From positions 1 to 36,816 of IMG/VR virus record IMGVR_UViG_3300044808_000081: a stretch of DNA of 36,816 nt. One strand, 5' to 3'. The translations under genes were made by a program, and so were the position numbers. Shown piece after piece: positions 1-36,816 of the stretch. The notes beneath the pieces were generated by a model. The model did no database searches and had not been told where the DNA came from. It saw nothing but the letters and a program-made list of their open reading frames with translations. This DNA comes from a virus. Numbering within the stretch: position 1 is the stretch's first letter; every line of letters starts with the position of its first letter.

Positions 1-1149
1 ATGCCGAATGAGGGGGAAACCTTCACCGTTACCGCGGATGATGAAGGCAAGATCATCTACTGGTCGAAGGGCGCCGAAGAGGTGCTCGGTCTGGACGAGG
101 CCGACGCTGTCGGGCTCAACCTCGTCGCCAGACTCTTCACGAGGTTCGACCTCATCAAGGGCTATGGCGCTTTTGCCGACGCGCTCAAGGGCGGCAGCTG
201 GGAAGGACAGATCTACGCCCGGCACAGAAATGGATCCGAGATCCCGCTGCTCCTCTCGCTCGCCCCGATCGAAGACGAGGAGGGCGTGACCTTTGGAGTG
301 GTCGCCGCCGGCCAGGTGCTCCCGGTGAAGGACCCCGACGGCGTCGATCTCAAGGACGAGTTCCTCAGCTACCTGATCCATGAGCGAGGCCTCTCCCCTC
401 TCACCGCGACCACCTATCTCGCGGGGCTGGAGCGCCTCGAGCGGTTCTGCGGGAAGGCAGCCGAGCTGCTCCAGGCGAACGACGTCCGCCATTTCCTCAG
501 GGAGTCGGGTGGCGCTCCGTCGACGAGGAACAACACGCTCTCCTCGATCAAGGCGTTCTTCCGCTGGATGAACCTCGAGGGCTACCGCGATTACTCGCCG
601 ATCCTGTCGGTCTCGGGCCCGAAGAAGACGCCGGCGGCGCCCAAGTCACTTCGGGTTTCGGAGTCGCGCCAGATCCTCGACCTTTGTTCACGGCCGCACG
701 AGTTCCGGGTCATCTACTTCGGTCTCTACGCCGGGTGTCGCGTCTCCGAAAGCGCCCGCATCACAGCGAACGAGTGGCAGGACGATCGCCTCCGCTTCCT
801 GGGCAAGGGACGCAAGATCCGCGAGGTCCCGCTTCACCCGATGCTTGCCAAGCACCGCGAGGTCATCCTCTCGAAACAGCCATCCGAGTCGACGCTGAAG
901 CACCTGTGTGTCTCTTTCGCTCACCTGACCGGCATCCAGTTCTCGAGCCACGATCTGAGGAAGACGTTCGGGGTGATGCTGTCCGAGGCCCGCGTAAGCC
1001 GGGACGTGATCGCCGAGCTCCTCGGTCACACCCAGTCCGTGACGACCGCCTCCTACGTCCCCGTCCGCTGGGGCGAGCTCGTCGAGGCGATGGAGAAGCT
1101 CACCTACGGAACCGACGAGGAGCTGAAAGAGATGGTCGGGCGTGAGTAG
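1..1149 (+). CDS. int: PAS domain-tyrosine recombinase (phage integrase) fusion
   Basis: A 382-residue protein that should catalyse site-specific integration and excision of the phage. Residues about 7-105 read as a PAS sensor fold (GKIIYWSKGAEEVLG near the start, then GSWEGQIYARHRNG and a final beta hairpin). Residues about 116-200 are a SAM-like core-binding domain (YLIHERGLSPLTATTYLAGL). The catalytic domain has the full set R247 (GCRVSE), K269 (GKGRK), H317-x-x-R320 (SSHDLRKTF), H343 (LLGH) and the nucleophile Y352. The PAS module takes the place of the arm-binding domain often found at the N-terminus of phage integrases. It lacks the LOV cysteine motif, so any ligand is unknown. The first base of the window is the A of its ATG, so upstream signals and a possible longer N-terminus cannot be seen. 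It overlaps the next gene by 8 bases. The recombinase call is secure; the PAS call is strong by motif but not tested. Confidence 0.93.
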   Translation: MPNEGETFTVTADDEGKIIYWSKGAEEVLGLDEADAVGLNLVARLFTRFDLIKGYGAFADALKGGSWEGQIYARHRNGSEIPLLLSLAPIEDEEGVTFGVVAAGQVLPVKDPDGVDLKDEFLSYLIHERGLSPLTATTYLAGLERLERFCGKAAELLQANDVRHFLRESGGAPSTRNNTLSSIKAFFRWMNLEGYRDYSPILSVSGPKKTPAAPKSLRVSESRQILDLCSRPHEFRVIYFGLYAGCRVSESARITANEWQDDRLRFLGKGRKIREVPLHPMLAKHREVILSKQPSESTLKHLCVSFAHLTGIQFSSHDLRKTFGVMLSEARVSRDVIAELLGHTQSVTTASYVPVRWGELVEAMEKLTYGTDEELKEMVGRE

Positions 1150-1357
1150 ACAGTGGGACGGCTGGCAGCGGGAGATCGATCTCCTCGAGCTGGGCTTGCC
1201 GGCGGCACGCTGCATGATCGGCGAGAACGAGTTCGAGGACCCCGAGCGGATCGTCGCCGGCCGCGCCTACCGGGCGATCCAAACGAAGCTCCGAGAAGTG
1301 AACCAACGGCTGTGGGCCAAGCGCCGGCCTTTCGACCGCATTAGTCTCGGAGCCTGA
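1142..1357 (+). CDS. small hypothetical protein coupled to the integrase
   Basis: A 71-residue protein starting at a GTG inside the last codons of the integrase, so the two are probably translationally coupled. It is mostly charged and helical, with no signal peptide, membrane segment or Cys pair. I do not recognise the family. Its place directly after the integrase suggests a partner or a recombination directionality factor, but it does not show a clear winged-helix excisionase pattern, so that remains a guess. About 25 bases separate it from the next gene. Confidence 0.65.
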   Translation: MSRQWDGWQREIDLLELGLPAARCMIGENEFEDPERIVAGRAYRAIQTKLREVNQRLWAKRRPFDRISLGA

Positions 1358-1382
1358 CACTGAGTTATCTGGGGAGGGGACC

Positions 1383-1943
1383 ATGTGGGGGAAAGTGAAC
1401 GTGTGGGTGCGCGAGCACGCCTGGCTCGCCGTCGGGATCGGGCTGATCCTCGGCATGTCGCTCGGAGCTGCCGCAACCAAGGTTGATCCTGCCGAGGAGA
1501 AGACCTCCTCAGTCGCCGCCGAGCCCGAAGAATCATCGAGCGAAGAAGAGACCTCGGAAACGACGACCCCGACGACCGAATACGTCGCTCCGGTCCAAGA
1601 GGATCCCGAGGTCAGGTTCTCGCAGACCTGCGACTACCTCCTGTCGAACGAGATCTACGGGGACATCTCGCTGATCGGCGATTCGAAGGTCAGGAACACC
1701 GGGAACGTCGGGGTAAGGGGCAAGATCATCTTCAGGTGGAACCAGGCTGGCGCCGCTCCCATCAAAGAGGAGAAGGAGTTCCGCCTCGAGGTGGGAACGA
1801 CCACGCACGTTCGAGCCAATCTGAAGTACCCGTATCAGGGTGAAGGCGGCGACATCGTCGACAGGATCCAAGCCCTTCCTTACGACGATCACTGCAAGGT
1901 GAACGCTGTACTCACAGACACGTTCGGCGAGCCGGTGGAATGA
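1383..1943 (+). CDS. membrane-anchored extracytoplasmic protein
   Basis: A 186-residue protein with a strong ribosome site (GGGGAGGGGACC directly before the ATG). Residues about 13-34 form one hydrophobic segment (WLAVGIGLILGMSLGAAA) that may be a signal anchor. Residues 35-67 are a disordered linker of Glu, Ser and Thr, a pattern typical of surface-exposed actinobacterial proteins. The C-terminal part (68-186) looks like a compact beta domain with two cysteines (SQTCDYLL and DDHCKV) that could form a disulfide outside the cell. The function is unknown. Because it sits with the integrase on the strand opposite to the virion genes, expression from the prophage and a role in surface alteration or superinfection exclusion are plausible inferences. 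It overlaps the next gene by 4 bases. Confidence 0.75.
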   Translation: MWGKVNVWVREHAWLAVGIGLILGMSLGAAATKVDPAEEKTSSVAAEPEESSSEEETSETTTPTTEYVAPVQEDPEVRFSQTCDYLLSNEIYGDISLIGDSKVRNTGNVGVRGKIIFRWNQAGAAPIKEEKEFRLEVGTTTHVRANLKYPYQGEGGDIVDRIQALPYDDHCKVNAVLTDTFGEPVE

Positions 1944-2473
1944 TGCAGCCGATGGAGAACAAAGACTCGATGCCGACCATCCTTCTGATGGTGGGCGGGG
2001 GGCTCGCGGTGCTCGGTTCTTTCCTGCCGTGGGTATCGATCCAATCCGGCTTCGGCACGATCTCGAAGAGCGGCATGGACGGCGGCGACGGCATCTTCAC
2101 CCTCGGCGCTGGCGTGCTCGCTGCGATCTTCGGCTTCCTCGCCTACAACGGTGGTCGGTCTCAGGTACGACCGGCGCAGGTGATCGGAATCGTGGCAGCG
2201 CTCATCACAGGAAGTGTCGCGATCTACGACTACATCGATATAACTGAGCGCGTCGACAGCCTCGGATCGAACGCATTCGTGAGCGGAAGCGTTGGCGCCG
2301 GTCTCTACACGCTCTTCGTCGCTGCTGCTCTCATGCTCGCGGGAGGGATTCTTGTCGAGAGGCTACTGCGCGCTCCGACGCGAGATGCAGCCGTTTCGAC
2401 CGAGCCCCCTGATCTATCTCAGCCGCCCTACCACCCGCCCCCTCCGGGGTGGAAGCCAGGAGACCCCAGATGA
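1940..2473 (+). CDS. four-helix membrane protein with proline-rich tail
   Basis: A 177-residue protein whose ATG overlaps the upstream stop codon. Four hydrophobic helices are visible at about 13-33, 51-69, 81-99 and 118-143. A loop after helix 1 contains GMDGGDGIFTLGAG, a pattern seen in small actinobacterial membrane proteins with a conserved loop before helix 2. The last 25 residues are proline-rich and end PPPPGWKPGDPR, which faintly recalls the short PPGWYPDP motif of actinobacterial membrane proteins. No enzyme motif is seen. With its neighbours it forms a set of three envelope proteins beside the integrase, suggesting a lysogenic conversion or exclusion role. That is inference from location. 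Confidence 0.75.
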   Translation: MMQPMENKDSMPTILLMVGGGLAVLGSFLPWVSIQSGFGTISKSGMDGGDGIFTLGAGVLAAIFGFLAYNGGRSQVRPAQVIGIVAALITGSVAIYDYIDITERVDSLGSNAFVSGSVGAGLYTLFVAAALMLAGGILVERLLRAPTRDAAVSTEPPDLSQPPYHPPPPGWKPGDPR

Positions 2474-3006
2474 AGAAGCTGATCCTTGTCGTCGCACTAA
2501 CCCTCATCGCAAGCGTGGCGTTCGCGGACACGAAGACCATCCAGGACGCGAAAGGTGACAACAACTCCGACCAGGGCGGCCAAGGTGACATCCGCTCGGT
2601 GACCGCGACTCATACGAAGTCGGGGAAGCTGAAGTTCAAGATCGTGCAGTGGAACACGATCGAGGGGAGAGGTCGGCCCCGCAACGCCCCGATGGTCGTC
2701 ATCACGACGAACACACCCGATGCGACCTGCGCCAACGAGAAGGGCGAGCTCTACTCCTTCGGTGGCGAGGACGACAACGACCAGGTCTACGCTCCCTGCG
2801 CTGATCCGAGTGACGAAGGTTTCTACGCGACGAAGAACCCGAACCCGTACACCCGCGTCTTCATCGTCCATCCGAAATGGTTGGGAAGCCCAGACAAGAT
2901 CTTCTGGGGAGTCCGCACGAATGGGGACGAGGCCCCCGATGAAGCGCACGCCACGCGCTGGTTCTTCACGTCATGGCAGCAATACGCCCAGCGACATCGT
3001 CTCTGA
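2470..3006 (+). CDS. secreted protein of unknown function
   Basis: A 178-residue protein. The chosen start (ATG at 2470, giving MKKLILVVALTLIASVAFADT) yields a textbook signal peptide with likely cleavage after AFA, and it overlaps the upstream stop as ATGA. An upstream in-frame start would add seven residues ahead of the signal peptide and is less likely. The mature part is rich in beta structure, has two cysteines (ATCANEK and APCADPSDE) and ends WFFTSWQQYAQRHRL. I do not recognise the family; DAKGDNNSDQGGQGDI near the mature N-terminus recalls acidic metal-binding loops. It is the last gene of the + strand operon and is followed at once by a hairpin. Confidence 0.75.
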   Translation: MKKLILVVALTLIASVAFADTKTIQDAKGDNNSDQGGQGDIRSVTATHTKSGKLKFKIVQWNTIEGRGRPRNAPMVVITTNTPDATCANEKGELYSFGGEDDNDQVYAPCADPSDEGFYATKNPNPYTRVFIVHPKWLGSPDKIFWGVRTNGDEAPDEAHATRWFFTSWQQYAQRHRL

Positions 3007-3007
3007 C

Positions 3008-3022
3008 CTTCGCGGAGCGAAG
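3008..3022 (+). terminator. hairpin after the + strand operon
   Basis: CTTCGC-GGA-GCGAAG is a perfect 6-bp stem with a 3-base loop, beginning two bases after the stop codon of the secreted-protein gene. There is no U-tract, so it is a weak intrinsic terminator at best or an mRNA 3' stabiliser. It lies in the convergent gap between the + operon and the end of the - strand operon. Confidence 0.4.
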
Positions 3023-3160
3023 TACGTATCGCCCCTAGCAAGCGTGAAGGCTGTCCTCCCGGCCCTCGACTGCCTGGTCGAGCTTGTAAGCCGTTTCTAG
3101 CACCCATGCGATCGCTGCGACTAGGAGACCCAGCAGCAGAGCTTAGCTTGAGGGCGCGCT

Positions 3161-3523
3161 TCACTCGCGGCCGTACGACCTCAGTCGGTCACGCTCACGA
3201 AAGTCCAGGATGGAGTTACCTAGCAGTAGAACGGAGACGGCGAGGAAGATCACGACGAAGGCCATGTTCTTCGGGCTCTCGGTCGCTCTTGGCGGGGTCA
3301 GAAGAGCCATCACCCCGACCGCGCAGAGGAGGAGCTGGACGACTGTGCGGATCGCTTCTCGTCGGAAAGTGGACATGGCGACGATCCAGCGCCGGCCCTT
3401 GTGCCCGAGGCTCTTCATCATCCGCACGTCGGAGGTGGCCTCCCACAGAACGAGCAAGTGAACGACCAGAGCGACGAGCGTGATCAGCGTCCAGACGACT
3501 TCGGCGGCGTCAAAGCTCCTCAA
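3161..3523 (-). CDS. small multi-pass membrane protein, end of the lysis block
   Basis: A 120-residue protein if it starts at the TTG at 3523, which overlaps the upstream gene by 14 bases and follows GGGGAC. An ATG at 3592 is also in frame but would overlap the upstream gene by 83 bases and lacks a ribosome site. Three hydrophobic segments are visible (WTLITLVALVVHLLVLW, VVQLLLCAVGVMALL and MAFVVIFLAVSVLLL). It is the last gene of the long - strand operon, following the endolysin and two small membrane proteins. A role in lysis (holin, antiholin or accessory) is possible, but nothing in the sequence proves it. Confidence 0.6.
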   Translation of the reverse strand: MRSFDAAEVVWTLITLVALVVHLLVLWEATSDVRMMKSLGHKGRRWIVAMSTFRREAIRTVVQLLLCAVGVMALLTPPRATESPKNMAFVVIFLAVSVLLLGNSILDFRERDRLRSYGRE

Positions 3524-3692
3524 CGACGTCCCCAAGGTTGCCGGCAAGAACGTCCGCCTCGGCCGAGAGAGCTCGAAGGCGTTGCTGGACATCGTTCAGC
3601 CGTTCCTTAACGACCTGCTTCTCAGCTTCTTCTTCGGTGAGGGGCGGCACGTATGAATCGCGCGGCCCGAAGAGCTTCCTCAGGATCTTCAC
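3510..3692 (-). CDS. small coiled-coil protein in the lysis block
   Basis: A 60-residue protein starting at a GTG that overlaps the upstream stop as GTGA. The N-terminus (VKILRKLFGPRDSYVPPLT) is basic and hydrophobic. The rest (EEEAEKQVVKERLNDVQQRL and on to VEEL) is a predicted coiled coil. It lies between two membrane proteins and has no recognised family. The length and overlaps match neighbouring genes, so it is probably real. It may partner one of the adjacent membrane proteins. Confidence 0.55.
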   Translation of the reverse strand: MKILRKLFGPRDSYVPPLTEEEAEKQVVKERLNDVQQRLRALSAEADVLAGNLGDVVEEL

Positions 3693-3895
3693 TTCGACTC
3701 CAACGTCGAGACGGCCGCTTCCGCTGTTCGGGCGCCGGAGAGTGCTAGTCGTTTCCACTCGTCGCGGTCCTTTCGCATCTCGTCGTACGCCCAGCCCCAG
3801 ACCCAGAGCTTCTTGAGGCCCATCCAGATCCAGAGCACCAGCGCGCCCAACAGGCCGGCGTCACGGAAGAGCTCGACGAGTTCGACAACGGTCAT
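3689..3895 (-). CDS. small one-helix membrane protein, holin-like
   Basis: A 68-residue protein whose ATG overlaps the stop of the putative holin as ATGA. An N-terminal amphipathic stretch (MTVVELVELFRDAG) leads into one hydrophobic helix (LLGALVLWIWMGLKKLWVWGWAY) and then a charged helix (EMRKDRDEWKRLAL). This layout is common among small membrane proteins next to the endolysin in actinophages. It could be a second holin, an antiholin or an accessory lysis protein. An upstream in-frame extension overlaps the holin gene entirely and is rejected as the start. Confidence 0.65.
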   Translation of the reverse strand: MTVVELVELFRDAGLLGALVLWIWMGLKKLWVWGWAYDEMRKDRDEWKRLALSGARTAEAAVSTLESK

Positions 3896-4110
3896 CCCTT
3901 CTTGGCGATACCGCGCGAGATCGCGTAGGCACCGGTGCCACCAGCGGTGACCGTCATCCACTGGTCGGCTGTGATCGAGTGCGTCGCGCAGAGGATGGTC
4001 GCGGCGATCACCGCAAGTAGCGTGAGCCAGAATTCCGTCGACGCGAGTCCGGCCTTTGGCTCGAACTCAGCCTCTTCGTTCTTCTTGACCCCTTTGACCT
4101 TGGCCGTCAT
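3892..4110 (-). CDS. putative holin
   Basis: A 72-residue protein beginning at an ATG that overlaps the amidase stop as ATGA. It has a charged N-terminus (MTAKVKGVKKNEEAEFEPKA), two hydrophobic segments (STEFWLTLLAVIAATILCA and WMTVTAGGTGAYAISRG) and a basic end (GIAKKG). The pattern S/T-E-F-W followed by a helix, then YAxSRGxAK at the C-terminus, is typical of actinophage holin-like proteins. It would form the membrane lesions that release the endolysin. Its place directly after the amidase supports this. A longer open frame running through the amidase in the same frame is a shadow. Confidence 0.75.
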   Translation of the reverse strand: MTAKVKGVKKNEEAEFEPKAGLASTEFWLTLLAVIAATILCATHSITADQWMTVTAGGTGAYAISRGIAKKG

Positions 4111-4784
4111 CGCCTCTTCTCCTTCAGCCCGTAGAGGTAGCCGCGCACCCGGCCCCGGAACTTGTCGAGGTCGATGCCCGCCGGATCGATCTTTCGGGAC
4201 GTCCATTCCTTGTGGCCGATCACCATCGGTGGGCCGACGTCCATACGGTTGAGGAGCGAGGCGAAGAGCCTGCCAATCGCTTTCTTCTGCTCCTCCGGCC
4301 ACTCTTCGCCAAGGCCGTCGTTCTCGCACTCGACTCCGATGAGGTAGCTGTTGCCGTCGTCCTCCGGGATGCCCTTCAGCGGCCCACCTTCGCCAGCGTG
4401 GTAGCACCGACCGGCGGCGACGAAGTAGATCGTCCCGTCGCGACCGACGACGAAGTTCGAAAGCGGTCCCGGGAGATCCGCGCGACCGTGAGTGACGATT
4501 CCCAGCGCCGGCGCGTTGCCGAGCTTCTTTCCGGACGCTGTGTGGTGGAACATGACCCCGCGCGGCTCGAACGTCCCCGGATGACCACGGTCCTTCCAGC
4601 CTTCGACTTTCTCGATCCTGAGGCCCAGCTCCTTCAGCTCCGCGCCGAGGCCGTCGAAGATGCGATCGACCTTCGGTCCGAGGGGGGTCACGTTCGCGAC
4701 GCGGCGAGTGGTGATCGATTCGGTGTCTGGCTCTAGCTTCGGTCGGGAAGTGTCCTGAACATCGCTCTGCGAGAAGTCGCACAT
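4107..4784 (-). CDS. endolysin, N-acetylmuramoyl-L-alanine amidase (Amidase_2)
   Basis: A 225-residue zinc amidase expected to cut the bond between N-acetylmuramic acid and L-alanine in the cell wall. Residues about 72-215 carry the Amidase_2 / peptidoglycan-recognition fold: GVMFHHTAS (zinc ligand H80 or H81), DGTIYFVAAGRCYHAG, IGVECEND, and IGHKEWTSRKIDP (H191 and D200 as the other likely zinc ligands, K198 conserved). The first 70 residues include a predicted coiled stretch (VDRIFDGLGAELKELGLRIEKV) and no signal peptide, so export depends on the holin. No separate wall-binding domain is seen. The gene follows a short gap containing a CTGCATAGAC site and has no strong ribosome site. Confidence 0.92.
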   Translation of the reverse strand: MCDFSQSDVQDTSRPKLEPDTESITTRRVANVTPLGPKVDRIFDGLGAELKELGLRIEKVEGWKDRGHPGTFEPRGVMFHHTASGKKLGNAPALGIVTHGRADLPGPLSNFVVGRDGTIYFVAAGRCYHAGEGGPLKGIPEDDGNSYLIGVECENDGLGEEWPEEQKKAIGRLFASLLNRMDVGPPMVIGHKEWTSRKIDPAGIDLDKFRGRVRGYLYGLKEKRR

Positions 4785-4819
4785 GGACCGAGCATCGGGG
4801 AGAGGGTTAACGCTGGGTC

Positions 4820-4829
4820 GTCTATGCAG
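4820..4829 (-). promoter_or_regulatory. CTGCATAGAC boundary site A
   Basis: An exact copy of CTGCATAGAC on the - strand, beginning at the base after the stop codon of the RTX gene and 36 bases before the amidase start. It is one of four identical sites, all in the direction of transcription at non-overlapping gene junctions. Regulatory function is inferred. Confidence 0.55.
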
Positions 4830-5450
4830 TCAGCGTTCGCACCCATAGCGCGCTTCGGAGCGACAGGTGTCGGTACCGTCCCCGCCGTAATCGGAGTCAT
4901 CGGTTCCCGCGCCCCCGTCGAGGTAGTCGTTGCCTTTATCTCCCGTTAACCGATCGTTGTTCGAAGGCCCGCCGTTGATCCAGTCGTTGCCTTCGTAGCA
5001 AGGTCGTCCGTAGGCGATGTCCCGCGCGCAGTAGTCGCCCGTCGCTATGTTCCCGTCGAGCGTGTACGTCCAATCGGGTCTACTTGCTCCCGCTGCTCCG
5101 GTGGAGATCGTGTCATCCCCGCCGTTGCCTTCGAGAGAGTCGTTGTCGTCACCGCCGCGCATCGTGTCGTCGCCCTGGTTCCCGTAGAGGTCGTCGGGGC
5201 CAGGGCCACCGCAGATGAGGTCCGAACCCCCTAGTCCTTGGATGATGTCGGAACCTGGCCCGCCCTGGATGATGTCCCTGATCGAGGTCCCGTTCAGAAC
5301 GTCGTCGCCAGTGGTCCCGACGATGTTCGCCGCGATGCCATCGCAGGTGGTCTCCACGACGAGCACTTCCTGGGTCGAGCGCGTCGCAGCGAAGATCCCA
5401 CCAGCTAGAGCGGTTGCGGCGAGGCCGGCTGCAAGAGCTTTGCGCCTCAT
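4830..5450 (-). CDS. secreted RTX-type calcium-binding repeat protein
   Basis: A 206-residue protein with a signal peptide (MRRKALAAGLAATALAGGIFAA). A run of glycine/aspartate nonapeptides typical of hemolysin-type calcium-binding repeats follows (GGPGSDIIQGLGGSDLI, GGPGPDDLYGNQGDDTM, and later GDKGNDYLDGGAG). Such repeats fold as a parallel beta-roll with calcium between the turns. A middle insert (about 118-155) breaks the repeats and carries cysteines (DYCARDIAYGRPCYEG); two more cysteines lie near the end. It overlaps the upstream fibre gene as ATGA and is followed by the lysis genes. It could be a secreted adhesin, a virion accessory protein, or a host-derived surface protein. Similar short RTX proteins are common in Thermoleophilia-like actinobacteria, so acquisition from a host is plausible. 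Confidence 0.85.
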   Translation of the reverse strand: MRRKALAAGLAATALAGGIFAATRSTQEVLVVETTCDGIAANIVGTTGDDVLNGTSIRDIIQGGPGSDIIQGLGGSDLICGGPGPDDLYGNQGDDTMRGGDDNDSLEGNGGDDTISTGAAGASRPDWTYTLDGNIATGDYCARDIAYGRPCYEGNDWINGGPSNNDRLTGDKGNDYLDGGAGTDDSDYGGDGTDTCRSEARYGCER

Positions 5451-6259
5451 GCGAGCTTCACGACGTACAGAGAGACGCTAGAAAGTTCCTTAGCGCCTCC
5501 ACTGTTCTGGTAGACCTTCACGGCGAGGGGGATGGGCAGGTTGCCGTTCCAGAACTCTGTTACGACCACCACGCCCGTGGCGGCAAGCAGCGCGAGGGGT
5601 CCGGGTGGGGCGTAGTTCTCTACGTCTTTGCTGTCTGAAGCCGAGACCAGAACCTTTCGGACGTCGTTTCCGGTGTCACCCCATTGCACGGTGGGCTGGA
5701 TAACGTAGACCCCTTCTTCGAGAAGCCTCATGTTCCCGCCACTTAGATCGCACCAGTCCGGGGCCAGGCTGAGACTTGCCAACGGCGCAATCACGTCCAC
5801 GCCGTCCGGAACCGCTAGAGGACCGAGGCTCGCAAACCCAGATGCCCTTCGGTCGTCGAGCGCTATCTCTGACCCTCCGCCCGACGGCGGCGCGGGGACG
5901 AGATCGTCAGCTTCGGCGTCGAGAGTCACTACATCGCCTGGAGCGGCACCCTCGAGATCAAGCTCAGGTTCAGGGGTTTCTCGGGTTCCGCGAACGACGA
6001 GATGCTTCGCTGGCGCGCGGCCTTCGTTCACCGCTGCAGAACCTGAACCTGGGACCGTTAGCGGATACGTCCATCGGTGCCCACCGTGCGTGGCCGTCTC
6101 GGTCACCAGGTATTCACCCGCGGCGAGCGTGCTGGTCCACGACCCATTCGTCACGGTCGGTGAAGTCGGTGACCCGATCGCTACCCCGGTGTCGGGGTCG
6201 ATCTCCTGGATCGAAACGGTTGAGAGCGGATTGTCAACGCTGCGCGTGACTGAGGGCAT
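5447..6259 (-). CDS. minor tail / fibre-tip protein, putative receptor-binding
   Basis: A 270-residue protein with a strong ribosome site (AAAGGAGG before the ATG). The N-terminal 75 residues look like a prealbumin-like or Ig-like beta domain (VSIQEIDPDTGVAIGSPTSP ending GEYLVTETAT). Residues about 80-150 are a linker rich in Pro, Gly and acidic residues. The C-terminal 115 residues resemble a C1q/TNF-like jelly-roll head (RLLEEGVYVIQPTVQWG, then LPIPLAVKVYQN and LSSVSLYVVKLA). Such trimeric heads are common at fibre tips. Its place after the tail-fibre gene supports a receptor-binding role, but this is inferred from fold hints only. Confidence 0.65.
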   Translation of the reverse strand: MPSVTRSVDNPLSTVSIQEIDPDTGVAIGSPTSPTVTNGSWTSTLAAGEYLVTETATHGGHRWTYPLTVPGSGSAAVNEGRAPAKHLVVRGTRETPEPELDLEGAAPGDVVTLDAEADDLVPAPPSGGGSEIALDDRRASGFASLGPLAVPDGVDVIAPLASLSLAPDWCDLSGGNMRLLEEGVYVIQPTVQWGDTGNDVRKVLVSASDSKDVENYAPPGPLALLAATGVVVVTEFWNGNLPIPLAVKVYQNSGGAKELSSVSLYVVKLA

Positions 6260-6313
6260 CGTTCCTCCTTTGATGTCTCAGCCGAGAGTGAGGGAGGAAC
6301 GTTGCGCGGCGTC

Positions 6314-6323
6314 GTCTATGCAG
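6314..6323 (-). promoter_or_regulatory. CTGCATAGAC boundary site B
   Basis: An exact copy of CTGCATAGAC on the - strand, two bases after the tail-fibre stop codon and 55 bases before the next start codon. The following bases (GACGCCGCG) resemble those at site A (GACCCAGCG). Function is inferred from recurrence and placement. Confidence 0.55.
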
Positions 6324-6325
6324 AG

Positions 6326-7798
6326 CTAGGCGTTCCGCATCTGCAGCTGGGTGGAGATGTGAACGTGAGAGCTCGCGGCCATCGTTGCGTTGGTGACGAA
6401 GGCGACGACGTAGTGCCCAGAAGCAGGAACGGCGAAGTCAGAACCGACAACGTTGTTGGATGAGTCCGCTGCTGGGTTGGTCAGAGTTGCGGTGCTTCCC
6501 GCTACCGCGGCCCCGATCGTGTAGATGACGAGCCCCGCACCTCCCGATGTTGCAGGTCTGGTTATCGGATGGAGTCCGAACACGAACGTCCCGGTGAATG
6601 GGGCGACGTCGTTGCAATGCACCACGGCGCGAAGGCGGAGCTTCGCGGCGAGTCCTCCGACCGAGGGGAAGTCGTTTTGGTCGATGTAGATCGTGTTCAG
6701 CGGGTAGAGCGTTCCCGTTCCTGTGATTGCCGCCGGATCTCCTTGGCCCAAGCCGTAGGTCCCCGCAACGCGCGCCGCTATGTGCGAGCCAGATGAGTCG
6801 AGGAGATGTCGGTAGGAGGCGTTAGGGACCGAGTCGCCGCGCGCCGCTGAGGTTGAAGTTGTTCCTAGTGTTCTCAGTGACCCGGTGGCCGCCGCTGCGT
6901 CTATAGCGAGAGCATCTGCTCCTCCGGCGTTGTGCAGGGTCGCGTGAGCCGGCAGATCAGCCGCGACGAGGGCGAGGATGGCTTTGAGTTCGGCCATCGT
7001 CATCGAGACGATCCCGCCCGCCGCCTTACGTCCGATGACCTGACTCGCTCCAACCGCTAGAGCTATCGGCGTGTCGTCGGCGTCGGCTTTGAGGATCGTG
7101 TTCGCGTCGAAGATGGCCTTGTCGACCTTCAGGGCGTCGGCTGTTGCTTGGGCGGTGGAGACCGGCTTATTCGCGTCCGATGTGTTGTCGACGTTCCCAA
7201 GTCCGAGCGTAGTGCGCTGCGCGGCTGCGTCGGCGTCATCGATCAGCGCCCTGCCAGCAGCGGTAAGTGGGATCTCCTCGATGTCTCCCGCGCCTGCGGT
7301 CGAACGTCCGAGAAGCTTGTCCGTGGCCGAGACGTTCTGGAACTTGGCGTAGGCGAAGGAATCGTTCGGGACCGTGACCGTTCCGGTGAAGGTCGGAGAG
7401 GCAAGGGGAGCTTTGAGGTCGAGTGCGGTCTGCTGCGCGGTGCTTACCGGTTTCGCAGAGTCAGCCGTGTTATCGACGCTGCCTAGTCCGACGTCCCCCT
7501 TCGCCAGAGCGAGGTCGGCCTTCAGTTGGGCCATCGTGCGCGCCGCCCATGCTCCGGCCTTGCGTTGGAGGATGTCGTCGTTCGATGGTGAGAGTCCCGC
7601 TATCGCGGTGAGATCGGCATCGGCGGCCTGCCTCGCCCCCACCAAAGCGTCGACTGCCGCCTTCAGGTAGTAACGGATGTCTCCGCGCGTGTCGTTGTGG
7701 TACTGGGAGTGATCGTCATCGGCGAGCCCCGTTAGCGCGCCGTGGTCCGATACTCCCCCGCCAGGACCGCCAGCGATGCCCGCCTCGTCGACGGTCAC
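6326..7798 (-). CDS. tail fibre protein with VDNTSDxxKPVSTAQ repeats
   Basis: A 490-residue protein starting at GTG with a GTGA overlap. The N-terminus has the HGALTGLADDDHSQYHNDTR motif typical of phage fibre and baseplate proteins. Two copies of the classic fibre repeat lie at about 104-121 (LGSVDNTADSAKPVSTAQ) and 199-217 (LGNVDNTSDANKPVSTAQ). Between them is a segment of the TFTGTVTVP type. The C-terminal 180 residues, after GTLYPLNTIYIDQNDFP, form a beta-rich domain likely to bind the host or to follow the trimer axis. These repeats are well known in long-tailed phage fibres, so the family call is strong. The receptor is unknown. Confidence 0.88.
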   Translation of the reverse strand: MTVDEAGIAGGPGGGVSDHGALTGLADDDHSQYHNDTRGDIRYYLKAAVDALVGARQAADADLTAIAGLSPSNDDILQRKAGAWAARTMAQLKADLALAKGDVGLGSVDNTADSAKPVSTAQQTALDLKAPLASPTFTGTVTVPNDSFAYAKFQNVSATDKLLGRSTAGAGDIEEIPLTAAGRALIDDADAAAQRTTLGLGNVDNTSDANKPVSTAQATADALKVDKAIFDANTILKADADDTPIALAVGASQVIGRKAAGGIVSMTMAELKAILALVAADLPAHATLHNAGGADALAIDAAAATGSLRTLGTTSTSAARGDSVPNASYRHLLDSSGSHIAARVAGTYGLGQGDPAAITGTGTLYPLNTIYIDQNDFPSVGGLAAKLRLRAVVHCNDVAPFTGTFVFGLHPITRPATSGGAGLVIYTIGAAVAGSTATLTNPAADSSNNVVGSDFAVPASGHYVVAFVTNATMAASSHVHISTQLQMRNA

Positions 7799-10497
7799 AG
7801 CTTGCCCACGAGCTCGAGGTGCTTCTGCAACTTCAGGTTGAAGCGCTCCAACTGCTGGAATCGGGGAAGGGTCGTGAGCGTCACGAGGGACTGCTCACGC
7901 TCGAGCTCGTCGATCCGCAAGGTGACCCTCCGGTTCGGTTCGTAAACGAGATCGCCGGCGCGCGCGTCCTGGGCCGGATGCCAGCGGCCGTTCTTCATCA
8001 AGCGCGTGCACACGATCGTCCCCGCGTAGCGCCTCGAGGAATGGAAGTCGGCCGACACCTGGGCGAGCCTCTTCGCCTTCTCCTTCGCCACCCAGTGCTC
8101 GAGCACGATCGGTGGCGCCTCGACGATCCGGTCGAGAGGGTTGGGATCCGCCTTCGCCGAGGCGAGCACGCGGCCCTTGGGGTCCTGGACCGTCTGGTAG
8201 TTGAAGCGCGGTTGAGGGTCGAGGTTCCTCACGGCCTCCGGATCGAACACCGTCCACTTCCGGCCCCCGGCCCCCCACTTCCTGAAGTCGAGCACCGGTC
8301 GTCGACCAACTCGGTAGATGAGCCAGCGCCAGCCGGTGAGGATCGACATCAGGTCGAAAATCTCTTCCCACGTCATTCCGCGGTAGTCGCCTGGGAGGCA
8401 ATTGACGCCCGAGTCCTTCACGTAGCGATCGGAGATGCCGAGAGCCGCGGCCCCCACACGCATCACGTCGGAGCAGTCGAAGAAGTCGCCGGTCGCTAGG
8501 CCGTTCACGCGCGGGTCTGTCAGGTCGAGGGTGAAGGGCTGTGCGTTCGTCACGGCCCCCTCGCGCCTCAACGCGAAAGCCACGAGGCTCGCGTCCGTCC
8601 CGACGTTCACGTCGATCTCTCCTGGGAGCTCGTCGCATCCCCAGGAGTCGACGGCTGTGAAGGCATGCTCTCGATCGACGGCGGACTGCAGGAGGAGCGT
8701 GTAGCCCGAAGCGTCCCTCGAGGGGTCTGTTCTGATCGCGACGCGAGAGATTTTCTCCCGGTCTTTGTCGTTGATGATGCGAGCGAGCTGCTGGTCCTCG
8801 ATGTCGGCGCCGCGCGCGACGTGGAATCGGATGACACCTTCGCCATCGGGTTTCGAGACCTCGATCTCGGTCGCAGCGAACCCAGATTCCAGTTCGGGGT
8901 TCAAGTTGAGGACCGCGTCCGCTGTGCTATCGACGTAGGTCGTGTCGGTGTTGTCGGCCAGAGTGTCGAGCTCGTAGAACGTAGAGCCCCCCGCCTCGGT
9001 CCGATAGATCTTCCGAGCCGTCACCCACTTGGGGCCGATCGGGATGCTCGAGAGGTCGACCTCCTTGGCGCTCGTGGAAACGGTGATCGAGGTCGAAGGT
9101 CCGCCGCGGGTTTCCCCGTCAGCCGAGACGAAGGTGATCTTGTACTTGTGCACACCGACGTTGACATTGCCGGCTCCGCCGATGGAGAGATCGGGCCCCC
9201 TTTTCGGAGGCTTCCCTCGAGCATGAGGTTCGGAGCCCTGCTCTTCCCACGTCTCGATCTTCGGGTCCTGGAGGAAGAGACGCTTGAACTCGCGGCTTGC
9301 CATCGCGAACGGCCCCTGCCCGGCTAGATCGGCAAGGCCCCCGTTCACCCCCGGCTCGTTGAGCTTGCAGCTCGCAAGGATCTCGCCGGTCTCCTTGACG
9401 ACCGTGTAGAGATTCGAGCGTGGAGCGAAGAGCGCCGGATCCTCATCGATCGCCGTCTTCGGGAGTTGCCCGGCCTGCCCGATCCAGCCGCCGTTCGCAC
9501 GTTCGGTAGCGGACCAGTGGCCGAGCTTCAGTGACTGCGCGTGGCCCTTCGGGGAGGCGATGTAGTGAGCTGGGGTCGCTGTGGGGGTGCCTAAGAACTT
9601 GCCTCGAGCGAACACCGGGGGCGCTGTGTAGGCGAAAACCGCTCCGACCATGCGGCCGTCCGAGGCTCCATCGGAGATCGTAAAAGCGACCGGCACTACC
9701 TCACTGTCTCCACTGCTCGAGCTTTCCTTCCATGCGAGAGTCGCTCTGCCTGTGGCCCCTGCCCCAGAGGAGACGTTGCCGTCGACGACATCACCGCCCC
9801 AGGGATCGGTCGCGTCGAAGAAGTTCCCGAAGGCGGTCGACTGCATCGCCGCGGCGAACAGGATCGACTCGAAGTTCGCCACTCCCGAGTCAGAGCCGAT
9901 GAGGTTGGTGATCGAGCCGGTCCCGTTGTTGGCGATGTCGGTATCGGTCAGGGCCCCGACGAACTCCCATTCACCGTCTGCCGACTCGGTGTGCCACAGC
10001 CATCCTCGAACGATCACCTGCGTGCCCATCGTCGGATGAGATGTGAGGGCGGGAAAGGTCAGGGTGACGTCCGACAGCGAAGCGAGGGAGAGGTTGTAGA
10101 CCAGAACCATCGTCTGCTTGTGCCCGCCGGCCGAACCCGTTCCCAAGAGCAGCTTCGACCATCCAGCCGGGACAGTCAGGTCGGCCGCCGAATAGGTCAC
10201 GGTCGCGTGGTTGAACCAGACGACGAAAGCGACGCAATCCCCTAGAGCTGGAGGCTGACCGGCCGTGCCTGAGCCGTCGAGGTCTACATAGCGCCGGTTA
10301 GGTCCGGTGTCATCGAGCCCCGAGAGGAGGTAACGCCGCGCGGTAGTGGTCGAGTAGACGGCCCAATACGTCGCGTTGGGAGGGACGTGGTTCGTGTGCG
10401 CCTGGATGCACTCGTAGCTGACATCTCCCGAGACCACGAGATCTCCGACCGCGTAAGCCTGGATCGCGGACCATTCGCCGATGAACTGCAGCGCCAC
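7795..10497 (-). CDS. large minor tail protein (tail-tip, with carbohydrate-binding N-terminus)
   Basis: A 900-residue protein starting at GTG directly after the upstream stop. The first 50 residues (WSAIQAYAVGDLVVSGDVSY followed by an Asn-Pro-Trp end) match the carbohydrate-binding CBM5/12-like pattern W-xx-Y-x-GD-xV-xxxGxxY. Residues about 70-300 look like a beta-sandwich. Residues about 430-560 contain a fibronectin-type domain (YKITFVSADGETRGGPS, ARKIYRTEAGGSTFYELDTL). The C-terminal 350 residues resemble tail-associated hub proteins (MTWEEIFDLMSILTGWRW, WLIYRVGRRPVLDFRKWG) and end in a coiled LERFNLKLQKHLELV. Position downstream of the tape measure and the next tail gene fits a tail-tip protein. 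Specific domain limits are estimates. Confidence 0.8.
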   Translation of the reverse strand: MALQFIGEWSAIQAYAVGDLVVSGDVSYECIQAHTNHVPPNATYWAVYSTTTARRYLLSGLDDTGPNRRYVDLDGSGTAGQPPALGDCVAFVVWFNHATVTYSAADLTVPAGWSKLLLGTGSAGGHKQTMVLVYNLSLASLSDVTLTFPALTSHPTMGTQVIVRGWLWHTESADGEWEFVGALTDTDIANNGTGSITNLIGSDSGVANFESILFAAAMQSTAFGNFFDATDPWGGDVVDGNVSSGAGATGRATLAWKESSSSGDSEVVPVAFTISDGASDGRMVGAVFAYTAPPVFARGKFLGTPTATPAHYIASPKGHAQSLKLGHWSATERANGGWIGQAGQLPKTAIDEDPALFAPRSNLYTVVKETGEILASCKLNEPGVNGGLADLAGQGPFAMASREFKRLFLQDPKIETWEEQGSEPHARGKPPKRGPDLSIGGAGNVNVGVHKYKITFVSADGETRGGPSTSITVSTSAKEVDLSSIPIGPKWVTARKIYRTEAGGSTFYELDTLADNTDTTYVDSTADAVLNLNPELESGFAATEIEVSKPDGEGVIRFHVARGADIEDQQLARIINDKDREKISRVAIRTDPSRDASGYTLLLQSAVDREHAFTAVDSWGCDELPGEIDVNVGTDASLVAFALRREGAVTNAQPFTLDLTDPRVNGLATGDFFDCSDVMRVGAAALGISDRYVKDSGVNCLPGDYRGMTWEEIFDLMSILTGWRWLIYRVGRRPVLDFRKWGAGGRKWTVFDPEAVRNLDPQPRFNYQTVQDPKGRVLASAKADPNPLDRIVEAPPIVLEHWVAKEKAKRLAQVSADFHSSRRYAGTIVCTRLMKNGRWHPAQDARAGDLVYEPNRRVTLRIDELEREQSLVTLTTLPRFQQLERFNLKLQKHLELVGKL

Positions 10498-12402
10498 TTA
10501 GTGGCTCCAGCGCGGGATGACCGTGTAGCGGAAGGTCCCTGATCGAGAGAGGACCACGCGGCCGAGAGGCTCGAGCTCGTCGATCGAGTCGTAACCGGGA
10601 TCCGAGGGAAGATCGATCATCGTCGCGACGAGGACGGAGTCTCCGGGCGGCAACATGAGAGGCCCGTTCTCCTGGATCAACGGGAAAGCGATCGCTCCGG
10701 TGTCCTCGGCTTGGGCGGTGCGCTCGTAGGAGTCGAGCACCGCAGGGAGATCCGTCGTGATCGCTTCGGTGAAGCGGTGCGTGGCATCGTGGATGCGGAT
10801 GGCGCGGCCGTCGAGGGTTGCTGCGGTCTGCTCGACCCGGATCCGGTATTTGTATAGCGCCGTGACGTCGGCAGCCGAGACCGAACATCTGAGGCCTTTG
10901 TCGAGCCGCGTCTCTGTCTGGTTCTTCCTGTTGCGGAGCTTGACGGATTTCCAGTCGACGAACCCGCCGCCGGTGTCTCGCTCGACGATGAGCTCTCCCA
11001 CGACGGTGATGTCCGGGTTGGGCTCGTCGTCTTCGTCGAGAAGAGCGTCCGTCGGCTCGAGGACCGTGACGTCGGCTCGAACTTCGTGCACGCCCGCCGG
11101 CCAGGCGAACCCGGTCCCTGCAACGGTGGACTTCACGATCGCGTACTCGTTCAGCTCGTTGAGGCGATAGGTCCCTCGCTTGAGCTTCCCCGTTCCGTCG
11201 AGCTCGTCGGCGTCGTAGGTCTCTTGGTGCCAGCTCCCATCGCGGAAGCCCGGGACCCCGACGTAGGAGTGGTAGTAGTCGGCCGGGTCGAAGGGAACGA
11301 TGTCGAGGACGAGGTCGGAGTCGCCGTTCCGTCGCTCCGCGTAGACGTCGTATGTGATCCCGGTCGCGCCTCTCGGGATGGTGATCTGGCCCATCTCCTG
11401 CTCGACGAAGTTCGGAGTGGCGATGTCCTGCCAGTCGAGGTCGACCACCTCGGTCGCCTCCATCACCATGTCGGCGGTGATGAACCCGTAGCGGATGCGG
11501 GCCCGAAACTTCGAGGGGTCCCCGTTGTCGACGATCTTGTGACGGAGGTAGAGCATATGCGTCCCCTCCATCGACGTGGGGTCGGTGAAGGTCTCCTCCA
11601 CACGCACGCGCTTCGCCATCGTCTCTTGACCGGAGAAGTCGACGAGCACCGCGTCCCCGCCCACCCCTGATGAATCGGCGGTCACCGTGGCGGCAGCGTC
11701 TGTGCCGAGCGTAGCGTCTGCCAAAGGGGCGCTCAGGTGGTCTGGATACTCCGTGAGGTTTCCGAGGCTCCTGAGGCCGAAACGTACAGCGCACAGGGAA
11801 CCTGAGTCGGGCACGAACTCCAACTTCGCCTCAGATCTCTTGTTGCCGGGGTTATTGAGGGCCATCGCCCGATCTCCGTTCGAGAACGCGATCCAATCGG
11901 AGACCACCGGAGCCGTGCGCGGGTGCGGGTAAGCAGCGACCCGCATCGGAAGGCCGGTGTCCAGCAGGAGCCTGGCGATGCGGAAGAGGCCCCGCTCTTG
12001 GCCGCGCAGCAGCTCGGGATAGGTGGAGGGGTCGATGTCCCAGTACTCAACCTCTGCCGAGCCTGCGATCTGGTAGACGAGCACGCGCGACTGATCGATC
12101 GCAGAGGCGAGATCGCGCACCCGAGCAACGACGGTGTCGATGTCGGCATCGTGAGGAAAGAAGTTCTTCCACGAAAGCATCCGCTGCCGTTGCCGGCTTG
12201 ACGCGTACTGGTCTCCATCCCAGCCTTCTGACGCAAGGGACATCGACTCGAAGGTTTCGGAGTCGAAGTCGGGATCCGCTTCGAGCCTGAAGCCGGTCTC
12301 GGTCTGCACGTTGAAGTCGAAGAGCACCGTGGTGGGCGCGAGCGGGTAGTTCGCGTCCGTCGGATCGGCGAGCCAAAGTCGTGTGTAGGCGTAGACGGTC
12401 AT
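10498..12402 (-). CDS. minor tail protein, distal-tail-like
   Basis: A 634-residue protein whose ATG overlaps the tape-measure stop (TAATG). The first 160 residues (PTTVLFDFNVQTETGFRLEA, WKNFFPHDADIDTVVARVRD, YWDIDPSTYPELLRGQERGL) are in the place of the distal tail protein that joins tube to tip. The remainder is a chain of beta domains (YLRHKIVDNGDPSKFRARIR, GTGKLKRGTYRLNELNEYAI, YKYRIRVEQTAATLDGRAI), probably carbohydrate-binding or structural. No catalytic motif is evident. A long Arg-rich open frame (10310-11794, same strand) crossing this and the next gene is a GC-driven shadow. Confidence 0.78.
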   Translation of the reverse strand: MTVYAYTRLWLADPTDANYPLAPTTVLFDFNVQTETGFRLEADPDFDSETFESMSLASEGWDGDQYASSRQRQRMLSWKNFFPHDADIDTVVARVRDLASAIDQSRVLVYQIAGSAEVEYWDIDPSTYPELLRGQERGLFRIARLLLDTGLPMRVAAYPHPRTAPVVSDWIAFSNGDRAMALNNPGNKRSEAKLEFVPDSGSLCAVRFGLRSLGNLTEYPDHLSAPLADATLGTDAAATVTADSSGVGGDAVLVDFSGQETMAKRVRVEETFTDPTSMEGTHMLYLRHKIVDNGDPSKFRARIRYGFITADMVMEATEVVDLDWQDIATPNFVEQEMGQITIPRGATGITYDVYAERRNGDSDLVLDIVPFDPADYYHSYVGVPGFRDGSWHQETYDADELDGTGKLKRGTYRLNELNEYAIVKSTVAGTGFAWPAGVHEVRADVTVLEPTDALLDEDDEPNPDITVVGELIVERDTGGGFVDWKSVKLRNRKNQTETRLDKGLRCSVSAADVTALYKYRIRVEQTAATLDGRAIRIHDATHRFTEAITTDLPAVLDSYERTAQAEDTGAIAFPLIQENGPLMLPPGDSVLVATMIDLPSDPGYDSIDELEPLGRVVLSRSGTFRYTVIPRWSH

Positions 12403-14012
12403 TAGCCGTCGACCATGGTTCTGCGCCGATCACGAGCCGTCTCGTAACGACGCCCCTCGATCATGGTGACGTTCTGACGACGCGCGCGGTCCCGAGTCAT
12501 CACTCGCTCGAAGGCCCGCTCCAACGCATGCTCGTCCAAGCCCAGGTGATTATTCGGGACAATCGAGCCGTTCGAGCGTGGAACGAAGAACTCGGGACCT
12601 CGTTCACCTACTAGGTAACGGTGGCCGGCAAGCACCGGCCCACCAAGGGCCTTCCGTTGTCCTCCGGTGTCGGATCCGGCGCCGGCACGCACTCCGCCCC
12701 CAGCTTGTTGGGCAGCTAGATTCGCCTGGACCTGTTGAGCGATGGAGGAACCAGCGACATCGTTGCCGACACCGGTGAGGTTCCCAACAGCTTCAGCCAG
12801 TCGTCTCGCCGTCTCGATCGCTCTGACCATCACGTTCACTAGGGCGGTCACCTGGTTGACGACATGGGTCACGTAGACCACCCACACCTTGAAGGCCTGA
12901 ACGAGAACCGAGCCCACGAAGCGCGCGAGGGGTCGCAGCGACTCCATGAGCGGGCCAACTGCCGCCACGAGCCTGTCCACGGCGACGCGGAAGGTCTCGC
13001 TCTTCTTGTAGGCCAGGACGAAGCCAGCAGCGACCGCTGCGATCGCAAGGATGACCGGGTGGGCGGCTAGAAGAGCAAAGACCGACACGAGCTTTCCCAG
13101 GACGATCAACAGCGGACCTACTGCAGCAGCGATAGCTGCGACCTGGACAGCCATACGCCTCTGCTGGGGAGACAAGCCCTGGAATCGCTCCGACAGGGAC
13201 GAGAAGATCGCGCTCATTCGACGAAGGACCGGCATCAGGATTCGACCGATGCTCTCGGCCATGTCGTTGAAAGAAAGTCTGATCCGCTCGAAAGGGCCCA
13301 GCGCGCGACCGGCAGCCTTTGCTGATCCGCCGAACTCGATCTGCAGCTCGTGCAGGATGATCTTCTGTGCCTCGAGCTGTCGGCCCGACTCGACCAGTGT
13401 GGTGATCTGCTCACGCTGTTGCTCAGTGAATTGAACGCCTGCCCGCCCCAACGCGGTGACTCCACGGATCGGGTCGTTGAGTGCTTTGCCGACCTGGATC
13501 GCCGCGCCGTTGAGGTCTTTCCCGAGACGGGCCGACACGTTTGCGATCGACAACGAGGCTCGGTCGAAGATTTTGTTCCCTTCGCCAACTTCGTTGCGGA
13601 CCCGTTGGAAAGTGAGAAGGACGTTCTCTGCGGCCTGCACCTCTTCGGCGTCGCGACCAGCCAGCTCCCCGATGCGATCCGACAGACCACGGATCTCCTT
13701 GGCGGTGATGTTCGCTGCCTCGCCAGTGGACTTCAAACCCGCTGCTGTCTGAGCGTTCACCTCTCGTACCTCGGTGAACTCGTCGGCGGCTACCTTGCCC
13801 ATCAGAAGGAAGGGCGCGGTGAGAGCGATGCTGGCCGAGCGACCCGCCGCCTGCATGCTCGTCCCGAGAACGGCTGCTTTCGCGGCGACCTGCTTCATGG
13901 ACGAAGCCACGAGCCACTGGCTCTCCGCGATCGACCTCTTGAGTAGGGCGTTCTCGCCGACAAGCTCGACGACTGCGCGGCCGATGCGAGCGCCGCCGAC
14001 GTTCAGAGGCAT
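12402..14012 (-). CDS. tape measure protein
   Basis: A 536-residue protein that should set tail length. It starts at an ATG sharing one base with the chaperone stop codon (TGATG). The N-terminal half is long helices (ALLKRSIAESQWLVASSMKQ and on). Residues about 285-345 hold two or three hydrophobic segments (VQVAAIAAAVGPLLIVLGKL, HPVILAIAAVAAGFVLAY), as in other tape measures that enter the membrane. The C-terminal part has the recurring motif HRYLVGERGPEFFVPRSNGS found near the end of many siphovirus tape measures. At about 1.5 angstrom per residue the tail would be near 80 nm, a rough estimate from family behaviour. Confidence 0.92.
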   Translation of the reverse strand: MPLNVGGARIGRAVVELVGENALLKRSIAESQWLVASSMKQVAAKAAVLGTSMQAAGRSASIALTAPFLLMGKVAADEFTEVREVNAQTAAGLKSTGEAANITAKEIRGLSDRIGELAGRDAEEVQAAENVLLTFQRVRNEVGEGNKIFDRASLSIANVSARLGKDLNGAAIQVGKALNDPIRGVTALGRAGVQFTEQQREQITTLVESGRQLEAQKIILHELQIEFGGSAKAAGRALGPFERIRLSFNDMAESIGRILMPVLRRMSAIFSSLSERFQGLSPQQRRMAVQVAAIAAAVGPLLIVLGKLVSVFALLAAHPVILAIAAVAAGFVLAYKKSETFRVAVDRLVAAVGPLMESLRPLARFVGSVLVQAFKVWVVYVTHVVNQVTALVNVMVRAIETARRLAEAVGNLTGVGNDVAGSSIAQQVQANLAAQQAGGGVRAGAGSDTGGQRKALGGPVLAGHRYLVGERGPEFFVPRSNGSIVPNNHLGLDEHALERAFERVMTRDRARRQNVTMIEGRRYETARDRRRTMVDG

Positions 14013-14544
14013 CAGGCTGCTCTCTTACGAGCGATGATCTCCTGGCGCTTGGCTACGCGCTCCGGGTCGCGGAAGAAGTCGTCATCGGGGAGCGACTCGT
14101 CAGTTGCTTGGCCCTGCAGCTGCGCTAGCTGCTTCGTGAACTCGTCGATCTCTCCGTAGGTCAAGAGATCTACCTCCCACGGCCTGATTCCAAAATGGTG
14201 GGCGAAGGCGGGGAGGGCGCGCCGGAGAGCGCGCCTTGGGTCGGGGGGTCTTCAGCGGCCGCCTCCTCAGTCAGCGATCTGTAGGAGAGCTTTTCGAGCA
14301 CCGCTTCGTAGGTCAGTTCCGGATTGTCTCTGCGATCGACGAGCCACTTCACCGCGCCGAACATCTCCAGCGTGTCCAGGTCGCCGCTTCCGACGAGCTC
14401 TGCAGCGCGCAGCATCGAAACACCCACCGCACGCCTGAAGTCACGAGCCTCGAGACCTGTGAAGTCGTTCAGATCAAGCGAGTACTTCTGTCCATCGATC
14501 GACGCCTCGAGCTTGAGCTCGTTCTGGATCTCTTCCTCAGGCAT
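14012..14544 (-). CDS. tail assembly chaperone, long form made by -1 frameshift
   Basis: A programmed -1 shift on the heptamer C CCC CCG (14248-14242) would join codons 1-101 of the short chaperone to a second frame that is open to the TGA at 14014-14012, giving about 177 residues. The downstream frame reads ALPAFAHHFGIRPWEVDLLT and ends in the charged stretch PERVAKRQEIIARKRAA. The FGIRPWEVDLLTYGEIDEF segment is characteristic of the second-frame half of siphovirus tail chaperones. It has no good start of its own, and it ends exactly on the tape-measure start (TGATG). The short and long forms act together to fold and polymerise the tape measure and tail tube. Confidence 0.85.
14170..14544 (-). 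CDS. tail assembly chaperone, short form
   Basis: A 124-residue protein starting at the ATG directly after the tail-tube gene. It contains LKLEASIDGQKYSLDLNDFT, FRRAVGVSMLRAAELVGSGD and VKWLVDRRDNPELTYEAVLE, the usual helical pattern of the lambda gpG-like chaperone. The end (TQGALSGAPSPPSPTILESG) is low-complexity because the reading frame from there on is conserved mainly for the shifted product. It is expressed with a minor frameshifted form and works during tail assembly. It is not expected in the finished virion. Confidence 0.85.
   Translation of the reverse strand: MPEEEIQNELKLEASIDGQKYSLDLNDFTGLEARDFRRAVGVSMLRAAELVGSGDLDTLEMFGAVKWLVDRRDNPELTYEAVLEKLSYRSLTEEAAAEDPPTQGALSGAPSPPSPTILESGRGR
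14242..14248 (-). other. -1 ribosomal frameshift slippery site CCCCCCG
   Basis: C CCC CCG is in the correct phase of the chaperone gene: the zero-frame codons are GAC CCC CCG, and after slipping they become CCC CCC GAC. This fits the XXXYYYZ rule for -1 shifting. It lies about 100 codons into the short chaperone and leads into the conserved second frame. Downstream GC-rich inverted sequence (GGCGCGC, GGCGCGCC) could provide a stimulatory structure. Confidence 0.8.
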
Positions 14545-15554
14545 CAGTAGGTCCCGGCCGTCTCGTTGGCGAGCGTGATCGTGATCTCGGTGCCACCGCC
14601 GGTGGGTCGTCCTACGGGCCCCGCCGCGTCGTACGTGATCGCGCCGCCGGCCGGATCCGAATCAGGGCGCTCCGTGTCGTAATCCCAGTTCGCTCCGTTC
14701 GACACGACCCTCAAAAGGCGCCCGGTTGAGACCGGGTGTCGTCCGAACGAAGCATCGAAGCTTCCACGAAGGAGGGTTTGCTCCTGACTCGTGCCGGCGA
14801 CAGCGCCGAGGTGCGCGCCCTTGAGGAAGTCCCAGCCTTGCTGTGCCGAGTCGTAGCGGATCCCTGCTGCGAAGTCGACGATGCGGTCACACTCGACCTC
14901 TTGTGGGGTGAGCGAAGCTCCGTAGTGCATCGTCAGCGCTCGGTCGATCACGAGCTCCACAGACTGGATATTCGTCATCAGCGCCGGCGTCGCGTTGTCT
15001 GCCTCGGCCTTGAAGGTTCCGCCGATGTACTTGAAGCGTGGCTCCGGCTCGGTGAGCGTGTAGGTCGGAGCTGCAGCAGGGACGGCAGTGAACGATGCGA
15101 CGTCCATCTCGATGAACACGAGATCTCCCGATGCAGCTCGGATGGTGATCTTGCTGATGTAGGCGTCGACGAACTTCCACCACTCGTCACCGACGAGGTC
15201 CCATATCGTGAGCGGGTTGTCGAAGGGGATCGTGTCCGCCAGCGTGAAGGTATGAAGGACCGCCCCGTTGGAGCCAGCGCCAACCGCCTGAGCTCCAGTC
15301 ACTTCGTAGATGACCAGTCCCGCGGCTTCCGGGTGGGCGAGGATTGTGACCGTCCCGCCTCCGCCGGCGCGATGCTTGAACGGGCCCCACCTCTGAACGG
15401 TGTCACCAGTGAGCGGCAGGTCTCCCCTCTCTGTGCGCGGCTTCAGCCCCCCCGAAACCTTGGGAACGGTGAAGGTGGGGTTAGCCGCCGCAGATCCGCG
15501 CGATGCCTGCTTCGCGAACCCGAGGGCTCCTTTGCGTCTCGAAACGGTAGCCAT
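14544..15554 (-). CDS. major tail tube protein
   Basis: A 336-residue protein starting at ATG (MATVSRRKGALGFAKQASRG). The pattern of an early GFAKQASRGSAAANPTFTVP, a beta-rich body with SGDLVFIEMDVASF, FKYIGGTFKAEADNATPAL and VELVIDRALTMHYGASL, and a DKxVDFxAGIRYD-like stretch matches siphovirus tail tube proteins. It sits between the tail terminator and the tail chaperone, as expected. Six-subunit rings of this protein would stack into the tail tube. The C-terminal ITITLANETAGTY may close the tube domain; no extra Ig-like domain is obvious. The stop overlaps the chaperone ATG by one base. Confidence 0.85.
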   Translation of the reverse strand: MATVSRRKGALGFAKQASRGSAAANPTFTVPKVSGGLKPRTERGDLPLTGDTVQRWGPFKHRAGGGGTVTILAHPEAAGLVIYEVTGAQAVGAGSNGAVLHTFTLADTIPFDNPLTIWDLVGDEWWKFVDAYISKITIRAASGDLVFIEMDVASFTAVPAAAPTYTLTEPEPRFKYIGGTFKAEADNATPALMTNIQSVELVIDRALTMHYGASLTPQEVECDRIVDFAAGIRYDSAQQGWDFLKGAHLGAVAGTSQEQTLLRGSFDASFGRHPVSTGRLLRVVSNGANWDYDTERPDSDPAGGAITYDAAGPVGRPTGGGTEITITLANETAGTY

Positions 15555-15557
15555 CGT

Positions 15558-15737
15558 CTACTTCCCCTTCCCGGGTGTCGCACCCAGCAGCTCGACGGCT
15601 TGGCGCTCCTTCTCGTTCTTCGGCGTGTACTGGCCTTCAGTGGTGACGGTGAACTCTGCCTCTCCGTTCGGGGTCGCAACGCAGTGGTCAGCCACGATCA
15701 GCGCCTCGCCTCGGTACGTCGGGAACTTCGTCGGCAT
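15558..15737 (-). CDS. small hypothetical protein between tail terminator and tail tube genes
   Basis: A 59-residue open frame starting at an ATG that follows GGAGATCTCG, a good ribosome site. It reads MPTKFPTYRGEALIVADHCV and ends in EKERQAVELLGATPGKGK. It fills what would otherwise be a 190-base gap. The stop is four bases before the tail-tube start. The beta-like character (EALIVADH, AEFTVTTEGQYTP) suggests a small virion or assembly factor, but I do not recognise the family. Confidence 0.7.
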   Translation of the reverse strand: MPTKFPTYRGEALIVADHCVATPNGEAEFTVTTEGQYTPKNEKERQAVELLGATPGKGK

Positions 15738-15746
15738 CGAGATCTC

Positions 15747-16193
15747 CTATTCCGTCACCGTGACGAGCGCTTCGGTTGCGTAACCCTCGTTCAGTCCTTG
15801 AGCCAGCTCCGGCGGGAGGTAGAGCGATTCGCCCGGAATCACTTGCCACGCCGCTCCGACTCCCAGTCCGTTCTTAGCTAGATGACGAATACGCCCTTCG
15901 ATGCGCTCCAGTGCGTCTATGAGAGCGGTAGCCGTCGCTTCGTCGTTGACGAGCGTGGTCGCTTCCTCGACCGATTCGACGTGCCAGGAGATTCCGATCG
16001 ACATCTCGCCGTCGAAGTTTTGAGTCTCGACCGGGGTCGGTTGCTTCGTCTGCAGCCACACGATCAGGAGCGGGCAGTCATCCGGCAGGATCGCGCGCGG
16101 CCGGCGGTATTTGATCGTCGAATGTGAAGGCAGACCAGCGCTGGCGTTCAGGTCCGTGGTGATGGCGTCGACGACGTCCTTCGCCAGGCTCAC
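15747..16193 (-). CDS. tail terminator / tail completion protein
   Basis: A 148-residue protein that, by position between the connector gene and the tail-tube gene, should cap the growing tail and join it to the head. The start (MSLAKDVVDAITTDLNASAG) and the body (PLLIVWLQTKQPTPV, MSIGISWHVESVEEATTL, TALIDALERIEGRIRHLAKN) give the alternating helix-strand pattern of gpU-like and gp17-like tail completion proteins. The overlap with the upstream connector stop is 4 bases. The assignment rests mostly on gene order and on size (usual range 120-160 residues). Confidence 0.72.
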   Translation of the reverse strand: MSLAKDVVDAITTDLNASAGLPSHSTIKYRRPRAILPDDCPLLIVWLQTKQPTPVETQNFDGEMSIGISWHVESVEEATTLVNDEATATALIDALERIEGRIRHLAKNGLGVGAAWQVIPGESLYLPPELAQGLNEGYATEALVTVTE

Positions 16194-16582
16194 GGCATCA
16201 GCTTTCTAAGGTTCGAAACGTACGCTTGAGGAAAAGAGCCGGCGGCGGCCTCGAGGAAGTGCTTACCGACGATCGTCACGGACTTCGCCGATGCGGTGAT
16301 CCGACCCCGGTTGGCTCCGATCAAGAGCCTGCCCCCGGGTCTCTTCGGACGGATGGTGCCACCCCATTGCTGGATCGGGCCGTAGACCTTCGATGTCCCA
16401 ACGAGAGCGTGCAATGTGCCGATCCGTTTCGGGTGCGCGAGCTCGGCGCCGATACCACCGCCGCCGGCCTTCACCGCCGCGAGCCTGGCTGAGCTACGAG
16501 CCGCTCCGTCGAACGCCTTCTGCGGGATGGTCGTTGTGATCGCCTTGATCCGGTCCGGGTACCAGGTCACGCGCGACGGCAT
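16190..16582 (-). CDS. HK97 gp10-like head-tail connector / minor tail protein
   Basis: A 130-residue basic protein (MPSRVTWYPDRIKAITTTIP) with SSARLAAVKAGGGGIGAELA and VYGPIQQWGGTIRPKRPGGR. The YxxxxxxGGxIRPK motif is commonly seen in HK97 gp10-like neck proteins. The C-terminal VGKHFLEAAAGSFPQAYVSN matches the helical end of that family. It lies one gene upstream of the tail terminator, the normal place for this component of the neck. It starts at the ATG sharing a base with the upstream stop. Confidence 0.75.
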   Translation of the reverse strand: MPSRVTWYPDRIKAITTTIPQKAFDGAARSSARLAAVKAGGGGIGAELAHPKRIGTLHALVGTSKVYGPIQQWGGTIRPKRPGGRLLIGANRGRITASAKSVTIVGKHFLEAAAGSFPQAYVSNLRKLMP

Positions 16583-17451
16583 CAGTTCGCTCTCGGCAAC
16601 GCGTCGCGCCGCTGCGAAAGACCGGTGACCTGAACCGAATACAGCGCGTCCTTGGGCTTCAGCGGGTGATGCAGCAGCTCGAGGAGCCGGACGATCTTCG
16701 GGTCCTCCTCAGGCGTGAAGTAGGAGAACTCGGCCGTCTCTGTCCGGTAGCCGGTCAGATAAGCGCCCGTCGGGCCCTGCATCGCCTTGTTCAGCCCACT
16801 GCCGGCGTCCTTCGCCACCATCAACCGGAGACACCGTTCTGCGAGCTCTCTACGCCTCTCACCTTGAGCGAAACCGAAAAGACCCTCAATCGCAATGGGG
16901 GCGTTCCAACTCCAGTAGTTGCGGTCGTAACCCCTGCGCTTCAACGCGAACCCGTCGGCGATGAGCTCGTAATCGGTGGCTAGAAGATCGGCGTCCCACT
17001 CGCTGAGCGACGTGAGGCTACGGATGCGATCGACGGGGACCAGCACTTCCTTCCCCTCACCGAGCATGGCAAGGGTGACCGGGGTGTCGGTCTCGGTGAT
17101 GGTGATCGTGACTCCGATGGCCGTCGCGGTCGCCTGCTCCGACATCTCGATCGACGTGGCGCTGTTGCGCGCTGCGATCGTGGTCCCCGAAGGGATTCCG
17201 ACGCCGGAGATGGGCCGGCCTACGTCGGTGAGCGTGAAGGCGGCCGTAGCCGAGGTAAGTGTTTCGTCGTTGTCCGTGGTCACCGCATCTGCGACTGAAC
17301 GCGTGGGATCAGGCACGTCGACCCGGTAGCCGATCAGTTCGTAGAGAAGCGCCTCGTTGTCGTCGAGAGCGTCCTGGACGTCCACGCTGGAGAGTCCCGC
17401 AGCTTGCGCTTCGCGGCTCGCCTGGAACTCTTCCAGCGTGACAAGAGCCAT
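16582..17451 (-). CDS. head-tail adaptor protein with inserted beta domain
   Basis: A 289-residue protein taken to start at ATG 17451, four bases after the upstream stop; a longer frame to 17568 overlaps the decoration gene. Residues 1-50 (MALVTLEEFQASREAQAAGL, NEALLYELIGYRVDVP) and 120-230 (GYDRNYWSWNAPIAIEGLFG, ERRRELAERCLRLMVAKDAG) look like the helical gp6/gp15-type adaptor that docks onto the portal. Residues about 54-120 are an inserted beta module with TDVGRPISGVGIPSGTTIAA, a motif often found in virion surface proteins. This makes the protein longer than usual for the family. The C-terminal 60 residues may contact the tail. Confidence 0.68.
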   Translation of the reverse strand: MALVTLEEFQASREAQAAGLSSVDVQDALDDNEALLYELIGYRVDVPDPTRSVADAVTTDNDETLTSATAAFTLTDVGRPISGVGIPSGTTIAARNSATSIEMSEQATATAIGVTITITETDTPVTLAMLGEGKEVLVPVDRIRSLTSLSEWDADLLATDYELIADGFALKRRGYDRNYWSWNAPIAIEGLFGFAQGERRRELAERCLRLMVAKDAGSGLNKAMQGPTGAYLTGYRTETAEFSYFTPEEDPKIVRLLELLHHPLKPKDALYSVQVTGLSQRRDALPRAN

Positions 17452-17455
17452 TGAA

Positions 17456-17863
17456 CTAGGAGCGCGTGAACTGGACCTTGGCCATCCCACCCGGGTCGGC
17501 CAAGCCGGTCCCGCCGACGTGAGTCGAGACCCACTCCAGGATGTCGCCCTCGGCGACGTCCGTGGCATCCGCGACCACCGAGAGGGTGATCGCGGTCTCG
17601 TCGTTGTCGGTGGCGTTCACACCGGCGGTGAAGGCCTTGGAGGCCACCACCGTCGTCCCGGCCCCCCCGGCTCCCCTGTTCACCAAGGAGATCGTGCGGG
17701 AGTCGGTGTTCGCGCCGGTGAGCGTCGCGTCCGGCGTGTACGTGACCGCCGTCACCTCACCGGCGAACGGAGCTCGCGCGAGGTGGTTGCCGTCGTCGGC
17801 CCCCGCCGCAACCGCAGGAACGGTCTCGGTTACTTCCTTTACGAGTGGAGCTTGATCGGTCAT
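17456..17863 (-). CDS. putative capsid decoration protein
   Basis: A 135-residue protein with a strong ribosome site (AGGAGGTACTAG before ATG). It is almost all beta strands (FAGEVTAVTYTPDATLTGAN, TISLVNRGAGGAGTTVVASK, TAITLSVVADATDVAEGDIL, ILEWVSTHVGGTGLADPGGM). Its position one gene after the major capsid protein, its size and its beta composition fit a capsid decoration protein or head spike. It shares the short string TDNDET with the inserted domain of the downstream adaptor, which may be chance. No motif proves the call. Confidence 0.6.
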   Translation of the reverse strand: MTDQAPLVKEVTETVPAVAAGADDGNHLARAPFAGEVTAVTYTPDATLTGANTDSRTISLVNRGAGGAGTTVVASKAFTAGVNATDNDETAITLSVVADATDVAEGDILEWVSTHVGGTGLADPGGMAKVQFTRS

Positions 17864-17939
17864 CTAGTACCTCCTGGTTGCGGCGGCTCTGTTGTCGCCG
17901 CCTCCTCTTGAAGCTGTCTCAGCTTGGTGATGCGGGTTG
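17864..17939 (-). promoter_or_regulatory. intergenic region with two hairpins before the decoration gene
   Basis: This 76-base gap holds two perfect inverted repeats: AAGCTG-3 bases-CAGCTT (17911-17925) and GGCGGC-9 bases-GCCGCC (17882-17902), then the ribosome site of the decoration gene. Neither is followed by a T-run, so they are more likely RNA-stability or attenuation elements than full terminators. The -1 reading frame of the upstream gene is open through the whole gap. Confidence 0.4.
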
Positions 17940-18185
17940 CTACTGCTTGCGAGCTGCGGCGCGCGCCTCTTCGTTCGTTTCGGGCACGGGCTTGTTGCGG
18001 ATGACGCCTTCGACGGTGTAGTTCTCGTTCGGCGTCTGATCCACTTCGGTGCCACGGAAGCCTTGTTCGGTTTCCGTCTCGACCCGCTTCTCGACTTCTT
18101 GCTGCGCGGACGCCGCGACCTTCTCGGGCGACGCCTTTCGCGTGGTCTTCTTGGCCGTCGACTTGGCCGTGGTCTTCTTTGCCAT
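17940..18185 (-). CDS. small Lys-rich protein between capsid and decoration genes
   Basis: An 81-residue protein with a strong ribosome site (GGAGGTTGCCTG before ATG). The N-terminus is a run of Lys, Thr and Ala (MAKKTTAKSTAKKTTRKASP) like the tails of histone-like proteins, and could bind DNA or RNA. The rest is acidic (EVEKRVETETEQGFRGTEVD) and ends EEARAAARKQ. The family is not recognised. Its place directly after the major capsid gene suggests an internal head protein or assembly factor; both are inferences. Confidence 0.68.
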   Translation of the reverse strand: MAKKTTAKSTAKKTTRKASPEKVAASAQQEVEKRVETETEQGFRGTEVDQTPNENYTVEGVIRNKPVPETNEEARAAARKQ

Positions 18186-18253
18186 CAGGCAACCTCCTTC
18201 ATCAACCGACTAGGACTCTTCAGCGACGTGCGAACTTCAGTTGTTGAAGGTGC
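18186..18253 (-). promoter_or_regulatory. gap after the capsid gene with a weak hairpin
   Basis: After the capsid stop the - strand reads CTTCA-ACAAC-TGAAG, a 5-bp stem that may slow transcription or protect the capsid mRNA 3' end. The rest of this 68-base gap contains only the ribosome site for the next gene. Confidence 0.35.
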
Positions 18254-19192
18254 CTACGAGCTCATCAGGACGCCGGCCGGGTAGCGGTCGGCTTCCGTGG
18301 GCTGGTCGTAGTTGATGATGTTGGCGACCTGCCAACCTCCGCGGAACGTGACGCGCATGGCGGTCATGTCCTGCTGGAACAGGTTGTAGACGATCGCCCC
18401 GGTGTTGTCCTGGATGACGGCCTCGGTCGCGACCTCCATCGTGATGTCCTTGCGGAGACCGAACACGAACTGGGTCCAGTCGCCGGCGAAGAGGCGAACG
18501 TCCGAAGGCCACAGACCTCGCATCGGGTAGGAGATCGTCTCTCCGTCGAGCTCTTGCAGGTTGCCGGAGACTCGGTCGCGGTCGAGTCGGTCACCCTGCG
18601 AGTTGCGGGCGGAGCGGAATCGACCCCTCGCCGATCGAGCGGCGGCGAAGCCGTTCACGTCGAACCCGTCCTCTTCCACCAGGGCGATCACGTCGTCGAC
18701 GTCCTTGAAGAAACCGCCGTCCTCGGCGAGTGCCGACTCCGTGACGTCGTTGCCGGCCGCTGTGGCTGCCGTCAGAACGTCGTCCGGGAAGCTCGAGGGA
18801 GCGTTGACGCCGAAGAACACCGCAGCGTCGAGGGTGCGGCCGACCGCTTCTGCGAGCAGAGGCTTGGCCTCGTCCCAGATGTCGTAGTCGGCGTCGTCCA
18901 GAACGTTGTTGGGGATCGGCATGATGGTCGCGATCTCCTCGACGTTCAGGTACTTGTTCGCCCAGTTGATCTCGGTCGTCTGCTTCAAGCCGGTATCGCC
19001 GGTCACGAAGTAGGCAACAGGCAGCGCCGAGAGGATCGGGATCCTCTGCTGCGCGCGCGCCAAGTTGGGCAGGCGCCGGAACAGAGTCATCGTTGCCGAC
19101 TCCTCGGTCGCCTTGGAGATGATCTCCGACGCTACGTCCTCGGGTATGAGAGCGGCAGCGTCCGTGCGTGAAGTGATGTTGTTGAAAGCCAC
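18254..19192 (-). CDS. HK97-fold major capsid protein
   Basis: A 312-residue protein with a start at GTG after AGGAGG. It shows the signature order of the HK97 fold: an N-terminal arm (ALIPEDVASEIISKATEESA), the E-loop region (QQRIPILSALPVAYFVTGDT), the spine helix (ADYDIWDEAKPLLAEAVGRT), FFGVNAPSSFPDDV, and the P- and A-domain strands (YPMRGLWPSDVRLFAGDWTQ, QDMTAMRVTFRGGWQVANII). It assembles the icosahedral shell. It has no long N-terminal delta domain; the separate upstream scaffold gene probably supplies that function. The upstream leader has an unusual structured region. Confidence 0.93.
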   Translation of the reverse strand: MAFNNITSRTDAAALIPEDVASEIISKATEESATMTLFRRLPNLARAQQRIPILSALPVAYFVTGDTGLKQTTEINWANKYLNVEEIATIMPIPNNVLDDADYDIWDEAKPLLAEAVGRTLDAAVFFGVNAPSSFPDDVLTAATAAGNDVTESALAEDGGFFKDVDDVIALVEEDGFDVNGFAAARSARGRFRSARNSQGDRLDRDRVSGNLQELDGETISYPMRGLWPSDVRLFAGDWTQFVFGLRKDITMEVATEAVIQDNTGAIVYNLFQQDMTAMRVTFRGGWQVANIINYDQPTEADRYPAGVLMSS

Positions 19193-19327
19193 AGGTGTCC
19201 TCCTGATCGAGCGAGATTGCGAGAACCCCGCATCAGCGGGTAGACACCTGGCCTTGCGGTCCAGTCCCTCCGTTTACCGGAGTAGTGAGACTTCAGTGTG
19301 CAACACGGTGGAGCGTACGTAAAGGAT
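19193..19327 (-). promoter_or_regulatory. structured leader of the major capsid gene
   Basis: This 135-base gap has three stem-forming pairs: CTCCG-5-CGGAG (19268-19282), CCCGC-4-GCGGG (19227-19240), and an outer 8-bp pair CAGGTGTC/GACACCTG (19192-19199 with 19243-19250) that encloses the inner hairpin. In the RNA the outer stem would cover the end of the AGGAGG ribosome site and the first base of the GTG start. This may control capsid translation. No promoter consensus is clear. Confidence 0.45.
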
Positions 19328-19981
19328 CTAGATGCGTCCGGCCTTCTGTCGGATCAGGTCGTTCATGTTCCCGGCCCCCGCTGCGCCACCTCGGTTACCG
19401 CCGTCGGCACCACCTTGGAAGCGCGTACCTTTGAGGATCGGGTGCCGGTCGATGACATCTTCGAGAGCCTTGTCGAGAGACTCCTTCGTCGGGAAGCCCT
19501 CGTCATTGAACTCGAGCGACTTGCGATCGATCAGCTGCGCGGCCATCTCCGGGTCGACGATGTTCGCCTTCGCGGCGGCCTTCTCGATCGCGAGAGTGGC
19601 CCTGAGGCTCGTCGTCTCGTTCCGGAGATCGTCACGTTCCTTCTCAGCCTGTTCGGCGCGCGCCTGGAGCTTTTCTTGCTCTGTCTGTTGCGACGCCTTC
19701 AGCTTGTCGTACTCGTCCGCCTTGGTCTTCAGGTCGTCGTAATCGCCGTACTTTTTCCGTTCGCGAGCGATGCGGTCTGCGACCATGCGGTCGAATTCTT
19801 CTTGGGTCTGCACCGGCTTGAAGGTCGAAGCAGGCGGGTCGTTCTTCGCTGGATCGGCGGGCGGATCGGTGGGCGGGTCGTCTGCTCCGCCGGCGAATAC
19901 CGGCACCCATTGGCCCTTCCACATGAAACCGGGTCGTGCACCCTCTTTCGAGGTACCTCCCACGCGGGAGTCGTAATCCAC
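19328..19981 (-). CDS. capsid scaffolding protein
   Basis: A 217-residue protein starting at GTG after GGAGGAACGCA. The N-terminal 60 residues are a Pro/Asp/Gly-rich leader (GGADDPPTDPPADPAKNDPP). The middle (QEEFDRMVADRIARERKKYG, then EQEKLQARAEQAEKERDDLR) is a long coiled coil. The C-terminal part (PEMAAQLIDRKSLEFNDEG and RGGAAGAGNMNDLIRQKAGR) is typical of the DUF4355-like scaffold family. It precedes the major capsid gene, which is the normal place for a scaffold. It should direct shell assembly and then leave. The upstream gap contains CTGCATAGAC site C. Confidence 0.85.
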   Translation of the reverse strand: MDYDSRVGGTSKEGARPGFMWKGQWVPVFAGGADDPPTDPPADPAKNDPPASTFKPVQTQEEFDRMVADRIARERKKYGDYDDLKTKADEYDKLKASQQTEQEKLQARAEQAEKERDDLRNETTSLRATLAIEKAAAKANIVDPEMAAQLIDRKSLEFNDEGFPTKESLDKALEDVIDRHPILKGTRFQGGADGGNRGGAAGAGNMNDLIRQKAGRI

Positions 19982-20048
19982 TGCGTTCCTCCGTTCGAGT
20001 CGGACCTTCGGATGGGCTGACGGTAGGACTCGGCGCGCGCGCCGGTGC

Positions 20049-20058
20049 GTCTATGCAG
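20049..20058 (-). promoter_or_regulatory. CTGCATAGAC boundary site C
   Basis: An exact copy of CTGCATAGAC on the - strand that overlaps the last two sense codons and the stop of the MuF gene (GCT GCA TAG AC), 68 bases before the scaffold start. In contrast to the other three sites, part of it is coding. Function is inferred. Confidence 0.5.
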
Positions 20059-20947
20059 CGACGAGCTCCACCTTGGCCGGGTCGAGTCCTTCTTCAGTGA
20101 TAAGCCGAACTAGGTCGTCTCGATCCATGCCGGCGAGACGAAGGAGATCCTCGAGGGGTCTCCTGGTGTACCGAGGTCGCCACTGCCTGTTCGCTTCACG
20201 CATGTACAGATCACTCATCTCGACCCGGCGGTGTTTGACGAGCAGGGCCTTCCCGACACCGAGGGCGGCGAACTGAGCGGCTCTGTCCATGTTGTTGAAG
20301 CGGTCGATGCCGGTCGGCCTCGAAATCCGTTGCGGGACATCGAACCGAGGGGACTGGACGCAGGCGCACTGCTCGTGTGCGTCGAGAGGCTCACCGGCCC
20401 CGCGGACCTGTTCGTCGTCGAGTGCGAGACACGCCTCGCAGGTACCGCGCGACTGCCATTCCCAGCCGAGGGCTTTGGGGTCGTTGTCCATCTGGTGATT
20501 GAGCTCCATGCGAGCTGCGTCGAAGACCTCCGTGCGGATCGTGCGAGCGAGCGAGAACCGACCGAACCTCAGGGCCTCCTCGACGGTCCTGCCGATCTTG
20601 ATGCCGTAGAAGACGCGCGCGGGTGTCGAAGAGAGAACCTCGTCGACCGGGCGGCCGTCGAAGGTGAACCCAGCGTTCTCCTCAAGTGGAGGCACAGCGC
20701 GCCCTTCGCCGGTCTCGATCGCTGAGCAGGAACGGTAGAACCCACCCGTCAGCTGCTGCGCGCTCGCCTGCCCCATCGCGAGGATCTGTGCGGCCTGGGG
20801 GATGACGAGCCGGAAGCTGCCGGTGAGGTCCTCTCGGCGCATCCCGGCATACGTCCGATCGACGAGGCGGGTCGTGTCGCGCGCGATGCCTGCCAGACGG
20901 TCGTGATAGCTGCGTTGGAGCTGAAGGGCTTTGGAGCTACGCGGCAT
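20051..20947 (-). CDS. MuF-like head morphogenesis protein
   Basis: A 298-residue protein starting at ATG 20947 inside the last codons of the portal gene; an open frame further upstream is an Arg-rich shadow of the portal gene. The centre (ARVFYGIKIGRTVEEALRFG, FSLARTIRTEVFDAARMELN) is the MuF helix region. It is followed by the zinc-type motif GTCEACLALDDEQ with DAHEQCACVQSPRF (C-x2-C and H-x2-C-x-C), which defines phage minor head protein family members. It probably sits inside or at the portal vertex during head assembly. The portal, MuF, scaffold, capsid order is standard. Confidence 0.87.
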   Translation of the reverse strand: MPRSSKALQLQRSYHDRLAGIARDTTRLVDRTYAGMRREDLTGSFRLVIPQAAQILAMGQASAQQLTGGFYRSCSAIETGEGRAVPPLEENAGFTFDGRPVDEVLSSTPARVFYGIKIGRTVEEALRFGRFSLARTIRTEVFDAARMELNHQMDNDPKALGWEWQSRGTCEACLALDDEQVRGAGEPLDAHEQCACVQSPRFDVPQRISRPTGIDRFNNMDRAAQFAALGVGKALLVKHRRVEMSDLYMREANRQWRPRYTRRPLEDLLRLAGMDRDDLVRLITEEGLDPAKVELVAA

Positions 20948-22361
20948 CAGCCGGGTTCGGGAGCTCACCGAGTGGGTCAAAGGCGTTCCCGAGGGTGAGC
21001 GCCTCCTGCATCCTGATCTGCTTGATGCGATCGATCTCTGTCGGCGAGTAGCCGGCCTTCTCCCAGAGGATCTCGTCGGGCACACCCATCGCTTTCTGCT
21101 TCAGGAGTGCGTCGATGTGCTCCGCCTCCGAGCGGTAGGAGGGGTCGCCCCAGATCGTCTCGGCAGTGAAGGCATCCTTTCGTGGATCGTCGAGCACAGC
21201 GAAGGCCAGTCGGAGGGCGTCCTCCCAAGCCTCACCGGCGTGGGTGCAGCGACGAACGACCTTTGCCACGAGCCCCGATTCCGAAGAGGCGATGGCCTCG
21301 CCCGTCGGGAAGGTGCCCATCCCGGCGAGGAAGTAATGCGGCGGGGTACGCGACGTGGAGGCCATGTGGTTCATGTACATCTCGATCGCCTTGATGTGGT
21401 TCGAGAAGTCTGCAGCTGAGAACTCGCCAGCGCGCGCGTCCTTGTTCTTCGTCGTGAAGAGTCGATCGAATCCGACCTTGACCGAATCGATCGGCTGGCC
21501 GGTGAGCGGGTCTTTCGGGAGCTCGATGCCCATGATGTAACGCTGCGGCCAGGCGACGAACTCCGAGGCGACGAGCATGTCGGTCCCGAGCTTGTTGATC
21601 GCATCCTGCATCGGGATGATGTTCTCGATCTCGGAGTTGCCACTACCGTCGAGCCTCGTCTGGTTGGTCATCGGGATGACGGGCACCACGCCGAGTGGGT
21701 TCGCCAGCGGCCATGCGTCGTCGCCGGTGATTTCGGACTCTCGAGGAACCCAGCGGATTCCCTGATAGTTCACTGCTGTCGAGTTTGTCGACTTCGAGCG
21801 AGACCTGAACTTGTAGATCCCATCGGGCAGGTAGAGCGTGGCGAAGATGTAACCGGAGTCGTCGACCCATCGCTTCATCGCAGCGAGGCGCTTACGCCTG
21901 TTGCCAGCGGCGCGCGCGACAACCATCTCTAGAGCCGACTCCACCGTGATCGACGGCGTCTTCTCATCGTTCGGATCGTTCCACACAAGCAGTGAGCATT
22001 CGCTCTTGACGAGCTGCTCGGTGTGCGCGAGCTGGGCATCGGCGTCGAGGTTGTTCGCCTGCCAGATCCGCCACGCGTCCTTGTCGCCCGTCTCGTCGGC
22101 TTTCGCCTGATCGTCTGATGGCGGGAAGCGAAACCCCTGCACCTTCATCCGCTCCTCGGTCGAGTCGACGACCACGGCCGTGAAGTTGTCTGCGAATGCC
22201 TCGAAGAGCCGACCGAAGGCGGACTTGAACTTCTCAGTTGCGAAGACGAGGTTGTGCTTGCCGTCGTAGTAGTCCTGGTACCCGCGGAGCGGCCGCTGCT
22301 TCTTGTCGAGCTCCGACCCCAGCTTCCTCAGCCAGCGGTCGAGCTCGGCCTGTTCAGCCAT
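20937..22361 (-). CDS. portal protein
   Basis: A 474-residue protein starting at ATG, sharing TGATG with the terminase stop. It has the SPP1 gp6-like layout: RPLRGYQDYYDGKHNLVFAT at the start, FADNFTAVVVDSTEERMKVQ, VIPMTNQTRLDGSGNSEIEN, IIPMQDAINKLGTDMLVASE, and YFLAGMGTFPTGEAIASSES near the crown. These are conserved stretches of the portal wing and clip. Twelve copies would form the DNA entry ring. It ends PLGELPNPADAA and overlaps the MuF gene by 11 bases. Confidence 0.92.
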   Translation of the reverse strand: MAEQAELDRWLRKLGSELDKKQRPLRGYQDYYDGKHNLVFATEKFKSAFGRLFEAFADNFTAVVVDSTEERMKVQGFRFPPSDDQAKADETGDKDAWRIWQANNLDADAQLAHTEQLVKSECSLLVWNDPNDEKTPSITVESALEMVVARAAGNRRKRLAAMKRWVDDSGYIFATLYLPDGIYKFRSRSKSTNSTAVNYQGIRWVPRESEITGDDAWPLANPLGVVPVIPMTNQTRLDGSGNSEIENIIPMQDAINKLGTDMLVASEFVAWPQRYIMGIELPKDPLTGQPIDSVKVGFDRLFTTKNKDARAGEFSAADFSNHIKAIEMYMNHMASTSRTPPHYFLAGMGTFPTGEAIASSESGLVAKVVRRCTHAGEAWEDALRLAFAVLDDPRKDAFTAETIWGDPSYRSEAEHIDALLKQKAMGVPDEILWEKAGYSPTEIDRIKQIRMQEALTLGNAFDPLGELPNPADAA

Positions 22362-24010
22362 CAGTACGAGTACAGGGTGTTGTCAACGGCTTCCTCCTGG
22401 GAGTCGAGCATCCAGCACATGATTGCCATCGCGTCGGTGACGATGCCGTCTATGCGTTTGCCGCTGGCGTCCCGGTCGGGCTTCACCGGCTTCAAGTTCT
22501 CGTTGTCGTCGCGCTTCACTTCGACGGCGTCCGCCATCCAGCGAGAGACGGGGTTACCGCCGTGGTTGAAGGTCACTCGGCCTTCGGAGTCGCGCGCCTT
22601 CACGAGACGCATCAGCTCCTTCAGCCCGGGCGACAAGGCGAACCCTTGTTTGATGAGCGTCGTCTCGAGGCCAATCTCCTCGAGCGAGTTGGCGATCGAG
22701 AGGGCGTTCCACCGGTCGATGCCGATCATCTTGCACTGGAAGGCGGTGGCGTCATCGATGATCTGGTCCCTTACGACCTTGTCGTCGATCACCTCTCCCG
22801 GGATCGCATGAACGAAGCCTTCTTTCACCCACACGCTGAAGGCGTTTCCTGTTTGCTTGTCGAGGAACGGCACGCGCGCCTCCGGGATGAAGAACCGCCG
22901 GATGACCTGATGAGGCCTGCCTGGAAAGAACCAGCTGAGTGCGGTGAGGTCCGAAGTTGCCGACATATCGAGGCCCCCGTAACACTCGAGGCCCTGGAGC
23001 TTCGTCTCGTCGATCATGCCGGCGCACTGGTCCCAGAGATGGAGAGGCATCCAGCGGGTGACCTGCTGCACCCACTGGTTGAGACGGAATTGCCGGAAGG
23101 CGTTTTCTCTCGTCGGGTCGTTGCGCGCCTCGAGCGCCTCTTGCCTGACGGTCTCGATCGAGAGGAACTTGCCGAGCGCGGGGTTGGCGTGGAACCAATT
23201 CTTCTCGTCGAAGGGGTCGGCCTCCTTCGGCGTGTTCCTCAGGTAGGCGAAGACGTGCGGCGCGCGCGAGGGATCCTCGACGATCTTCTCCATCTCCTCG
23301 TGAAGCTTGGCTGCGAAGCTCGAGGGGTCGTTGCCGGCGGTCGTGAACCCGATGAGGAGTGACTCCGGCCGTTTCCCTTGCGCGGTGCGGAGCGCCTCCC
23401 ACAGATCGGCCGACGCCTGGGTGAGGACCTCATCGATCACCGAGCCCGACGGGTTGTGGCCGAGCTCGCCCTTGGCGTCCGAGGGGATGACCTCGTAGTA
23501 GCTGTTCTTCTTCGGATCGATCAGACGGCGCGACTGCCGGTTGAAAACAAGCCGCCGAGAGAGGTGCGGCGAGAGCTCCGCCATGCGCTTCGCGACCTCG
23601 CCGACCTTGCCGGCCTGTTTCGTGTCGCTGGCAGCGCCGTATACCTCGGCCGACTCTTCGTCGTCGCCGACCAGTAGCAAGAGCACGATGGCCGCGGCGA
23701 GCTCCGACTTCCCGTTGCCTCGAGCGATCTCGATGAGGGCGACGGAGTAGAGACGGACGTACATCTGCCACTGATCGTCCCACCGGACCTCGCCGAAGAG
23801 CGGGCGCACGATCTCGTCACGTTGCCAGTCCTCGAGCACGAACGGCTTGCGCGCCCAGATGCTCTTCGTGTGGACGCACATCTTCTCGATGAACCGCTGG
23901 GCCCGATCGGCGCGCGGGACGCAGAAGTGATCGCCTCTCTTCGCGCAGCTCTTGCCGGCGAAGGTGAACCCGCAGCGCTTATGAGAGGAGCTCTGCCGCC
24001 TCGCGGTCAT
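22361..24010 (-). CDS. terL: terminase large subunit
   Basis: A 549-residue DNA packaging motor. The ATPase domain has Walker A-like ARGNGKSELAA at 96-106 and Walker B SVIDEV at about 190-195 (D193, E194). The coupling region GFTTAGNDPSSFAAK follows. The nuclease domain begins with GGLDMSATSDLTAL (D348 and D354 as likely metal ligands). It ends near MAIMCWMLDSQEE. This order fits the Terminase_1 (YmfN-type) family. Four cysteine/histidine residues at 13-30 (CGFTFAGKSC and HFC) may form a small zinc site. It overlaps the small subunit gene by 32 bases. Confidence 0.95.
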   Translation of the reverse strand: MTARRQSSSHKRCGFTFAGKSCAKRGDHFCVPRADRAQRFIEKMCVHTKSIWARKPFVLEDWQRDEIVRPLFGEVRWDDQWQMYVRLYSVALIEIARGNGKSELAAAIVLLLLVGDDEESAEVYGAASDTKQAGKVGEVAKRMAELSPHLSRRLVFNRQSRRLIDPKKNSYYEVIPSDAKGELGHNPSGSVIDEVLTQASADLWEALRTAQGKRPESLLIGFTTAGNDPSSFAAKLHEEMEKIVEDPSRAPHVFAYLRNTPKEADPFDEKNWFHANPALGKFLSIETVRQEALEARNDPTRENAFRQFRLNQWVQQVTRWMPLHLWDQCAGMIDETKLQGLECYGGLDMSATSDLTALSWFFPGRPHQVIRRFFIPEARVPFLDKQTGNAFSVWVKEGFVHAIPGEVIDDKVVRDQIIDDATAFQCKMIGIDRWNALSIANSLEEIGLETTLIKQGFALSPGLKELMRLVKARDSEGRVTFNHGGNPVSRWMADAVEVKRDDNENLKPVKPDRDASGKRIDGIVTDAMAIMCWMLDSQEEAVDNTLYSY

Positions 24011-24443
24011 CGCTCTCCTCCTTGAGGGACAGCTGCGCGCGGTCGGACGGTGTCCAGCCGAACCGCGACCCGAGGGATACGAGGAGCTGCGAGGTCTCCC
24101 TCACCCCCTGCATCGCCCGGTTGTAGACCGGCTCGTTCTGCCGGGCCCCCTTCACCAGGATCCCCCGGTGCATCAGCTTGGTGGCTTCGCGGTTGGCGAC
24201 GAGGAGCTCACAGAAGAGAGCGAAGGCGTCGACGTCCCAGACGGTCAGCACGCCGGTGCGGATCCGATCGGGTGCCAGCCGATCCCACACCTCCTGCACT
24301 GCCCTCACCAATTTGTACGGAGGCACGATTTCACCGGTAGCCGGCACCGGCTCGGCGGTGTTGATCCGGTCCTTGCGCTCGCCCTTGACGAGTTTCAGCT
24401 TCGTCGGGGTCGGTGTGCGCCCTCGGCCGCCCTTACCGGCCAT
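23979..24443 (-). CDS. terS: terminase small subunit, P27 family
   Basis: A 154-residue protein from ATG 24443 (MAGKGGRGRTPTPTKLKLVK). A TTG at 24461 would add six residues, but the GGA before it is too close to act as a ribosome site. The glycine- and lysine-rich start with TPTKLKLVKGERKDRIN and the helical body (AVQEVWDRLAPDRIRTGVLT, DAFALFCELLVANREATKLM) match the phage P27 small terminase family. It recognises phage DNA and hands it to the large subunit. The C-terminus (FGWTPSDRAQLSLKEESDDR) is the usual family ending. Confidence 0.9.
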   Translation of the reverse strand: MAGKGGRGRTPTPTKLKLVKGERKDRINTAEPVPATGEIVPPYKLVRAVQEVWDRLAPDRIRTGVLTVWDVDAFALFCELLVANREATKLMHRGILVKGARQNEPVYNRAMQGVRETSQLLVSLGSRFGWTPSDRAQLSLKEESDDREAAELLS

Positions 24444-24735
24444 GATCACGCTCTGTGACAAATCCTGACGACTTCTGTCCGGGCGTGATCGAGCTTAGGC
24501 ACCTTAGCCGCGGGGTGTGCGCACAAATTTTGAGGCCCCCCACCCCCTTCGGTAACGGAGCGTGGTCATCGCCCCGGTCAACGAGGTTGCGACACTCCGA
24601 GCCCTCGCACTCCATCGAGGCCCACGTCTCTGTCCCTGACCAGGTGACTCGCCGGCCGAAGATACAGAGCTCCTTCCACGCTTCCTCGGGAGTGAGCGAG
24701 GGGTCGACCGGTATGACGTGAACGTGTTCAGCCAC
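24433..24735 (-). CDS. small hypothetical protein upstream of terminase
   Basis: A 100-residue protein starting at a GTG within the stop region of the upstream gene (8-base overlap, GTGGCTGA). It reads VAEHVHVIPVDPSLTPEEAW, then ELCIFGRRVTWSGTETWASM, and has a Cys-rich C-terminal half (MECEGSECRNLVDRGDDHAP, KICAHTPRLRC) that could bind zinc. It ends within the terminase small gene. The family is not recognised. Confidence 0.65.
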   Translation of the reverse strand: MAEHVHVIPVDPSLTPEEAWKELCIFGRRVTWSGTETWASMECEGSECRNLVDRGDDHAPLPKGVGGLKICAHTPRLRCLSSITPGQKSSGFVTERDHGR

Positions 24736-25015
24736 GGCGACGGAACAACTCCTCGGGACCGTCGACCTTCCACCTCGTCGCAACGAGCAGGACCTTCTCC
24801 CCCGTCATGGGCTCGATCGCTTCCTTAGTCACGATCTCGGGTGTGGTCTCGGTACGCAGTTGCGCTCGGTGCTCGTCGCAAACCCGCTCCGCCTCGTCCT
24901 TCAGCTTGCGCATGATCAGGTCCTCGGTGTCGCGTCCGTTCATGCGGTGAAGGATGAGCTCGTCGATCGGGATGACTACCTCGACGTCGATGAAACCTTC
25001 GACTGTCGTCGTCAT
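24728..25015 (-). CDS. small hypothetical acidic protein
   Basis: A 95-residue protein starting at ATG with an ATGA overlap. It reads MTTTVEGFIDVEVVIPIDEL, ILHRMNGRDTEDLIMRKLKD, then EAIEPMTGEKVLLVATRWKV. There are no Cys pairs, membrane segments or DNA-binding motif. It sits in the small-gene run that leads into the terminase genes. I do not recognise the family. Confidence 0.65.
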   Translation of the reverse strand: MTTTVEGFIDVEVVIPIDELILHRMNGRDTEDLIMRKLKDEAERVCDEHRAQLRTETTPEIVTKEAIEPMTGEKVLLVATRWKVDGPEELFRRRG

Positions 25016-25254
25016 CGCTGGCCGTTCCTTCTGCGATCGGCGCCGTACATCGCATCAAGGACCAGCGCCGCGCCTTCTCTAACGATCTGGCGGCTGATGA
25101 GGTCCTGAGCAACAGCGACCATCAGTTCCCGGTTCTCATCAGGTACCTCGTCCCATTCCTTCCGGGAAGCGGTCTGCGTCTCCCACCCGAACTCAGGTGC
25201 GAGCTTCTCGTAGGAACTATGAAATTCACGAGCGATCGCTTCAGCAGCCCTCAT
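25012..25254 (-). CDS. small hypothetical protein
   Basis: An 80-residue protein from ATG 25254 (MRAAEAIAREFHSSYEKLAP), chosen because it makes an ATGA overlap with the upstream stop; a start at 25317 would lie inside the upstream gene. The body (FGWETQTASRKEWDEVPDEN followed by RELMVAVAQDLI) is a pattern common in small actinophage proteins of unknown function, with a conserved W-x-x-V-P-x-x-N-R-x-L. No domain can be named. Confidence 0.68.
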   Translation of the reverse strand: MRAAEAIAREFHSSYEKLAPEFGWETQTASRKEWDEVPDENRELMVAVAQDLISRQIVREGAALVLDAMYGADRRRNGQR

Positions 25255-25670
25255 GCCGCCACGCCGACTCGAGGTTTGGGCCCTGGCTTCCTTCGGCCCC
25301 CTCGACAGTCCGGACAAGGACCGTCCGACTTCAGGTACCCGCGGACTCGGCCGCAGATGGTGCAGCGCTTCTTCTTGCCGACGCGCTGGCGCATCTGACG
25401 ATTCGTTTCCCGCTCACAGACTCGGCAACACGTAGCTCCTTCGCCCTTCGGCTTCCGGTTCTCCGGCGTCCAGGGATGACCTCGCTTGCACGTTCTCTGC
25501 GGACCATGCCTCAGCGCAACGAGACCTCTCACGATCAGTATCGCTTCGTCCTGACCTACCGAGCCGAGAGCGATCCGTGACACGAGGCGACTCGCCTCGG
25601 AGGGAGACTCCAGGCGGTCGGTGTACCTCTGCACGTCTGGTGCAACAACGCGCGACGGGTGCCCGCTCAT
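25251..25670 (-). CDS. zinc-ribbon HNH-like protein
   Basis: A 139-residue protein with an ATGA overlap. Residues about 60-92 (TCKRGHPWTPENRKPKGEGA, then TCCRVCERETNRQMRQR) are a Cys/His motif, C-x3-H-x15-C-C-x2-C, often found in small actinophage HNH-like proteins. A second ribbon follows (RCTICGRVRGYLKSDGPCPD with C-x2-C-x11-C-x2-C). No catalytic HNH histidine/asparagine set is complete, so it is more likely a nucleic-acid-binding protein than an active nuclease. It sits just downstream of the true HNH gene and one small gene. Confidence 0.7.
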   Translation of the reverse strand: MSGHPSRVVAPDVQRYTDRLESPSEASRLVSRIALGSVGQDEAILIVRGLVALRHGPQRTCKRGHPWTPENRKPKGEGATCCRVCERETNRQMRQRVGKKKRCTICGRVRGYLKSDGPCPDCRGGRRKPGPKPRVGVAA

Positions 25671-25873
25671 CGACCAGCCACCACCTCACGCTTGTAAGAG
25701 CGTCGCTGTTGTCTCGACCAGCCCTTTCGTTTGAAGTGGTTGTCGATCATCGCCAGAGTCTCGGAGACGAACTCCTTCCGCAGCTCGGCGCTGCTGAGGT
25801 CTCCCACCTTGAGCTCGAGCTTCGCGACGCGGCGATAGCACCGGCGGATTCGCCATCGTCTCAGCCTGTTCAC
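25667..25873 (-). CDS. small basic hypothetical protein
   Basis: A 68-residue protein starting at a GTG that overlaps the HNH stop as GTGA; open frame before that start lies within the HNH gene. It is strongly basic at both ends (VNRLRRWRIRRCYRRVAKLE and KRKGWSRQQRRSYKREVVAG) with a helical middle (SAELRKEFVSETLAMIDNHF). It may bind nucleic acid. It is placed between the HNH gene and a zinc-ribbon gene. The family is not recognised. Confidence 0.6.
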   Translation of the reverse strand: MNRLRRWRIRRCYRRVAKLELKVGDLSSAELRKEFVSETLAMIDNHFKRKGWSRQQRRSYKREVVAGR

Positions 25874-26172
25874 GACAGCATCCTTGCCCGGTACTCGGCG
25901 TCCGCCTTCTTGTTGTCGGCGTCGCACATGGTCTCGAGGTTCGAGAGATCGTGGGTTCCGCCGACTCGCACCGGGATCTTGTGGTGAGCGGTGAGACGTC
26001 GGGTGGCTCCGCACCTAACGCAACGGTTGCCGTCACTCAGCAGACAGCGAGCGCGGTTCCGCCGGTACTCGGGATCGGCGTAGACAGCGTCGGTCTCTTG
26101 CTTGCAGCGAGGACAGCCGCCTCGGCCTCGGTAGCGATGACCTTTGCCGCAGAGCTTCGCGGGCATCCTCAT
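25870..26172 (-). CDS. HNH endonuclease, terminase-associated
   Basis: A 100-residue protein from ATG 26172, which makes an ATGA overlap with the peptidase gene. It begins with a zinc knuckle (CGKGHRYRGRGGCPRCKQET). The HNH fold follows (about 42-90): NRCVRCGATRRLTAHHKIPV, where C51/C54 hold the structural zinc and H63/H64 are catalytic, then VGGTHDLSNLETMCDADNKK with N78, C83 and N87. Small HNH proteins of this kind are often required with the terminase for cutting at cos sites. Location a few genes before terS fits that, although other small genes lie between. Confidence 0.9.
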   Translation of the reverse strand: MRMPAKLCGKGHRYRGRGGCPRCKQETDAVYADPEYRRNRARCLLSDGNRCVRCGATRRLTAHHKIPVRVGGTHDLSNLETMCDADNKKADAEYRARMLS

Positions 26173-26480
26173 GTGACGAGGAAGTCGACGAGCTTCGGGT
26201 TGTCCCTCAGCAGTTGCAGCAGGAGCGGCGACAACGCTGTGACGAGCTGCTCTTCCGTCTTCGTTCCGATCCCTGCGGCGCGGGTGCCAGAGATGTAGAA
26301 GAGCGCGTGGAGGCACTCATGGAGAAGGCTGTCGGCGGTCGCGTCGGGTCCCCGGTTCGGAGCCACCGTGATGATCTGCGACTCGTTGACGACGCTGCCT
26401 TCGTCCGCGGTCTCTCGAACGCCAACCTCGTAGGTGTAGGCGCCGACCGTGATCGAAGAAGGGAGCTTGGGCCCGGGCAC
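26169..26480 (-). CDS. HExxH metallopeptidase-like protein
   Basis: A 103-residue protein starting at GTG (MPGPKLPSSITVGAYTYEV). It has the zinc motif HECLH (54-58) on a helix (SLLHECLHALFY) and a later acidic KTEEQLVTALSPLLLQLLRD that may give the third zinc ligand (E76 or E77). It is short, like ImmA/IrrE-type and other phage-borne mini peptidases. One gene upstream of it, beyond a membrane protein, is an XRE regulator. In ICEBs1 the HExxH protease ImmA inactivates its XRE repressor ImmR, so a comparable pair is a reasonable hypothesis here. It may instead be a terminase-region protein with no switch role. Confidence 0.75.
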   Translation of the reverse strand: MPGPKLPSSITVGAYTYEVGVRETADEGSVVNESQIITVAPNRGPDATADSLLHECLHALFYISGTRAAGIGTKTEEQLVTALSPLLLQLLRDNPKLVDFLVT

Positions 26481-26515
26481 GCATCGACTCTAGGAAGGCA
26501 CGGCCCCCTGACGGT

Positions 26516-26525
26516 GTCTATGCAG
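26516..26525 (-). promoter_or_regulatory. CTGCATAGAC boundary site D
   Basis: An exact copy of CTGCATAGAC on the - strand, three bases after the stop codon of the small membrane-protein gene and 36 bases before the peptidase start. It marks the change from regulatory genes to the packaging block. Function is inferred. Confidence 0.55.
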
Positions 26526-26528
26526 TGC

Positions 26529-26777
26529 TCAGCGGAAGGCGTCCCACACGAGGATCCCGGTGAGCACGATCAGGACGAGGGTCAGGTAGATGACCCACCT
26601 GGTCAGTCTCTCGGCGGCCCTAGACGCCTCGACGAACTTGTTCATCATCCGTCGGTTCAACTCAGCAGCAGCGCCAGCTCCCCCAGCCCCGAACTTCGTG
26701 GTCGTTTCCCGAACGAGCTGCGTGTCGCTCCATCCCTCGAAGAGGTCGACGTCGATGTCTGGACGTTTGGGCGTCAA
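26529..26777 (-). CDS. small C-tail membrane protein
   Basis: An 82-residue protein if it begins at the TTG that overlaps the XRE stop as TTGA; the longer open frame further upstream is a shadow of the XRE gene. It reads PDIDVDLFEGWSDTQLVRET, then a Gly/Ala stretch, a charged helix (LNRRMMNKFVEASRAAERLT) and a single C-terminal membrane helix (WVIYLTLVLIVLTGILVW). It lies between a regulator and an HExxH peptidase. Whether it belongs to that pair functionally is unknown. Confidence 0.6.
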   Translation of the reverse strand: MTPKRPDIDVDLFEGWSDTQLVRETTTKFGAGGAGAAAELNRRMMNKFVEASRAAERLTRWVIYLTLVLIVLTGILVWDAFR

Positions 26778-27001
26778 CGAGATCGGTCCTTCAGCTCTAC
26801 CGACACGTCGAGGCCAAGCACATCGGCGATCGCCACAATGCTCGAGAGTGCGATGCGCTTCTTTTTGAGGAGGACGTTCACGTTCGAGCGACTGGTACCG
26901 AGCATCTTGGCGACATCGGATTGAGAGGCATCTCGGGCCTTCATCCAAAATCGGAGTTGGCGCTGAACGTCCTTGGTGAGGGCTTCGTAGTCGAAGGTCA
27001 T
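26774..27001 (-). CDS. XRE-family helix-turn-helix regulator
   Basis: A 75-residue protein with an ATGA overlap. Residues 24-70 (DASQSDVAKMLGTSRSNVNV, LLKKKRIALSSIVAIADVLG) form a full lambda-repressor-like HTH with the S-Q-x-D-V-A start of helix 2 and the R-S-N-V recognition helix. It has no dimer or cleavage domain. It is one of two clear repressor-like regulators in the window and may control the lytic genes. A HExxH peptidase gene lies two genes downstream. Confidence 0.85.
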   Translation of the reverse strand: MTFDYEALTKDVQRQLRFWMKARDASQSDVAKMLGTSRSNVNVLLKKKRIALSSIVAIADVLGLDVSVELKDRSR

Positions 27002-27165
27002 CGGTCGTTGGCGATCCTTCTGACGACGTCTTCGGTCGGTTCGTATTTCACCTTGCGACGGTGGGCTTCCGCCTTCAGAGCGAGGCGCACGTTCTCGGGA
27101 GAGGCCCCCTTTCGCTTCTTCGCCACAGCCTCGATCAGAGCCTCTACGGCCGGATCAGTTGCCAC
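26998..27165 (-). CDS. small basic hypothetical protein
   Basis: A 55-residue protein from a GTG that overlaps the end of the upstream gene. It reads DPAVEALIEAVAKKRKGASP, ENVRLALKAEAHRRKVKYEP and ends VVRRIANDR. It is charged and helical, perhaps nucleic-acid or protein-binding. A longer reading from 27222 is a shadow without a ribosome site. It ends on the start of the XRE gene. Confidence 0.55.
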   Translation of the reverse strand: MATDPAVEALIEAVAKKRKGASPENVRLALKAEAHRRKVKYEPTEDVVRRIANDR

Positions 27166-27580
27166 CGGGGTCAGGAGGAGCGATCGGTTCGTCCCGGGCG
27201 AGGAATCCGATGGACCGGACATGCTGGCCGTCGATCAAGACATCGACCGAATAAGCACCGGGCGTCGGCACCGCGACCGCCGTGAGATTGAGGACCATAG
27301 CGCTGGAGACCATCTCGCCCGGTTGGGAATCTTGGCCAGCGGACAGACCGAACTCTCCATCGAGCTCAGCGATCGAGGCCCCGTCCGTGTCCTGGATGAG
27401 GATTCGCAGCCGGTGCTGTTCTCGGGTCTCGGTCGGATGAAGGATCAGTTGCATCGCGAGGGTGAGCCCGAGAGGCGCCGGATAGATCGGCCGGTGGATT
27501 CGAGTGATCCCACCGCCGAGAACGTGAAGCAAGCCCTCTCGAACTGTGGCGGCGTCGCAGAGTAGGGCGTCGACCTCCAC
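27155..27580 (-). CDS. hypothetical beta-rich protein (DUF6941-like)
   Basis: A 141-residue protein starting at a GTG directly after the hicB stop. The opening (VDALLCDAATVREGLLHVLG followed by GGITRIHRPIYPAPLG) and later (LAMQLILHPTETREQHRLRI, IQDTDGASIAELDGEFGL, PGAYSVDVLIDGQHVRSIGF) match a domain of unknown function seen in actinobacteria and their phages, which I recall as DUF6941-like. It is probably a single beta-sandwich. The role is unknown. Confidence 0.72.
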   Translation of the reverse strand: MEVDALLCDAATVREGLLHVLGGGITRIHRPIYPAPLGLTLAMQLILHPTETREQHRLRILIQDTDGASIAELDGEFGLSAGQDSQPGEMVSSAMVLNLTAVAVPTPGAYSVDVLIDGQHVRSIGFLARDEPIAPPDPGGN

Positions 27581-27949
27581 CTAGACGGCGGACCTGGCGT
27601 CGTCGGGCTCCATCACCGTTTCGATCGTCCCCTCACCGATGGGAAGAACAGGCTTCACATGAGGGACATGGCCGTAGAAGATGGCTGAGATCAGGCTCCC
27701 GGATCCCCCCGCCGCGTCTCCGTCGATCACGGCCCCCGAGCCCACGAGAGCGATGCTCCCGGTGGTGGCCTTGATCGGCAAGCCCTCTTCGATGATGGAG
27801 GTAGGCCCTTCGGCAAACTCGGCGGCCCCCTCGAGAGCCATAGCCCGAACCTCGTCGAAGGTGTCCCCAGCCGCGGTCCACCCGGGGAGATCTGGTGAGT
27901 CGGCCCACCAGCCTTCAGACTCGTAGTGGTAGTGGATACGAACGTCCAT
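27581..27949 (-). CDS. hicB: HicB-like antitoxin with atypical C-terminus
   Basis: A 122-residue protein with a strong ribosome site (GAGAGGAGG). Residues 1-50 have the HicB partial-RNase H fold signature (VRIHYHYESEGWWADSPDLP, GWTAAGDTFDEVRAMALEGA). It would bind and block HicA. The C-terminal 70 residues (SIALVGSGAVIDGDAAGGSG and on to PDDARSAV) are Gly-rich and beta-like, not the HTH or ribbon-helix-helix DNA-binding domain usual in HicB. Autoregulation may therefore differ. It lies 12 bases after the hicA gene. Confidence 0.82.
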   Translation of the reverse strand: MDVRIHYHYESEGWWADSPDLPGWTAAGDTFDEVRAMALEGAAEFAEGPTSIIEEGLPIKATTGSIALVGSGAVIDGDAAGGSGSLISAIFYGHVPHVKPVLPIGEGTIETVMEPDDARSAV

Positions 27950-27961
27950 GGTTGCCTCCTC

Positions 27962-28192
27962 TCAAAGGAGCCGAAGCGCCTCGTCCTGGCCGAGACCAAC
28001 GTCCTTTGTCAGTATCTTCCTCACCACGCCCGGTGCCAAGGTCGCTCGGTCGTGGAAGGAGAACCTCAATTCAGGATACCCGGCCTCCGACCGTAGCGTC
28101 CGGTGGGACCCGGACTGCCGAACCACCTCGTAGTTGAGGGGCTCCCTACAGAGAACGGCCAGCATCTTCCGGGCCTTTAGCGAGGGGAACAT
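27962..28192 (-). CDS. hicA: HicA-type mRNA interferase toxin
   Basis: A 76-residue protein with the HicA dsRBD-like pattern: KARKMLAVLCREPLNYEVVR then the catalytic region QSGSHRTLR (H30), RFSFHDRATLAPGVVRKILT and the final helix. HicA toxins cut mRNA on ribosomes or free mRNA and halt growth. With the next gene it forms a toxin-first pair. In a prophage this could stabilise the element or block other phages. The upstream 39-base gap is one of the few gaps in the operon and may hold a promoter. Confidence 0.85.
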   Translation of the reverse strand: MFPSLKARKMLAVLCREPLNYEVVRQSGSHRTLRSEAGYPELRFSFHDRATLAPGVVRKILTKDVGLGQDEALRLL

Positions 28193-28231
28193 CTTTCAAG
28201 AGTAGTGCCGAGGTGCTACGAAATCCCCCTT
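28193..28231 (-). promoter_or_regulatory. gap before hicA, possible promoter
   Basis: A 39-base non-coding gap before hicA contains TACTCT, which fits a TANNNT -10 box, 6 bases before the GAAAG ribosome site. No clear -35 is seen. A local promoter would let the toxin-antitoxin pair be expressed in the lysogen. This is only a weak motif match. Confidence 0.3.
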
Positions 28232-28678
28232 TCATCCGGCGATGCAGAACCCCCCTAGATCTACCCCTCGAAGGCGATAGTGAGCGGTGACGCCGTCGAA
28301 GTCGATGAGCTCGTAGGTCCACACGTTGACCCAGTCGTCGGAGAAGGAGATCCCGCCGGCCTCATCCATCAGGAGCGGCGCCCGGCCCTCGGCCCGAAAG
28401 TATCGCTTCGGCTCGGCCCTCACTCGGTAGGTGACCCCGTCGTCCGGCCCCCCGTGGAACACCACGATGTAAGGGAACTCCCGGATCCGGGCGAGGTGTC
28501 TCTCGTCAACGATCGAGAGCTGGGTGGGTCGCTGCTTACGTGACTCCCGAGTGCAGTCTTTGCAGTGATGGAGCCGGCCCCCGGTCGACCAGTAGTTGCG
28601 ATGGAACTCGCTGAGGGGCTTCGCCTTCCCGCAGGTGCGGCAGTGCCTCGTCCCGGTCGGCATAGGGGGTGCCAGCAC
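28232..28678 (-). CDS. zinc-ribbon protein with C-terminal beta domain
   Basis: A 148-residue protein starting at a GTG next to the upstream stop; an ATG at 28663 is a possible later start. The N-terminal 45 residues carry a ribbon of the type HCRTCGKAKPLSEFHRNYWS followed by HHCKDCTRESRKQ (C-x2-C and C-x2-C), as in small phage HNH-like proteins. The C-terminal 100 residues (FPYIVVFHGGPDDGVTYRVR, then VNVWTYELIDFDGVTAHYRL) form a beta-barrel-like domain found alone in other actinophage proteins. This fused arrangement may be a nucleic-acid-binding protein. The function is unknown. Confidence 0.7.
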   Translation of the reverse strand: MLAPPMPTGTRHCRTCGKAKPLSEFHRNYWSTGGRLHHCKDCTRESRKQRPTQLSIVDERHLARIREFPYIVVFHGGPDDGVTYRVRAEPKRYFRAEGRAPLLMDEAGGISFSDDWVNVWTYELIDFDGVTAHYRLRGVDLGGFCIAG

Positions 28679-29050
28679 CTAACTGGCCTTTGAGGAGACG
28701 TGTACGTATCGCCTCTCACATGCGACGGAACGGCGTTTCGGGTCCCTTGGTCCGTCGGCGGTCTCTGACGGGCTGAATGCGTCCGTTCTGACCCATACGA
28801 GCTTGCCGGATCTCTCGATCACTCGGAACCTGCGGGTGCCGTCCTTCTTCTTCAGGTCGAAGGGGTCCCTGCAGCCTCTGTCTGTCTGGTGAGCGGTGAA
28901 GACGGTCTCTGAGCCGAAGGTTCGATGGCAGACGACGCAGTGGAGCTCGGAGGTTCCGTGGCCGGTGACGTGGCAGTGGTCGCAGTGCCACACAACCCCC
29001 GTCGGGACGTGGCCGTGCGCCTCGGAGTAGGTGCAGATCGCACATGTCAC
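28679..29050 (-). CDS. FDXHR-like multi-zinc-finger protein
   Basis: A 123-residue protein starting at GTG with a GTGA overlap. It has at least three Cys/His pairs: CAICTYSEAHGH, WHCDHCHVTGHG and CVVCHRTFGSETVFTAHQTD followed by RGC. The last segment matches the small actinophage zinc family known as FDXHR (C-x2-C-x3-F-x8-H-x5-C). The C-terminal half (RFRVIERSGKLVWVRTDAF) is beta-rich and basic. It may bind DNA or RNA; the specific role is unknown. Confidence 0.75.
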   Translation of the reverse strand: MTCAICTYSEAHGHVPTGVVWHCDHCHVTGHGTSELHCVVCHRTFGSETVFTAHQTDRGCRDPFDLKKKDGTRRFRVIERSGKLVWVRTDAFSPSETADGPRDPKRRSVACERRYVHVSSKAS

Positions 29051-29337
29051 GACGCCACTCCCCTGTTGATCGGGATGACGTTGGCGAAGAGCTGCTGCTC
29101 TCCTCGAGCTTCACGCGCTCTTGCCGTCTCCGGCTCCTCCCAGGGTCCGACGTAACGTGCTTCGACGATCCAGGGACACGAGAGTCGCTGCTGAGGAGAC
29201 GCTGAAGGGTGGTCACCGCGGACGTTGTTTTTCCTGGCGGCGGTTTCCGCCGCCTCCGCTGACTTCATGTCGAACACCGAGAGGCCGTTGGCGAGCGGCC
29301 CCGTGCCGCGGATGCGGTACTTGATCTTGCCCTTCAC
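29047..29337 (-). CDS. small hypothetical protein
   Basis: A 96-residue protein starting at a GTG overlapping the methyltransferase stop as GTGA. It reads KGKIKYRIRGTGPLANGLSV, then FDMKSAEAAETAARKNNVRG and a C-terminal helix (EEPETARAREARGEQQLF). The early beta part may be a small fold with a helix-rich tail. No domain is recognised. Confidence 0.6.
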   Translation of the reverse strand: MKGKIKYRIRGTGPLANGLSVFDMKSAEAAETAARKNNVRGDHPSASPQQRLSCPWIVEARYVGPWEEPETARAREARGEQQLFANVIPINRGVAS

Positions 29338-30677
29338 GACGCAACCTCTCCATCGAAGAGAGTTGGGCCTGGCAGTGGTCGGGTAACGCTCGGGGCCTCG
29401 GGTACATCTGCAGGTCCCTGAAGCTGCGACCAGTGAGCTATCCGAGCGTGGGCGATCTCGATGTAGTCGGCTTCTCGGTCGACTCCGATGAAACGGAGCC
29501 CTTCAAGAGCACAGGCAATGCCCGTCGTCCCGGAGCCCATGAACGGATCCAGCACGATGCCTCCGGGAGGCGTGACCAACCGAGTGAGGTGACGCATGAG
29601 GGCGATCGGCTTGACGGTTGGATGATGGTTCTTCGCCGAACGGTTGGTTTCGTCTGACTGGAAGGTGCCTGGCCGCTTCTGCCCGGACGTCCAGAGCATC
29701 TGACGTTCCTCGAACTCGTCTCCGAGCCCAGCATTGCGTTCGCTCCGGGAAGCTTTGGCGACATAGAAGAACCGAGACGCTCCGCCCTCGTCACGTCCGC
29801 GAGCGGCCTCGGCTTCCTCTTGACCTTTGAAGTCACCGTAGATGCCCCGGAACTTGTCTGAGCCACGACGGGTGGGGTTGGCGCCTGACACCAGGACCCC
29901 GGTCTGCTCGTCGAGTACTTGAGCTGTGTGCTCGTCGAGGATGACGTTCGAAGGCCAGCGGCCCGAGCTCTCCGACTTTGCGGCCGCCGCTCGACCCCTG
30001 GCGCGTGCAGCGTCGAGAGCCTCCTCGTCGTGCTTCCAGGGGCGGTCCCATCCATCCGACGTCGACGACACCCTTCCGCCATCGATTCGTTCGCCAGGTT
30101 CACCCTGCACGCGGCACCCGTCGATGTTGAGCGCGCCCGTCCCGTACTCAGCCACGTTCTTGGCCACACCCCCCCCCATCGGTTTGCGCGCCATGACGCA
30201 CGGCTCGTGGGCAGGCTTCAGTGCGGTGCCCCAGCCCTCCCAGTCACCGTGGAGGTTGAGGCTCTTGGGGAAGCCCGAACCGAAGAGCCAGAGGATGGAG
30301 TCACGGATCTCGAAACCGGCGTCCTCGATCGCGCCGACGAGCCGGTGAGAGGTGCGCGTACCGCCGAAGGCGAGGAGGTGGCCTCCGGGCTTGAGTACTC
30401 GGAGCACTTCCGCCCAAGTCGCAGGGTCGAACGCGACTCCGGTCGCATCCCAAGCGAGACCCATGAAACCTTTGCCGTTGGATCCGTGACGACCGTAGGG
30501 GTTATCCGGCTCGTTCGACCGTCCGGAACCTCTCCGCGACGTCGACAACAGGTCATAAGGCGGGTCCGTGACGCAGGCATGGATGCTGCCTTCGGGGATG
30601 CTCGACATCACCAGCGGCGAGTCACCCTGCTCGACGTGCCACCCCTGTTCACCGGCGAGTACTTGATCGACGGTCAC
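29334..30677 (-). CDS. orphan DNA methyltransferase (N4/N6 type)
   Basis: A 447-residue amino-methyltransferase. The catalytic motif IV is TDPPY (37-41) near the N-terminus, and the AdoMet-binding motif I, LDPFMGSGTTG, lies at about 376-386. This is the motif order of beta-class enzymes that modify adenine N6 or cytosine N4. Other conserved parts are WAEVLRVLKPGGHLLAFGGT, RFFYVAKASRSERNAGL and HPTVKPIALMRHL. A long variable middle (about 170-330) probably recognises the target. No restriction enzyme gene is nearby, so it is likely to protect phage DNA or to affect gene control. Confidence 0.92.
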   Translation of the reverse strand: MTVDQVLAGEQGWHVEQGDSPLVMSSIPEGSIHACVTDPPYDLLSTSRRGSGRSNEPDNPYGRHGSNGKGFMGLAWDATGVAFDPATWAEVLRVLKPGGHLLAFGGTRTSHRLVGAIEDAGFEIRDSILWLFGSGFPKSLNLHGDWEGWGTALKPAHEPCVMARKPMGGGVAKNVAEYGTGALNIDGCRVQGEPGERIDGGRVSSTSDGWDRPWKHDEEALDAARARGRAAAAKSESSGRWPSNVILDEHTAQVLDEQTGVLVSGANPTRRGSDKFRGIYGDFKGQEEAEAARGRDEGGASRFFYVAKASRSERNAGLGDEFEERQMLWTSGQKRPGTFQSDETNRSAKNHHPTVKPIALMRHLTRLVTPPGGIVLDPFMGSGTTGIACALEGLRFIGVDREADYIEIAHARIAHWSQLQGPADVPEAPSVTRPLPGPTLFDGEVAS

Positions 30678-30949
30678 TGAGCTGCCTCCGGACGGTATCG
30701 ATCGGCGGACCAGTCCTCGTCCGGATGTAGCTCACACGCCTGAATGAACTCCTGCTGGAGCTCCACCACCCGCGTGTTGCGCGCCATGCGTTCGGCGGCG
30801 CTCATCGGTTGATCCGTCGTGGCGTCTCCATCCGCCCGGATCGCAACGATCGGCTCGACGGGGTCGTACGCGAATTGGTCCAGGAAAGCGTCGGTGATGC
30901 AATCGTTCTCGATCTTCGGGCCGCGCTTTGGGTCGGGGGAGGCCGTCAC
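30674..30949 (-). CDS. small hypothetical protein upstream of the methyltransferase
   Basis: A 91-residue protein starting at GTG with a GTGA overlap to the Fic gene. It begins MTASPDPKRGPKIENDCITD, continues AFLDQFAYDPVEPIVAIRAD and has a C-terminal helix (NTRVVELQQEFIQACELHPD). Acidic overall, without Cys pairs or a membrane helix. The family is not recognised. It could be an accessory to the Fic enzyme or to the methyltransferase, but only by position. Confidence 0.6.
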   Translation of the reverse strand: MTASPDPKRGPKIENDCITDAFLDQFAYDPVEPIVAIRADGDATTDQPMSAAERMARNTRVVELQQEFIQACELHPDEDWSADRYRPEAAQ

Positions 30950-31638
30950 TCGGCCCCCCTAAACGCATACAGGAGCCAGTGACCGAGGCGGTTCTTGTGC
31001 ATCCACTCGAGCCACGGACGGCCCTCCGAGACGTTGAGGTACTCCTGCAGCGCGTGATGGGCTCGCCAGAAGCGAGGACGCGGGAAGGAGATCGCTTCGT
31101 CTATCCACTCCCCCGTCGCGTAGATCTCGGGGAGGGGCTCGAACTCGCCTGCGGCCTTCGCCTCTTGCGGCCAGAGGTCGGGCGGTGCGATCGGCTCGTT
31201 GAGCGTCCCTTTGAGCCAGTTCCACAGGATGGCTCCGACGCGACCGTTGCCGTCGAGGAACGGATGGATCTCTTCGAACTGCCTGTAGAACTCGTCGGCC
31301 GACAGACGGTTGCGATTCTCCATGAGTAGGGACATCTGTCTCGGGACCTGATGCCAGGCCACGCGGACCGATCGGCCCCCGACCACGACTGCGATCTGGC
31401 GGTAGCCGTTCTTGTTCTTGCCCGGTTCGACGCGCCGGCCGAGCTCTCGTATGAGTTGCTCAGAAACCGGCCGGCGCGCGTGAACCATGTCGAGCGCGTG
31501 GTTGTAGGCACGCACCATGTTCGAGACGCTGAGCTCGCCGGAGTGCTGGCGGCGGCACTCCTCGGCGCAGAACTGGATGATGTGGAGCTGCCGGAAGGAG
31601 AACGGCTGTAGCAACGAGGCGCTGAGCTGAGTGCTCAC
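30946..31638 (-). CDS. Fic-domain AMPylase-like protein
   Basis: A 230-residue protein that carries the intact Fic active site HPFLDGNGR at 125-133, followed by VGAILWNWLKG. Upstream, GYRQIAVVVGGRSVRVAWHQ forms the expected flap before the active-site loop. Such enzymes move AMP or another nucleotide group from a nucleotide to Ser, Thr or Tyr of a target protein. Typical autoinhibitory [ST]xxxE[GN] motifs are not obvious. The N-terminus (FSFRQLHIIQFCAEECRRQH) is a helical cap. It is not Doc-like, since Doc has the HPFxDANKR form. It sits in the early gene run and could modify a host factor during infection or lysogeny. Confidence 0.88.
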   Translation of the reverse strand: MSTQLSASLLQPFSFRQLHIIQFCAEECRRQHSGELSVSNMVRAYNHALDMVHARRPVSEQLIRELGRRVEPGKNKNGYRQIAVVVGGRSVRVAWHQVPRQMSLLMENRNRLSADEFYRQFEEIHPFLDGNGRVGAILWNWLKGTLNEPIAPPDLWPQEAKAAGEFEPLPEIYATGEWIDEAISFPRPRFWRAHHALQEYLNVSEGRPWLEWMHKNRLGHWLLYAFRGAE

Positions 31639-31985
31639 GAGGCCTCTTCCATCTGGAGCTCGAACTCGGGCGAGACCAGCTTGTCGAGATCAGCATGGGC
31701 TCGGACTAGCGCGACGAGGTTTTGAGCGGCCTTCTCCCGAAGGTACTCGGCCTCGTTGATCTCCAGACCGATGTGGAAATGCTCCCTTTCAAGAGCCCGG
31801 TAACACCTCTTGCAGTCGGCGGTGTCCTCTACCTCTTGGAGATCACCGCGGGTCTGGCAGAGCGTCACCCAATGAGGTTCTCGACGACACGAACAGACCC
31901 GAACACCTAGCTCGATTGGATCCCACCACCACGCGATGTGTCTCTTTCCGCCGGTCGTCACCACGGCGTACCTCTTCACCTTCAC
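31635..31985 (-). CDS. small Cys-rich protein
   Basis: A 116-residue protein starting at GTG with a GTGA overlap. It has IAWWWDPIELGVRVCSCRRE and DTADCKRCYRALEREHFHIG: a C-x-C and C-x2-C set that can hold one zinc. The C-terminal helix (EYLREKAAQNLVALVRAHAD) is acidic. It directly precedes the Fic gene. The family is unknown; it may be a small regulator. Confidence 0.65.
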   Translation of the reverse strand: MKVKRYAVVTTGGKRHIAWWWDPIELGVRVCSCRREPHWVTLCQTRGDLQEVEDTADCKRCYRALEREHFHIGLEINEAEYLREKAAQNLVALVRAHADLDKLVSPEFELQMEEAS

Positions 31986-32440
31986 GAGACGTTCCTCTTC
32001 CAGAACTCTGCGGCGTTGCAGTCGGGGGTGACGGGCTCGATGTTCTCGGGGTCGTCGGGACCGAGGCTGACGACGTGGCCGAAGCGGAACCCCTTGGTGC
32101 GGAATTCGGTGCGGGGGGTGACGTGGCCAGGGACGAAGAACTGCCTCGCTTCGTCGAAGCCCTCAATCGATGCGTTGCACTCGGGATCCCCGCATCCGCA
32201 GCGGTAGAAGCCGTCGAAGCCCTCTTCGTTCTCCTGCTGACGGAGCTTGGTGCACATGACTCCGTGCCAGAAGCCTCGGCGTTCATCTCTCACTTCCTTC
32301 GGAGCCGTGCGTCTCGTCGTCGTACGAGCGTCGTTCACCGCCTGGCGGGCAGAGCGGCCCCCCTTGCGATCCGAGGCGTCTCGGAGCTTGTGGCGCGGGC
32401 AGTCGTACATCGGTGGGCAGGTGCAGGGGGCGGCGCTCAC
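31982..32440 (-). CDS. HNH-like / zinc-binding protein
   Basis: A 152-residue protein. The N-terminus (CTCPPMYDCPRHKLRD) and the middle (YRCGCGDPECNASIEGFDEA) have zinc-type Cys clusters. The C-terminus (RFGHVVSLGPDDPENIEPVT followed by PDCNAAEFWKRNVS) resembles the GHVxxLxxxDDPENxxPxxxxCNxAK half of HNH nucleases. The usual first histidine (DH) is replaced by GH, so activity is uncertain. It may be an inactive or divergent member. It begins at GTG with a GTGA overlap. Confidence 0.62.
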   Translation of the reverse strand: MSAAPCTCPPMYDCPRHKLRDASDRKGGRSARQAVNDARTTTRRTAPKEVRDERRGFWHGVMCTKLRQQENEEGFDGFYRCGCGDPECNASIEGFDEARQFFVPGHVTPRTEFRTKGFRFGHVVSLGPDDPENIEPVTPDCNAAEFWKRNVS

Positions 32441-32742
32441 TTGACCCCCTCAGTGATGATCTCGATGACCCGGTTCAGGGCAGTCGTGTAACCCTCGATG
32501 AACGCTGTGGGGTTGGAACGCTCGATCTCGACGCCCGGATGATCTGGGTGACGCCGAGGGGCGTAGGCCCCGTTGACCATCTTCTGAAGCGACGGAACCG
32601 AGCTGAGGTCCTTGATGCGGCGGAGCTTCGATTCGGCGAGCTCGGCGCGCTTCCGCATGCGGCGGCCGTACTCCATCATCTGATGCTCGGCGCGCTCGCG
32701 GGGCTGGGTCGGCGGGTGCTCGGAGAGGGAGTGATCAGCCAC
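32437..32742 (-). CDS. small hypothetical protein
   Basis: A 101-residue protein from a GTG overlapping the upstream stop by 8 bases (GTGGCTGA); a longer open frame upstream is a shadow. It is helical and charged (RAEHQMMEYGRRMRKRAELA, ESKLRRIKDLSSVPSLQKMV) and ends NPTAFIEGYTTALNRVIEII. No family is recognised. Confidence 0.62.
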   Translation of the reverse strand: MADHSLSEHPPTQPRERAEHQMMEYGRRMRKRAELAESKLRRIKDLSSVPSLQKMVNGAYAPRRHPDHPGVEIERSNPTAFIEGYTTALNRVIEIITEGVK

Positions 32743-32920
32743 GCGGCTTGTCCTCCAGCTCGAGCTGAGCCTTGCGATCACGTCTTTCGTTCTGGCCGGT
32801 CGACAGGTCACTCACGATCGAGACGAGGGAGAGCACGATCAACGTGATGAGCGACCATCCGATGACCGGCGCCCAGAAGGCGATCGTGTCAACGTCTTTC
32901 ACCATCGCTGCGAGCGTCAC
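32735..32920 (-). CDS. small one-helix membrane protein
   Basis: A 61-residue protein from a GTG overlapping the LexA-like stop as GTGA; ATG 32905 is an alternative. It has one membrane helix (VIGWSLITLIVLSLVSIVSD) and a charged tail (NERRDRKAQLELEDKPRG). It is placed among early regulatory genes. The function is unknown. Confidence 0.58.
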   Translation of the reverse strand: MTLAAMVKDVDTIAFWAPVIGWSLITLIVLSLVSIVSDLSTGQNERRDRKAQLELEDKPRG

Positions 32921-33123
32921 GACACGACCCTCAGCGTGCGCGGCCCGCCGCCGATCTCGATCGCACCCTTCTGGCGCAGCGCCTGGAGGTGGGTGAAGGC
33001 AACGGACTTTGAAGCGACACCGATGCCGGCGGCGATCTCGGACATCGTCGGCGGGTACTGGTTCTCGTCGACGTAGCCCTTGATGAAGTCGAGGACGTCC
33101 TGTTGGCGCGGGGTGAGGATCAC
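32917..33123 (-). CDS. LexA-like winged-helix DNA-binding protein
   Basis: A 68-residue protein that matches the LexA N-terminal domain: LTPRQQDVLDFIKGYVDENQ, YPPTMSEIAAGIGVASKSVA, HLQALRQKGAI and a final wing (GGGPRTLRVV). The C-terminal self-cleavage domain of LexA is absent, so it would bind DNA without a SOS-cleavable switch of its own. It begins at GTG with a GTGA overlap directly after the initiator gene. It may regulate early genes or copy number; it could also mimic host LexA at operators. Confidence 0.82.
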   Translation of the reverse strand: MILTPRQQDVLDFIKGYVDENQYPPTMSEIAAGIGVASKSVAFTHLQALRQKGAIEIGGGPRTLRVVS

Positions 33124-33857
33124 GAGACGAGCTCCATGTAGCGCTTGATGGTCGTGTCGGTCCGGTCGACACAGTCGGGATCGCCGCACTCAGCGACGGA
33201 GGCGCGACCGTGGGGACAGCGCGGAAAAGCCTCATCGGTGAAGGCCTGGGTTCGCGCTTGGTGGCGAATCCGAGCGATGTGACCCTTCTCGGCTTTGGAT
33301 CTCTCAGCCACGGCTCTCGGGTTGTCGCCGCGAGCTCGTGGGTTGCGTCCGTCGCTTCGACGGTTTGAAGGTTTGGAGATCTCGGAATCCCCCGCTTGCG
33401 GGGGTAAGGGGGTTTCTAGTTCAAGGGTTCTTTCTAGTTCGGCGGACTGAGAGTCCGCGCCCCGCGGGTCCCCTGTCCGCGCCGCCGCGGACTCTGTGTC
33501 CGCTGTGGATAAAACAACCCCGGACTCACAGTCCGCGGTTGGAGGCGGCAGAAGCCGGTAGATCGACGCTCTTCCGCGTCGGTACTCGATCTCGATATAG
33601 CCCCAATCCTGGAGCCGTCGAAGGACTCGGCGAACCGTTCTTTCATCGCACTTCGCATATCCCGCCAACGTCTCGACCGAGGGGCGAGCCTCGCCGGTTT
33701 GCAGCTCAGCGTGACACGCGATGCCCCCATAAACAGCCTGCTCGTAAGCCCCCATCCGCGGGTCCATGAAGACCTGGACGTGAACACGTACGTGATCCCA
33801 CTGCCGGCGATCCTCACCCAGCCAGAAGGGGCGAGAGCTGTGTCGATGGCGCTTCAT
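33120..33857 (-). CDS. winged-helix replication initiator-like protein
   Basis: A 245-residue protein starting at ATG with an ATGA overlap. Residues about 28-105 (FMDPRMGAYEQAVYGGIACH, PSVETLAGYAKCDERTVRRV, LRRLQDWGYIEIEYRRGRAS) form an HTH_36-type winged helix like those at the start of phage O-like replication initiators. Residues 105-150 are a linker with three A-D-x-[EQ]-S motifs encoded by dyad-symmetric DNA repeats. The C-terminus has a basic stretch and a possible zinc motif (CPHGRASVAECGDPDC). As in lambda O, the candidate origin is inside the gene. No helicase loader or helicase gene follows, so the host may supply those. Confidence 0.72.
   Translation of the reverse strand: MKRHRHSSRPFWLGEDRRQWDHVRVHVQVFMDPRMGAYEQAVYGGIACHAELQTGEARPSVETLAGYAKCDERTVRRVLRRLQDWGYIEIEYRRGRASIYRLLPPPTADCESGVVLSTADTESAAARTGDPRGADSQSAELERTLELETPLPPQAGDSEISKPSNRRSDGRNPRARGDNPRAVAERSKAEKGHIARIRHQARTQAFTDEAFPRCPHGRASVAECGDPDCVDRTDTTIKRYMELVS
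33442..33536 (-). repeat. four 17-bp dyad-symmetric iteron-like repeats
   Basis: Read on the - strand, the repeats are GCGGACTGTGAGTCCGG (33536-33520), GCGGACACAGAGTCCGC (33503-33487), GCGGACAGGGGACCCGC (33480-33464) and GCGGACTCTCAGTCCGC (33458-33442). Starts are 33, 23 and 22 bases apart, close to 3 and 2 helical turns. Three have inverted arms of 6-7 bp. The degenerate second-from-last copy keeps GCGGAC but is in a different reading frame, which argues that DNA, not protein, is conserved. Confidence 0.7.
33504..33512 (-). promoter_or_regulatory. consensus DnaA box TTATCCACA
   Basis: TTATCCACA on the - strand is an exact match to the classical DnaA box consensus TTATNCACA. It begins one base after the third-repeat arm and lies in the longer 33-base gap of the iteron array, beside the only short AT-rich patch there (ATAAAACAA). 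Many GC-rich actinobacteria prefer TTGTCCACA, so host use is plausible but untested. Confidence 0.65.
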
Positions 33858-34048
33858 GCGGCCCCCGCCTGCAGCAGATCGGAGATCGCTGAGCGGACGC
33901 TGTCGAGAATCCGCACGATCGTCTCGGCGTGCACCTCGCAGCCGGGGAACTCCTCGACGTGAGCGATGTAGCCATCACCATTGGTCTCATGCTTGATGAT
34001 CGCCTTGAACTTCCGGCCGTCGACGAAGACGGGCATCGCCATCGTCAC
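33854..34048 (-). CDS. orphan HicB-like protein
   Basis: A 64-residue protein from a GTG overlapping the upstream stop as GTGA. VFVDGRKFKAIIKHETNGDG, YIAHVEEFPGCEVHAETIVR and ILDSVRSAISDLL match the HicB partial-RNase H fold (the E-F-P-G-C turn is typical). No HicA lies next to it. It may be a stand-alone small fold used for another purpose, or a decoy antitoxin. It is placed just before the initiator gene. Confidence 0.68.
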   Translation of the reverse strand: MTMAMPVFVDGRKFKAIIKHETNGDGYIAHVEEFPGCEVHAETIVRILDSVRSAISDLLQAGAA

Positions 34049-34668
34049 GAGGCGACCTCGTGCACGTCTCCTTGGCAGCTGCAGAAGCGCCAGCGGAACA
34101 CCTCGGACGCTTTCTCGAGCTGGTCGTGCAGCACCTTCACCATCTGGGCGTGCTTCACCGAGACCATGTAGCGGGACAGCTGCAGGCTTTGTGCGTTCGG
34201 GTTGCCCGTTAGGTAGCGGCCGAGCTTGGCCTTGCCTCCGTAGCGACGAGGGTTCTGCGAGTTGAAGAAGGCGACGATCTCGTCGGCGAGCTTCCACGTC
34301 TCCCCCGCCGGCACCGTGGCGCCCTTCGCTGCGTCAGCGGGTGTGACAGCGAGTAGCTTCTGCTCGGTGTCGCGGTGGATCCTCTTCGAGGGCTTCCCGT
34401 TCTTGCCGTAGACGAGCTTCCAGAGGCAGCCGTGAGAGACACCCGAGACCTTGACGATCTGCTTCAGCCCGACCCCGTCGGTCTGACCCGGGCCTGACGC
34501 CATGAGCTTCTTGACATGTCGGCGCGCTGGAGCTGCATCGACCCACGGCTCGCGACCGTAGGCCTTGCGCCGCGTTCGGGCACGCTCGTAGCTGCGGTTG
34601 GCGGCGCGGCAGAGCTCGCAGCGGCACCTCTCAGCGACGTACTTCGCGTACGTTCCGTGCTCTCTCAC
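34045..34668 (-). CDS. zinc-finger and HTH DNA-binding protein
   Basis: A 207-residue protein starting at GTG with a GTGA overlap. The N-terminus (HGTYAKYVAERCRCELCRAA) is a C-x-C-x2-C zinc-type motif often seen in actinophage regulators. Residues about 45-100 (WVDAAPARRHVKKLMASGPG, GLKQIVKVSGVSHGCLWKLV) form a helix-turn-helix. The C-terminal half (AGETWKLADEIVAFFNSQNP, LSRYMVSVKHAQMVKVLHDQ) is helical. It is probably a transcription regulator of early genes. Confidence 0.72.
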   Translation of the reverse strand: MREHGTYAKYVAERCRCELCRAANRSYERARTRRKAYGREPWVDAAPARRHVKKLMASGPGQTDGVGLKQIVKVSGVSHGCLWKLVYGKNGKPSKRIHRDTEQKLLAVTPADAAKGATVPAGETWKLADEIVAFFNSQNPRRYGGKAKLGRYLTGNPNAQSLQLSRYMVSVKHAQMVKVLHDQLEKASEVFRWRFCSCQGDVHEVAS

Positions 34669-34937
34669 GAGCCCACCCGCTCGAAGACATCGGCGGGGAC
34701 CTCAACCAGAGATCGCCCGTGTACTTCCCCACACACGATCGATCGACTGACCTCGGCCCCCGCCGAAACCTTGCGCTTCCTCGAGCTGATCCGAGCGCGC
34801 CTCCTGTACGCGCTGTCGTCGTCCTGGCCGAGACGCCAGGCCCGGTCGTAACAGGGCTTGCAGTAGCCGAGAGCGTGCACCTCTCGATCGAGGTGTTCGC
34901 AGCGGCGCGCGTTAGTGGTCGGTGGACGGCCGGTCAT
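34665..34937 (-). CDS. small zinc-binding protein
   Basis: A 90-residue protein starting at ATG, TGATG with the upstream stop. RCEHLDREVHALGYCKPCYD gives a C-x-H-x11-C-x2-C ligand set, followed by RAWRLGQDDDSAYRRRARIS. Such Cys/His starts with C-K-x-C-Y-D-R-x-W-R occur in small actinophage proteins. It may bind nucleic acid. No deeper assignment is possible. Confidence 0.65.
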   Translation of the reverse strand: MTGRPPTTNARRCEHLDREVHALGYCKPCYDRAWRLGQDDDSAYRRRARISSRKRKVSAGAEVSRSIVCGEVHGRSLVEVPADVFERVGS

Positions 34938-35143
34938 CAGTCCACGTGTCCCGTGATGAGGTGCAGCATCGTCGAGAGAACGATCCCGATGAAGACGACG
35001 GGCCAGAACAAGATGACCAGGCCGTAGGAGCCGTCACCGGCCTCCACGTTGTGCTCGTGGTTCCATTTGAGGAACGCAGCAGCCATCGTTAGGCCACACC
35101 CGAGGTAGAAGGCGACGAGAGCCAACAACCAGAACAAGCTCAC
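34937..35143 (-). CDS. small two-helix membrane protein
   Basis: A 68-residue protein if it starts at the GTG with a GTGA overlap to the small upstream frame; GTG 35152 adds three residues. Two membrane helices are clear (WLLALVAFYLGCGLTMAAAF and GLVILFWPVVFIGIVLSTML). A short loop (KWNHEHNVEAGDGS) lies between them. Early phage membrane proteins of this kind are often of unknown function. Confidence 0.65.
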   Translation of the reverse strand: MSLFWLLALVAFYLGCGLTMAAAFLKWNHEHNVEAGDGSYGLVILFWPVVFIGIVLSTMLHLITGHVD

Positions 35144-35223
35144 GCGATCCACCGATGCAGTCGAACGATGCCGGCGATAACCGGGTCGCGCTTACGTCGG
35201 AAGAGCCTCCTGAGGAACATCAT
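35140..35223 (-). CDS. very small basic protein, tentative
   Basis: A 27-residue open frame with an ATGA overlap upstream and a GTGA overlap downstream. It reads MMFLRRLFRRKRDPVIAGIV and ends RLHRWIA. It is strongly basic and amphipathic. The overlaps on both sides follow the rule of this operon, which supports it, but a frame this short could be chance. Confidence 0.4.
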   Translation of the reverse strand: MMFLRRLFRRKRDPVIAGIVRLHRWIA

Positions 35224-35426
35224 GAGCGGGCCTTAGCCAGACGCTTCTCCAGCCGTCCTGCGAGAACCGAGGCTTGCTCAGCGTGCATCTGGACGAAGGC
35301 AGCACGCACTTGTCGATCAGCGAGGCTTCGATCGTCTTCGAGCGCCCAGGTTGCGTGGGCGTGAGCCTGGACGAGCTCGGCCTTCACCCGGCGCATCTGC
35401 TTACGGTCGTACGAGTTGGGCCGCAT
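35220..35426 (-). CDS. small helical hypothetical protein
   Basis: A 68-residue protein from ATG 35426 (TGATG with the upstream stop; a GTG one codon earlier also fits). It is almost wholly helical (RPNSYDRKQMRRVKAELVQA, SLADRQVRAAFVQMHAEQAS, VLAGRLEKRLAKARS). No Cys pairs or membrane helix. The family is not recognised. Confidence 0.6.
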   Translation of the reverse strand: MRPNSYDRKQMRRVKAELVQAHAHATWALEDDRSLADRQVRAAFVQMHAEQASVLAGRLEKRLAKARS

Positions 35427-35629
35427 CACCCGCTCTCCCCTTCCTCGTCGTAGCCGTAGAGCGGCCCAAGGTCGAGGAGGTCCTCGACGACCCAGTGAAG
35501 AAGCGTGGTTTCACGGAACCGAATTCGGTAGGCACCAACGAATGCGATCACTGCGAGCGCGCCGCAGATCGTGACCGTGCGGAAGATGACGAGCATGCAA
35601 GCGACGAGCTGGTCGATCAGTTGCCCCAC
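35426..35629 (-). CDS. small one-helix membrane protein
   Basis: A 67-residue protein from a GTG that overlaps the upstream gene by 13 bases. One membrane region is seen (VACMLVIFRTVTICGALAVI followed by AFVGAYRI), then an acidic tail (HWVVEDLLDLGPLYGYDEEG). A longer frame upstream is a shadow. The role is unknown. Confidence 0.58.
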   Translation of the reverse strand: MGQLIDQLVACMLVIFRTVTICGALAVIAFVGAYRIRFRETTLLHWVVEDLLDLGPLYGYDEEGESG

Positions 35630-35832
35630 AGCACCCACCTCTCGCTGACGAACTGAGCGCGTTCGGCGTAGAGCTCGTCGATGAGGGGATCGGACTGAGC
35701 AGGCTTGGAGGCAAAGGAACAACGAGTTGCGGGGACCTCTTTGACGCCCGACTCATCAGCGGGCGCAGCCTGCTCTCTCCCAAGGGAAGGAGTTGTCCGA
35801 TCACGTTCGTTGAGAAAAGAAAGGGGGCTCAC
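35617..35832 (-). CDS. small hypothetical protein
   Basis: A 71-residue protein from a GTG with a GTGA overlap. It is polar (LNERDRTTPSLGREQAAPAD) and ends DELYAERAQFVSERWVLWGN. There is no recognised family or clear fold. It lies between a winged-helix protein and a membrane protein. Confidence 0.55.
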   Translation of the reverse strand: MSPLSFLNERDRTTPSLGREQAAPADESGVKEVPATRCSFASKPAQSDPLIDELYAERAQFVSERWVLWGN

Positions 35833-36224
35833 GAAGACGCTCGTCTCTTGGTTCGCTCATGCACGAACCTGCGACCGCGCTCGGTGGCGACCCAAACGAT
35901 CGCGGGCCTGTTCGTCTTCTCGACGCGGGTGCGGCCGGAGTCCTCGAGCCATCCGCCTTCGGTGAGGTCGTTGACGCGACCCGCGACGGATGACCGAAGG
36001 ATGTTCGTCCGATCGACGATCTCCCACTGGGTCATGCCGTTGTAGCCGGCGTTGGCGACGACTCGCAGGATCTCGACGCGCTGCGCACCCGAGATCGACG
36101 TGACCGACAGAGCGGCTCCGATCTCGGTGGACTTCGCACCCTTGTGGTGACGACCGGCTCGCGGCTGGCTCGGCCGATCGAGGGGCGCGGGCGGCGCGAA
36201 GAGATCCTGCTGCATGGCGTTCAT
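35829..36224 (-). CDS. winged-helix DNA-binding protein
   Basis: A 131-residue protein with an ATGA overlap. Residues about 48-115 form a winged helix (AQRVEILRVVANAGYNGMTQ, WEIVDRTNILRSSVAGRVND, LTEGGWLEDSG, then a wing with PAIVWVATERGRRF). The N-terminal 35 residues are disordered and include MQQDLFAPPAP, which resembles the QxDLF clamp-binding peptide. The C-terminus is basic. It could regulate early genes or act in replication. An interaction with the sliding clamp is a guess from the QQDLF motif. Confidence 0.72.
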   Translation of the reverse strand: MNAMQQDLFAPPAPLDRPSQPRAGRHHKGAKSTEIGAALSVTSISGAQRVEILRVVANAGYNGMTQWEIVDRTNILRSSVAGRVNDLTEGGWLEDSGRTRVEKTNRPAIVWVATERGRRFVHERTKRRASS

Positions 36225-36490
36225 CGGGAGGCCCCCGAAACGGGAGCCGCGTTGGGAACGTGCTCGAACGGATCTGGGTCGGAGTAGCGCTCTTCGAGCA
36301 GGGTGCAGACGAGGGCGATCGTCTCGGCGCTCGGTTGCTCAACACCAGCGCGGTTGGCGGCGAGTGCCCAGGTCTCTTTAGGAAGGCCGGCGGCGAACTT
36401 CCCCACCGTCGTGTCGTTGTCGTCCTTGATCGTCTCGGCGATGACCGGGCCCATGACGTCGACGAGAGCATCCGCATCGGCGCGCGTCAC
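36221..36490 (-). CDS. small hypothetical protein
   Basis: An 89-residue protein from a GTG with a GTGA overlap. It is mostly helical (ADALVDVMGPVIAETIKDDN, FAAGLPKETWALAANRAGVE, TIALVCTLLEERYSD) with an acidic charge. No known family is recognised. Confidence 0.58.
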   Translation of the reverse strand: MTRADADALVDVMGPVIAETIKDDNDTTVGKFAAGLPKETWALAANRAGVEQPSAETIALVCTLLEERYSDPDPFEHVPNAAPVSGASR

Positions 36491-36816
36491 TGGGTCTTCC
36501 TCTCGAACGCCTCACGGAGCGAGAAGAGGAGGTCGTTAACGCGACTGCTCTCTATGTCCAGAAACTCACGAAGGACCTTGACCTCAGCCTGGGAGGGGAT
36601 GGCATCCCCGACGTGTTTCGTGAGCGCTTCAGCGACGGCTTCGAGAGCGCTGTTCGGGATCGGGATACCGAAGTTCTCGGCGCGGGCTTGGCTGAGGTCG
36701 ACCGAATCCCAATCCCCTTCCGGGGTGAGAACGTCAGCCGTCGTGTCCGTGCGCTCGCGCATCACGACGAGGCGGACCCGGTCCTGCATGACCTCGTCCA
36801 GCAGGTAAGCCCTCAT
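36487..36816 (-). CDS. hypothetical protein at the start of the long - strand operon
   Basis: A 109-residue protein whose ATG is the last three bases of the window. It reads MRAYLLDEVMQDRVRLVVMR, then ERTDTTADVLTPEGDWDSVD and a helical C-terminus (ALEAVAEALTKHVGDAIPSQ, VNDLLFSLREAFERKTQ). The first half looks like a small beta fold. It is similar in layout to small actinophage proteins of unknown function. A longer N-terminus and the promoter may lie outside the window. Confidence 0.65.
   Translation of the reverse strand: MRAYLLDEVMQDRVRLVVMRERTDTTADVLTPEGDWDSVDLSQARAENFGIPIPNSALEAVAEALTKHVGDAIPSQAEVKVLREFLDIESSRVNDLLFSLREAFERKTQ

Follow-up and report, generated by a model that had tools for sequence, protein, structure and literature searches.

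The control of phage integrases normally lies with arm sites, excisionases, protein turnover or transcription. What could a sensor-type fold be doing at the N-terminus of the sole recombinase found in a phage record? This is the question raised by the first gene of the virus record analysed here (36,816 bases, classed linear; "the window" below denotes this entire stretch), a single open frame of 382 codons that runs from an ATG at base 1 to a TAG at 1147-1149 and in which a PAS domain precedes the core-binding and catalytic domains of a tyrosine recombinase (Table 1). The protein is real and unusual. It belongs to a known family of enzymes as a seemingly unreported variant, for which a single contig is the source, and its interpretation depends on the nature of the PAS domain, on the ancestry of the recombinase to which it is attached and on the integrity of the left end of the record.

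Table 1. Coordinates of the integrase gene, its domains and neighbouring features in the window
Feature	Position	Strand	Basis or content
PAS-tyrosine recombinase gene	1..1149	+	382 aa; sole recombinase found in the record; start codon at base 1
PAS domain	19..315	+	residues ~7-105; Pfam PAS_9 (E 1.1e-11), sensory_box (E 1.1e-9), model topology, PDB fold matches
Short linker	316..348	+	residues 106-116; low-confidence coil in the model; alignment with PAS relatives
Core-binding (SAM-like) domain	355..579	+	residues 119-193; PF02899 (E 6.4e-13); model helices 117-192, pLDDT mostly ~90 or above
Catalytic domain	649..1059	+	residues 217-353; PF00589 (E 5.3e-13; 4.5e-14 in a second search); two alignments
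71-aa ORF	1142..1357	+	GTG start overlaps the integrase stop (GTGAGTAG)
Late region, siphophage-type	3892..24461	-	Amidase_2 endolysin, tail genes, tape measure, capsid, portal, terminase subunits

The N-terminal PAS domain

The first-pass annotation had assigned residues 7-105 to a PAS domain, and this reading is borne out by profile searches and by fold comparison. In the Pfam search with the whole protein, PAS_9 matches residues 10-102 (profile positions 5-96 of 103) with 45.3 bits against a cut-off of 27 (E 1.1e-11), and the models PAS (E 2.5e-6) and PAS_3 (E 3.4e-6) likewise exceed their own cut-offs; the PAS S-box model sensory_box of NCBIfam matches the N-terminal part as well (E 1.1e-9), and PAS models are the only ones in either collection that match residues 1-110. 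When residues 1-115 are folded alone, without relatives (AlphaFold2), the mean pLDDT is only 54 but the order of strands and helices is PAS-like; the PAS secondary structure in the model consists of strands at 7-12 and 17-21, helices within 25-62 and strands at 67-74, 80-92 and 95-103. Although a single-sequence model of such low confidence can mislead, here sequence and structure agree: the best 50 Foldseek matches of residues 1-115 in the PDB are all PAS- or LOV-containing proteins, and a second structure aligner gives Z values of up to 10.3 with LOV/PAS chains among the matches listed. In the AlphaFold2 model of the full protein, built with 16 recombinase relatives, most of 120-340 reaches a pLDDT of about 90 or more, whereas values stay low in the PAS domain because none of the relatives covers it. 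The conserved S-box positions are kept, the sequence is intact with a foldable core, and only about 10 residues of predicted coil join the domain to the recombinase.

As for what such a domain might sense, the roles of the photoactive cysteine and of the flavin-contacting asparagines in LOV domains are established, and in the alignment to phototropin-2 LOV1 the cysteine position is occupied by Leu41 and the two asparagine positions by Ala73 and Leu83. Because these residues are lost, LOV photochemistry is unlikely; light, redox state and ligands had all been listed initially as possible inputs, and it is the light part of this list, in its LOV-type form, that Leu41, Ala73 and Leu83 argue against. 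Gln105 may lie at the position of the conserved glutamine of LOV domains, a hint that is weak taken alone. A profile built from PAS relatives also matches the heme or FAD PAS proteins MmoS, DosP, NifL, FixL and Aer and does not identify a cofactor. The domain has the same fold and S-box pattern as the PAS S-box sensor proteins (the GGDEF sensor 3lyx, MmoS 3ewk, NifL 2gj3 and phototropin LOV1), but the output of those proteins is a kinase, a cyclase or a regulator, whereas here the PAS sits on a recombinase.

An alternative that we consider rather unlikely, while granting it some weight, is that the PAS domain is a structural protein-protein module and not a sensor, one that brings integrase protomers together as dimers or serves as the docking site for a directionality factor and so functionally replaces arm-site contacts. 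PAS domains often dimerise, and the best Foldseek match to the PAS model, 5iu1, is titled a PAS homodimer. The alignment with PAS relatives and the model show neither the S-box DIT motif at the end of the domain nor the long connector helix that would serve signalling, and the loss of the LOV flavin residues is similarly compatible with a structural role. The 71-aa ORF coupled to the integrase gene is perhaps the docked directionality factor; against this, it is unlike the known excisionases in Pfam and PHROGs.

An arm-less recombinase with a probably added domain

The remainder of the protein is readily recognised. With the whole protein as query, Pfam Phage_int_SAM_1 matches residues 119-193 (E 6.4e-13) and Phage_integrase residues 217-353 (E 5.3e-13), and the main PHROG integrase matches start at about residue 115. 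The catalytic residues R247, K269, H317, R320, H343 and Y352, which had been called a complete set at the outset, are all present under the same numbering, with support from both alignments: 6/6 are invariant among 5 sequences and 5/6 among 17 sequences, where H343 is nearly so. NCBIfam XerC matches the recombinase with E 1.6e-27, but the protein scores far below the curated cut-offs of the XerC/XerD equivalogs, with 96.7 against 335 bits and 87 against 330 bits. Fold comparison ranks the Brujita mycobacteriophage integrase first (5vfz, Foldseek E 8.9e-12), then XerA, an integron integrase and lambda Int; sequence comparison puts Brujita gp33 first (phmmer E 2.9e-14), with an archaeal Xer and XerD next. 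Relatives from Gordonia phages are about 272-276 aa long and begin at the core-binding domain. In a tree of 43 proteins, the window protein forms a lone long branch among simple recombinases, within no resolved subgroup.

Tyrosine recombinases have been split into simple ones, with core-binding and catalytic domains, and complex ones that carry an arm-binding domain in addition, the Brujita integrase belonging to the former (Smyshlyaev et al., PMC8138268); according to the same study, the acquisition of a regulatory N-terminal (arm-binding) domain by simple enzymes gave rise to the recombinases of mobile elements. The window protein has the core-binding and catalytic domains and the R-K-H-R-H-Y set of a simple recombinase, and from base 1 of the record onward it shows no match to an arm-binding domain or family in Pfam, NCBIfam or PHROGs. 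By fold, sequence and tree, its recombinase part is a simple, arm-less, Xer/Brujita-like enzyme. Because the nearest relatives, namely Xer-like enzymes and the integrases of Brujita and of Gordonia phages, have no arm-binding domain, the PAS domain most likely joined an enzyme that had no arm domain, rather than taking the place of one. Hence the proposal that it stands in the place of the arm-binding domain holds with respect to position but probably not with respect to replacement.

The IntBrujita-type integrases (Brujita gp33, 5vfz, and those of the Gordonia phages Walrus and YungMoney) are likewise phage-borne and arm-less, with the two domains and the full catalytic set, but they begin at the core-binding domain, with no PAS ahead of it, identity to those of the Gordonia phages is only 25-30%, and the tree does not place the window protein with them. 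The Xer recombinases (XerA, XerC/XerD) share the two domains, with 4a8e, 5hxy and XerD among the close PDB matches, whereas canonical Xer proteins carry no PAS and the window protein falls far under the XerC/XerD cut-offs. Complex integrases of the lambda type are, like the window protein, three-domain enzymes with an extra N-terminal domain ahead of the core-binding and catalytic ones, but theirs is a DNA-binding arm domain and here it is a PAS. Separately, seven simple recombinases from viral contigs (L002, L012, L013, L167, L169, L184 and L195) form one clade with a short, non-PAS N-terminal extension, which is another N-terminal add-on to simple recombinases.

Phage context and the search for a second example

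The window carries a siphophage-type late region, and endolysin, tape measure, head protease and small terminase are all found in it. The capsid protein is 60% identical to those of Arthrobacter phages, the portal 44% to that of a Thermobifida phage and the terminase 43% to that of a Streptomyces phage, similarities that make an actinobacterial host likely. Several further genes of the minus strand deserve mention: a protein with RTX calcium-binding nonapeptide repeats (4830-5450, PF00353 E 4.1e-21) and a signal-like N-terminus, encoded between the tail genes and the endolysin; a 900-aa tail-region protein with an N-terminal carbohydrate-binding module (7795-10497, CBM_5_12 E 2.9e-6); a probable toxin-antitoxin pair formed by a HicA toxin-like gene (PF07927 E 8.6e-7) and a HicB-like gene after it (27581-28192); a DNA methylase (29334-30677, N6_N4_Mtase E 4.6e-30); and, in the phage early region, a Fic/DOC family protein (30946-31638, PF02661 E 4.3e-8).

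No tyrosine recombinase besides the PAS-recombinase was found in the record, nor any match to a serine recombinase or resolvase. Immediately downstream, the overlap of the GTG of the 71-aa ORF with the integrase stop (GTGAGTAG) suggests coupled translation, and the ORF, which has no Pfam match and no PHROG match better than E 0.02, is probably coupled to the integrase in this way. Its product is a candidate for a directionality factor or for another partner of the integrase. Farther along the plus strand, before the lysis genes, lie three genes for a membrane-anchored acidic-linker protein, a multi-pass membrane protein and a secreted protein (1383-3006); they have no PHROG match and may be lysogeny genes or host flank.

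The integrase ATG opens the record and the start codon of a gene on the minus strand closes it, in the manner of a provirus trimmed at gene borders, as we infer, and since its base 1 is the first base of the ATG, any further N-terminus upstream is out of sight. No tRNA was found in the record and no convincing direct repeat between its ends; trimming of the record probably left the att sites outside it. Could the fusion, then, be an artefact, either a host recombinase lying beside a prophage or a misassembly that joined a PAS gene to a recombinase gene? Besides the gene-border ends typical of trimmed provirus records, such a reading could draw on the lack of end repeats, on the restriction of the sequence to one contig and on the lack of phage-family matches at 1383-3006. 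However, the record holds no other integrase, and GC content and tetranucleotide profile are uniform between 1-3500 and the phage genes, so that the left end is not set apart. Furthermore, the joint is in frame and at a domain boundary, with coding-like third-position GC on both sides of it (0.81 in the PAS part, 0.87 in the recombinase part). We regard an artefact as very improbable.

A second PAS-recombinase was sought in IMG/VR, with the whole protein, the PAS alone, the linker plus core-binding part, the catalytic part and two alignments as queries, as well as in INPHARED, PLSDB, one GTDB scan and about 500 sampled genomes, and none was found. A DNA-pattern scan of viral contigs likewise gave no second example; in phages and plasmids (tblastn), no place covers 80% of the protein, and the phage records show no convincing PAS; and the GTDB scan of genome contigs yielded 36 relatives of the core-binding part, with a PAS in none. 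The sampled genomes, 301 of Chloroflexota and 198 of Bacteroidota and thus from outside the likeliest host phylum, the actinobacteria, gave no example in scans that rely on short exact peptides and are weak for distant homologues. For two recombinases of viral contigs, L169 and L195, an alignment seemed to extend into the PAS domain, but both have short N-termini in which a phmmer search with the PAS gives no match. A full-text literature search returned no description of a natural PAS-integrase, in keeping with the remark in the first-pass annotation that no characterised phage integrase of this architecture was known.

Because the protein is a singleton, conservation cannot show that the PAS domain is under selection together with the recombinase. 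This is compatible with a recent accidental fusion in which the PAS has little or no function and is perhaps bypassed by internal initiation, to give a normal arm-less integrase of about 283 aa. The coding sequence of the PAS does contain a perfect AGGAGG close to two in-frame GTG codons (96 and 100), but its spacing to them (about 2 and 14 nt) is poor. Moreover, the intact sequence of the domain, its conserved S-box positions and its foldable core are not what a functionless passenger would suggest, and we hold an accidental fusion to be improbable.

Possible roles of the fusion

The explanation that we prefer, in which our confidence is about evenly divided, is that the protein is the integrase of a temperate siphophage, probably of an actinobacterium, in which a simple recombinase is fused to an N-terminal PAS acting as a regulatory module that gates recombination. 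The three domains in one frame, the PAS fold, the complete catalytic set, the lack of any other recombinase in the record and the uniform composition all speak for this explanation; against it stand the singleton status of the protein, the absence of the DIT motif and the long connector helix, which are frequent carriers of PAS signals, and the lack of phage-family matches for the genes at 1142-3006, given which the left end could be host DNA.

In lambda-type systems, direction is set through arm sites, an architecture that arm-less integrases do not have. Given that there are no arm sites through which accessory proteins could set direction, a PAS domain could supply the control that arm-less integrases lack. 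Judging from the complete catalytic set and the predicted fold, the recombinase part would cut and rejoin attP and attB by the usual Tyr352-linked mechanism and in this way integrate the phage. The PAS, as a regulatory module placed by the short linker next to the first core-binding helix, might respond to a bound ligand, to redox state, to a partner or to a change in its dimer state, and the response would alter the pairing of protomers on the core site and the assembly of the synaptic tetramer, so that integration or excision would be gated. A more specific version of this hypothesis, which we advance tentatively and with somewhat less than even confidence, is that of a natural single-protein, signal-gated phage integrase: the PAS would bind a metabolite or redox cofactor of the host cell and allosterically permit or block assembly of the synapse, and the integrase would then itself share in the decision between lysogeny and excision, alongside repressor and excisionase.

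The nearest precedent is an engineered one. In LiCre, a fusion of LOV2 to Cre, a domain of the PAS superfamily likewise precedes a tyrosine recombinase and lies beside its first core-binding helix (PMC7997657), and LiCre demonstrates that a LOV/PAS domain fused at this place can make recombination switchable. In the model put forward by its authors, the LOV domain prevents tetramers from forming and perturbs this helix until light releases it (PMC7997657). LiCre, however, is man-made and combines a flavin-binding LOV with a weakened Cre, whereas the natural PAS described here has neither the photoactive cysteine nor the connector helix.

The fusion would matter if, through it, a signal in the cell could turn phage integration on or off directly. 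A sensor fold built into the recombinase would couple DNA integration directly to the state of the cell, and fusion with a PAS would be another evolutionary path besides the gain of an arm-binding domain. The PAS-recombinase would then be the natural counterpart of engineered switchable recombinases such as LiCre.
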